A stretch of 41,945 nucleotides of DNA from a bacterium (lineage in GTDB: Bacteria > Patescibacteriota > Saccharimonadia > Saccharimonadales > Saccharimonadaceae): contig JAUIGH010000003.1 of assembly GCA_030429935.1 (NCBI GenBank), positions 1 to 41,945 on the forward strand, given 5' to 3'. Position 1 is the stretch's first letter, and each line of letters starts with the position of its first letter. The position numbers and the translations under genes were made by a program. Under the pieces are notes generated by a model. It was not told the origin of the DNA and made no database searches. It saw only the letters and a list, made by a program, of their open reading frames with translations. Shown here piece after piece: positions 1 to 41,945 of this stretch.

Positions 1-2
1 CC

Positions 3-902
3 GCACCAAAACGAATGGTGACCGTCGAATCCGGCGTGCGCCACTACAGCAATGTCGACACAGCGCTCGAGGCCATCGACGATCTGCGCGTCACCACCAT
101 CATCCAGACCGACCTGTACGACAGCGAATCGCGCAATCAGCGCATCTTGGCCGCTGCCATGAGCCGACATATCCAGTACAACTTCATCCCGGGCGAGCCG
201 GAATTTTACACCGGCAAAAACACCGTCGATGTCTTTATGGGCTACCCGCTGATCACCGTCCACCAGACACCGCTGGTCGGCTGGGGCGAGATAGTCAAAC
301 GGATTTTTGACACCGTCTTGTCGTTCATCTTGATCGTCGTCTTGTCGCCACTCTATCTGCTGCTCTATCTGCTGCAAAAAATCCTTAATCCCGGACCAGC
401 ATTTTATGTCAGTAAACGCCTGAGTCGGTTTTCAGACCCGATCGATCTGATCAAATTCCGCAGCATGAGCGCCAAATACGGCAAAAAAGACGCCGCAGAA
501 GAATTCCGTGACATGGGGCGAGATGACCTGGCTGCCGAGTACGAAGCCAACCGCAAGGTCGCCGACGATCCGCGCATCACCCGCTTTGGCAAGTTCCTTC
601 GCGACACCAGCCTGGACGAATTGCCGCAGCTATTCAACGTTTTGCGCGGTGACCTCTCGCTCGTCGGACCGCGTCCGATCCTGCCCCAAGAAGTCAAATT
701 CGGCAAATCCCGCGCTGCACTATTACACTCAGTTCGTTCCGGCGTGACGGGCCTATGGCAAGTCTCGGGTCGCAGCAATCTCAGCTTTGACGAGCGCATC
801 GAACTCGAGCTGTACTATGCCCAAAACTGGAGCTTTTGGCTGGATATCAAAATTTTGTTCAAAACCATCGGCGTCGTCATCCGTAAACAAGGAGCCAAAT
901 AG
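3..902 (+). CDS. Undecaprenyl-phosphate sugar transferase (WcaJ/PglC-type), 5' end cut by the window
   Basis: Bacterial sugar transferase that would move a sugar-1-phosphate from a nucleotide sugar onto undecaprenyl phosphate, starting a surface polysaccharide at the inner face of the membrane. The frame is open to the left edge, so the ATG at 15 is probably internal. About 95 residues belong to the end of a CoA-binding-like domain, followed by one hydrophobic segment (FDTVLSFILIVVLSPLYLLL) and the catalytic domain with KFRSM and the hallmark DELPQLFNVLRGDLSLVGPRP-type block (about residues 200-225). This is the order seen in WcaJ-like proteins. The GT4 gene starts right after the stop codon, with its ribosome site inside this gene's last codons, so the two are co-translated. 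The sugar specificity cannot be read from the sequence. Confidence 0.92.
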   Translation, partial: APKRMVTVESGVRHYSNVDTALEAIDDLRVTTIIQTDLYDSESRNQRILAAAMSRHIQYNFIPGEPEFYTGKNTVDVFMGYPLITVHQTPLVGWGEIVKRIFDTVLSFILIVVLSPLYLLLYLLQKILNPGPAFYVSKRLSRFSDPIDLIKFRSMSAKYGKKDAAEEFRDMGRDDLAAEYEANRKVADDPRITRFGKFLRDTSLDELPQLFNVLRGDLSLVGPRPILPQEVKFGKSRAALLHSVRSGVTGLWQVSGRSNLSFDERIELELYYAQNWSFWLDIKILFKTIGVVIRKQGAK

Positions 903-2030
903 GTGGCCGGGAGACAGCCAAAGATCGCCATCATCGCCGATTGGTTGACCAACATGGGCGGCGCCGAAGAAGTAGTACTGGCCCTGGCTGAAGCCTTTCC
1001 CGGGGCACCGATCTACACCAGCACGTATGTTCCGCAAAAGATGCCGCGCTTTGCCAAGTACGATGTACGCACGACCTATCTCCAAAAGCTACCTGGGCCG
1101 CTCAAAAAACTGCATAAGCTCCTGCCGACACTGCGTGTGCGTGCCTTTCAAAAACTCGACTTATCTGACTACGACATCATCATCAGCAGCTCCAGCGCCG
1201 AAGCCAAGCAGGTCAGAAAAACTCGCGACGACCAAGTGCACATCTGCTACTGTCATACGCCGATCCGCTACTACTGGAGCCACTACGATGAGTACAAGCA
1301 AAATCCTGGCATGGGCCGGCTTAACTGGCTGGTGCGCCTCGGGATGCCAATTTTTATCCCACGTCAAAAGAAGCTAGATTATGAGGCGGCACAAGCTGTC
1401 GATTATTTCGTCGCGAATTCGGAAGAAGTCCAGCGCCGCATCAAAGACTACTACAATCGACCATCGACCGTCGTCTGGCCACCCGTCAACACCCGACGTT
1501 TTAGCGCCAGCCGTGATCGTGGCGATCACTACGTGACGGTCGGTCGCCAGGTGCCATACAAACGCCACGACCTGGCAGTCGCAGCTTGCAACGAACTTGA
1601 TTTACCACTCGAAGTGTTTGGCAACGGACCAGCCCATGATGATTTAGTGGCTGCTGCCGGCCCGACAATTCGTTTTCGCACCGATCGATTCGGTGACGCT
1701 AGCGACGACGAGCTCAATCGCGCATTGTCGACCGCCCGTGGCTTCATCTACTGCGGCGAAGAAGATTTCGGTATCGTCCAAGTCGAAGCGCTGGCCGCCG
1801 GCGCCCCGGTCATCGCCTATGGGCGAGCCGGCACGCTCGACATTGTCACCAGCCAAGAACTCGGCGAGCTGTTCGACGAACAATCCGTCGACGCCGTCAT
1901 CGCTGCCATCAAACGCTCGCAAAAACGCAGCTACTTCCCATCCAAACTCACCCGCACCGCAAAGCGCTTTGACAAAGGCTTGTTCATCTCGAAAATACAG
2001 CGCGTTGTGGCGAACGCTACTCGACCGTAA
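903..2030 (+). CDS. GT4 family glycosyltransferase (WbaZ/mannosyltransferase-like)
   Basis: GT-B fold retaining glycosyltransferase, 375 residues, probably adding an early sugar to the lipid-linked acceptor made by the preceding sugar transferase. The N-terminal half carries the acceptor domain (DWLTNMGGAEEV, then CYCHTPIRYYW); the C-terminal half carries VGRQVPYKR and the GT4 signature EEDFGIVQVE with the two glutamates that hold the donor. Start is GTG at 903, directly abutting the upstream TAG, with AAGGAG at 889-894. Its last 14 nt overlap the end of the convergent glmS. The donor may be GDP-mannose, given the ManC-like gene nearby, but that is inference. Confidence 0.92.
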   Translation: MAGRQPKIAIIADWLTNMGGAEEVVLALAEAFPGAPIYTSTYVPQKMPRFAKYDVRTTYLQKLPGPLKKLHKLLPTLRVRAFQKLDLSDYDIIISSSSAEAKQVRKTRDDQVHICYCHTPIRYYWSHYDEYKQNPGMGRLNWLVRLGMPIFIPRQKKLDYEAAQAVDYFVANSEEVQRRIKDYYNRPSTVVWPPVNTRRFSASRDRGDHYVTVGRQVPYKRHDLAVAACNELDLPLEVFGNGPAHDDLVAAAGPTIRFRTDRFGDASDDELNRALSTARGFIYCGEEDFGIVQVEALAAGAPVIAYGRAGTLDIVTSQELGELFDEQSVDAVIAAIKRSQKRSYFPSKLTRTAKRFDKGLFISKIQRVVANATRP

Positions 2031-3843
2031 CTGATTTTGCCAGATTGCGTGGTTGATCGACGTCATTGCCGCGAGCGACAGCGATGTGATACGCCAGCAG
2101 CTGCGAGATAACATTGAACACCAGCGGAGTGAAATGCTCGAGTTTGGTCTTGATCCGCACCACGGCTTCGGCATCGATTTTACGCGTGCTGTCGGTGATG
2201 ACGATGGCGTGAGCACCGCGGGCGTTCATCTCGATCAGGTTGCTCTGCGATTTTTCAAACAGCCAGTTATCCTGGATGTAGCACACTTCAAAAAACCGGT
2301 CGTCGATCAGCGCAATCGGTCCGTGTTTGAGCTCGCCAGACGGATAGCCTTCGGCGTGGATGTAACTTATTTCTTTCAGCTTGAGCGCACCCTCGAGTGC
2401 GATCGGATATAGGCTGTCGCGACCGACGTACAGGGCGTGGTCATAGCCAGCATACGTAGCGGCGAGCTGTGCGACATCGTCGCCGTGCTGCTCGAGTACG
2501 GTGGCCAATTCGGCCGGCAGTCGCTCCAGCTCGTCGACATACTCGCGGACCAGTGAACTGCTGAGGCCTTTTGCTTGGGCGATCATCAGCGCGATCATCA
2601 CCAGCGTCACGACCTGCGAGGTAAAGGCTTTGGTGCTGGCGACGCTGATCTCGGCGCCGACGTGGACGTAGACGCCGCCATCGACTTCGCGGGCAATTGT
2701 ACTACCGACGGCGTTGATGACACCCAGACAGCGGACACCTCGACGTTTGAGTTCTTCGAGGCAAGCCAGCGTATCGGCCGTCTCGCCGCTCTGACTAACA
2801 ATCAGCGCGATAGTGTTTTTGGGCATGTGAAATGATCGATAGCGCAGTTCGCTGGCAATTTCGGTGCTGATGGTGACTGTATCGAGCAGTTCCTCGGATA
2901 AATATTTGGCTAGCACGCCAGCGTAATGCGCCGTGCCACACCCGATGATAACGATGTGTTCGACGCCAGCTAGTTCGCGATCACTCATGTTGAGGCCGCC
3001 GAGCTGGACTCGGCCGTGCTCAGCGACGACACGTCCACCCAATGTCGCCGTCAGACTATCAGGTTGTTCGTGGATCTCTTTGAGCAAGAAATGCTCGTAG
3101 CCGTTTTTTTGAATATCGCCCAAATCGAGTTCTAGCGTCTCGACCTGCGCTTCGACGACGTTTGCGTCGATGTCATACAAATCGACACTGTCGGCGCTGC
3201 AGCGGGCGACTTCACCTTCGCGCAAATAGATCACCCGGTCGGTATGCCCGACTAGCGCCGAGGCGTCGCTGGCGATGTAGGTTTCATCATCACCGATGCC
3301 GATGATCAGCGGGCTGCCTTTGCGCGCGACGATAATTTCATCGGGACTAGTGCTATCGACGACTGCGATGCCGTAGGCGCCGACCACCGCGTGCAGTGCC
3401 GTCGAAACGGCCTCGAGCAGACTGTCTGACTGCTGGTGGTAATACTCGATCAACGCCGCTAGCACCTCGGTGTCAGTGTCACTTTTCATCTCATAATCAT
3501 GTTTGGCTAACATGGTTGCTAATTCACGGTAATTTTCGATAATACCGTTATGGACCACGAATATGTCCCCAACTTGGTGTGGATGTGCATTGCGTTTGCT
3601 CGGCTCGCCGTGCGTCGCCCAGCGGGTGTGGCCGATGCCGATCGTATCCGCGGTGTGGCTATTTTTGATACGCTCATCGAGCTCGGCGACTTTGCCTTTG
3701 GCGCGTAATAACGTTGGCTTTTCACTGTCAGAAACAGTGACGATCCCAGCGCTGTCATAGCCTCGATATTCCAGTCGCTTGAGACCGCTAATCAGAATAT
3801 GTTGTGCCTGTTTGTGTCCGATATATCCAACGATGCCGCACAT
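2017..3843 (-). CDS. glmS: Glutamine--fructose-6-phosphate aminotransferase (isomerizing)
   Basis: Makes glucosamine-6-phosphate from fructose-6-phosphate and glutamine, the first committed step to UDP-GlcNAc for peptidoglycan and surface sugars. It is 608 residues, normal full length. MCGIVGYIG puts the catalytic Cys at position 2; the N-terminal Ntn glutaminase domain contains HTRWATHG and HNGIIENY; two SIS sugar-isomerase domains follow (VSQSGETADT is the phosphate-binding loop), and the protein ends in the typical LAKSVTVE. AAAGGAG lies just before the ATG. A well-formed sigma-70 promoter lies in the 90-nt gap upstream, so glmS is probably transcribed on its own even though manC precedes it on the same strand. 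No glmS ribozyme is present; the gap is too short. Confidence 0.98.
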   Translation of the reverse strand: MCGIVGYIGHKQAQHILISGLKRLEYRGYDSAGIVTVSDSEKPTLLRAKGKVAELDERIKNSHTADTIGIGHTRWATHGEPSKRNAHPHQVGDIFVVHNGIIENYRELATMLAKHDYEMKSDTDTEVLAALIEYYHQQSDSLLEAVSTALHAVVGAYGIAVVDSTSPDEIIVARKGSPLIIGIGDDETYIASDASALVGHTDRVIYLREGEVARCSADSVDLYDIDANVVEAQVETLELDLGDIQKNGYEHFLLKEIHEQPDSLTATLGGRVVAEHGRVQLGGLNMSDRELAGVEHIVIIGCGTAHYAGVLAKYLSEELLDTVTISTEIASELRYRSFHMPKNTIALIVSQSGETADTLACLEELKRRGVRCLGVINAVGSTIAREVDGGVYVHVGAEISVASTKAFTSQVVTLVMIALMIAQAKGLSSSLVREYVDELERLPAELATVLEQHGDDVAQLAATYAGYDHALYVGRDSLYPIALEGALKLKEISYIHAEGYPSGELKHGPIALIDDRFFEVCYIQDNWLFEKSQSNLIEMNARGAHAIVITDSTRKIDAEAVVRIKTKLEHFTPLVFNVISQLLAYHIAVARGNDVDQPRNLAKSVTVE

Positions 3844-3873
3844 GGTATGGGCTCCTTTCGGTGTTATGAGCCC

Positions 3874-3902
3874 AGCGTACGCCGCGTGTAAGTTTTTGTC
3901 AA
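3874..3902 (-). promoter_or_regulatory. Predicted sigma-70 promoter of glmS
   Basis: Reading the minus strand, a perfect -35 TTGACA (3902-3897) is followed after exactly 17 nt by TACGCT (3879-3874). The predicted start lies near 3867, giving a leader of about 24 nt that contains the AAAGGAG ribosome site. It is one of the few places in the window with a consensus -35 box. Confidence 0.7.
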
Positions 3903-3933
3903 TTTTTATAAAATAACTAAAATTACAACAATA

Positions 3934-5013
3934 CTAGAGATATTGTTGCTTGTCGTTGGCCAGTAGCGCCTGGATATCTTTGATTTTGTCGATGTCTTCA
4001 CCTGGCATTACCAATAATGCATCGTCACTGTCGACGACGACCACATCCGTGAGTCCTGCCACGGCGATAACTTTGTTGGGATTTTGGGATTTGACCAACG
4101 TACTATGCGTGTCGATTGCGACGATGTTACCGTCAAGATGATTACCGTCATCATCGGCGTTGAACTCTCTGACCGATTCCCATGTACCGAAATCGGTGTT
4201 ACGGAATGGCAGCAATATGACGACGGCGTCGCCTGAATCCATGATGTTCCGCGTCACGTCTTCTGTCGGACCTTTCTCCATGGTTTCGTATATTTTCTTG
4301 ATCGCTTCACGCTCACCCGGCCGATCGATGACGTCTTTGATCTCCATCAGTTTTTCGTACCAATCTGGTCGGTACTGCTTGTAGGCTTCGATGACTTTCC
4401 CGGGATACCAGCACAAGTGATTCCACTGCAACACGACATGGTAGTTTTCTATCAGTTCGCGTGTTTCGCGAACGGTTTGTTTGCGGTAATGAAACTTTGT
4501 GAGTTGGTAAGCATCGACACCGTAGCCTTCGAGTTGCTGGCCAAGTTCTAGATAATCAGCGCCCATGTTTGGCTCGAGTGCCTTAGCGCCGCCCGTGACG
4601 TATTTGCCTGTCTCACGGACAATTTTTTCGGCGGCGTGAATCATCTCGATGAATTTTTCAGCTGGTTCACGCACCATATCGGCCTGTACGTAAAAGACCG
4701 GCTCGTCTGGATGCAGCATGCTGAGACGCAAAAATGCATAGCCCTCACCCGGCCCACGGTCCAGAGCGATGTCTGGCTCAACGATGTAGTTTTTGAGCGG
4801 AATATCCGGTGATTGTTCTGAGACAAAGCCAACGAATTTTTGTTTGGTCGAGATATACACATCTTCGGCATCGAACGCCGATAAGATGGTCTCGACGGCG
4901 ATCTCATAACTGGATTTACCATCGATGATGGGCTGAAATTGTTTCGGTTTGGTTTGGCGACTATACGGCCACAGCTTTGTGCCCTGACCGCCACACGTGA
5001 TCAATATCTTCAT
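3934..5013 (-). CDS. manC: Mannose-1-phosphate guanylyltransferase-like nucleotidyltransferase
   Basis: GT-A-like sugar nucleotidyltransferase of 359 residues, the length of a ManC catalytic part without the fused isomerase domain. The N-terminus MKILITCGGQGTKLWPYSR and TKPKQF match the nucleotide-binding signature of GDP-mannose pyrophosphorylases. The later motifs diverge: where classic ManC has EP-GRNTAPA this one has VEPDIALDRGPGEG, and the usual ADH block reads QADMVREP. The reaction (Man-1-P + GTP to GDP-Man) is therefore likely but another nucleotide sugar is possible. The isomerase-type cupin normally fused to ManC occurs separately at 23197-23697. The gene has no ribosome site; a TATAAT box ends 6 nt before the ATG. 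Confidence 0.8.
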   Translation of the reverse strand: MKILITCGGQGTKLWPYSRQTKPKQFQPIIDGKSSYEIAVETILSAFDAEDVYISTKQKFVGFVSEQSPDIPLKNYIVEPDIALDRGPGEGYAFLRLSMLHPDEPVFYVQADMVREPAEKFIEMIHAAEKIVRETGKYVTGGAKALEPNMGADYLELGQQLEGYGVDAYQLTKFHYRKQTVRETRELIENYHVVLQWNHLCWYPGKVIEAYKQYRPDWYEKLMEIKDVIDRPGEREAIKKIYETMEKGPTEDVTRNIMDSGDAVVILLPFRNTDFGTWESVREFNADDDGNHLDGNIVAIDTHSTLVKSQNPNKVIAVAGLTDVVVVDSDDALLVMPGEDIDKIKDIQALLANDKQQYL

Positions 5014-5019
5014 GTGATG

Positions 5020-5025
5020 ATTATA
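5020..5025 (-). promoter_or_regulatory. -10 box for a leaderless manC transcript
   Basis: The minus strand reads TATAAT, then six bases (CATCAC), then the ATG of the manC-like gene. No purine-rich ribosome site lies between or upstream, and no clear -35 is seen. With normal -10 to start spacing, transcription would begin on or next to the A of the start codon. Confidence 0.5.
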
Positions 5026-5105
5026 TATGGTATGCGCATCCGAGGCCAGCAGTCCTCATCTTTCAACGCTAGACACTGTATTGTACAAATAACAGCAAAT
5101 TGTAG

Positions 5106-5111
5106 TATACT
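5106..5111 (+). promoter_or_regulatory. -10 box of the first CHAP gene
   Basis: TATACT at 5106-5111 with a possible -35 TTGTAC at 5081-5086; the 19-nt spacing is long. Transcription would begin near 5118, just before the G-rich ribosome site AGGGGGGT at 5122-5129 that serves the ATG at 5134. Confidence 0.45.
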
Positions 5112-5133
5112 GCCCATCATACAGGGGGGTGGT

Positions 5134-6402
5134 ATGATCACAATTTCGCGCAAGTCAACATCAATCGGGATGTTATACGGAGCACTCATCGGTGCTCTGT
5201 TTTTATTTGGAGCTGTGTCGCTATTGTTGGGAAATAGCGCGCAGGCAGCAGATGATTATCCGTATAGCGATGATTGCGTACATAGCGGCTGCGTCGATCC
5301 GTGGAGATTCTATAAACGCCAATGCACGTCATTTGTTGCCTGGCGACTCAATGCAGCAAATGGTCTAGTATTTAACAATGACTACGACAGAGACGGTTCG
5401 CTTGACTTTCGAGATGCTTCCAACTGGAAGGCGGCGGCACAGCATTTTGGTATCCGAGTCGATAATACGCCAGCAGTCGGCGCAGTCGCATGGCAAAAAG
5501 GAGGTAATCACGTCGCCTGGGTGAGCGAAGTTCACGACACGACGGTCACAATTGAGGAATACAACTATGGATATAATTACAGCTACAATAGACGAACTAA
5601 GCCGAAAACAATGTTCGAGTACATCCATTTTAAAGATCTGTCGAGTAGCAATGCTTTTACCGCCGGTATCTACACTCAAGCAGGCGGCTCATATGAATTT
5701 CACCTCAATAACCAAAATGCAGGTAATGCCGCGGATCGTATATTCAGATACGGCAACACGTCTGGCCACCACACGGTCGTCATGGGCGACTGGAATGGCA
5801 ACGGTACGACGACTGCAGGAGTCGTCAGTACGACCAGTGACGGAAAACTCAAATGGTGGCTTCGAAATAAACATAGCGGCGGCAATGCCGATGTAACGTT
5901 CACCTACGGTTCAGCCGGCGACATACCAGTTGTCGGTGACTGGGACGGCAACGGTACGGTGACAATTGGTGTCGTTAAAAAATCTGGATCAAGCTGGCGA
6001 TGGTACCTGCGCAACAGCAACAGCGCGGGCGCAACCCACCACAAATTCAACTATGGCTCAACAAATTCGACACCTATCACAGGCGACTGGAATGGCAATG
6101 GCACCTGGTCGCAAGGCGTCGTGTATCCGCGCAGCGATGATCGCTTACGCTGGCTACTGCGCAATAGTCTAAATGGTGGTGGTTACCAAATCGAAGTCAT
6201 TTACGGTCGCCGCGGCATGACGCCGATCACGGGTGACTGGGACGGCAACGGTACATTTACACCAGGGGCAGTGCAAAAAACCAGCACAAATCTCAAATGG
6301 CACCTGCGTAACTCCAATACAAGCGGTGTTGCCGACCACGCATTTACCTACGGCTCGCGCTCACACCGACCTATCGTCGGCGACTGGGATGGTGTGAATT
6401 AA
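5134..6402 (+). CDS. Secreted CHAP-domain wall hydrolase with five C-terminal repeats
   Basis: Predicted exported peptidoglycan amidase or endopeptidase, 422 residues. A signal peptide (hydrophobic core about 12-32, end at AQA-ADD near 38) is followed by a CHAP domain with Cys64 (QCTSFVAW), His126 (NHVAWV) and the EEYN block at 141-144, the expected catalytic set. Residues 177-422 are five repeats of about 49 residues, each ending in a GDWDGNGT-like turn (the fifth ends GDWDGVN), resembling FG-GAP/VCBS repeats that bind calcium or surface ligands. ATG 5134 is chosen over the upstream in-frame ATG at 4939 because it has a strong ribosome site and begins the signal peptide, while the longer reading would run antisense through manC. 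The target wall (own or another cell's) is unknown. Confidence 0.88.
   Translation: MITISRKSTSIGMLYGALIGALFLFGAVSLLLGNSAQAADDYPYSDDCVHSGCVDPWRFYKRQCTSFVAWRLNAANGLVFNNDYDRDGSLDFRDASNWKAAAQHFGIRVDNTPAVGAVAWQKGGNHVAWVSEVHDTTVTIEEYNYGYNYSYNRRTKPKTMFEYIHFKDLSSSNAFTAGIYTQAGGSYEFHLNNQNAGNAADRIFRYGNTSGHHTVVMGDWNGNGTTTAGVVSTTSDGKLKWWLRNKHSGGNADVTFTYGSAGDIPVVGDWDGNGTVTIGVVKKSGSSWRWYLRNSNSAGATHHKFNYGSTNSTPITGDWNGNGTWSQGVVYPRSDDRLRWLLRNSLNGGGYQIEVIYGRRGMTPITGDWDGNGTFTPGAVQKTSTNLKWHLRNSNTSGVADHAFTYGSRSHRPIVGDWDGVN
5662..6399 (+). repeat. Five tandem ~49-residue GDWxGNGT repeats in a secreted protein
   Basis: Each unit has a start of the type (A/I/Q/P)G(V/A/I)(V/Y), then W-LRN or HLNN, then YG, then P(V/I)(V/T)GDW(N/D)GNGT. 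The units are diverged in DNA, so this is an old protein repeat and not a recent tandem duplication or a CRISPR array. Confidence 0.8.
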
Positions 6403-6440
6403 TTCTTGAGAGTCGCATCCTAAATCTGAATCAAAACGGG

Positions 6441-6446
6441 TATACT
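6441..6446 (+). promoter_or_regulatory. -10 box for a leaderless galE transcript
   Basis: TATACT, then six bases (GAGTAC), then the galE ATG at 6453. There is no Shine-Dalgarno sequence and no clear -35. The spacing is the same as for manC and for the genes at 8507 and 23728. Confidence 0.5.
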
Positions 6447-6452
6447 GAGTAC

Positions 6453-7469
6453 ATGAACATATTGGTCACTGGCGGTGCAGGCTATATTGGCAGTCATACG
6501 CTGATTGCACTTCTCGAATCCGGCCACACACCGATCATCATTGATAATTATTGCAATGCACACCCTGAGAGTTTGCGGCGGGTCGAACAAATTACCGGCC
6601 ACTCTGTCATATCCTATGAAGCAGATGTCTGTGACGCAGCGGCGCTGGAACGGGTTTTTACCAAACATCAGATCGATGCCGTGATTCACTTTGCCGGACT
6701 CAAATCGGTTGGTGAGTCGGTGGCGAATCCGATCGAATACTACCGAAATAATATTACTTCTACGCTGTCTTTGCTTGAGGTAATGCGTACTCACGACGTC
6801 AAACAATTAATTTTTAGCTCGTCGGCGACAGTCTATGGTGAACCAGAATCCCTACCGTTAACAGAAGACAGTCGCGTCGGTGTCGGCATCACCAACCCAT
6901 ACGGTCAAACCAAGTTCATGATCGAACAAATTTTGCGAGATGTCGTAACCTCTGATCCGGAATGGCAGATTACACTGCTGCGATACTTCAACCCAGTCGG
7001 TGCCCACGAGAGCGGTTTGATTGGCGAAGATCCACAAGGCACGCCGAATAATTTATTGCCCTACATTGCGCAGGTCGCCGTCGGTCAACGCTCACACGTC
7101 AGCGTCTTTGACGACGACTACGATACGGTCGACGGTACCGGCGTGCGAGATTACATTCACGTGGTTGACCTCGCCCGTGGCCATGTCGCTGCGCTCGATC
7201 ATGCAGCACCTGGTGTCTCGACATACAATCTCGCGACAGGCACCGGCACATCAGTACTGCAGCTGATCGATGCGTTTTCTAAAGCTGCCGGCCGTGACAT
7301 ACCGTACGAAATCGTCGAGCGACGCCCAGGCGACGTTGCCGCCTGCTACGCCAGTGCCGACCTAGCCGAGCGCGAACTCAACTGGCGCGCTCAAAAAACC
7401 ATCGCAGAGGCTTGCCAGGACAGCTGGCGTTGGCAATCACAGAATCCAAACGGATATTTGAGCAGCTAG
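6453..7469 (+). CDS. galE: UDP-glucose 4-epimerase
   Basis: Interconverts UDP-glucose and UDP-galactose (or the N-acetyl forms) with bound NAD, supplying galactose-type sugars for surface glycans. It has 338 residues, the standard GalE length. The Rossmann glycine motif GGAGYIGSH is at residues 7-15, SSSATVYG carries the catalytic Ser, and NPYGQTK carries the Tyr and Lys of the short-chain dehydrogenase triad. RDYIHVVDLARGH is the typical C-terminal GalE block. Its stop codon touches the stop of the convergent GT2 with no bases between. It is probably read from its own leaderless promoter. Whether it also accepts UDP-GlcNAc cannot be told by eye. Confidence 0.96.
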   Translation: MNILVTGGAGYIGSHTLIALLESGHTPIIIDNYCNAHPESLRRVEQITGHSVISYEADVCDAAALERVFTKHQIDAVIHFAGLKSVGESVANPIEYYRNNITSTLSLLEVMRTHDVKQLIFSSSATVYGEPESLPLTEDSRVGVGITNPYGQTKFMIEQILRDVVTSDPEWQITLLRYFNPVGAHESGLIGEDPQGTPNNLLPYIAQVAVGQRSHVSVFDDDYDTVDGTGVRDYIHVVDLARGHVAALDHAAPGVSTYNLATGTGTSVLQLIDAFSKAAGRDIPYEIVERRPGDVAACYASADLAERELNWRAQKTIAEACQDSWRWQSQNPNGYLSS

Positions 7470-8435
7470 TTATTTCTTGTGCGACAAACGTCGGAGAGCT
7501 TCGTAGGTCTTTTCCTGGTTGTTGAGAATGCGCACCTGCATGTCAGCCAGGATGCCAAGTGCCCAGAAGAATAGTCCGAGCGTCACAAGATAGAGTCCAG
7601 TAAAGCCGACGAATTTGTACGGGCTGAACTGGCCGGTCTGCAACCAATATACGCCGAGTCCGATAACACACAGCATCCCGACAACAAACGGTACGCTGCC
7701 CAGCGTCACAAAAAACCGCAGCGGCGCGAAATCACGGTAAGCGCGCAGGATGTTGACGCCGCTGGTGGCGATGTATTTCGGGATGCTCGTCACCACGCGG
7801 GATTTTCGGTCTTTGAAATATTTGACGACGACTGGCACTGTGGCTATACGCAGACCTTTTGCCGCCAAGACTTGAAACGACTCTTGGGTGTAGGTGTGTC
7901 GGCCGTTGATATTGAGCGCGTACAGCGCGTCGCGGTTATAGCTGCGAAACCCACAGGTGACGTCACGGAATTGCTGGTGCGACAGATTGCTGACGATGTG
8001 CGCACCGAGTTTGTTGCCGTAGTATTTGGTGGCGGACATGTTTTCGGGATGGATTTCGTGGCCCGTCCGTGGATCGGTAAAGCGATCGGCGGCTACAAAG
8101 TCGGCTGCGCCGTCCACGATTGGCGCCACGAACTGCGGGATGTCTTCGGGGGCAAACTGCAAGTCGCCGTCGATGTTGACCATCACGTCGTAGTCGTGTT
8201 CCAGCGCGTACTCAGCCGCCTGGCGAAAGCGTGTTGCTAGGCCGCGATTGACGCCGTCTGAGAGCACGGTCGCACCATGATCACGAGCGATGTTTGCCGT
8301 GTCGTCACTGCTGCCATCGTCGATCAGTAACACATCGCGTGTAGTGATGCCGTTGATGTTCTTTGGCATGCGGCGCAGCAGTTCCTCGATAGTGCCCGCT
8401 TCATCTTTACAAATCGTAACTATCAGTAATTTCAT
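7470..8435 (-). CDS. GT2 family glycosyltransferase, polyprenyl-phosphate mannose/glucose synthase-like
   Basis: GT-A glycosyltransferase of the DPM1/GtrB type that would transfer a hexose from a nucleotide sugar to a polyprenyl phosphate on the cytoplasmic face. LLIDDGSSDDT and the VNIDGDLQ block give the donor and metal sites; the C-terminal 80 residues hold two membrane helices, as in GtrB-like enzymes. The product would be the donor for GT-C membrane glycosyltransferases such as the candidate ending at 24861. The start MKLLIVTICKDE at 8435 is preferred, although an in-frame ATG also lies at 8447. The gene is divergent from the flippase-like gene at 8507, sharing a 71-nt gap. Confidence 0.88.
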   Translation of the reverse strand: MKLLIVTICKDEAGTIEELLRRMPKNINGITTRDVLLIDDGSSDDTANIARDHGATVLSDGVNRGLATRFRQAAEYALEHDYDVMVNIDGDLQFAPEDIPQFVAPIVDGAADFVAADRFTDPRTGHEIHPENMSATKYYGNKLGAHIVSNLSHQQFRDVTCGFRSYNRDALYALNINGRHTYTQESFQVLAAKGLRIATVPVVVKYFKDRKSRVVTSIPKYIATSGVNILRAYRDFAPLRFFVTLGSVPFVVGMLCVIGLGVYWLQTGQFSPYKFVGFTGLYLVTLGLFFWALGILADMQVRILNNQEKTYEALRRLSHKK

Positions 8436-8494
8436 ACTCTCTATCATAGCACTCTTATCAGATACCGGTCGCCTCGAGTCTCGGTCATCTGCGC

Positions 8495-8500
8495 TATACT
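8495..8500 (+). promoter_or_regulatory. -10 box for a leaderless transcript of the flippase-like gene
   Basis: TATACT, then six bases (GGCTGT), then ATG at 8507. No ribosome site precedes the start. Confidence 0.5.
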
Positions 8501-8506
8501 GGCTGT

Positions 8507-9418
8507 ATGCTCAAAAAACTTCTGGCTGTGCTCGTAATCTTGGCGACGTTTGGCGTGTTTGGCTACTACCTATACAACAACCCGGAGCAGCTGCGCTCAC
8601 TGGCTGGTCTCAGTCCACTGACGCTGGCCGGTCTGACGCTGGGTTATAGCCTGATGATCGGTATCAATGCGCTGATTTTGCACTGGTCGCTACACTTCGT
8701 CGGCTACCGCATCCGGCTACTGGAAAATCTCTTGCTGACCGGCTATTCGACGATTGTCAATTTCTTTGGACCGCTGCAGAGCGGGCCGGGTGTACGCGCT
8801 GTCTACCTCAAAAAACGCCACGGCGTCAAACTGCGCGATTTTACTGTCACGCTGGTGGTGTTTTATCTGTTTTTTGCGGCTATCAACGGCACGATATTAC
8901 TGCTCGCCCTGCTGTCACGGCTGTCATCGCCGCTTGCCTATCTGCTCACTATCCTCGGTGTGCTCGTCATCGGCGTGCTCGGATACGTACTAATCAGCAA
9001 AAACGCCAAATTCCGCCGAGCTTTGGACCTGATCAAACTACGCGACCGCAACTTGTGGCGCATCGCATTTGGTGCCGTGGCCTCGATCGCCTTTACCGGC
9101 TTTATCTACTACGTCGAGTTATCGCACGTCTCGGACGTCAGCATCGTCTCGGCACTCATCTACACCGCAGCAGCCAACTTCTCACTCTTCGTCGCTCTGA
9201 CGCCGGGCGCCATCGGCTTTCGTGAAGCGTTCGTGCTGTTCACCCAGCAGCTCCATGGCATCGACACGGCAACCATCCTGGGCGCCAACATCATCGACCG
9301 AGCATTTTATATCGTCTTTTTGCTTGTGCTCTTCATCGCCCTGCTGCTGGTCAACGCCCGCACTCGCTTTCGTTTTTCGGCGAATACCGACGATACCTCG
9401 AACGCACCGATGGGCTAG
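8507..9418 (+). CDS. Lysylphosphatidylglycerol synthase TM-region / UPF0104 family membrane protein
   Basis: Polytopic membrane protein of 303 residues with about seven or eight hydrophobic helices, resembling the flippase-like half of MprF (LPG_synthase_TM family). Typical features are the loop GPLQSGPGVRAVYLKK (about residues 87-102) and the late block ALTPGAIGFREAF. The soluble aminoacyl-transferase half of MprF is absent. In other bacteria such stand-alone proteins often sit beside polyprenyl-phosphate GT2 genes and are suspected of flipping lipid-linked sugars; here a GtrB-like GT2 is the divergent neighbour, which fits. The substrate is unknown. Confidence 0.82.
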   Translation: MLKKLLAVLVILATFGVFGYYLYNNPEQLRSLAGLSPLTLAGLTLGYSLMIGINALILHWSLHFVGYRIRLLENLLLTGYSTIVNFFGPLQSGPGVRAVYLKKRHGVKLRDFTVTLVVFYLFFAAINGTILLLALLSRLSSPLAYLLTILGVLVIGVLGYVLISKNAKFRRALDLIKLRDRNLWRIAFGAVASIAFTGFIYYVELSHVSDVSIVSALIYTAAANFSLFVALTPGAIGFREAFVLFTQQLHGIDTATILGANIIDRAFYIVFLLVLFIALLLVNARTRFRFSANTDDTSNAPMG

Positions 9419-9422
9419 CCGC

Positions 9423-9451
9423 TTGTGCTTTCTCGCAGCCTAGCGTATGCT
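9423..9451 (+). promoter_or_regulatory. Predicted promoter of the second CHAP gene
   Basis: TTGTGC (9423-9428) and TATGCT (9446-9451) are 17 nt apart. Transcription would begin near 9458, leaving a leader of about 29 nt made almost only of A and C and lacking a Shine-Dalgarno sequence. Confidence 0.5.
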
Positions 9452-9486
9452 ACGTATAAATCCACCTAACACAAACAACCACCACT

Positions 9487-11079
9487 ATGCTTCACCACCA
9501 CCGAAGTCACCTCACACCATCGTTTCAGCTCACTTCCGTGAGAGTATTCGCTCTATTTAGCTGCATGGTGCTCATTGCGACCCTGCTGGCACCATTCGCG
9601 TCGGCGAGTTCGAGCGCGCCGATTGTTTACCGCGGTGATCAGTGGTTCGGCGGCAGCGGCGTCAATGTCTGTACCAACACCAATGGTGGTGGCAGCAAAG
9701 ATTACTGTGGCAGCGAGCGCTATATCGGCGGTGTGGCGGGTGCGCGTTGGCAATGTGTCGAGATGGTGCAACGGTTCTACAAAAAAATGGGCTGGCACTC
9801 GGGTGTTTTTTCTGGCGTATGGTTGGCTCATGACATATACGACAGGGCTGCTCAAAATGGCTTCACCCGTCAAGCAAATGGCTCGATCACCAGCATTCAG
9901 CCTGGTGACATGATCATTCATCACAAAAACGAACGATTTACAGGTGGTGCGGGACACGTCGCCGTGGTCGACCGGATCTCCGGCAATATCATCTACGCCG
10001 TCGAGCAAAATAGCGGCAGCCCGACCGCTGCCTACACGCTGTCCGGCAAAACGCTCCACCGGCAGAGCATGGAGATGATCCGTGGCATCGTCAAACCACC
10101 GGTCGATTCGTCCAACCGCTCCTCTGGAGCAGCGACCAGTCTGAGTTATGTCACAGCACCAGACGGTCGGGCACAGCTGTTTTCTGGTGCGACTGATGGT
10201 CGTGTCCATCTGACGTCTTGGTCAGGTACTAACACCGCCGCGCGAACCACCAGTGCCATCAGCAGCCTGCCCGCAGCGGTCACCGCGCTCTCGTCGGTTG
10301 CTCGAACTGGTCAGCAGCCAGAGGTCTATGTCGGCACCGAAGCAGGTGCACTCTACCGTATTAGCGGAAGTGGCGCCAGCCGCACTACCGCGCGCATCGC
10401 GACGATCGGCTCGCCTATCCGCTCGCTGGCGGCCACCATGGATCCGTCTGGCAACCGGCACCTCTACACCGGCACTTCGTCTGGCACCGTGCACGCAACT
10501 ATCATCTCTGGCTCGAGTATCATGACGCAGCAAATCACGAACACCGGTTCGAGCATCAACAGCTTGGCTCTGGCCTCGAGCTCCAGTACGCCCGCACTTT
10601 ACACCGGCTCGCAAAACGGCCAGCTCCATCGCTTGACCTGGACGTGGTCAAACCCGACGTACACCTCGGCGCAAGTCTCCAGCTACGGCTCGGCCATTCG
10701 CTCGCTCTCAGTCGCTGGCTCGACTGTCTACGCGGCCGCCCAAGATGGTTCGATCTATCAGACCACCCGCGCTGATGCGAGCGCCGTGACGACCCGCCCC
10801 ACCCGCCACGGACTGCCAGCTACGGCGCTGGCTTATGATTCGTCACGATCGCTGCTGTACTCTGCCACTTCAGACGGCAAACTGTACCAAACTAATTGGT
10901 ATGCATCCACCCCAGAAACAATCTCCTTTGAGGCCGTCAACGGGTCACCATCTCAGCTGGTCTTCGCGCCGACCAGCAGCAACCAACAACGACTGTATAC
11001 CGCGTCCAGTAACGGGGGTATCTACCAACATCACTGGGGCGACGCAAAGCTCGGTGTGCTGCAGTTAGCGAGGCCCTGA
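9487..11079 (+). CDS. Secreted CHAP-domain wall hydrolase with a probable seven-bladed propeller
   Basis: Exported protein of 530 residues. A signal peptide with a hydrophobic core at about 19-37 ends near FASA-SSS (40). The CHAP domain (about 50-200) shows Cys90 (WQCVEM), His157 (GAGHVAVV) and the EQN block at 173-175, so it should be an active peptidoglycan amidase or endopeptidase. From about residue 212, seven related units follow, each with a (L/V)(Y/F)-(G/A)-DG-(L/V/I)(Y/H) core, such as LYTGSQNGQLHRLTW and LYSATSDGKLYQTNW; seven such strands predict one beta-propeller. The ATG lies at the end of a C/A-rich leader with no ribosome site. Binding and cutting of a wall is inferred. Confidence 0.87.
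   Translation: MLHHHRSHLTPSFQLTSVRVFALFSCMVLIATLLAPFASASSSAPIVYRGDQWFGGSGVNVCTNTNGGGSKDYCGSERYIGGVAGARWQCVEMVQRFYKKMGWHSGVFSGVWLAHDIYDRAAQNGFTRQANGSITSIQPGDMIIHHKNERFTGGAGHVAVVDRISGNIIYAVEQNSGSPTAAYTLSGKTLHRQSMEMIRGIVKPPVDSSNRSSGAATSLSYVTAPDGRAQLFSGATDGRVHLTSWSGTNTAARTTSAISSLPAAVTALSSVARTGQQPEVYVGTEAGALYRISGSGASRTTARIATIGSPIRSLAATMDPSGNRHLYTGTSSGTVHATIISGSSIMTQQITNTGSSINSLALASSSSTPALYTGSQNGQLHRLTWTWSNPTYTSAQVSSYGSAIRSLSVAGSTVYAAAQDGSIYQTTRADASAVTTRPTRHGLPATALAYDSSRSLLYSATSDGKLYQTNWYASTPETISFEAVNGSPSQLVFAPTSSNQQRLYTASSNGGIYQHHWGDAKLGVLQLARP
10120..11076 (+). repeat. Seven propeller-blade repeats in the second CHAP protein
   Basis: Blade cores in order begin QLFSGATDGRVH, EVYVGTEAGALY, HLYTGTSSGTVH, ALYTGSQNGQLH, TVYAAAQDGSIY, LLYSATSDGKLY and RLYTASSNGGIY. 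Spacing is about 40-47 residues. Their DNA is diverged. Confidence 0.7.
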
Positions 11080-11085
11080 TGTCCA

Positions 11086-11114
11086 TTGATTTTATGACGA
11101 TTATGCTTTATCAT
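11086..11114 (+). promoter_or_regulatory. Predicted promoter of the anchored acidic-stalk protein
   Basis: TTGATT (11086-11091) and TATCAT (11109-11114) with 17 nt between. Predicted start is near 11121. GAAGG lies at about 11140-11144, 13 nt before the ATG, a little far for a ribosome site. Confidence 0.4.
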
Positions 11115-11157
11115 ATATAAGAAGTAACCATCTAATTCTGAAGGTACAAAAACAAAC

Positions 11158-11730
11158 ATGCGGGTCCCTAACAAAAAATCACCAAAAAAAATCATTATCA
11201 CCAGCTCCGTCGTTGTCGCGCTACTCGTGACGAGCGGGCTTGTCTACGCCTTTCGCGAAGATATCGGCCTCGTGAACGGTAGAGAGGACACGGCGAATTA
11301 CGATCGTCCGACCGATGAGCAGCTCGAGGGTGAAGCTACTGCCGAGCAAACCCAAGACGATGCCGATGCCGACGCGAATACAGCGAACGAAGCCGACCTC
11401 CAGGACAACGCCGACTCGCGCGACGGCACAGCAGAATCAGCCGCCAACGAAGTCATCATCAGCTCCGTAAACCAAGATGGCAACACCCTGGCTATCCGCA
11501 CCATCATTCAGCCACTCGTCGACGGCGGCACCTGCACCCTGGCTATGAGTAAAGCCGGCCAGAGTCCGGTACGCCAAACCGCCAGCGTCCAAGCCATGCC
11601 GAGCTATTCAACCTGCCAAGGCTTCAACATCGATGTGTCTGACCTCGCAAAAGGCAGCTGGAATCTAGAGATTACCTACTCGAACAATGGTCAAAGTGTA
11701 AGCGGAAAGGGTACTGCAGTAGTGCGGTAG
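11158..11730 (+). CDS. Membrane-anchored protein with acidic linker and small extracellular domain
   Basis: No family recognised. It has 190 residues: a basic N-terminus (RVPNKKSPKK), one membrane helix at about 12-31, then a low-complexity stalk rich in Asp, Glu, Ala and Thr (about 42-95), then a domain of about 90 residues with two cysteines (GGTCTLAM and YSTCQGF) likely to form a disulfide outside the cell. The domain's alternating beta-like pattern ending in GSWNLEITYSNNGQSVSG suggests an immunoglobulin-like fold. It sits 12 nt before the lysozyme-like gene, so the two are probably co-transcribed and may act together at the surface. Confidence 0.75.
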   Translation: MRVPNKKSPKKIIITSSVVVALLVTSGLVYAFREDIGLVNGREDTANYDRPTDEQLEGEATAEQTQDDADADANTANEADLQDNADSRDGTAESAANEVIISSVNQDGNTLAIRTIIQPLVDGGTCTLAMSKAGQSPVRQTASVQAMPSYSTCQGFNIDVSDLAKGSWNLEITYSNNGQSVSGKGTAVVR

Positions 11731-11742
11731 TGGTTTAATATC

Positions 11743-13707
11743 ATGAAGTCGTTAGTATCAAATCGAGATGCAGTCGCAAAAACAGTCTTCATTTTTGGCG
11801 CAATTTTGCTGATGGGTATTCTCGCCACTAGTCTCTACACATTCAAGAGTAATTATGCGGTAGCACGGCAGGCGTTTAATGCTGAGAATATAATGAGCGA
11901 TCAAGTCATGCGCCATCAATCCATGACGACAGCAGAGATCCAGAGATTTCTAGACTCGAAGGGAGTTGAGTGCACCAGTGGTAATAACTGCCTAAAAAAT
12001 TATCGTCAAAACGGTAAAAATGCATCTCAAATCATTTATGAAATTGGTCAACAGTACCGCATAAATCCTCAGGTGTTGATCGTTCTACTGCAAAAAGAAG
12101 CTGGTCTTGTGACTATTAATAACCCGGCGACTTGGCGATACAACTCAGCTACAGGCTACGGCTGCCCCGACAGCACACCTGGAGTTTGCAACAGCACCTA
12201 TCTAGGCTTCACGAATCAGCTTCGCTGGGCAGCAACTATGTTTGACGCCATTCTGCGTGATAGTCCTACCTGGTACGCGCCATACATTGTAGGTAGTAAC
12301 CGTATTCTTTACCATCCCCACAACGACTGCGGCACTCAGCGCGTGAATATAAAAAATCGTGCGACTGCCGCACTCTACAGCTACACACCATATGTTCCAA
12401 ATCGTGCAGCACTAAACGCTGGCTATGGAACAGGCGATCGCTGCAGTTCATACGGTAATCGTAATTTTTTCAATTACTACACTGACTGGTTTGGAGATCC
12501 TCTAAAAGAGGCTGACTACACACAACCAAGTATATCCTCGCCTACTTTCAGCGTGAGTACGCTTCTAGGATCAGCCCCAGCAAAACTTCCAAAGACTGGA
12601 AACTTCGGTGAATATATCTCCACACTCAACGGCTACAATTCGTTAAATATCTTTTACTACAACGAAACCTCTAAAACATTGAATCGTGCATGGTACGCCT
12701 CGGGCAAGTGGCGAGATGGTGTCGTGGACGGATCAAGCACTACAGCAGGTCGAGTAACGAGCGATGTTGGTAAATACATTACCTCTTTGTACGATTCTGA
12801 TAATCGAAGGATCCATCTTTTTTACCACAACGCTACGAACGGTAGCATACGGCATGCTGAGTTCAACGAGCTAACGAGCACTTGGAATTTTACTTCGCTT
12901 GAAGGTCCCGATGGCCTACATAACAGCTCTGCCGTAAATGGCGTCGGTATAAGTGCTGCGCTATCGGATAATGGAACATTGCACGTATCGTACTACGATA
13001 ATGTCAATGGTATTTTGCGGCACGCATCGCGAAAGGCTAACGGCTCATGGTCATTCAGGACACTCGACGGAAGTAACGGATCGGCATCCGGCAGAGGCGG
13101 AATAAACACTGGGATGAACCCTTCAATGTTCACCAGAGGAGACGATCCCCATGTATATTATTACGATAAGACAAACGGGAACTTACGGCACGCATGGCTC
13201 AAGAATAACACTTGGAGCTTCGAGACCATGGACGGTAGTTATGGTTCGATCTCGGGATGGGGTGGTGTCGACACGGGTATGGAACCGCACGCATTCTTAA
13301 AAGATGGGAACCATCATATCTACTACTATGATGTAACGAACCGGAATCTCAGGCACGCTTGGCTGAAAAACGGTGCCTGGAGATTCGAAACCATAAATGG
13401 CAGCAAGGGCTCACGCATTGGCGAATCAGCAGATGTTGGCATGAAGCCGCACGTTGCAACACTTAGGGATATAACCTACGTATTCTACTACAATGAAACC
13501 TCATCAGCATGGTCTTACGCCACGCTCGACGCTAACGGCTGGAATGATTACGACCTCGATGGCACATACATATCTCAAACGAAAGATAATCACGGTGTTG
13601 GGGGAATGTTACAGGGTGCATTTTACGATAATGGCCAATCTTTACATCTATTTTATGGTGGATCTTCTGAGAATATCGTTCATGCCTGGACACGCGGTGA
13701 ACGTTAA
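11743..13707 (+). CDS. Lysozyme-like / 'hemagglutinin-like' exported protein with seven C-terminal repeats
   Basis: Exported, probably membrane-anchored protein of 654 residues. A membrane segment lies at about 13-33. Residues 45-255 hold a domain with lysozyme or transglycosylase character: IIYEIGQQYRINPQVL followed by LLQKEAG, with Glu119 as candidate acid, then QLRWAATMFDA and conserved cysteines; similar proteins are often labelled hemagglutinin. Residues 288-654 hold seven units of about 48-60 residues with cores such as HVYYYDKTNGNLRHAWLKN and a closing W-F-T-DG, similar in layout to fungal fucose-lectin or sialidase-type propellers. It is AT-richer at the 5' part than the upstream genes. 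Function as an adhesin plus glycan cleaver is inferred. Confidence 0.75.
   Translation: MKSLVSNRDAVAKTVFIFGAILLMGILATSLYTFKSNYAVARQAFNAENIMSDQVMRHQSMTTAEIQRFLDSKGVECTSGNNCLKNYRQNGKNASQIIYEIGQQYRINPQVLIVLLQKEAGLVTINNPATWRYNSATGYGCPDSTPGVCNSTYLGFTNQLRWAATMFDAILRDSPTWYAPYIVGSNRILYHPHNDCGTQRVNIKNRATAALYSYTPYVPNRAALNAGYGTGDRCSSYGNRNFFNYYTDWFGDPLKEADYTQPSISSPTFSVSTLLGSAPAKLPKTGNFGEYISTLNGYNSLNIFYYNETSKTLNRAWYASGKWRDGVVDGSSTTAGRVTSDVGKYITSLYDSDNRRIHLFYHNATNGSIRHAEFNELTSTWNFTSLEGPDGLHNSSAVNGVGISAALSDNGTLHVSYYDNVNGILRHASRKANGSWSFRTLDGSNGSASGRGGINTGMNPSMFTRGDDPHVYYYDKTNGNLRHAWLKNNTWSFETMDGSYGSISGWGGVDTGMEPHAFLKDGNHHIYYYDVTNRNLRHAWLKNGAWRFETINGSKGSRIGESADVGMKPHVATLRDITYVFYYNETSSAWSYATLDANGWNDYDLDGTYISQTKDNHGVGGMLQGAFYDNGQSLHLFYGGSSENIVHAWTRGER
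12604..13704 (+). repeat. Seven YYYDxxNxxLRHAW-type repeats
   Basis: Cores in order: IFYYNETSKTLNRAW, LFYHNATNGSIRHAE, VSYYDNVNGILRHAS, VYYYDKTNGNLRHAW, IYYYDVTNRNLRHAW, VFYYNETSSAWSYAT, LFYGGSSENIVHAW. Units 4 and 5 are the most alike and share the linker type DGSYGS / NGSKGS, suggesting the latest duplication. Confidence 0.7.
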
Positions 13708-13899
13708 TTTACCTGACAAGACATGTCTACACTAGCAGTCGGCTTCAGTTACTTCACGGGTTGCTCAATTACAGATCATGCTTCTCACAACATGAAACGC
13801 ATCAGTATTAATCCGCACATTTACGTTACTGATAAATTTAGTAAAGTAACCAGAGGGTAAAGCTAGTTAGCAACTTTGTGCGTTGGCTGTGTCGATAAG
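13708..13899 (+). other. Gap between convergent genes; no gene seen
   Basis: No open frame of merit and no T-tract terminator is visible in these 192 nt. The only structure is an inverted repeat GTTACT (13825-13830) / AGTAAC (13845-13850) with a 14-nt loop and no following T run. Confidence 0.5.
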
Positions 13900-15687
13900 C
13901 TAAATTATTTTATTTCGTCTCAAATAGGCGATCAGTCGATTTGTATTTCGTCCATCGTTATATTCGTTTATTCGTTTGTACCTTTTTTTATATTTTGGAG
14001 GCATCACATAATCACGTTTTATAGCTTTTCTAACTTCGTCTATGAGACTCTCGTCTGTGTACGCAGCGGGACCATCAGCATTACCCTGCGTTAGGGCTGA
14101 TTTAGCTCTGTAGTTTTCTTCGAGATACTTTCGCTCTTTCCAAAAATAGATCGGGTAGGCACCCGCCAAATGAGCATCGTACGAGGCAGATGAGAAATCT
14201 GTTATAAATATTCTAGCGGACTCGACTGCTGCTGTAACATTTGGTTCAATATTTTTACTAAATTCAGGGAATATTGAGACGATATACTCTGCAAATTTTG
14301 GGTGAGAGGTTACTACAAAATTTTCCAACAACTTCTCTTTCTTGAATAGATAAAGCAATTCTCGAATTGCCTGATAATACGAAGTTTCCTCGATACGCCC
14401 GGCATTAACAAGACCTTCCTCCCAGTAGCGGTATGTTGGCATATAGACAATCTTGTCCCGGACTGTCTCCTTTTGCATGTCAAACTTGGGTAGCCCACAT
14501 TTTATAAGCTCTTTGCGCTTATAGCCCATTTTATAAAACTGTGTTGCCTCGAGTTCTGAGCTGATAACAGACCTATAGACATTGACTTCGCTATTTGCTT
14601 TATAGAATCCTCGGGCTGCTGGATTTTCAACAGGTTTTGCAAACATGATGCCGTGCTGGAGAAATATGAGTGGCTTCTTCGCGATAACTCTCCGTAGTGT
14701 GTTCAGGTATATCCTGGGATTGAATAGGTGGAAGCTTAATTCGGAAGATATCAAATAGCTCGAAGCATACGTATAGAAGAAATGCCTAAAGCTATATTTC
14801 GCTATGAGCTTTGATCTATACTGCTTTTTGATCTGTTTGAAATTTGCATTCGTCTTGTCTAGGATAAAATAATTCTTCGATCTAAGGTCAGTCAGGTCCG
14901 CCACTTTTGTAAAAACATAGAAGCCAGACTCCTCTGCGCGCATACTTTCTTTTTCGAAGAATAAATTGATATTTTTTTTCGGCTCATAAACCCGTGACAA
15001 AATATAGGCCAGACGGTTTTTCAATATATTTCGGGTCTTGTAGAGTTCGTCGTACGGTATTCGCGAAATAGTCAGCTTGTTTGTTTGACCCATCGTGCGT
15101 ATAGCTACCACGAAATCACCGACTAGCTTTCTTGCAAGAATTATGGGCGTCAGGCTTTGTGACTTAACAAACCTGAAAGAGCGTATAGGCATTGCAAATC
15201 CTTCGGTATCCTGAATCCAGAGAGGATTATGCATTTGCTCATTTGAAAATACGGCCTTTTGCAGATCTACTACGAAAAAAGCGATTCTTCTGAGCCCATA
15301 TATACCGGCAAACGGTCTTTTGATGTCTGTTTCGTAGTTAGACAGAGTAACACTATCAAGTTCGCGATACGGCATAGTTCCGTCATGGTGGAACGTACCA
15401 ATGAAAAAGATTTTATGTCTAGTAAATATCGGTACAAACCTAGTGTGCGGCCTGTAGTATATATCAATCCAGGACGTAGCGTAGAGATTGTCGTCTCTTG
15501 TGTAAAATATTATTTTTCTTGAACCAACTGTAAACCTGTGGAGTAACTTGTTTGTACCCAGATCGACACCTGAAATTAGTTTTAGCGGCCGTCTTATTTC
15601 CTTCGTGGGAACTTTCAACGTATTGCCGTTGTATTGGATCTTGAAGCTCGATTTGAGTGCCGTAATGTGCAGCTTTGGACTACTCAT
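13900..15687 (-). CDS. CDP-glycerol glycerophosphotransferase-like polymer transferase (TagF/TagB family)
   Basis: Likely transfers glycerol-phosphate or another alditol-phosphate to a growing teichoic-acid-like chain at the cytoplasmic face. The C-terminal 300 residues carry the family pattern: FLQHGIMF (first catalytic-type His), CGLPKFD, APTYR-like MPTYRYWEEG, VTSHPKF (second His) and TDFSSASYD. The N-terminal 280 residues resemble no domain I can name and may be a wall-polymer recognition region. It is the last gene of the seven-gene minus-strand operon, 2 nt after wecB, and lies in the AT-rich island. A second member of the family lies at 19386; they may act as primer and polymerase. The actual phospho-alditol is unknown. 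Confidence 0.82.
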   Translation of the reverse strand: MSSPKLHITALKSSFKIQYNGNTLKVPTKEIRRPLKLISGVDLGTNKLLHRFTVGSRKIIFYTRDDNLYATSWIDIYYRPHTRFVPIFTRHKIFFIGTFHHDGTMPYRELDSVTLSNYETDIKRPFAGIYGLRRIAFFVVDLQKAVFSNEQMHNPLWIQDTEGFAMPIRSFRFVKSQSLTPIILARKLVGDFVVAIRTMGQTNKLTISRIPYDELYKTRNILKNRLAYILSRVYEPKKNINLFFEKESMRAEESGFYVFTKVADLTDLRSKNYFILDKTNANFKQIKKQYRSKLIAKYSFRHFFYTYASSYLISSELSFHLFNPRIYLNTLRRVIAKKPLIFLQHGIMFAKPVENPAARGFYKANSEVNVYRSVISSELEATQFYKMGYKRKELIKCGLPKFDMQKETVRDKIVYMPTYRYWEEGLVNAGRIEETSYYQAIRELLYLFKKEKLLENFVVTSHPKFAEYIVSIFPEFSKNIEPNVTAAVESARIFITDFSSASYDAHLAGAYPIYFWKERKYLEENYRAKSALTQGNADGPAAYTDESLIDEVRKAIKRDYVMPPKYKKRYKRINEYNDGRNTNRLIAYLRRNKII

Positions 15688-15689
15688 TT

Positions 15690-16790
15690 TCAGAGTACTT
15701 TCTCCAAGATATCCGCAATCTGCATTGAGGCCGTGCCATCACCATAAGGATTCTTTGCGTCTTTGAAACTGCTGTAATAATCCTCGTCACTGAGTAGTTT
15801 GTCTACTTCTTCTACGATCCGATCTTTATCAGTGCCGACCATGACCAAGGTGCCAGCTTCAATTCCCTCTGGTCTTTCTGTAGTATCTCGCAGAACAAGA
15901 ACAGGTTTGCCGAGTGATGGGGCTTCTTCTTGCACTCCACCGCTGTCAGACAAAATAATTTTACTTCTAGACATGAAATTATGGAAGTCGGTAACGCCTA
16001 GTGGTTCTATCATTTTGATTTGATCAATACCCTGAAGTTCCTCTTCGGCTAGCTGTCTCACCAGTGGGTTTAGATGGACCGGAAACACAAATTTCACATC
16101 ATCATGGCGTCCGACAATTTCTTTCACTGCCCTAAATATATGACGCATCGGCTCGCCCAAGTTCTCACGGCGGTGAGTTGTCAATAAAATCATCTTGCTA
16201 TCACTAACCCAGTCGATAACCTCGTTAGTGTAGTCATCGCTCACCGTGTATTTCATTGCATCAATCGCGGTATTACCTGTGACGTAAATATTGCTATTTT
16301 GATCTTTTCTCTCGGCTAGCAAATTACTTTTGGATAGTTCCGTTGGGGCAAAGTGATAATCCGCGATACTGCCAACAATTTGTCGGTTCACTTCCTCTGG
16401 ATATGGAGAATACTTATTATACGTCCGCAGACCAGCCTCGACATGTCCAACTGGCGTGGAATTATAATAGGCTGCTAGTGCGCCTGCCATTGTCGTGGTC
16501 GTGTCACCGTGCACTAGAAGCACATCTGGTTTCTCTTCTTTAATTATACTTTCTAGACCCTTCAGAACTCTCTCTGTGATATCTGTCAGCGTTTGACCCT
16601 GCTTCATGATATTAATATCGTGATCAGAATCAATATCAAAAATTTCCATCACTTGATCGAGCATTTGTCGATGCTGGGCAGTTACACAAACTTTTACGTC
16701 AAAAGTTTTACGCCGAGCCAACTCCTTGATCAAAGGTGCCATTTTGATTGCCTCCGGACGTGTGCCAAATACTAGCATAACTTTCTTCAT
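15690..16790 (-). CDS. wecB: UDP-N-acetylglucosamine 2-epimerase (non-hydrolysing)
   Basis: Converts UDP-GlcNAc to UDP-ManNAc, the donor for the linkage unit of wall teichoic acids or for ManNAc-containing capsules. Length is 366 residues. Seen motifs: FGTRPEAIKMAPL at the N-terminus, GDTTTTMAGA, HVEAGLRTY, TTHRREN and SDSGGVQEEAPSLGKPVLVLR, covering the active-site and UDP-binding residues. The start at 16790 (MKKVMLVFGTRPE) is supported by GAGAGGAG upstream; an in-frame start at 16817 has no such support. It sits between the Stealth gene and a TagF-like gene, which ties ManNAc to this polymer. Confidence 0.96.
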   Translation of the reverse strand: MKKVMLVFGTRPEAIKMAPLIKELARRKTFDVKVCVTAQHRQMLDQVMEIFDIDSDHDINIMKQGQTLTDITERVLKGLESIIKEEKPDVLLVHGDTTTTMAGALAAYYNSTPVGHVEAGLRTYNKYSPYPEEVNRQIVGSIADYHFAPTELSKSNLLAERKDQNSNIYVTGNTAIDAMKYTVSDDYTNEVIDWVSDSKMILLTTHRRENLGEPMRHIFRAVKEIVGRHDDVKFVFPVHLNPLVRQLAEEELQGIDQIKMIEPLGVTDFHNFMSRSKIILSDSGGVQEEAPSLGKPVLVLRDTTERPEGIEAGTLVMVGTDKDRIVEEVDKLLSDEDYYSSFKDAKNPYGDGTASMQIADILEKVL

Positions 16791-16853
16791 AAGTACTCCT
16801 CTCTTAGCGTCTACCACCCATGATACCCTACCTTTGCGTGAGTATGTGTTGCT

Positions 16854-18524
16854 TTATTTATTACGTTCCCACTCAGAAGGAAAAGGGAAATAAGATTCCA
16901 AAAATTTGTTGATCGCTTCGGCAACTCTACTTTCATCACCTTCCTGAGTCTGGGTTTCGTTTATGCAGAATGTTACCACATCCCTTCTCTTAAGAAGTTT
17001 CTTAAATTCCCTTGCAGCGTCCACACTCGATGCGTTTACGGTAACTGCTCTATATGTTTCAGGTACCCCGGCTTTTGACGCGAGCAGGTAGCTTTGCATC
17101 AAACCACTCGTAAATGGAATGTTGCTGCTTGACCTAAACTTCGAGTGCATGGTTTCGAAAACTTTTCCTCTGTTCTCTTCTTCAATTTTTTGTGCGATTT
17201 CCTTAATTTGAGGATAAAACGTATGCCTATACTTATGGGTTACATACTTATTAAAGGTATCTTCAATAATTGCCCGAGCGTTCTTCCCAGCTGATCCTGG
17301 TGCGGCTTCTTGTTCCGATGGAGCTCCCGTGCCAATAGTTGCAGTTGAGGGCTGCACTCGTGCTACACCGTTTGGGTAAAAAAAGTTGTTTTGACTAGTA
17401 AATCTTGCGAAGAACATATCGTCATTTAAGTATATGTAGTAGTTGCTCAAACCTTTGATTTTATGGAGTTGTGATTCGATAGCATGAGAGTTGAAGGTCG
17501 GTAGTGCAGATGTATCCTCGAATATTTCTGAGTGATCGATAACCTTTACAGCGGACTCTTTATCGGTTTTTAGCCATTGGGGTGTCTGTCGATCAGTGAC
17601 GACATAGATGTTACGTACCCATGGGGCGAACATTGCTACTGAGCGCAAAGAATATTTCAGTTCATCATGGTCAGTGTATCTAGACATGGAATTATTACCA
17701 AAGCTTGGATCGATTGCCTTACGTGCGGAAATGTAGCGTTCTAGCCACTGACTATCTGAACCATCCACCCATGTGTAAACCAGATCAATGGGAAAATTGT
17801 GCTTGTCCAAGAGATTCTTTTGAAAAATTTTATACGATAAATACTCTTTTCCTGCGTAAATGATCTTGGACTCTTCTTGATCATTTGGAGAAAGGACTTT
17901 TGCGACACCGTTCCAGACAGGAGCAATGAGTGCACCCTTGAGCGGCTGTTCGTTAAATAATCCAGCCTCAGCTACAGCTCGTTTTTTCATTTTTGGCGTC
18001 AGCTTTTCTTCTGTCGACCAGAATTCAAGTGATACGCCCATATCTTCTCCGCTGAGTATCCGAGAATTATTGTGATATACATTCCTGTAAACCAGTACAG
18101 AGAGTGTGTATTCGTTTTTGCGAAAGCCCTTGCTGATCAGTGCTGGTATATTTGTATTGTGCTGCTCTTTTTCTGTCAACGCGTAGTAGTCTGAAAGATC
18201 CCTGCGGCTTTTGAGTAGGCCCAGTACGGACATTTTGTGTTCCGACATCACAATAATAGCCAGGCGACCATCCACATACTCGGCGACTTTGAAAGGTGTA
18301 CCTGCGGACTCAAGTAGTTGGGTTAACTTAGAAAATGTCAGCTCTCTTTCAGCTTTGGCACTAAATACACCGTCATATTCAACAGCAACATATGGCCTAG
18401 AGCCTTTACGAAAGACCCTTCTATCTTTTCCAGATACATAAAGCAACAAATTGAGCCATGCGAAGGTATTCGATGCGGTAATAAGCCCATACCGTATCGC
18501 ATTCTTCATCTTTGACTTTAACAT
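16854..18524 (-). CDS. Stealth family sugar-phosphate transferase
   Basis: Stealth proteins make hexose-1-phosphate linkages in capsule polymers (for example the meningococcal group A and X polymerases and CpsY-like proteins). The 556-residue protein has conserved region 1 at about 246-257 (IDLVYTWVDGSD), then region 2 and 3 blocks: RYTDHDELKYSLRSV (282-296), NIYVVTDRQTPQWL, LPTFNSHAIESQLHKI and YIYLNDDMFF (363-372), and later SSNIPFTSGLMQSYLL. About 240 residues precede region 1, much longer than the minimal form. The presence of Stealth with TagF-like enzymes suggests a polymer with phosphodiesters of both sugar and alditol type (inference). Confidence 0.9.
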   Translation of the reverse strand: MLKSKMKNAIRYGLITASNTFAWLNLLLYVSGKDRRVFRKGSRPYVAVEYDGVFSAKAERELTFSKLTQLLESAGTPFKVAEYVDGRLAIIVMSEHKMSVLGLLKSRRDLSDYYALTEKEQHNTNIPALISKGFRKNEYTLSVLVYRNVYHNNSRILSGEDMGVSLEFWSTEEKLTPKMKKRAVAEAGLFNEQPLKGALIAPVWNGVAKVLSPNDQEESKIIYAGKEYLSYKIFQKNLLDKHNFPIDLVYTWVDGSDSQWLERYISARKAIDPSFGNNSMSRYTDHDELKYSLRSVAMFAPWVRNIYVVTDRQTPQWLKTDKESAVKVIDHSEIFEDTSALPTFNSHAIESQLHKIKGLSNYYIYLNDDMFFARFTSQNNFFYPNGVARVQPSTATIGTGAPSEQEAAPGSAGKNARAIIEDTFNKYVTHKYRHTFYPQIKEIAQKIEEENRGKVFETMHSKFRSSSNIPFTSGLMQSYLLASKAGVPETYRAVTVNASSVDAAREFKKLLKRRDVVTFCINETQTQEGDESRVAEAINKFLESYFPFPSEWERNK

Positions 18525-18528
18525 CTTA

Positions 18529-19380
18529 TTATTTCCTAACTATTTTCAAGAGCCACTTTGGAATTACACGTTTCATCAATCCGTTACGAACGTCCTGGTC
18601 GTACTTTAGTTTGCTCATAACATAGCCAATACCTAGACCGTTCTTTCCGAGATCGTGCCTAAAATACTGATTATTGATCTTCGTTACATAGTAACGGTGA
18701 CTATGTTTTGCAAAGCTATTGTCACCTCTGCTTTTACGCTGATGATAGTTAGCAAGAGCAAAGCCTGGGTCAAGGTACTCTACGTCATATTCACGCAGGA
18801 AACGAATCCCGAACTCCCAATCGCCAACGACGGGTAACGAGGCATCATACTTGCCAACTTTTTCATACGCGTCGCGACGATACACAAATGCTATCGGGGT
18901 TAATTGGTTATCGATACACTGTCGGTATAGACTGACCGCTACCAAGCTGGGCATGTAGTGCTCTTTTTTTATCATGTTTATTTTATCTGCTTCTAAGGAT
19001 TCATATACCCGATCCGTCCTCACGACGACTCCAGCCGCTCCAGCATCTAGTTTACTGACTGTCTGCTCTAGAAATTCTGGGTGCCAGGTGTCATCATCAT
19101 CATGAATTGCAACATACTCAGATGGTTCACGATCGATTGACTCAGTGAATATTGTATCGGGGCCTCCGCTCGGTTTATCCCGATGATACACTTTGGTGCG
19201 CGTGCGCTGGGCAGCCGACAGACTTGCAATCAGATTATCGACCCGCGCCGTGTCACCACCATCGTTGATAATAACGTGGATGTAATCATCATATGTCTGT
19301 GCCGCAACCGAATGTAATGCTCGCTGCAAGAACATGGTTCGGTCTTTTGTTCGTGTAATTATGGCTACTTTTGTCATCAT
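18529..19380 (-). CDS. GT2 family glycosyltransferase
   Basis: GT-A inverting glycosyltransferase of 283 residues. KVAIITRTKDR opens the Rossmann-like half, IINDGG and AIHDDDDTWHPEF give the nucleotide and metal (DxD) sites, and VVGDWEFGIRFL is the acceptor-side block common in capsule GT2s. No membrane helix is visible, so it works on a lipid-linked precursor at the inner membrane face. It sits 4 nt before the Stealth gene and 5 nt after the TagF-like gene in the export operon. Donor and acceptor are unknown. ATG occurs at both 19380 and 19377. Confidence 0.88.
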   Translation of the reverse strand: MMTKVAIITRTKDRTMFLQRALHSVAAQTYDDYIHVIINDGGDTARVDNLIASLSAAQRTRTKVYHRDKPSGGPDTIFTESIDREPSEYVAIHDDDDTWHPEFLEQTVSKLDAGAAGVVVRTDRVYESLEADKINMIKKEHYMPSLVAVSLYRQCIDNQLTPIAFVYRRDAYEKVGKYDASLPVVGDWEFGIRFLREYDVEYLDPGFALANYHQRKSRGDNSFAKHSHRYYVTKINNQYFRHDLGKNGLGIGYVMSKLKYDQDVRNGLMKRVIPKWLLKIVRK

Positions 19381-19385
19381 CGTAT

Positions 19386-21095
19386 TTATCTATCTAGCAT
19401 AGCATCGTAAAGCCGCTTTGCGTTTCTCTTATCGTTATAGGCAAAGAAGTTATTAATTCGGTGTCTGTATTTAGCTTTCAGCTCGAATCCGTCTTCGATC
19501 TGACGTATTATTGCATCGATCAGAGATTGACTGTCATAACAGACCTCACCAAATCCGTCTTCTGGGTCTTTAAAGAAGGTCGGCTTACCACTTGTATGGC
19601 CACGATAAAATTCCGCGTAATCGGTTTGCGCATATAAAATGGGTTTACGTAGATAAGCAAAATCAAACGTGATACTCGAGTAATCGCTGACCAAGAGTGA
19701 ACCTTCTTCCAGAGCCCGTCGGTAGTTATAGGGAAACTTCATTATCTGAAAGTGATCATTACTACTAAAATCACTGTACTGGGCGGCAAATACTGGATGA
19801 ATGTAGAACTCAGCAGTAACACCGTGCTTATTCATGGCTGCATGTAGGCGCCTGTCACTCATGAGATCAGCATAAAACTTATAATATTCGGACTTTTTGA
19901 ATCCTTGATCGTACTTCCGTAAGCCATTCTTGTTCGTTTTCATACGGATTAAGTATTTCCGATATGTCGGCGCAAGAATTATTTTATTCTGAGGGTTACT
20001 CTCAAGCATGTCATAGCGTGGGAGACCGCTCATGACTATTTGATCTTCACGGTAGTAATACGCATTTTTTAGTAGTGACTCGTACTCCGGTTGTGCGGTT
20101 GTCACGAATAGCGCTATATTTTTATTAAATCGATTGAGCCAGCCAGATAGATCGTGGCGGATTATTCCGTGCTGCAAAAACACAAAATCAAAATTCATCA
20201 GATCGGCGAAATGGTCAAACTGTCGCCTAAATGGATTCGTGATCTCTACATCAGCCTGTGAAGATATGATTTTATCAGCCTGCAGGTGCATGAGTTTATG
20301 TCTACGACTGCCATACTCGAGCACTGGACCAATTGCAGACAAACGCTCAAAGTCCGCTGATTGCTTAGAAAGTGCAAAATATACACGCGCCGGCATATCA
20401 TCACGACCCATTAGGTAGCGAAAGAAGGCCTCGCCGTTATCGCCCGCTGACATCACGCGGTCGCTTACAATCCAGATTGGCTTTTGTTGATTTTTCTGGG
20501 CTGCAAAGTATTGTTTACGAAGCCTAAGGCTATACGGCACATTCCAGGCGGTCTCGACTGCCATGAGAATAGATTTTAATATTGTAATGAGTTTTGGCAG
20601 CAGGGGATTTGCATGTTTAATTTTCTGTCGTAGATACTCGTAGCGCCAATCAATAAGTATTTGGCGACGAAACCGAGACTCAAGCACGTCAATCAATCCC
20701 GGGTTTGTGGCAGCATAAAAGAGTTTTCCATCCTCTTTTATGACAGTAGTTTGATCTTTAACTACATACGACATACCGAGCGACGACAAGCCTGTAAACT
20801 TGTTTGTACGAATACATAGTTGTGAGTCTTTGTAGATGAACTGAACTTCAGTTTTTATTGATGAGTCTATCTCAATCACTGCCTCAAACGTACTGCCAGC
20901 AATTGGCGCCTGCTGCTCTAGACCGTCCTGCGATTGAATGCGTTCTACGAATTCGATATCTGTTTCTATGTTGTTTACGCAGAGTCTTATTTTTTCGAGA
21001 TCGATTGCTTTGCCACCTAAATAGCCTTCGAGCTTATGTACTCCCGGTCTAACCTCATGAATAAAATCAATGTATATATATGTGAATCTGTTCAT
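19386..21095 (-). CDS. CDP-glycerol glycerophosphotransferase-like polymer transferase (TagF/TarL family)
   Basis: The 569-residue protein has an N-terminal 190-residue beta-rich part (RPGVHKLEGYLGGK onward) and a C-terminal glyphos_transf domain: FLQHGIIRHD, GLPRYDM, APTYRKYL, FYIHPVFAAQY (catalytic-type His) and SDYSSITFDFAYLRKPILY, then a C-terminal block KYRHRINNFFAYND. These are the conserved signatures of TagB/TagF/TarL enzymes. It directly follows the ABC transporter genes and is likely the chain polymerase; which phospho-alditol it uses is unknown. It is AT-richer than genes outside the operon. Confidence 0.87.
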   Translation of the reverse strand: MNRFTYIYIDFIHEVRPGVHKLEGYLGGKAIDLEKIRLCVNNIETDIEFVERIQSQDGLEQQAPIAGSTFEAVIEIDSSIKTEVQFIYKDSQLCIRTNKFTGLSSLGMSYVVKDQTTVIKEDGKLFYAATNPGLIDVLESRFRRQILIDWRYEYLRQKIKHANPLLPKLITILKSILMAVETAWNVPYSLRLRKQYFAAQKNQQKPIWIVSDRVMSAGDNGEAFFRYLMGRDDMPARVYFALSKQSADFERLSAIGPVLEYGSRRHKLMHLQADKIISSQADVEITNPFRRQFDHFADLMNFDFVFLQHGIIRHDLSGWLNRFNKNIALFVTTAQPEYESLLKNAYYYREDQIVMSGLPRYDMLESNPQNKIILAPTYRKYLIRMKTNKNGLRKYDQGFKKSEYYKFYADLMSDRRLHAAMNKHGVTAEFYIHPVFAAQYSDFSSNDHFQIMKFPYNYRRALEEGSLLVSDYSSITFDFAYLRKPILYAQTDYAEFYRGHTSGKPTFFKDPEDGFGEVCYDSQSLIDAIIRQIEDGFELKAKYRHRINNFFAYNDKRNAKRLYDAMLDR

Positions 21096-21128
21096 GTCTG
21101 CTCGAGGTTCAAAATCGCCCCTAGTGTT

Positions 21129-22292
21129 CTACGTTTTTTCAATTTGCAGCTCGCTAGGAAGGGTCGTTGGGTAGTGGACGTGTCTTGGATCATTCTCGAT
21201 GATGGCTACATTGTTATAAACGTCGTAAACATCTCCGCCTATCTTTTCGATCCTTACTCCGACGGAAAATTTACCTTTCCCTAGTGTATTCAAAGACGAA
21301 AATGTAATCGTCTTGGTCTCACCCTGACCGAAAGTAAGTTTTTGCCCATTTTTTGAACACATACTGTTTGTGCCAGCGATCACTTTTCCATTCTCGTTAG
21401 TTATGATAACGGCCAACTTCACATTACTAACCTCTTCTTCGGCTTTGGCAGTAATTGACATGAACAATCCATCAGATTTTTTTTCAACAGTAAAGTTCTC
21501 GACTCTCACTGCACCCGTTCCCTGTCGTTTGCTATCCTTAGAATCGCTATCTGAATTGAATAGGTCTAGGTATGCATCCGCAGCCTCGTTTGCCTCACCC
21601 TCGTAGACTATTCGCCCACCGTCAATAACAATAGCCTTATTGCAAAACTGCCGTACGTTTCCCATACCATGAGTTACTAAGATTACAGTTTTATTGTCAT
21701 TTTTCAGCTTCTCGAAGTACTTATTACACTTTTTCCTGAACGCCGCGTCGCCTACCGCCAAAACCTCGTCCAACACTAAAACGTCGGCTTTTGCGCGGAT
21801 AGCAACCGAAAAGGCCAGGCGGACTTTCATGCCGCTGGAGTAGTTTTTGAGTTGCTGGTCCATGAAATCCTCTAGCTCGGCGAAAGAAACGATGTCATCG
21901 TACATGGCATCAATTTCGGTTTTGGAAAATCCGAGCAGCGCGGCGTTGAGATAGACGTTTTCCCGACCCGTCAACTCAGCTTTGAAACCGACACCGAGCT
22001 CGATAAAGGAGACTATTTTACCCTCGTGCTGGACGCTTCCGCTCGTCGGCTGATAGATCTCGGAAATAATCTTCAGCAGCGTACTCTTACCTGATCCGTT
22101 GCGGCCGAGTATACCAAAGAAGTCGCCTTTTTCGACGTTGAACGACACGCCGTCAAGCGCGTAAAAGGTTTCTTTGGAGGTATCTTTTGGCTTGAACAGT
22201 TGCGTGATTGCACGCTTGATCGAGTTATTTTTGTGGCTGGTATACGAGAATTGCTTGCGTACGTCCTTGACCTGGATGGCGTATTTTGACAT
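21129..22292 (-). CDS. ABC transporter ATPase for surface polymer export, with Wzt-type C-terminal domain (TagH/Wzt)
   Basis: Energises export of a lipid-linked polymer together with the permease that ends 2 nt upstream. ATPase part about 1-245: Walker A GRNGSGKST, Q-loop region, signature YSSGMKVRLAF, Walker B VLVLDEVLAVGD and H-loop VTHGM. Residues about 255-387 form a beta-sandwich-like extension (VRVENFTVEKK onward, ending DPRHVHYPTTLP) resembling the Wzt C-terminal domain that recognises the polymer end. Base composition changes inside the gene: by hand count about 51% G+C in 21781-22080 and about 41% in 21121-21540, which suggests that the binding half and downstream genes have been exchanged. 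Confidence 0.9.
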   Translation of the reverse strand: MSKYAIQVKDVRKQFSYTSHKNNSIKRAITQLFKPKDTSKETFYALDGVSFNVEKGDFFGILGRNGSGKSTLLKIISEIYQPTSGSVQHEGKIVSFIELGVGFKAELTGRENVYLNAALLGFSKTEIDAMYDDIVSFAELEDFMDQQLKNYSSGMKVRLAFSVAIRAKADVLVLDEVLAVGDAAFRKKCNKYFEKLKNDNKTVILVTHGMGNVRQFCNKAIVIDGGRIVYEGEANEAADAYLDLFNSDSDSKDSKRQGTGAVRVENFTVEKKSDGLFMSITAKAEEEVSNVKLAVIITNENGKVIAGTNSMCSKNGQKLTFGQGETKTITFSSLNTLGKGKFSVGVRIEKIGGDVYDVYNNVAIIENDPRHVHYPTTLPSELQIEKT

Positions 22293-22294
22293 GA

Positions 22295-23110
22295 TTAAAT
22301 CCTCTCCGCAAAATATGGTGATCGGCTACGGAAGTACCAGGCACCAAATACCAGTGTCAGAACACTAATTACATATGGTGCCAGCAACACATATAGATTG
22401 TCAGTGATAGTCAAAGCTGTGTCAGCCGTTGCTGTGATGCCGAAATGTCGGGCATCCTGGATCGCTTGAGTGATCGGGCTGAGCGACAGCAAGACTGCCG
22501 AGTTGTAGTGAAAGGCGACGACTTGGTTGAGCGGGAACATGATGGCTGAGCCATAAAACAAGGCCTGCGTTGCTACTTCCCAGATGTAATCGATGTCGCG
22601 GAATCGAACATTAATTGCTGCAAACAGAAACGCCAGACCAAGACCAAAGACGTAGAGTTCGAATATGAATACACCGATCAACAGCGTTCCCCACCCAAAC
22701 TCGACGCCGTTTAGAGCCGCAAATATCGCCACCACGACGAGGTTAATCAGTAGATTGATGATTGCCGACAAACTGGTCGAGACAACGATGATATATTTCG
22801 GAAAATTGATCTTGCGGATGACGCCGCCATTACTGACAATTGACTTAAGGCCCTGCTTGACGACCTCTTGAAAGAATGTCCACATGACAATTCCGAGTAG
22901 CAGCGCCACGCCCCAGTTTTCAACCCCTTTACCGATTCCAAGAATAACCGCAAAGAACACGTAGATAATAGCGAACATAAATAACGGCCGAAGCAGCGCC
23001 CACATATAGCCGAGCACCGAGTTCTGGTAGCGGAGCTTGAAATCGGTGATGACCAGTTCACGCAATAAGATAAATGAGTAGCGGTATTTTTGATAGATTT
23101 TTTCTAACAT
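22295..23110 (-). CDS. ABC transporter permease for surface polymer export (TagG/Wzm)
   Basis: ABC-2 type permease of 271 residues with six hydrophobic helices. RDFKLRY-like ITDFKLRYQNSVLGYMW and LLRPL at the N-terminus are the marks of polysaccharide exporters, and INVRFRDIDYIWEV lies in the middle loop. With the next gene it forms the exporter of the teichoic-like polymer. The ATG at 23110 (MLEKIYQ) is preceded by AGGTGA and preferred; a GTG at 23119 is also in frame. It heads the operon: a TATACT box lies at 23125-23130. Confidence 0.93.
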   Translation of the reverse strand: MLEKIYQKYRYSFILLRELVITDFKLRYQNSVLGYMWALLRPLFMFAIIYVFFAVILGIGKGVENWGVALLLGIVMWTFFQEVVKQGLKSIVSNGGVIRKINFPKYIIVVSTSLSAIINLLINLVVVAIFAALNGVEFGWGTLLIGVFIFELYVFGLGLAFLFAAINVRFRDIDYIWEVATQALFYGSAIMFPLNQVVAFHYNSAVLLSLSPITQAIQDARHFGITATADTALTITDNLYVLLAPYVISVLTLVFGAWYFRSRSPYFAERI

Positions 23111-23124
23111 ACGTATCACCTAAC

Positions 23125-23130
23125 AGTATA
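23125..23130 (-). promoter_or_regulatory. -10 box of the polymer-export operon
   Basis: Minus-strand TATACT, 14 nt before the preferred ATG of the permease (5 nt before the alternative GTG). No clear -35. A perfect 12-bp palindrome lies about 31 nt upstream of it. Confidence 0.4.
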
Positions 23131-23160
23131 GCATCACGCGCCAACCTAAACACGTACTCA

Positions 23161-23172
23161 CACTAGCTAGTG
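23161..23172. promoter_or_regulatory. Perfect 12-bp palindrome CACTAGCTAGTG upstream of the export operon
   Basis: The sequence is identical on both strands and lies in the 86-nt gap between the cupin gene and the permease, just upstream of the predicted -35 region. A dimeric regulator site is possible; chance cannot be excluded. Confidence 0.3.
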
Positions 23173-23196
23173 AAGTTGTCTTGGAGATATAGTTTA

Positions 23197-23697
23197 TTAC
23201 CGAGCATAGTCATCGCTCACTCGGACAATATCCTCTTCGTCAGACAAGTTGTCCGGCTCGGTGTGTTGCCATATCTCCGCAACAATCGTTGGTTCGCTTC
23301 CTCCAATCAATCGATGTCGCTCACCGGCTAAGAACTGAACAACGGTTCCAGGTTTTGCCGAATCCGCTCCGGGCATCGTGTTAGATTCACTACGCATATA
23401 CAGCCCGGCAGTTACATATGCCCACCGTTCAGCTCGACGCGCATGATACTGCCAACTAAGTCGTTGCCCTGGAGCTACGACTAAGAACTTTGGGCTTAGT
23501 GGTGCGTTATCGTTTCCTAAGCGAGCTTCTTTGGGATCCAACCCTGGAAAGTATTCTGCGACGAATCGGTCTGCATCGTCATGATGAAAACGTACCATAC
23601 AGCCCCACGGCTTGTCGTCAACACGCTCTACAACAGTGAACCCTTTTGTCTCATATTGATCTATCAGCTCCTCTAGTAGTGTGTGTACAGACTTCAT
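23197..23697 (-). CDS. Stand-alone type II mannose-6-phosphate isomerase-like cupin
   Basis: Cupin of 166 residues matching the C-terminal isomerase domain that is usually fused to ManC/AlgA. Seen: KPWGCMVRF near the N-terminus, PGQRLSWQYHARRAERWAYVTAG (split pattern: PGQRLS, QYH, RAERW) which supplies the metal-binding His and the Arg typical of the family, GERHRLIGG, AEIWQ and the closing DEEDIVRVSDDYAR. It would interconvert fructose-6-P and mannose-6-P to feed the ManC-like enzyme at 3934. An insertion (about 45-65) and the short length make a purely structural or binding role possible. It is divergent from the GT4 at 23728. Confidence 0.8.
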   Translation of the reverse strand: MKSVHTLLEELIDQYETKGFTVVERVDDKPWGCMVRFHHDDADRFVAEYFPGLDPKEARLGNDNAPLSPKFLVVAPGQRLSWQYHARRAERWAYVTAGLYMRSESNTMPGADSAKPGTVVQFLAGERHRLIGGSEPTIVAEIWQHTEPDNLSDEEDIVRVSDDYAR

Positions 23698-23715
23698 TAG
23701 ATATTCAGTTTACCA

Positions 23716-23721
23716 TATACT
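23716..23721 (+). promoter_or_regulatory. -10 box for a leaderless transcript of the GT4 gene
   Basis: TATACT, then six bases (AGATCT), then ATG at 23728; no ribosome site. A weak -35-like TTCATT sits 17 nt upstream (23693-23698). Confidence 0.5.
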
Positions 23722-23727
23722 AGATCT

Positions 23728-24840
23728 ATGGCTCATATCGTTCTCGACACTCGCATTATCGAAACCTCGACTGGTCGCTATATGCAGCGGCTGGTCGAAA
23801 ATATCAACGATCACCACGCTCCAGAGAGCCAGCATCGCTATACGGCACTGGTCCCGGTCGACGTCGTCGACAAATGGCAAACCCGTCTGTCGAACATCAC
23901 TGTCGTCGGTTCGCCCCACAGATGGTACACCTTCGCCGAGCAGTTCGGCCTATACCGTCAGCTTCGTCAACTCAAACCTGACCTTGTGCATTTTACGATG
24001 CCGCAGCAGCCGCTACTGTGGACCGGACCATCCGTGACGACAATTCACGACATGACGCTCATACGGTTTGAAAATGTTGATCCTGGAGAAAGCCGGTCTG
24101 TCTACAAAATTAAGCAGTTTGTATTCAACTCGCTTCTCCGGGTGGTGATGCGCCGTGCCAAAGCCATCTTTACGCCAACTGAATTTGTTCGCCAGGATCT
24201 GGGTCGCTTTTTTGGAAAAAAATATCTCGATAAAATTCACACTACGCTTTTGGCCGGCGAAATTCCAAACGAAGAACCTCAAGTATTACCGGCGTACGAA
24301 GGACTCGACTACCTCTTCTTTGTCGGTAACTCCTTTCCGTACAAAAATATTCGGCGCCTCGTTGAAGCGTTTGAACTGTTGCAGGCTGATTACCCCGACC
24401 TCCACTTACTGCTCGCCGGAAAAAAGAACGAGTTCTACGAAGAGATTGAGGCTGAAACACGTCAAGCTGGGATCAAAAACGTTCATTTTCTCGGGTTTAT
24501 TACCGATGGTGAGAAACGTTGGGCACTGGCGAATGCTAAAGCGTTTGTGACTGCCTCGTACTCGGAAGGGTTTTGTATGCCAGTACTCGAGGCTATGATA
24601 GAAAAAACGCCGGTCATTAGCTCGTCGGCGTCTTGTCTCCCCGAGGTTGTAGGTGATGCCGGCCTATTGTTCAATCCAGATTCGGCCGAAGAACTTGCCG
24701 CACAAGTGCGTCGTATCCTCGAAAATCAAGAGCTCGCGAATGAACTTGTCGACAAAGGTACCCGGCATGCAGCTGGTTTTTCATGGCAACGCATGGTGCA
24801 ACAAGTTGTCGATGTATACGATGAGACTACTCGTCCGTAA
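23728..24840 (+). CDS. GT4 family glycosyltransferase
   Basis: Retaining GT-B glycosyltransferase of 370 residues. It opens with IVLDTRIIETSTGRY (the start of many mannosyltransferase-like GT4s), has HFTMPQQPLLW and TIHDMTLIRF in the acceptor half, FVGNSFPYKNIRRLVEAF at the hinge, and SYSEGFCMPVLEAM with the two Glu of the EX7E motif. It probably adds a sugar (mannose is common in this subgroup) to a lipid-linked glycan. It is a single gene between a divergent cupin and a convergent membrane protein, 20 nt from the latter's stop. Confidence 0.9.
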   Translation: MAHIVLDTRIIETSTGRYMQRLVENINDHHAPESQHRYTALVPVDVVDKWQTRLSNITVVGSPHRWYTFAEQFGLYRQLRQLKPDLVHFTMPQQPLLWTGPSVTTIHDMTLIRFENVDPGESRSVYKIKQFVFNSLLRVVMRRAKAIFTPTEFVRQDLGRFFGKKYLDKIHTTLLAGEIPNEEPQVLPAYEGLDYLFFVGNSFPYKNIRRLVEAFELLQADYPDLHLLLAGKKNEFYEEIEAETRQAGIKNVHFLGFITDGEKRWALANAKAFVTASYSEGFCMPVLEAMIEKTPVISSSASCLPEVVGDAGLLFNPDSAEELAAQVRRILENQELANELVDKGTRHAAGFSWQRMVQQVVDVYDETTRP

Positions 24841-24860
24841 TATTTACTCTGTCTACGATT

Positions 24861-26384
24861 TCATCCAAGATATCTGCCGAGATGTGTCTCGTCCCAATAC
24901 CACGATGGCTCGGAGAAGCGTAGATACGTGATGATGCCTGCGCCCCCGATCGAGCAGATCAGCATGATAACCAGCAGGATCGGGCGTAAAGCAACCACAT
25001 TTTTAGTGGCGTAGGCGTACGCGAGCAATACGAGGCCAACGAGCGGAATGATGAATGGAACCATGTAGCGACCCTGCGTCGCATATGGATAGCCAAGATT
25101 GATCAGGTTCGAGTAATTGGTAAACCACACCGCGCCGGCATAGAGCAAAAACGTACCACCCAGCACGTACCGGGTTGCCCTACTCGGCAGTCGCCGCCAA
25201 AATATCACCAGGAACACCAGCCCAATCAGCATAAACGCTGCTGATACATTTCGCATGACTTTGTCCCCGCTGGTCGCCACAACGTTCTGCGGCATGAATT
25301 GATGTAGCTGGGTCGATCCGTCGCTAAAGGTGCCGTTGACGAATAAGCCGCCGTAGATGTTCGGCACCCACCACATCGCCGTAAATTCGAGTGGCGAGGC
25401 AATGTCGCTGCGACCAGAATCGGTGCGCTTTTCGGCGTCGTGATTACGTATCCAAACACTGTATTGACTACACGATTCATAGCCGTGTAGTTGCTCGCAC
25501 TCCGGCTCATGGCTGCCATAGGTCAGATAGTTCACACTGTAGCGCTCGATGAACAACCCGACACCGCCGATCGCCAGCAGCGCAGCCGCAACTAGCACAC
25601 CGCGCTTCCCATGACGCCAACTAGCGTACACCGCCGGCAGCAGCTTACTTCGAAACCGAATCGCCAGGATGACCGCAACACTGATGGCGGCCGCCAACAC
25701 GATCGGCAAGGTGCTAAATTTGACAACGCTCAATACGCCAGCCAGTCCAGCTGCCACCAGCACATACCGGAGCACGTATGGTGTATCGACGAGCTTTAGT
25801 ACGCTGATAAATAGCAGCGGCAGGAGCAACATCACCAGGTTGTCATAGTTGATATGAGCCGCCAAGTATGGCGCCATCGGCACCATGGTGTACAGTAGCA
25901 GCGTCAGATGGGACAGCGCCGGAGATAACTTCGCCGCCAGGAGTAATCGCCGCCAAAATACGAGCGCAATCCCGGCCAGCGAGATATTGATAAATCGCAA
26001 GCCTATTACCTGCTCTGTCACCCCAAACCCGAACAGCTCGAACAATCGATACGGAAAGCTCATAAGATACCAGTAGAGATACGACGGATTACGCGTAATA
26101 TCACCGTAAAACGCCGCTTCATCAGGCTGACTGGTCATAAATGGCGACCATTGCCGTGAATAGATTTCGATCACTCCCAGGTGATAGTTTTCGTCGAATA
26201 ACATCGGGAACGAGGTGATGAGCGCAATCCAACTCGCCCCGAGTACAAACCAAGCGATGATTGCATAAAAAAACCAGCGGCTGGCGAGAACGTGCCGCAG
26301 CACCGCTTCGACTCGGACCAGCCAATTGGTCAGACGATTATGAGCTTTTTTGAGCGATGACGATGGCGCGGTCACGTCCTTCAC
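24861..26384 (-). CDS. Polytopic membrane protein, probable GT-C type glycosyltransferase
   Basis: About 507 residues with roughly ten or eleven membrane helices. The first extracellular loop holds MLFDENYHLGVIEIYS and PSYLYWYLMSFPYRLFE, the acidic-loop layout of GT-C enzymes that use polyprenyl-phosphate sugars (ArnT/DUF2142-like). This pairs logically with the GtrB-like GT2 at 7470. The start is uncertain: no ATG fits, and the GTG chosen at 26384 overlaps the end of jag by 47 nt; GTG at 26375 or 26303 is also possible. A longer frame to 26534 would run through the R3H part of jag and is not believed. The acceptor is unknown. Confidence 0.75.
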   Translation of the reverse strand: MKDVTAPSSSLKKAHNRLTNWLVRVEAVLRHVLASRWFFYAIIAWFVLGASWIALITSFPMLFDENYHLGVIEIYSRQWSPFMTSQPDEAAFYGDITRNPSYLYWYLMSFPYRLFELFGFGVTEQVIGLRFINISLAGIALVFWRRLLLAAKLSPALSHLTLLLYTMVPMAPYLAAHINYDNLVMLLLPLLFISVLKLVDTPYVLRYVLVAAGLAGVLSVVKFSTLPIVLAAAISVAVILAIRFRSKLLPAVYASWRHGKRGVLVAAALLAIGGVGLFIERYSVNYLTYGSHEPECEQLHGYESCSQYSVWIRNHDAEKRTDSGRSDIASPLEFTAMWWVPNIYGGLFVNGTFSDGSTQLHQFMPQNVVATSGDKVMRNVSAAFMLIGLVFLVIFWRRLPSRATRYVLGGTFLLYAGAVWFTNYSNLINLGYPYATQGRYMVPFIIPLVGLVLLAYAYATKNVVALRPILLVIMLICSIGGAGIITYLRFSEPSWYWDETHLGRYLG

Positions 26385-26799
26385 CCTCAGAAAATGTCTG
26401 GATGTCTGAATATTCGGTGGCCAGCTGGTGGACGACGCGGCGATCAGCGGCGTTGAGCCGGGCGACATGTGAATCGCCAGTTTCGCGCACGCCTTCGATC
26501 CATTCACGAGCTTGCTCGGTAATTTTTTCGGCACGCTGTTTCTTGTATTCGGCGATGTCGAGGTTGACGCGTACTAACTCGGCACCGTGATTACGCAAAG
26601 CTGTTGACAGCATGTACTGGATAGCGCGCAAGGTCTCGGCGCCACGACCGATCAGCAGACTACTGTCTTCGGTGGTCGGCACGACGAGCTCGATGACGTC
26701 GTCATTGATCGACGCGCTCACCGTCGTGTTGACACCAAAAAACGACAAGGTGTCCTCGAGGTATTTACTGACGAATTCTACTGACTCTTGGCTGTTCAT
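26338..26799 (-). CDS. jag: Jag/KhpB-type RNA-binding protein (KH + R3H)
   Basis: RNA-binding protein of 153 residues encoded next to yidC, as in most bacteria; KhpB works with KhpA in RNA chaperoning and envelope control. It has a KH domain with the loop LLIGRGAETLRAIQYML (about 48-64) and a C-terminal R3H domain (RRVVHQLATEYSDIQTFSEGEGRDRA). The Jag-N domain found in firmicute homologues is missing. The start overlaps the yidC stop by 4 nt (ATGA), so the two are translationally coupled. Confidence 0.93.
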   Translation of the reverse strand: MNSQESVEFVSKYLEDTLSFFGVNTTVSASINDDVIELVVPTTEDSSLLIGRGAETLRAIQYMLSTALRNHGAELVRVNLDIAEYKKQRAEKITEQAREWIEGVRETGDSHVARLNAADRRVVHQLATEYSDIQTFSEGEGRDRAIVIAQKSS

Positions 26800-27800
26800 G
26801 ATTTCCTCCTTTTTTTGGCTGATCCCCGGGTATCTTTGGCGGTGATACGGGTTACATTGGTTTTTTTAGAGGATTGTTTTGATGATTTCGTAGCGGTTTT
26901 TACAGTCTTAGCGGTTTTGGCCCGCTTTGCCCGAGCTGCTGACTGTTTTGCTTGATCGCGTTCGACGGCTTCTTCGGCGAGTTCTTCTAGCTCTTCTTCG
27001 TCTTCTTTGAGCAAATAGTGCTGCTGTGCGACCGCTACCAAGTTCGATACGGTGTAGTACAGCGCCAGTGCACCCGGCAGGTTGATCATCACAAAGAAGA
27101 TCAGCACCGGCATAATTTTGATCATATTGCGCATGACGACGGCGTTCATCTCGGCCTGGTCAGCTTGTTTGCCTTCGGCGGCCTCTTTCATGATGTCAGA
27201 GAATGATTTGCCGTTTGGGTCGTGTGGCATGGTTTGCTTGCTCATAAAGTACTGCGTGACGGCTGACAGCAACGCCAGGATCACCAAGATAATATCGATA
27301 CCGTGGCTGCCGATGGCGTGACGCGTCAGGTCGATAAAACCGAGCATCTGCTCGTTGAATTGATCGGGGTTACGAACCAGTTGACCGATTGGCTCGAACG
27401 ATTCCAGGAAATCATAGGTGTATTTAGCGAGATCTTGGCGGTGATCTGTAAACACCCGGATCGCCAAGAACAAACCAATCAGAATCGGCAGTTGAATCAG
27501 CAGGATACCGATCGAGCGAAACGGACTAACGCCGTGTTGCTTGTACAACTCCATCATCTCCATCGCCTCGGCTTGGCGGTTGCCTTTGTGTTTTTGTTTG
27601 ATTGTTTTGAGTTGGGGCTGCAGTTTGCGCATCATTTTTGTCTGGTGCAACTGACGGCGCACCAACGGATACAACAAGAACCGGATGATGATGGTAAAGA
27701 TGATGATCGCCAAACCGAAATCGCCCCACGGCATGACGCTATAGATCGCAATTAGCAGGTTAAAGATAGGTTGTAAGATGACCAACTCAAAAATATTCAT
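26796..27800 (-). CDS. yidC: Membrane protein insertase YidC/Oxa1
   Basis: Inserts and folds inner-membrane proteins, alone or with SecYEG. It has 334 residues without the large periplasmic domain of proteobacterial YidC, the Gram-positive form. Helices lie at about 12-40, then the cytoplasmic hairpin (RRQLHQTKMMRKLQPQLK, KQHGVSPFRSIGILLIQLPIL), then helices around 165-185 and 215-245. LVRRQ carries the conserved Arg in the groove. The last 60 residues are Lys/Ala/Thr-rich and strongly basic, likely ribosome-binding. A TATACT box (27813-27818, minus) lies 12 nt before the ATG, so it may have a very short leader. Confidence 0.96.
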   Translation of the reverse strand: MNIFELVILQPIFNLLIAIYSVMPWGDFGLAIIIFTIIIRFLLYPLVRRQLHQTKMMRKLQPQLKTIKQKHKGNRQAEAMEMMELYKQHGVSPFRSIGILLIQLPILIGLFLAIRVFTDHRQDLAKYTYDFLESFEPIGQLVRNPDQFNEQMLGFIDLTRHAIGSHGIDIILVILALLSAVTQYFMSKQTMPHDPNGKSFSDIMKEAAEGKQADQAEMNAVVMRNMIKIMPVLIFFVMINLPGALALYYTVSNLVAVAQQHYLLKEDEEELEELAEEAVERDQAKQSAARAKRAKTAKTVKTATKSSKQSSKKTNVTRITAKDTRGSAKKRRKS

Positions 27801-27823
27801 AAACTGTCTGGTAGTATAGCAGA

Positions 27824-28180
27824 CTAGTCGTCGGTTTTACAGAGGCCGGCCCGCAGTAGTAGCTGGATGAGTTCCCGACGCAGTACGCTGTGCTCGAGAG
27901 CGATCACTTCTGGGGATGTCACAATGATGACAATATCGTGCGCGTGGTCGTCGAGTGGTACATGGTGGCGAACGATCTCATAGACGCGCCGACGCACGCG
28001 ATTACGACGGACGGCTGATTTGTGGACTTTTTTACTGATGACAATCGCCACGCGGCTATACCGGCGCCGCGGGTTGTCGCTTACTTTGAGCTTAAAATAC
28101 CGGTTACGAAAACTATCACCGCGCGTCATAACATAGCGCAAACTGCCGTAGCCGTGAAACCGATTGCGTGATGAAAGCAT
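27824..28180 (-). CDS. rnpA: Ribonuclease P protein component
   Basis: Protein subunit of RNase P, which matures tRNA 5' ends with the RNA subunit (not in this window). It has 118 residues and is very basic. HGYGSLRYVMTRGDSFRNRYFKLK is the start of the fold and KSAVRRNRVRRRVYEIVR is the diagnostic RNR motif. It is located between rpmH and yidC as in most bacteria. A TATACT box ends 7 nt before the ATG and there is no ribosome site. Confidence 0.94.
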   Translation of the reverse strand: MLSSRNRFHGYGSLRYVMTRGDSFRNRYFKLKVSDNPRRRYSRVAIVISKKVHKSAVRRNRVRRRVYEIVRHHVPLDDHAHDIVIIVTSPEVIALEHSVLRRELIQLLLRAGLCKTDD

Positions 28181-28187
28181 AGCTACT

Positions 28188-28193
28188 AGTATA
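28188..28193 (-). promoter_or_regulatory. -10 box for a near-leaderless rnpA transcript
   Basis: Minus-strand TATACT followed by seven bases (AGTAGCT) and the rnpA ATG; no Shine-Dalgarno sequence. Confidence 0.45.
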
Positions 28194-28260
28194 CATTGCC
28201 AATCAAAAACCCACCGATCGTAGATTCAGTGGGATTGATAGTCGAAAATGACTTTTGTGA

Positions 28261-28398
28261 TTAGATCGCGAGTCGAGCGCGACCTTTGGCGCGGCGGCGT
28301 TTTAGGACGGCGCGACCGGCTTTTGAGGACACACGAGCACGGTACCCGTGGGTGCGAGCGCGGTGTCGTTTGTGTGGTTGGTGAGTTCGTTTTGGCAT
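28261..28398 (-). CDS. rpmH: 50S ribosomal protein L34
   Basis: Small basic ribosomal protein of 45 residues, found by reading the minus strand between rnpA and dnaA. It begins [20 protein letters not shown] and continues with [19 protein letters not shown] to LAI, the universal L34 pattern (T-GFR-R in most species, THGYRAR here). TAGGACAGT before the ATG supplies a short ribosome site. It has a strong own promoter just upstream. A 70-residue open frame in another phase across the same DNA is a shadow. Confidence 0.97.
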
Positions 28399-28409
28399 AC
28401 TGTCCTAGC

Positions 28410-28438
28410 ATTATACGGATGTTTTCCACTGTTTTCAA
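28410..28438 (-). promoter_or_regulatory. Predicted sigma-70 promoter of rpmH
   Basis: On the minus strand, TTGAAA (28438-28433) and a perfect TATAAT (28415-28410) are 17 nt apart. Predicted transcription start is near 28403, leaving a leader of about 5 nt. The spacer holds a DnaA-box-like AGTGGAAAA. Confidence 0.75.
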
Positions 28439-28679
28439 GAGGTGGCTTGCACTCTACCCTGTTTCATCGTTCAATTAGCCTCTGTCTCCACAGATTACTT
28501 GTGTTTATCCACATATTTACAGGGGTAATGGTAAAATGTGGATAAGTCGAACGGTTTTGGCTGTCAAGTCGTTGCGGTTTTTACGGCTTGTGGAAAACTA
28601 CCGGTTTTTCTATACTAGTACCAGTTATCAAGTTGGTGTCGGTGATGGTTTTCGACGCATAATGTCAGGGGTGTTGTAG
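28439..28679 (+). other. Origin region, rpmH-dnaA side, with DnaA boxes
   Basis: Non-coding. Two perfect DnaA boxes face each other: TTATCCACA on the + strand (28505-28513) and on the minus strand (TGTGGATAA, 28537-28545). A third, TGTGGAAAA (28589-28597), differs at one base from consensus on the minus strand. The surrounding DNA is moderately AT-rich. Together with the flanking rpmH/dnaA order this marks part of oriC. Which side is unwound is not clear. Confidence 0.8.
28588..28616 (+). promoter_or_regulatory. Predicted dnaA promoter overlapping a DnaA box
   Basis: TTGTGG (28588-28593) and TATACT (28611-28616) are 17 nt apart. The -35 lies within the DnaA box at 28589-28597, so DnaA bound there would block its own transcription, the usual autoregulation. 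The leader would be about 57 nt with AGGGG at 28667-28671 ahead of the GTG start. Confidence 0.6.
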
Positions 28680-30053
28680 GTGCAAACAAGTTTATGGAAA
28701 AGCGTGCTCGGCGAAATCCAACTATCGGTTTCGCATGCCAACTTCACCACATGGTTCAAGCCAACCGAATTGATTGAGCAGTCAGATGAACAAATTACGA
28801 TTGCTGTGCCGAACACGTTTTACAAACGCCAATTCGAAGTAAAGTTTGACGACCTAGTCCGCAGCGTCCTCGAAAAAAACGGCGCCACACCAAAACGCGT
28901 CATCTACACCGTGCGATCGTCCAGTACTCCGAAACGCGCCGGTGTCTCGCGCGAAATTTTACCCGAAGATATCTTACCAACCACCAGTTCTCATCCAACA
29001 TCGACGTCAGTCATTTCTAGTACATCGGGTTATGTCGGCAACTCCCTCAACCCACGCTACACATTCGACTCGTTCATCGTCGGCTCCAGTAATGACCTGG
29101 CCTACACCGCTTGTCAGGCTGTCAGCGAAAACCCCGGCACTAAATACAACCCACTCTTCCTCTACGGCGGCGTCGGTCTCGGTAAAACACACCTCATCCA
29201 AGCTGTTGGCAACAAGATCCAAGCAACCAATCCAAAGGCTCGCGTGCTTTACGTCAGTATCGAAACCTTCGTCAAAGAATACCTGGAGCACGTCCGCTTC
29301 AAAAAAGGCGATTTCTCGGGCAAGTACCGGAATGTTGATGTTCTGATCATCGACGACATCCAGTTTATCGCCAACAAAGAAAAGACGCAGGAAGAGTTTT
29401 TCCACACCTTTAACGCCCTACACCAAGCCAATAAACAGATCATCATCAGTAGTGACAAACCGCCGCGCAACATTCCGACCCTGACCGAACGTCTAAAAAG
29501 TCGATTGGAGTGGGGTATGTCGATCGATATCCAGATGCCGGACTTTGAAACGCGCTGTGCTATCCTCGAGATCAAGGCTTCGGCCAGTGGTGTGACGCTC
29601 GACAGCGAGACGATTGAGTTTTTGGCAACACACATCAAATCAAACATCCGCGAGCTCGAGGGTGCTCTCAATCAACTCCTCGCCTACGCCGAGATGCGTG
29701 GCATCACGCCTGACATTAGTACTGCCGAAGGTCTATTGGGTGATGTGCGCAAATCGCGACCGCGACACTTGACCCCAAAACAAATCATCGACAAAACCGC
29801 CAAGCAATTCCAAATAGAAGTCAACGAGATGTGCAGCGCCAAGCGCGACAAACACATCGTCACGCCGCGCCAGGTCGCCATGTACTTGTTGCGGAGCGAG
29901 CTTCATATGAGCTTTCCGCAGATAGCCCGCGAGCTCGGCCGCAAAGACCACACCACGGCCATTCACTCGATCGAAAAGATAGATAAAGCCATCAAGCTCG
30001 ACTACATGATCCGCGAGCAGGTTGCAGAGATTCGTGAGAAGTTATATGTCTAG
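28680..30053 (+). CDS. dnaA: Chromosomal replication initiator protein DnaA
   Basis: Binds DnaA boxes at oriC and opens the origin. It has 457 residues, starting at GTG 28680 with AGGGGTG ahead. Domain I (about 1-80) reads LWKSVLGEIQLSVSHANFTTWF, followed by a short linker; domain III AAA+ has Walker A GGVGLGKTHL, Walker B VLIIDDIQF and sensor II in the TERLKSRLEWG / RELEGALNQL region; domain IV ends in the box-binding helix block GRKDHTTAIHSIEKI. All key parts are present. It is transcribed rightward from oriC, followed by dnaN. Confidence 0.99.
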   Translation: MQTSLWKSVLGEIQLSVSHANFTTWFKPTELIEQSDEQITIAVPNTFYKRQFEVKFDDLVRSVLEKNGATPKRVIYTVRSSSTPKRAGVSREILPEDILPTTSSHPTSTSVISSTSGYVGNSLNPRYTFDSFIVGSSNDLAYTACQAVSENPGTKYNPLFLYGGVGLGKTHLIQAVGNKIQATNPKARVLYVSIETFVKEYLEHVRFKKGDFSGKYRNVDVLIIDDIQFIANKEKTQEEFFHTFNALHQANKQIIISSDKPPRNIPTLTERLKSRLEWGMSIDIQMPDFETRCAILEIKASASGVTLDSETIEFLATHIKSNIRELEGALNQLLAYAEMRGITPDISTAEGLLGDVRKSRPRHLTPKQIIDKTAKQFQIEVNEMCSAKRDKHIVTPRQVAMYLLRSELHMSFPQIARELGRKDHTTAIHSIEKIDKAIKLDYMIREQVAEIREKLYV

Positions 30054-30322
30054 TCGGAAAAGTTGTGAACAATTGTCGCGCTCATCGTGGACAACTCGCG
30101 GTAGAATGTGTGGATTGTTATACACAGGAGTTACGTGTATTGATTTTCTGATCATCAAATCTGTGTACAGCGCCGTGACTTTCCGCATAGTATCCAGAGT
30201 TCGTGAACACATTTTTTCACAACCGTCCGCAAGCACATTACCACTGTTAAATCACCGATTATCCCCAGTTTCCACAGCACCTATAACTACCTAGAATCAG
30301 ATAAAGAAAGGATCTTGAACAC
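30054..30322 (+). other. Origin region, dnaA-dnaN side, cluster of DnaA boxes
   Basis: Non-coding, 269 nt. One perfect box TTATACACA (30118-30126, +) is directly preceded by TGTGGATTG (30109-30117, minus, 7 of 9). One-mismatch boxes are TGTGAACAA (30064-30072, minus), TTTTTCACA (30213-30221, +) and TTATCCCCA (30259-30267, +); CGTGGACAA (30086-30094, minus) has two mismatches. AAAGGA precedes the dnaN ATG by about 11 nt. The cluster suggests that this gap is also part of oriC. Confidence 0.75.
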
Positions 30323-31423
30323 ATGAACGTCCAAACCACCCAAGAACAGCTGACAAAAGCTTTAGCGGCAACGAGCCGCGTGGCATCGGCAAAAGCTGGA
30401 CTGCCCGTACTAGGTAACGTCTTACTGCGCACTAGCGGGTCGAATCTGCTGGTCGCAGCAACAAATCTCGAGCTCGCCGCGACGACGCACGTTGGCGCGA
30501 AAGTGGCTTCCCAAGGTGACATCACTGTGCCAGCAAAACTACTCAGCGAATTTGTCGCTAACCTACCGAAAGAACCCGTTGAACTCGATGTAAAAAACCA
30601 TAGACTGACTGTTACTTGTGGCGGTTACACTTCAACACTCAACGGTATCGAAGCTGACGAGTTTCCTGAATTACCGACGATCGATGAAAAAACCTCAATT
30701 CATTTTTCGATTTCGCGTGATGATTTCAAACAAGCCGCCGCGCAAACAACCCTGGCCTGCAGTAACGACGTGACACGCCCGGTGCTAACTGGACTATATT
30801 GGCACACACATGACGGCTCGCTATACCTGGTAGGTACCGACGGCTATCGATTGGCCGAGCGCAAACTATTCACGAGCAAAAGCGAACTGGCGGCTATCGT
30901 ACCGGTTACAACCATCCACGAAGCGCTGCGGGTGTTACCAGACTCAATTGAGGAGCTCGATGTGTTGTTCGATGACAGCCAGGTGCGATTTCGGATCGGT
31001 GACACCGAGATTACTAGTCGGTTGATCGACGGTAAATATCCTGATTACCGACAACTGATACCGACTAGTAGCGAGACGAGTCTGACAGTAGCGACCGATG
31101 AACTGACGCGAACCGCTAAAATCGCTCGACTATTTGCCCGCGATAGCGGCGGCAGTATCACGATGTCGGTAGACGGCGACGCTTCGCAACTGGCGATCAA
31201 ATCAGTCGCGTCAGATATCGGCGACAACACAGCAACCCTCGATGTCGAGGCGACCGCGAGCGGCTCGGTGTCGCTCAATTCACGGTATCTATCGGAAGCG
31301 TTAGCGGTGATCGGCAGCGAATCGCTCACAATCGCATTCAGCGGCAAGCTCGCCCCGATCGTGATGACACCAGACGCAAAATCCAGCGACTACACGCACA
31401 TCATTATGCCACTCAAGAGTTAG
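30323..31423 (+). CDS. dnaN: DNA polymerase III subunit beta (sliding clamp)
   Basis: Ring-shaped processivity clamp that tethers polymerase III and other enzymes to DNA. It has 366 residues, the normal length, with three similar domains: NVQTTQEQLTKALAATSRVA starts domain 1, GLYWHTHDGSLYLVGTDGYRLAER closes domain 2 (split here as GLYWHTHDGS and GTDGYRLAER), and the C-terminus reads PIVMTPD...YTHIIMPLKS as in other clamps. It follows dnaA on the same strand. Its stop lies one base from the stop of the convergent secretion-operon tail gene, with no room for a terminator. Confidence 0.98.
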   Translation: MNVQTTQEQLTKALAATSRVASAKAGLPVLGNVLLRTSGSNLLVAATNLELAATTHVGAKVASQGDITVPAKLLSEFVANLPKEPVELDVKNHRLTVTCGGYTSTLNGIEADEFPELPTIDEKTSIHFSISRDDFKQAAAQTTLACSNDVTRPVLTGLYWHTHDGSLYLVGTDGYRLAERKLFTSKSELAAIVPVTTIHEALRVLPDSIEELDVLFDDSQVRFRIGDTEITSRLIDGKYPDYRQLIPTSSETSLTVATDELTRTAKIARLFARDSGGSITMSVDGDASQLAIKSVASDIGDNTATLDVEATASGSVSLNSRYLSEALAVIGSESLTIAFSGKLAPIVMTPDAKSSDYTHIIMPLKS

Positions 31424-31424
31424 A

Positions 31425-32087
31425 TTACTCTAGTAAATGCTGGTTTATTGAGCTACGTACTGAAAGTGGTACTTCAATCTCGGCAGACTCTACTATGACA
31501 GCCGAAGGTTGCGGTGGATCGCTGACAATCGACCATTGATCATCTTGTTTATGTAAAATTATCACGACGTCATCTCGATCCGTTAACGCGTCACCTCGAT
31601 ACTCGAGGATACTCGCAAACCAATCACCGCGTTCGTAAAGTGCCCCAGTGGGCGGTTCGTATAGCTCGGATAAATTCGGCGCATACTGACGGATGACCGC
31701 CTGAATGGCTGATAGTTCCTGGTCATGTAGCTGCTCGAGACGCGGCTGATCGTACGCGGCACGTATTTCTGTTACAGGTTGATACGGTGTGAATTCCCGG
31801 GTCACTCCGTCAGAGAATCCATCAGACCCACTGTAGCGTATCTCGTAGCGAGGCGTAGTGTATCGCAAGACCATAGGACCTGTTGAGTCGAGGCTTTGGG
31901 TGACTTCGCCAGTTGATACGTCTACCAGTTCAGCTCGAGACACGCCATCAAGTGTTATTTCGACAATCTGCTGCGAACGTTCGGTATTCGTCGTAATGTA
32001 AAACCACGTCAGCAGTGCTATGATAACAATCGCTAACACACCAGTCGCGATCAAAATAGTGCGTATGCGATAGTTATATGTCATCAT
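31425..32087 (-). CDS. Membrane-anchored protein at the end of the type IV secretion operon
   Basis: Family not recognised. It has 220 residues: a short cytoplasmic start, one helix at about 10-32, and an exported domain of roughly 180 residues with VEITLDGVSRAELVDVSTGEV and a later soluble part (IQAVIRQYAPNLSELYEP, ILEYRGDALTDRDDVVIILHK). The last part has the look of a small alpha/beta domain similar to its neighbour's. Its start overlaps the upstream gene's stop by 4 nt (ATGA), so the two are coupled. It could be a VirB8-like or accessory channel subunit by place and topology, but no motif proves this. Confidence 0.65.
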   Translation of the reverse strand: MMTYNYRIRTILIATGVLAIVIIALLTWFYITTNTERSQQIVEITLDGVSRAELVDVSTGEVTQSLDSTGPMVLRYTTPRYEIRYSGSDGFSDGVTREFTPYQPVTEIRAAYDQPRLEQLHDQELSAIQAVIRQYAPNLSELYEPPTGALYERGDWFASILEYRGDALTDRDDVVIILHKQDDQWSIVSDPPQPSAVIVESAEIEVPLSVRSSINQHLLE

Positions 32088-32737
32088 TCATCTCCTCTAT
32101 CTACTACCAATGGCGACGTATAATCTTCGTAAACAATAATAATTTGATTGATATCGTAGCCATTGTTTGCTAGCCATTTCAGAGCATCACGACGACCCTC
32201 AGTCGAAGAGTTTTCTATAACGAGTATCGGCACGCCATCAGCATTCGAGCCGCCATAGCTGACGCGATATACTGATGCCAGTCCAAAGTGTCGGTGTGGT
32301 AAGTCGGGGATGTTCGGATACTGCTCGAGTAGTCTATCGCTAGCTATCCGCAGCTGCTCAGCTCCGGCGGTCTCGTAGCGTACGTTTTCGTCTGGATTAT
32401 CGCGGAGGTATTGTTCGCCGACATCATCAACCGGCTGTGTCGTCGGAGTAATTGTTGTGGTGGTGGGTGTGACGGTGATAGCGTATTCACGACTATCGAA
32501 CCCTTCACGTTCAATTGAGACAGTGTGAACACCTGGTCGAATGTAATTAACCCCGTCTCGGATGGCGCCATGTTCGTAAGTCACACGAGCATCAGCCGGC
32601 ACGACAATAGCCTCAACACGAACCATCCCTACTCTGTTATGAATATACCAAGCGAAACTCGCTATCAAAACGAGAGCAGTCACTACGGCGCTCACGACGC
32701 TGATTCGGATAATTGTTTGTTGTCGATTATTATTCAC
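32084..32737 (-). CDS. Membrane-anchored protein with PEGA-like domain, secretion operon
   Basis: It has 217 residues starting at GTG 32737, chosen because a perfect AGGAGGTGA lies 8 nt before it; the gene then overlaps the hydrolase stop by 8 nt. One helix at about 13-36 anchors it. Residues 40-90 read VVPADARVTYEHG, NYIRPGVHTVSIEREGFDS, like a PEGA surface domain, followed by a Thr/Pro linker (TPTTTTITPTTQP) and a C-terminal alpha/beta domain of about 115 residues (LPHRHFGLASVYRVSYG, ALKWLANNGYDINQIIIVYEDY). It resembles the next gene in topology. Exact role unknown; probably an envelope part of the secretion system. Confidence 0.7.
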   Translation of the reverse strand: MNNNRQQTIIRISVVSAVVTALVLIASFAWYIHNRVGMVRVEAIVVPADARVTYEHGAIRDGVNYIRPGVHTVSIEREGFDSREYAITVTPTTTTITPTTQPVDDVGEQYLRDNPDENVRYETAGAEQLRIASDRLLEQYPNIPDLPHRHFGLASVYRVSYGGSNADGVPILVIENSSTEGRRDALKWLANNGYDINQIIIVYEDYTSPLVVDRGDE

Positions 32738-34088
32738 TTTGCTCACCTCCTGGATCAAAATCATCACCTTGAGTTGTGGCTAGTCGGAAATAGCGGTGAG
32801 CATCTTTGTATGGGCCGCCCATCGGATCGGTCCAGCCAGCTCGCGGTGCTTTGTCAGGTAATGATGCTTCAGCGACCTCGATGCCATTTTGTAAAACATC
32901 GTTTTTGCCGACATAGATTAACATGTGTCGCCCTGGCTGTCCTGCTGACACACCGATGTTGTAGCCGATAATTGTACCAGGTACGAGGTCGGTTTGAGAC
33001 TGTGGGGTGTACTCTATATACTTATTGCTATTGCTCATGTAGGTCATACCTTGGTCGATGCTGTAGTCAGTACTATAGTCTGGGTCGGCACCCGAATCAC
33101 GCATAACTCGTTTGACAAAAATATGACAGTCGACACCGTCGAGACTCGATTGACCACCTCTACCATAGCCGTTGACATTTTCGCCGTTGGCTTTAGCGGT
33201 GCGAATCGCATCAGCATATTCTGGTTTTAGCGTTAATGTGTTGCGCTGGTCTGGCCAAGCGTATTCTAAAGCTTTTGCAACTACTCCCGTCGCGTCAGCA
33301 GCCGCACCACTACCAGTATAGCAACCGTTACTGCTCAGAGAGCCAGCAGCAGACGGATCGCCGTCGCCGTAATCATCCAGAGCTGCTTGAGCGTTTGCGA
33401 GGCGCGATTCAAAATGTGGCACACCAGGCGCTTCGTAGTCGGTCATAAAGATTTCAGTGGCGTCCTTGAGATTGGTGGTGGCGGTGAATTTATCATAAAA
33501 ATCCGTACGGCCGGTCGGTGTTGTGTCTTCAATATGCCACCAGATAACCTCCAGCTGAGCAGCCAACTCGTACGGTTTAGTGGCGGGCAAATTATTGTCT
33601 TTGATGATTTGTTCGAATTTTTTTGATGGTGTCCATTGGATGAGCCCCCAGCCAGGTTGGCGCGTCTGTCCACCTGGCCAACCAGATACGACAGGCAGCG
33701 AGCTCGGGTCGTTGGTGCTGAATGGCAGGCCGCTTCCTGCTAGACGTTCGACGATCAGCGGATCGGCGGCGCCAGCTGATTCAGTAGCAATATTACCGAC
33801 TGCAGCTGCGGCGTGAATTGGTTTCAGACCTTTGGCGATCAAGAAATTGTATATTTTCTCTAAATTTTCTCCGCCGACGAGCGTACCACTACCTGACGCA
33901 GAACAGGCCACTGCTTCATCGTCAAATAGCGGCGGTATATTATTTTGACTATAGATATCGAGATTTATAGCCGCCGTATCGTATATCGGAGCTAGTGTTA
34001 GCACTGTTATGGAAACCAGTACGAAAACTAATCGCGACAATACGTGTTTTTTGAAATGTTGGAGTGGCGATCTTGTTAAACGGGACAT
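32730..34088 (-). CDS. Two-domain cell wall hydrolase of the secretion operon (phage-tail-lysozyme-like + NlpC/CHAP-like)
   Basis: Predicted exported protein of 452 residues serving the role of VirB1: opening peptidoglycan for the secretion channel. A hydrophobic signal or anchor lies at about 19-34. Residues 70-240 match the phage tail lysozyme pattern (IHAAAAVGNIATESAG with Glu103, then GWGLIQWTPSKKF). Residues 262-435 look like a papain-fold peptidase with Cys321 (LDGVDCHIFVKRVM) and His388 (GRHMLIYVG). The start overlaps the end of the upstream gene by 13 nt. Having both a glycan- and a peptide-cutting module in one protein is like Gram-positive VirB1-type proteins such as TcpG or CwlT. 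Confidence 0.83.
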   Translation of the reverse strand: MSRLTRSPLQHFKKHVLSRLVFVLVSITVLTLAPIYDTAAINLDIYSQNNIPPLFDDEAVACSASGSGTLVGGENLEKIYNFLIAKGLKPIHAAAAVGNIATESAGAADPLIVERLAGSGLPFSTNDPSSLPVVSGWPGGQTRQPGWGLIQWTPSKKFEQIIKDNNLPATKPYELAAQLEVIWWHIEDTTPTGRTDFYDKFTATTNLKDATEIFMTDYEAPGVPHFESRLANAQAALDDYGDGDPSAAGSLSSNGCYTGSGAAADATGVVAKALEYAWPDQRNTLTLKPEYADAIRTAKANGENVNGYGRGGQSSLDGVDCHIFVKRVMRDSGADPDYSTDYSIDQGMTYMSNSNKYIEYTPQSQTDLVPGTIIGYNIGVSAGQPGRHMLIYVGKNDVLQNGIEVAEASLPDKAPRAGWTDPMGGPYKDAHRYFRLATTQGDDFDPGGEQSE

Positions 34089-37000
34089 TTGTTTGCCTCG
34101 TTAACTCCACTCGGGACGTACTCCCAGTGCCAATTTTCCTCAGAGTATTGTTTGATGTTGAGCGCTGGTGCATTTTCATCGAGCCATTTCCATACTGGAT
34201 CTTCTGATCTTTGTCTACCGCTACAGCTTGTTTTAGAGCCTTCCTGTGACCCATCTGTTAGATTAAAATCAATAGCTGCTCCCAACTGATGGTGAGATTC
34301 TCCTGGATTAGCACACCCCTCACCTGAACATGGCTGAACGAGTCGGAACGACGAGTTTGAGTATAGTTTTTTGACAGGTAAATTATTTGCTTCCGCATAG
34401 TCCATATAGTCGCTACCGAGTTTTTGGTATATTCCAGCTACGGCCGCGTTTAGGACAGCGCCACTAGAATCATCTGTTGTCTTGGTTTCATTGTTCCAAC
34501 CTGTACCATCAATACTACTCAGGCGACAGAGCTTGATTGAAGGATTATCGTTGCCGGCAGGAATCCGCACTCCGGTATACTGAGTTTTGATCGTACCGAT
34601 ATCTTCGGTTCCGCCAGGACATTCTGCTGATGGGTTAACTAGCTCTGCATCTACTGGTGCGGACGTGGCATTCGTTGTAATACCAACCTCTTCAGTATCA
34701 AGGTCGTTGAAAGCCTGCATGACTTGGTAATCAACCAAGAAGACACTGATAGCCTCAGTCGACCGCGGATCTTTTATACCACTATTTTTGAGGGATGAGT
34801 CGCTATCGGCATCTGGGCAACCCGGGCCTTCTTCGTCCTCAGCGATAGCCTCATCGCAACGTGGGTGTCGGCCCGAGGCTTCACCTGACGAGTTGATGGC
34901 AACACAGTTTTCATTGCTGAAAATAAATTCTCCGCTAGCTGGATTGGCGCACTGGGTTATGTAATCAGATAGAGGTGTATCTTCGATGATCACCCCAGCC
35001 TCGATCAGTTCAGCGGGCGTGGCACCGTCAGGCATATCTTTTGTCTCATCGACCCAGCCCTCATCGATCATCAAACCGATCGCTGTACCAGTATCCATAC
35101 CGTTTTGGGCAGCGGTAAATCCGTGACACGATGTACCGGCAAAAGTACGTGTGACATCATCAGCACTACTGCCATTGCTATCGCTTGCGGTGTAGGCGTC
35201 ACCACTACTACAGTAATCAGTCGAGTAGGTATTGTTTGCATGACTAGCTGGCATCAGTGACCCAAAGGCTGTGCTAGTAAATATCGCTAATTTTTGGAGT
35301 GGACTAGCGGCGTAGTATCCGCTAGACAACAAACTTACACCTGAGTTGTGGACAACGCTGCCGAGCGCTGTATAAGGTGTTGATATATCAAATGGACTGA
35401 GTGTCTCACGAGCCATCTCGCCGTAAAATCGTTCGTTTTCGGCACGGATAACGTCGTATTCTGCTAGTTTTGATTTGGTGAGCGGCGGGATAGCCCGTGC
35501 CGTAGCACCGCTCGCGAAAAAGGCTGCCGCACCGATACCGATCGTGTCACCCAACTCAACACCACGGGCGGCTGGGATGGCATCGTTTTCGGCCAGTTCG
35601 GTCAGTGATTCGGTGACGAAGTTTCCTAGCTGGGCTTGCAAGAATTGACCGACAAAATAACCGACAGCAAATCCTGCAGCCACTTTAATGAGCCCGCCGA
35701 CGATTGTTGATGATGCTAATACACTTGCGGTGGCGTCGACACCTTGTGCGGCATACATAGTGGTCGGGTGTAGGACGACATCACAAGCTTCTTTGGTAGA
35801 AGCTTCGGTCGCTGCTGCGTTACGGACAGTCGGACTTTGTAAAAATCCAAAGGCTGGGCTGAATTTTGTCGAGGGTTCGATCTTTCCGCCCAATCCGGCT
35901 GCGGCTAATAGATACGGTGACTCTGTTGCTGAGCCGAGTTTACCGGTTTCACTATGTGGCACACGCTCGGTAAGCGGTATACTAGCGGCTTCGACGTCGG
36001 CTGGATCGACGGCACTGGCGCCGTCGACAGCTGCCGCCTGGATGCGTGCACCGGGTGAGCCTGCACTATATAAAAACGCATCAGCCACCTGAACGAGTTG
36101 GATCGAAGCGATGCCGATGGCGGCAAAACGCGGTATCTTCGGTGCGATACAGCCAGCGGCGGCGACGTAGTAAATAGTACCACCTCTTTTGACGCTATTG
36201 AGCTTGCTTGTCAGGCGAGTTTTGACGTCGGCGATGCGGCCTCGGAGCTCCTGAGCACCCGGAATCGAGTCGATTTTGCGTGTTAAGGCTTGCTTGGCTC
36301 GCTCGGTATTTGATAATCCAGGTTTATTATCACCGCCAGACGAACCGCCGTTACGATTGAGCCCGAGCGGGTTATAGAAGGCTTTTTTCATGATGTTTCC
36401 TGCCCAGGCTTTGGTGCGAAAGTTGATTGCTCCACCTGGTCCATAAATTTTGGCGGCAAATTTGCGATTTTCGCGTTGTAACAAGAATCCATTCAGGTCT
36501 TTAATAGCGACGCGCTTCTCTACTCCATCAGCAGTGAATAAGTAGTGTGACGGATTTTTATCTGGCCAACCAGTTCGCTTATTCTGGGGTTCGCTACAAT
36601 TCCCATCAAAACACGCTCGAACTCCTTTTTTGTCGAGTTTACGCAACGCTGAATTGGATATCATACCCATACCGCGACATTTAATACGTTTCGACTGACA
36701 GTTAGGGTCGGCACTATCACCAGATGCGTATGTAAATGCTTTGATAAATCTCTGCTCCATAACCGTCGACGACGAGTCGTTGAACGTTGTCAACATCTGC
36801 ATCAGCGAGGTGACCATGAAGCCACCTGGTACTATAAATGAAAATATCGCCAACACGCCCGCCAGCCCACCGCCTATACCGAGAAACGGCGCTGATCGAC
36901 GAAAAGTTTTACTTTTCATCAAGGCCTGGGCGCGACCACGGAGAGTTGTTGGTTTGTTGGTCCCGGTGTAGTTGTTGATGTGTGAGGCGGACTGTTCTTT

Positions 37001-37207
37001 GTCTTGAATACGTTGGGCGCTAGCTGCGATAGAGTTTTCGTTTTGCCTATCTTCGCTCGGGGCGCGAAATTGATTTTCTAGATCATTTACTTCTCGAGCT
37101 CGTTCATCCGCACTCACTCCTAGATCATCGTGACTGCCATCAGGACGACCGAGCTTTTGGTCGTATGTGTCTTGGATGCGGTTGGGGTCGTCTATTTTGG
37201 TTGCCAT
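34076..37207 (-). CDS. Large membrane protein of the secretion operon ending in a VanY/M15 peptidase domain
   Basis: The 1043-residue protein has a charged cytoplasmic start of about 100 residues, a strong helix at about 106-136, further hydrophobic stretches near 345-380, 496-525, 553-575 and 637-655, and a Cys-containing loop region between them. This layout recalls VirB6-like channel proteins, though I see no decisive motif. The last 100 residues are clearer: ESHHQLGAAIDF (from about 970) and ENWHWEYVP (about 1024-1032) are the zinc and catalytic motifs of D-alanyl-D-alanine carboxypeptidases of the M15/VanY family. It lies 9 nt after virB4. A channel protein with a fused wall peptidase would be unusual; a wall enzyme with several anchors is the alternative. 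Confidence 0.78.
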   Translation of the reverse strand: MATKIDDPNRIQDTYDQKLGRPDGSHDDLGVSADERAREVNDLENQFRAPSEDRQNENSIAASAQRIQDKEQSASHINNYTGTNKPTTLRGRAQALMKSKTFRRSAPFLGIGGGLAGVLAIFSFIVPGGFMVTSLMQMLTTFNDSSSTVMEQRFIKAFTYASGDSADPNCQSKRIKCRGMGMISNSALRKLDKKGVRACFDGNCSEPQNKRTGWPDKNPSHYLFTADGVEKRVAIKDLNGFLLQRENRKFAAKIYGPGGAINFRTKAWAGNIMKKAFYNPLGLNRNGGSSGGDNKPGLSNTERAKQALTRKIDSIPGAQELRGRIADVKTRLTSKLNSVKRGGTIYYVAAAGCIAPKIPRFAAIGIASIQLVQVADAFLYSAGSPGARIQAAAVDGASAVDPADVEAASIPLTERVPHSETGKLGSATESPYLLAAAGLGGKIEPSTKFSPAFGFLQSPTVRNAAATEASTKEACDVVLHPTTMYAAQGVDATASVLASSTIVGGLIKVAAGFAVGYFVGQFLQAQLGNFVTESLTELAENDAIPAARGVELGDTIGIGAAAFFASGATARAIPPLTKSKLAEYDVIRAENERFYGEMARETLSPFDISTPYTALGSVVHNSGVSLLSSGYYAASPLQKLAIFTSTAFGSLMPASHANNTYSTDYCSSGDAYTASDSNGSSADDVTRTFAGTSCHGFTAAQNGMDTGTAIGLMIDEGWVDETKDMPDGATPAELIEAGVIIEDTPLSDYITQCANPASGEFIFSNENCVAINSSGEASGRHPRCDEAIAEDEEGPGCPDADSDSSLKNSGIKDPRSTEAISVFLVDYQVMQAFNDLDTEEVGITTNATSAPVDAELVNPSAECPGGTEDIGTIKTQYTGVRIPAGNDNPSIKLCRLSSIDGTGWNNETKTTDDSSGAVLNAAVAGIYQKLGSDYMDYAEANNLPVKKLYSNSSFRLVQPCSGEGCANPGESHHQLGAAIDFNLTDGSQEGSKTSCSGRQRSEDPVWKWLDENAPALNIKQYSEENWHWEYVPSGVNEANKCPV

Positions 37208-37216
37208 AGCTACGTC

Positions 37217-39109
37217 CTAGGGTTGAGGCTGTTCCTGTGGGGGTGCTGAAAGTTGACCATTTGGCTGAGCTTGAACTTGTTGGGCCTGGGCGATTTGCGC
37301 CAGTTCCTGCGGGTTGGTCGTGATCAGTTGGTGCTCGGTTTGGCTTGCGATAATCTGGATGTGGACGTGATTTTGTCCAGCAAAAAACAGCCCCTGCCCC
37401 ACTGGGAAGTTTGCTAAGCGTTTCTTTTCTTCTTCGGTCAGTTTGAACACGTCGGCGAGCACGTCGACGGCACTGGTCGATTGTTTCAGGAGTAGTTGCA
37501 TCGAGCTGTTGGCGACGATCGAGCGGCCCATTTTGCTACCCATAAAGTCTTCGACGTCTTGAGTGATCGTCGTGAGACCGAGCTGGTATTTACGGGCGCG
37601 TTTGGCAATCGAAGACAGGAAGTTTGCCGAGTCATCATACTTCATCAGCTGCCACGCCTCATCAACGATCAGCATGCGCTTGCGCTGATTGGTGCGAGTG
37701 ATATTCCAGATGTGACCGAGGATAATATACATAGCGACTGGACGCAGCTCTTCTTCGAGGTCTCGGATGTTAAACACCACCAATGTGTTATTGATGTCAA
37801 TGTTCGATTGCTGCGAAAAGATGCCCGCGAAGGTGCCGGTGGTGTATTTACGTAAACGCTGAGCCAGCCCAGGACCAGTACCGCCCATATGGAGCAGTGT
37901 GTCGTATAGGTCATTGATGGTTGGCGGCGTCGAATTATGCGTCAATGGGTCGCTAGTGATGCCGGCGCGGGCGTACGTGTCGATCAGCGCTTGGTCTAGG
38001 TCGGCTTCTTCGGCGGGAGTTAGCCCCGCCATCATCTGGCCACTGGCGGTCATCTGCGAGCTACCGAGCATCAAACGCAATAAACCATGCAAAGTGACGA
38101 GGTTGGCGCGCAAGGCGTCGTCGGCTTCTTCAGTGTCAATAACGCGCGGCAAGTCAAACGGGTTGATGCGCGTATCACTGTTGAGGCTGAGGCGGATGTA
38201 ACTACCACCGACGGCGTCGGCCAGCTTTTGATACTCATTTTCTGGGTCGATAATCAGAACTTCGGCACCCGTCATCATACTGCGCAAGGCTTCAAGCTTG
38301 ACAGTGAACGATTTACCGGCGCCGGACTTGGCAAAGACGACCATATTGGCGTTCTCTAGAGTGAAGCGATCAAAGATGACCAGACCGTTGTTATGCATGT
38401 TGATGCCGTACAGTATGCCTTTGCCATCGGACAAATCGGCGCTGGTAAACGGAAAGCTGGTCGAAATCGCGCCAGTGTTCATGTTGCGACGAATCTGTAG
38501 CTCGTCGGTCATCTGTGGCAGCGTGCTATTCAGGCCTTGTTCTTGCTGGTTGGAGGCGACCTTACTAAACACCAACTGTTGGCCAAAGATAGTTTCAATC
38601 TTGCGCTGGACAAAGCTCAGTTCATCGAGACTATCGGCGTACAGCGTCAAGTAGAGGCCGTAGCGAAAGAATCGTTCGGCGCCGACCTGTAGCTGATCTC
38701 GCAGCTCTTCGGCGTCACGCAGTGCTGCTTCGAGTCCAGGGTCGCGAGTTTTGCCCTTTTCGGCGTTGATCGACATGCTAGCCTGGAGCTGGGTGACTTT
38801 CTTTTTCAGGTTATTGAGCACGACTTGGCTTTCGACTGGATAGACAAACATACTGACGTCGAGCACTTCGTCGATATTGATGACGCTCGACAGCCAACCG
38901 GTGTAGACTTCGCGCGGGTAGCCATAAACGTAAATCGTTCGGCAGTATTTGGTGCCCAATCGGAAATAGCCTGCATGGATCTCGAGACTACTCGGCGCGA
39001 TTAGATCGCGCAGCGTGTTCATACCGCGCAGGAAAGCCTGCTCGACCTCGGCTTGCTCGCGCGCTTTTTGCTCGGCCGCGATGTCGACCGGATCTTGTCG
39101 CTTTGCCAT
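37217..39109 (-). CDS. virB4: VirB4/TraC-type secretion ATPase
   Basis: The conserved ATPase of type IV secretion systems, driving pilus assembly or substrate transfer at the membrane inner face. It has 630 residues. The N-terminal domain (about 50-250) reads GTKYCRTIYVYGYPREVYTGW and ends with PFTSADLSDGKG; the ATPase has Walker A AKSGAGKSFT, IIDPENEYQKL, Walker B RMLIVDEAWQLM and the TITQDVEDF motif near the end. The tail is Gln/Pro-rich. GGAGGAGGT sits 8 nt before the ATG, within the last codons (GGGGS) of the preceding gene, 2 nt away. The operon order PrgI - N-domain protein - VirB4 is the Gram-positive/CPR type. Confidence 0.95.
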   Translation of the reverse strand: MAKRQDPVDIAAEQKAREQAEVEQAFLRGMNTLRDLIAPSSLEIHAGYFRLGTKYCRTIYVYGYPREVYTGWLSSVINIDEVLDVSMFVYPVESQVVLNNLKKKVTQLQASMSINAEKGKTRDPGLEAALRDAEELRDQLQVGAERFFRYGLYLTLYADSLDELSFVQRKIETIFGQQLVFSKVASNQQEQGLNSTLPQMTDELQIRRNMNTGAISTSFPFTSADLSDGKGILYGINMHNNGLVIFDRFTLENANMVVFAKSGAGKSFTVKLEALRSMMTGAEVLIIDPENEYQKLADAVGGSYIRLSLNSDTRINPFDLPRVIDTEEADDALRANLVTLHGLLRLMLGSSQMTASGQMMAGLTPAEEADLDQALIDTYARAGITSDPLTHNSTPPTINDLYDTLLHMGGTGPGLAQRLRKYTTGTFAGIFSQQSNIDINNTLVVFNIRDLEEELRPVAMYIILGHIWNITRTNQRKRMLIVDEAWQLMKYDDSANFLSSIAKRARKYQLGLTTITQDVEDFMGSKMGRSIVANSSMQLLLKQSTSAVDVLADVFKLTEEEKKRLANFPVGQGLFFAGQNHVHIQIIASQTEHQLITTNPQELAQIAQAQQVQAQPNGQLSAPPQEQPQP

Positions 39110-39111
39110 GA

Positions 39112-40014
39112 CTAGGAACCTCCTCCGCCCGTGTTCATGCGCGGCGCTTCACCAGCACCTTTTTTGACGAACGTCGGCGTGTTTTGCCCAAAATCACCCA
39201 GCGGCTGGTTGACGCTGGTATCGGGATTGTATGAATTGTAATAGAGCTCGCCGAGTTGTTTGGTATTGAGACGATTTGATTCAACGCCGACTTGGAACAG
39301 GCCGCTGGTAACGGTATCGACACGAGTTGATAGTTCGTCTTTGGCTTTGTCGTACGTCTCTTGGCTGATTTTGGTGACTGCTGGGCCTTTGTTGCCGAAT
39401 ATACTCGAGAAGAAACCTTTGCTTTGTTCGACAAGTTTGGCGGCGTCGCCCTCTGGGTAGTACGGTATCACAATGTAGAATGATTTTTCCATAATATTAG
39501 CGCTCTGAGCCAGGGCGTCGACAAAGTCGAGATAATCCTCCATCAACACATTGAGTAGCATATTGTCCTGTGAGCGGCGAATGTTATCGAGCCGCTCAAT
39601 ATAGGGAGCGATATCGACACGTCGCGACCGAACGAGCACTTGTATGGGAAAGAATAGTGAGTTGAGAAAGTTTTGATAACTAAATTCGATACCTTCGCGC
39701 TCACGGGCACTCATCAGGTCAAAGTTGATCGACTGACACGAAATAACAGCGCGAAATGTGCCATCGCTCATGACGATCATGCCGTCGCGGAGTTCTGAAA
39801 ACAGTAGGCTTTTTTGCGCAGTCGTTTGGTTGCTGGCTTGTTTAGCCTGCTCCTGTTGTGGCTGTGTTGGCTGTTGGCCGGGTTGCTGAGCGGCTGGCGG
39901 CGTGGCTTGTGGCTGCATGTTGGCAGGAACTTGCGGTTCAGGAGCCATACCCACCTGTGTGTTGGGGGGTTGTTGGCTGGCTGGCTGTACTGGCTGCTGG
40001 TTGTTTGGCGGCAC
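39112..40014 (-). CDS. TraC/TrsD-like protein with VirB4 N-terminal-type domain and P/Q-rich head
   Basis: It has about 300 residues from GTG 40014, chosen because AGGAG lies 7 nt before it; the GTG at 40029 has no such site. The first 70 residues are low-complexity Pro/Gln (NNQQPVQPASQQPP and similar), probably disordered. The rest (LLFSELRDGMIVMSDGTFRAVISC, then SYQNFLNSLFFPIQVLVRSR and YLDFVDALAQSANIMEKSFYIVIPYYP, each under 25 residues) matches the N-terminal part of TraC/VirB4 ATPases without the ATP site. It lies directly ahead of virB4 and likely forms part of the ATPase assembly. Confidence 0.85.
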   Translation of the reverse strand: MPPNNQQPVQPASQQPPNTQVGMAPEPQVPANMQPQATPPAAQQPGQQPTQPQQEQAKQASNQTTAQKSLLFSELRDGMIVMSDGTFRAVISCQSINFDLMSAREREGIEFSYQNFLNSLFFPIQVLVRSRRVDIAPYIERLDNIRRSQDNMLLNVLMEDYLDFVDALAQSANIMEKSFYIVIPYYPEGDAAKLVEQSKGFFSSIFGNKGPAVTKISQETYDKAKDELSTRVDTVTSGLFQVGVESNRLNTKQLGELYYNSYNPDTSVNQPLGDFGQNTPTFVKKGAGEAPRMNTGGGGS

Positions 40015-40045
40015 GTCCCCACTCCTCACGCGAGATATCTATCGA

Positions 40046-41044
40046 CTAACGGAGCGATATGACAACCTCATCGTTGTCTTTTTCTTTTTCCTCGATACGA
40101 TGCGCCTCACGCGCGATCGTTTCCACCGTTAGGTCCTTGTTGCTTGCGAGATTTATTATATCAGGCGACAGGGGCTTTTCGCTAGTGGTTTCAGGTGATT
40201 CGGTACTTTGAGTCGGTTCAGGCGGTGTGGTCGATTGCTGCTGCGGCGTAATCGGATCTGGCTGGGGTTGTAGTGTGGTGGCCGCTGCCGGATCGGCCGC
40301 AGGCGGGTTGCCTGACGGTGAGACGACATGCTGATGCATGTTTGGGTATGGGTCAAACGTCGGCGCACCCGTACCGGTCGGCGCAGCTGGCTGTGGGGTT
40401 TGGAATTGTGCTGATGTGTTGGGTGGTGCGGCTGCTTGAGTCGGCTGTGGCTGCGGGCTATGCATGCGCTGAACCATTTGCTCGCGGCGCGATTGATCGG
40501 CTTTGTCGATCATGGTGTCGAATGAACGCGCTAGTGAGCCGTTTTCGTCCCAGCTATCCGGTGTGTTTTGGGCATCGTTGTAGACATCGCTGACCATCGA
40601 GGTTTGTTGTGGCCGTTGGGCATTACGAATCGACCAGCCCTGGGTGTCGGCTAGTGTGGCCAGGTACGCGAGACGTTGCTCGGCTTCGTTGCCGGAGATA
40701 TCTTTTGTCAGTACCTGTTGAACGGTATGTGATGCGGTGATATCGATCAATGACTGAATACCGTCAGGCTGCCACAGACGCTTGCGGGGCTTGACGTAGT
40801 ACGATACCAGCGCGGCCAAGTAGACTTCCATCGGTTGGTCTTTGCGTAGTGGCAACGCTAAGACAACGAAAAACAATACAATTGGCATCGGAATGATGAC
40901 CAACGGCGCAAATAGCGTGAATAGCCCATAGGCCAAGATACCAGCCATCGCGGCGATCACCAGATAGATAAATTGTCGAAAACTAAACGGTCCGAGGAGC
41001 TTATCCTCCGCTTCGACATCTTGGGCGACTTTGTAGCTAGCCAT
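40046..41044 (-). CDS. PrgI family type IV secretion protein with long P/Q-rich tail
   Basis: Membrane protein of 332 residues related to PrgI, the Gram-positive counterpart of VirB3. The start MASYKVAQDVEAEDKLLGPFS and two helices at about 24-45 and 47-65, followed by YYVKPRKRLWQPDG, are typical. Family members are commonly near 120 residues; this one adds about 200. Residues about 185-300 are rich in Pro, Gln, Thr and Ala, and the last 30 residues are charged (EKEKDNDEVVISLR end). A TATAAT box ends 8 nt before the ATG. It leads into the TraC-like and virB4 genes, so it sets their transcription if the box is real. Confidence 0.88.
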   Translation of the reverse strand: MASYKVAQDVEAEDKLLGPFSFRQFIYLVIAAMAGILAYGLFTLFAPLVIIPMPIVLFFVVLALPLRKDQPMEVYLAALVSYYVKPRKRLWQPDGIQSLIDITASHTVQQVLTKDISGNEAEQRLAYLATLADTQGWSIRNAQRPQQTSMVSDVYNDAQNTPDSWDENGSLARSFDTMIDKADQSRREQMVQRMHSPQPQPTQAAAPPNTSAQFQTPQPAAPTGTGAPTFDPYPNMHQHVVSPSGNPPAADPAAATTLQPQPDPITPQQQSTTPPEPTQSTESPETTSEKPLSPDIINLASNKDLTVETIAREAHRIEEKEKDNDEVVISLR

Positions 41045-41052
41045 ATGAGTGT

Positions 41053-41058
41053 ATTATA
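41053..41058 (-). promoter_or_regulatory. -10 box upstream of the PrgI gene
   Basis: Minus-strand TATAAT, eight bases before the ATG, no ribosome site and no clear -35. Either an internal, nearly leaderless promoter of the secretion operon or a chance AT-rich stretch. Confidence 0.35.
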
Positions 41059-41073
41059 CAGACATAAGTAGCT

Positions 41074-41943
41074 CTAAGGTAAGTTTCCTTGCGGTCCGTT
41101 CGATCCGCTACGTAAGTTGCGCCGATCAATCTCCGCTTTGGCGGCCTCGCCTATGGAGCTGTTGCCATGCGTGTTGCGCACACGCAACAGGTCGCCATCT
41201 GACAGCTGGGAAACACCACCTGCTTTGTTGACTGCTGCTTCCGCATTTTTCGCACCCATTTTCTGAAGCGACTCACGAGTATTGGTAGCCTCACTAGTAC
41301 TTGCTGGCGCAGCGCTGGGACTTGTTGTAGTCGAACTCGATCCACCAGATCGATATTGCTCCATAAACGCAATCGTATCTGAATTGCCCATCGTACGGGC
41401 TGAGTCGCTAGCAAGTATTTTATCTATTCGATCTGGGCTGATAATTCCTTTTTGAATCGCCACCTTAACACCGTCTGGGGTTTGACTAGCAATTTCAGCA
41501 TCAGAGAGATTCCAGCTGGACTCTTGCTCGGCACGTTCAGTTATGTCCATACGATATTTGCCTTGACCATGCATACCGTTCCTTATGGCGTGCTCATAGA
41601 CATCTGCGGCTTTTGATTTGACTGCGCTGTTTCGCACAGTGGCTGACATCTCATCGTAGGCACGGACACTGCCTTCAGATTGCAACCCACCACTGGCAAT
41701 CTTTTCATCGAGATTAGCGTAAGATGCTCGAAGCATATTTGCACCAGAACCACCCGCTGATGCAAGTTTAGACGTGATTGCCCGTGCCGCTGCGACCTCA
41801 CCAGAATTAATTGCTTCGACCAGTTTCTCTCCTAAGTCTGGTACTGACATGTTCTCGTATTTGCTCGCCAAACCAGAAGCTGCTTGACCGATTGCGGTGT
41901 CACGCTGGGATTTCAGGATTTCTTGCATACTTGTATCACCGTT
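41074..41943 (-). CDS. C-terminal part of a secretion-operon protein, open at the right edge
   Basis: The frame has no stop before the window ends (in-frame codons continue upstream of the ATG at 41928), so this is the soluble C-terminal end, about 290 residues, of a longer protein. It is Ala/Ser/Gly-rich and helical (GQAASGLASKYENMSV, AAARAITSKLASAGG), with a Ser/Thr/Ala-Pro linker and a Gly-rich end (NLRSGSNGPQGNLP). Position just before PrgI, where CPR and Gram-positive operons often place a VirB6/TrbL-like membrane protein, suggests that identity; the membrane part would lie outside the window. No catalytic motif is seen. Confidence 0.65.
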   Translation of the reverse strand, partial: NGDTSMQEILKSQRDTAIGQAASGLASKYENMSVPDLGEKLVEAINSGEVAAARAITSKLASAGGSGANMLRASYANLDEKIASGGLQSEGSVRAYDEMSATVRNSAVKSKAADVYEHAIRNGMHGQGKYRMDITERAEQESSWNLSDAEIASQTPDGVKVAIQKGIISPDRIDKILASDSARTMGNSDTIAFMEQYRSGGSSSTTTSPSAAPASTSEATNTRESLQKMGAKNAEAAVNKAGGVSQLSDGDLLRVRNTHGNSSIGEAAKAEIDRRNLRSGSNGPQGNLP

Positions 41944-41945
41944 GG

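Follow-up and report, generated by a model that had tools for sequence, protein, structure and literature searches.

A membrane-anchored scaffold protein with exchangeable C-terminal enzymes behind virB4 in the type IV secretion operon of Saccharimonadales

The type IV secretion system (T4SS) of Patescibacteria has been mapped near dnaA-dnaN (PMC12102498). According to the accessible part of the same report, homologues of a peptidase and a lysozyme encoded just downstream of virB4 in S. epibionticum were essential for epibiotic growth; the peptidase may belong to the family analyzed here. The T4SS locus SEML1_0006-0019 was likewise given as essential in the accessible part of a second study (PMC10633639). 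In oral TM7, an M23-type MepM with LysM was described in a conserved operon together with VirB4 and VirB6, of which VirB4 was conserved and VirB6 clade-specific (PMC7739484, accessible part). A 2024 perspective described what the T4SS does for Saccharibacteria as "completely unknown", and the available text lists nucleotide uptake as one idea (PMC11665869).

The window analyzed in this study, which is the whole stretch of 41,945 nucleotides, came from a genome whose relatives and named matches were Saccharibacteria/Saccharimonadia. Eight co-directional genes were identified, encoding in this order the C-terminus of a VirB6-like protein, PrgI, a TrsD/VirB4-N-like protein, VirB4, the protein under study (here scaffold-hydrolase), the hydrolase P0003, and P0004 and P0005 (Table 1). 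An earlier note on this DNA had described a large ORF of 1043 residues in a secretion operon, and both points could be confirmed. The ORF was open over all 1043 codons on the minus strand, and it was accompanied by genes for VirB4 of the CD1110 family, PrgI, the TrsD/VirB4-N-like protein (25.2 bits in NCBIfam against a cut-off of 200) and, at the contig end, the VirB6 C-terminus. The next gene encoded a two-domain wall hydrolase, as had also been proposed, with a Phage_lysozyme2 match at E 4e-25 and an NlpC/P60 match under the Pfam cut-off (19.5 versus 23 bits). Searches against Pfam and NCBIfam gave no family match for P0004 and no convincing one for P0005.

Table 1. Positions of the T4SS operon genes, of the parts of the scaffold-hydrolase and of the flanking genes in the window.
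Feature	Position	Strand	Basis or remark
Scaffold-hydrolase gene, 1043 aa	34076..37207	-	Open ORF; member of the iterative-HMM family of 139 ORFs
Residues 1-107, N-terminal tail, predicted cytosolic	36887..37207	-	D6 conserved 93%, E71 99%
Residues 108-126, transmembrane helix, predicted N-in/C-out by positive-inside rule	36830..36886	-	Hydropathy 2.24
Residues 127-850, helical ectodomain (scaffold)	34658..36829	-	Family alignment, AlphaFold2
Residues 851-1043, M15/VanY-type peptidase tail (predicted)	34079..34657	-	Pfam VanY; H973, D980, E1024, H1027
VirB6-like protein, C-terminal part, truncated by contig end	41074..41943	-	
PrgI (VirB3-like)	40046..41044	-	Pfam PrgI, 47.7 bits
TrsD / VirB4 N-terminus-like protein	39112..40029	-	Weak NCBIfam TrsD and CD1110 matches
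VirB4-type T4SS ATPase, CD1110 family	37217..39109	-	NCBIfam NF045971, 376 bits (cut-off 325)
Phage-tail-lysozyme + NlpC/P60-like hydrolase (P0003)	32730..34088	-	Overlaps scaffold-hydrolase gene by 13 bases
P0004, N-terminal membrane anchor + small extracytoplasmic domain	32084..32767	-	Operon position conserved
P0005, N-terminal membrane anchor + small domain	31425..32087	-	Homologues adjoin scaffold gene elsewhere
dnaA and dnaN	28680..31423	+	Pfam; convergent with T4SS operon; conserved flank of exchanged cassette

The motifs SHHQLGAAIDF and ENWHWEY, which had been taken as marks of an M15 peptidase, were both present in the C-terminal part of the scaffold-hydrolase. Pfam VanY matched residues 964-1032 of the whole protein (E 1.8e-6, 28.2 bits) and scored 31.1 bits on the tail alone, in both cases above the family cut-off of 25 bits. 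The residues H973, D980, E1024 and H1027, which we take to be the zinc and catalytic residues of the M15 pattern HxxxxxxD...ExxH, were all in place, and this copy carries an intact M15 active site. The M15 stretch could be aligned with 24 other tails of the scaffold family described below, with the H and the D conserved in 25/25 sequences and the E and H of ExWH in 21/25. The match is far beyond chance because the aligned residues are conserved across these 25 family tails. VanYB structures were among the weak structural matches of residues 851-1043 (Z 3.6, 4.8 A, 115 residues). The tail is predicted to be a VanY-type peptidase that would cut the stem peptides of peptidoglycan. The central observation of the earlier note, that a large membrane-anchored protein of a T4SS operon ends in an M15 peptidase, was upheld.

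The first 660 residues had been likened to VirB6-like channel parts. A large protein with hydrophobic parts in a T4SS operon could be read as a VirB6-like subunit of the channel that carries a wall peptidase, and extended VirB6 proteins exist (PMC12857230, accessible part). However, a distinct VirB6/TrbL gene was identified upstream of PrgI. Its product had a core with many invariant positions and, in locus L129, a Pfam TrbL match at residues 485-683 slightly under the cut-off (21.6 bits). The profiles were unrelated: when the scaffold profile was compared by hhalign with that of 26 VirB6-like proteins from these operons, the probability was 0.4% over 3 columns. Pfam TrbL did not match the scaffold-hydrolase protein, and TrbL_4 matched one of 43 proteins encoded by the ORF after virB4 ("+1" proteins), most likely that of L066, a locus whose "+1" protein does not belong to the scaffold family. 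The several hydrophobic segments noticed earlier were found in part: the clear helix at residues 108-126, a hydrophobic stretch at 484-532 and weaker peaks in the ectodomain were present, but the many helices that form the inner-membrane core of VirB6/TrbL were not. By these profile and topology comparisons, an assignment of the N-terminal part to VirB6 is rejected, and we regard a channel-peptidase fusion as highly improbable.

The 20 residues before the scaffold helix contained six K/R and no D/E, with no K/R after the helix, and the mean hydropathy of the helix over the family alignment was 2.25. The ectodomain of about 730 residues displayed near-invariant cysteines at positions 170, 177, 353, 475, 753 and 768. 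Two AlphaFold2 models were made (pLDDT 73.3 and 76.4); in one of them, large parts of the ectodomain exceeded a pLDDT of 90 and the peptidase was poorly modelled. The scaffold matched no known sequence family in Pfam and NCBIfam, and Foldseek searches of the scaffold models against PDB and viral models returned nothing at E up to 0.001. The best VIA-align hit was IniA with Z 6.4, a score that carries no meaning where helical bundles are compared; the scaffold alone reached a best Z of 3.1. The earlier note had named membership of the N-terminal part in a non-secretion family as an outcome that would speak against its proposal; neither a family match nor a fold match placed it there. A pore-forming reading, with ClyA-like long helices and a hydrophobic hairpin, was also considered; it received no significant support and is not claimed.

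A family HMM was grown from residues 1-740 of this protein. The iterative search converged on 139 ORFs, and the resulting 688-position scaffold HMM was matched by the window gene beside virB4. A virB4 of this type was present in 54 of 61 relatives. Of the 143 stretches searched, 132 encoded this VirB4 type, and in 128 virB4 was followed by an ORF on its own strand. The first such ORF was a member of the scaffold family in 122 of the 128 loci, which include some duplicate records of one genome. Nearly all loci were metagenome-assembled. Removal of near-copies left 111 full-length members.

The tails of these 111 non-redundant members were classified by HMMs grown from Pfam-identified seeds, plus hand-set labels, and Pfam scans of the members backed the classes. 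M23 was detected in 27 and M15 in 26, the seeds of both being run over the ORFs of the collected loci only, and the M15 count includes L041, which was labelled by motif while Pfam found none. No enzyme was found in 18 members, after three of 21 initial rows were dropped: in L125 a change of frame moves the rest of the scaffold into the following ORF, the contig of L142 ends at a distance of 49 bases, and L080 had a poor scaffold match. Nuclease-like domains (Exo_endo_phos) were combined with M23 in ten members and occurred alone in two. The other tails were CHAP (three), NlpC/P60 (three, with L042 at 21.0 bits and L025 at 20.0 bits under the cut-off), Amidase_2 (one), M14 (one), an HxH-motif type without class (nine, all labelled by motif only) and unknown or unusable (11, with eight labelled unknown). 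The active sites were kept in M23 (D in 36/37, HxH in 36/37 and 34/37) as well as in the nuclease-like domains (E and H in 18/18, the D of GDFN in 18/18 and its N in 17/18). Nuclease-like domains also occurred in tandem, with two in L089, L090, L092 and L093 and three in L098; no nearest structure for this domain was found by sequence, and its target could be DNA, RNA, a lipid or some other phosphodiester. A GDSL-lipase match was seen in one tail of the set; L065 was examined and contained none.

The scaffold stays while the C-terminal enzyme differs between species. Scaffolds that were 44-53% identical bore different tails, and the identity dropped to background exactly at the enzyme start. 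L153 with an amidase and L154 with M23 shared 51% scaffold identity, and L107 with M23 and L146 with M15 shared 44%; in both pairs most 50-residue scaffold blocks were 30-70% identical, with a fall at the tail. The nearest VirB4 relative of the window, L085 (89% identical), carried an M23 tail. The scaffold genes of the window and L085 were 24% identical by pairwise alignment, a value equal to the shuffled baseline of 21-24%, and the family HMM matched both.

Phylogenetic analysis indicated that tail class is partly inherited, the combination of nuclease-like and M23 most of all, yet turns over often. On the VirB4 tree (93 labelled rows, 11 states), 42 tail-class changes were required, compared with a minimum of 10 and a shuffled mean of 57.4. 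The number is smaller than in the shuffled data; therefore, the distribution of tail classes is non-random and reflects some inheritance. When only M15, M23 and none were retained (74 rows), 21 changes were counted, and M15 versus M23 alone gave 10 changes versus 16.3 shuffled. Support in the VirB4 tree was modest (27 of 98 inner branches starred), and its well-supported branches alone forced 13 changes for M15, 12 for M23 and six for none. The scaffold tree gave 51 changes in 102 rows, with the three doubtful "none" rows still included. Both were "quick" trees, and the scaffold tree had long end branches.

Not only the tail but larger parts of the operon differed between close relatives. Among the 45 closest VirB4 pairs, which share loci and are not independent, median identity was 94% for VirB4 (45 pairs), 83% for VirB4-N (45), 72% for PrgI (42), 41% for the VirB6-like protein (28), 89% for dnaA (25) and 84% for dnaN (31). 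The scaffold gene reached 34% (45 pairs) and the two genes after it 32% (41) and 27% (40), relative to the shuffled baseline given above. L129 and L132 were 100% identical in dnaA, 99% in dnaN and 98% in VirB4; their scaffold genes shared 35% identity when aligned globally and 28% when the scaffold columns were compared. At the DNA level (blastn), the match between these two loci was 82% from PrgI onward and broke off 35 codons inside the scaffold gene; no match followed for 4.5 kb, and from the operon end onward the loci matched again at 91%. The whole gene and its neighbours were exchanged by recombination between conserved flanks, because mutation cannot give this pattern of match, no match and match. 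Between L117 and L132, the DNA match resumed at the start of the gene after the scaffold gene; therefore, the scaffold gene can be swapped alone.

The scaffold is specific to Saccharimonadales. Its profile matched 19 of 286 genomes sampled across the phylum, and all 19 were among the 22 sampled from this order; none of the three genomes from other orders of the class and none of the 261 remaining phylum genomes matched. Within Saccharimonadales alone, 226 of 268 genomes matched. The genome sets of these searches (520 to 760) overlap widely and were not summed. A search for the same fusion in CPR genomes had been suggested; the scaffold was found in Saccharimonadales only, and its tail was mostly another enzyme. 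Several members of the order with a "+1" gene, such as G042, G043, G049, G054 and G058, gave no scaffold-profile match, and the search may miss the most divergent members. Some genomes encoded two or more full copies, including G251, a single-contig genome with three full-length copies on one contig.

The scaffold-hydrolase is a putative T4SS accessory protein with polymorphic-toxin-like modularity. The motor is constant while the enzyme swaps between close relatives, which suggests that the T4SS makes contact with a partner that varies; the simplest candidate is the envelope of a bacterial host. We lean, at slightly better than even confidence, toward an enzyme-tipped, recombining, host-facing arm of the saccharibacterial T4SS. 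The helix would anchor the arm next to the T4SS in the membrane of the epibiont, with the enzyme facing outward, and the arm would belong to the T4SS or work with it. The ectodomain would carry the enzyme outward to the contact site, where it may cut the envelope polymers of the bacterial host and so give the apparatus access to the membrane beneath. Arm and tail might vary in step with the chemistry of host envelopes or as a means to escape recognition by hosts, and the downstream lysozyme-NlpC/P60 protein would supply the general wall opening of VirB1. A host-facing role is preferred because arm and tail vary between near-identical genomes, because some members have no enzyme and others carry nuclease-like domains, and because the separate lysozyme-NlpC/P60 protein can open the own wall of the epibiont. 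Against such a role, one wall enzyme might replace another neutrally if all cutters do the job equally well, the tail class is partly inherited, and the downstream hydrolase gene varies too. A broader proposal, which we put forward only tentatively, is that the whole hypervariable cassette (VirB6 ectodomain, arm, lysozyme and small anchors) sets which hosts can be attacked by an essential T4SS boring through the host wall, and that nuclease-like arms also feed host nucleotides to the epibiont.

Alternatively, the enzyme could act as a VirB1-like opener of the own wall, loosening the peptidoglycan of the epibiont for T4SS assembly, with tails that are interchangeable as many enzymes suffice. 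Peptidoglycan hydrolase folds make up most of the tails, and the characterised Gram-positive VirB1 homologues in the accessible part of PMC12857230 are all membrane-anchored with extracellular enzyme domains, as here. The scaffold-hydrolase combines a membrane anchor, a wall-cutting domain and a location in a T4SS operon, and the charge distribution around the helix points to an extracellular side. No SLT or lysozyme core was detected in it with Pfam and NCBIfam, however, and such a core was present in the neighbour P0003. A second hydrolase gene, with lysozyme plus NlpC/P60 or CHAP, is next in most loci, and LYZ2 was found in 69 downstream genes. A pure own-wall role fits poorly because 18 of the 111 members have no enzyme and 12 are nuclease-like, without a substrate in the own wall. 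The ectodomain itself, beyond the enzyme, is also swapped between near-identical genomes. Opening of the own wall is a rather unlikely main task of this protein.

A constant N-terminal part whose C-terminal enzymes can be exchanged is also the hallmark of polymorphic toxins (PMC3482391, accessible part). Such a build would suit an effector for which the T4SS serves as channel or injector, so that the whole protein, or its tail as the warhead, enters the envelope or cytoplasm of the host. The presence of two or more complete copies in certain genomes (G251 has three) and the nuclease-like domains with up to three in tandem agree with this. However, a transmembrane anchor follows the 107-residue tail, the gene has a fixed place in the operon immediately behind virB4, and no adjacent cognate immunity gene was found, a hydrolase gene being directly next in most loci. 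Such delivery is improbable. The ORFs of 135-288 aa that sometimes follow the scaffold gene were considered as immunity genes and rejected; their translations consist of an anchor and a small domain like P0005/P0004, they look P0005-like by eye, and the P0005/P0004 profiles match several of them, not all.

For the host-facing arm, the exchangeable enzyme tip suggests a part that is fitted to different host bacteria, and the organism itself probably lives on other bacteria. In the single strain that was screened, the T4SS was essential. The host specificity of ultrasmall epibionts becomes testable gene by gene, and the tails represent a natural set of wall-cutting enzymes from which a prediction can be read for every genome.

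Phage tail tape-measure and internal virion proteins with wall hydrolases are likewise long and mostly helical with a wall-piercing enzyme; this is a likeness of principle only, and no significant sequence or fold match between them and the scaffold-hydrolase was found. The Gram-positive VirB1-like hydrolases PrgK, TraG and Orf14/CwlT are also membrane-anchored, T4SS-encoded proteins with extracellular wall-cutting domains. Unlike these, the scaffold-hydrolase contains no muramidase/SLT core, has a large ectodomain without fold match and changes its tail among close relatives; its lysozyme-NlpC/P60 neighbour resembles VirB1 more than it does. With polymorphic toxins (Rhs, CDI) it has in common a constant delivery part, an exchangeable C-terminal enzyme and recombination at a fixed place, but here there is no paired immunity gene, a transmembrane anchor is present, wall hydrolases predominate among the enzymes and the constant part has itself diverged strongly. 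No description of an exchangeable tail or cassette was found in searches of an open-licence PMC full-text library with no preprints and few subscription journals, including the accessible parts of PMC12206443 and PMC12592800. The closest described system is the Patescibacteria/Saccharibacteria T4SS (MPF-FATA), which in the available accounts is the same locus, with PrgI, TrsD-like protein, VirB4, VirB6 and wall hydrolases near dnaA-dnaN. In the accessible parts of PMC12102498 and PMC10633639, the peptidase is at most a neighbour of virB4, and a common scaffold, tail exchange and cassette exchange are absent. In the accessible account of oral TM7 (PMC7739484) the peptidase has one fixed function, whereas in the operons analyzed here M23 alternates with several other tails on a common scaffold.

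The membrane core of the VirB6-like protein, encoded upstream of PrgI in the T4SS operon, was conserved while the rest of the protein was variable. Its overall identity was only about 41%, even between loci whose VirB4 proteins were about 94% identical. Two more VirB6-like genes were detected in the genome of the window, both on contig C32.

Features of the window, its genome and a related locus
Feature	Location	Strand	Remark
VirB6-like gene	41074-41943		C-terminal part
VirB6-like gene, related locus L129	5107-8121		example of upstream genes in related loci
Surface-polymer cluster	13900-23119	-	
Two CDP-glycerol glycerophosphotransferase-like genes	within 13900-23119	-	in the cluster
Stealth-family protein	16854-18524	-	in the cluster
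ABC exporter with Wzt C-terminal domain	within 13900-23119	-	in the cluster
CHAP-domain protein	4939-6402	+	
CHAP-domain protein	9487-11079	+	
Second VanY-type gene of the genome	G000:C44:1285-1602		not in the T4SS operon

The two CHAP-domain proteins, whose C-terminal parts are long and rich in repeats, are candidates for further envelope hydrolases.

Among related T4SS loci, the scaffold gene (encoding one transmembrane helix, an ectodomain and an exchangeable enzyme tail) carried two or three nuclease-like Exo_endo_phos domains in tandem in L089, L090, L092, L093 and L098. The catalytic residues of these domains were intact, and the domains were located on the ectodomain side of the membrane protein. 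The scaffold gene of L125 (11870-13873) was interrupted, and the next stretch continued the match to the scaffold profile, suggesting a broken gene or a sequencing error. A second VirB4 system (37-39% identical) was present in some genomes (loci L082, L083 and L084), and the scaffold gene was absent beside it. This system appears to be a different T4SS or a mobile element.
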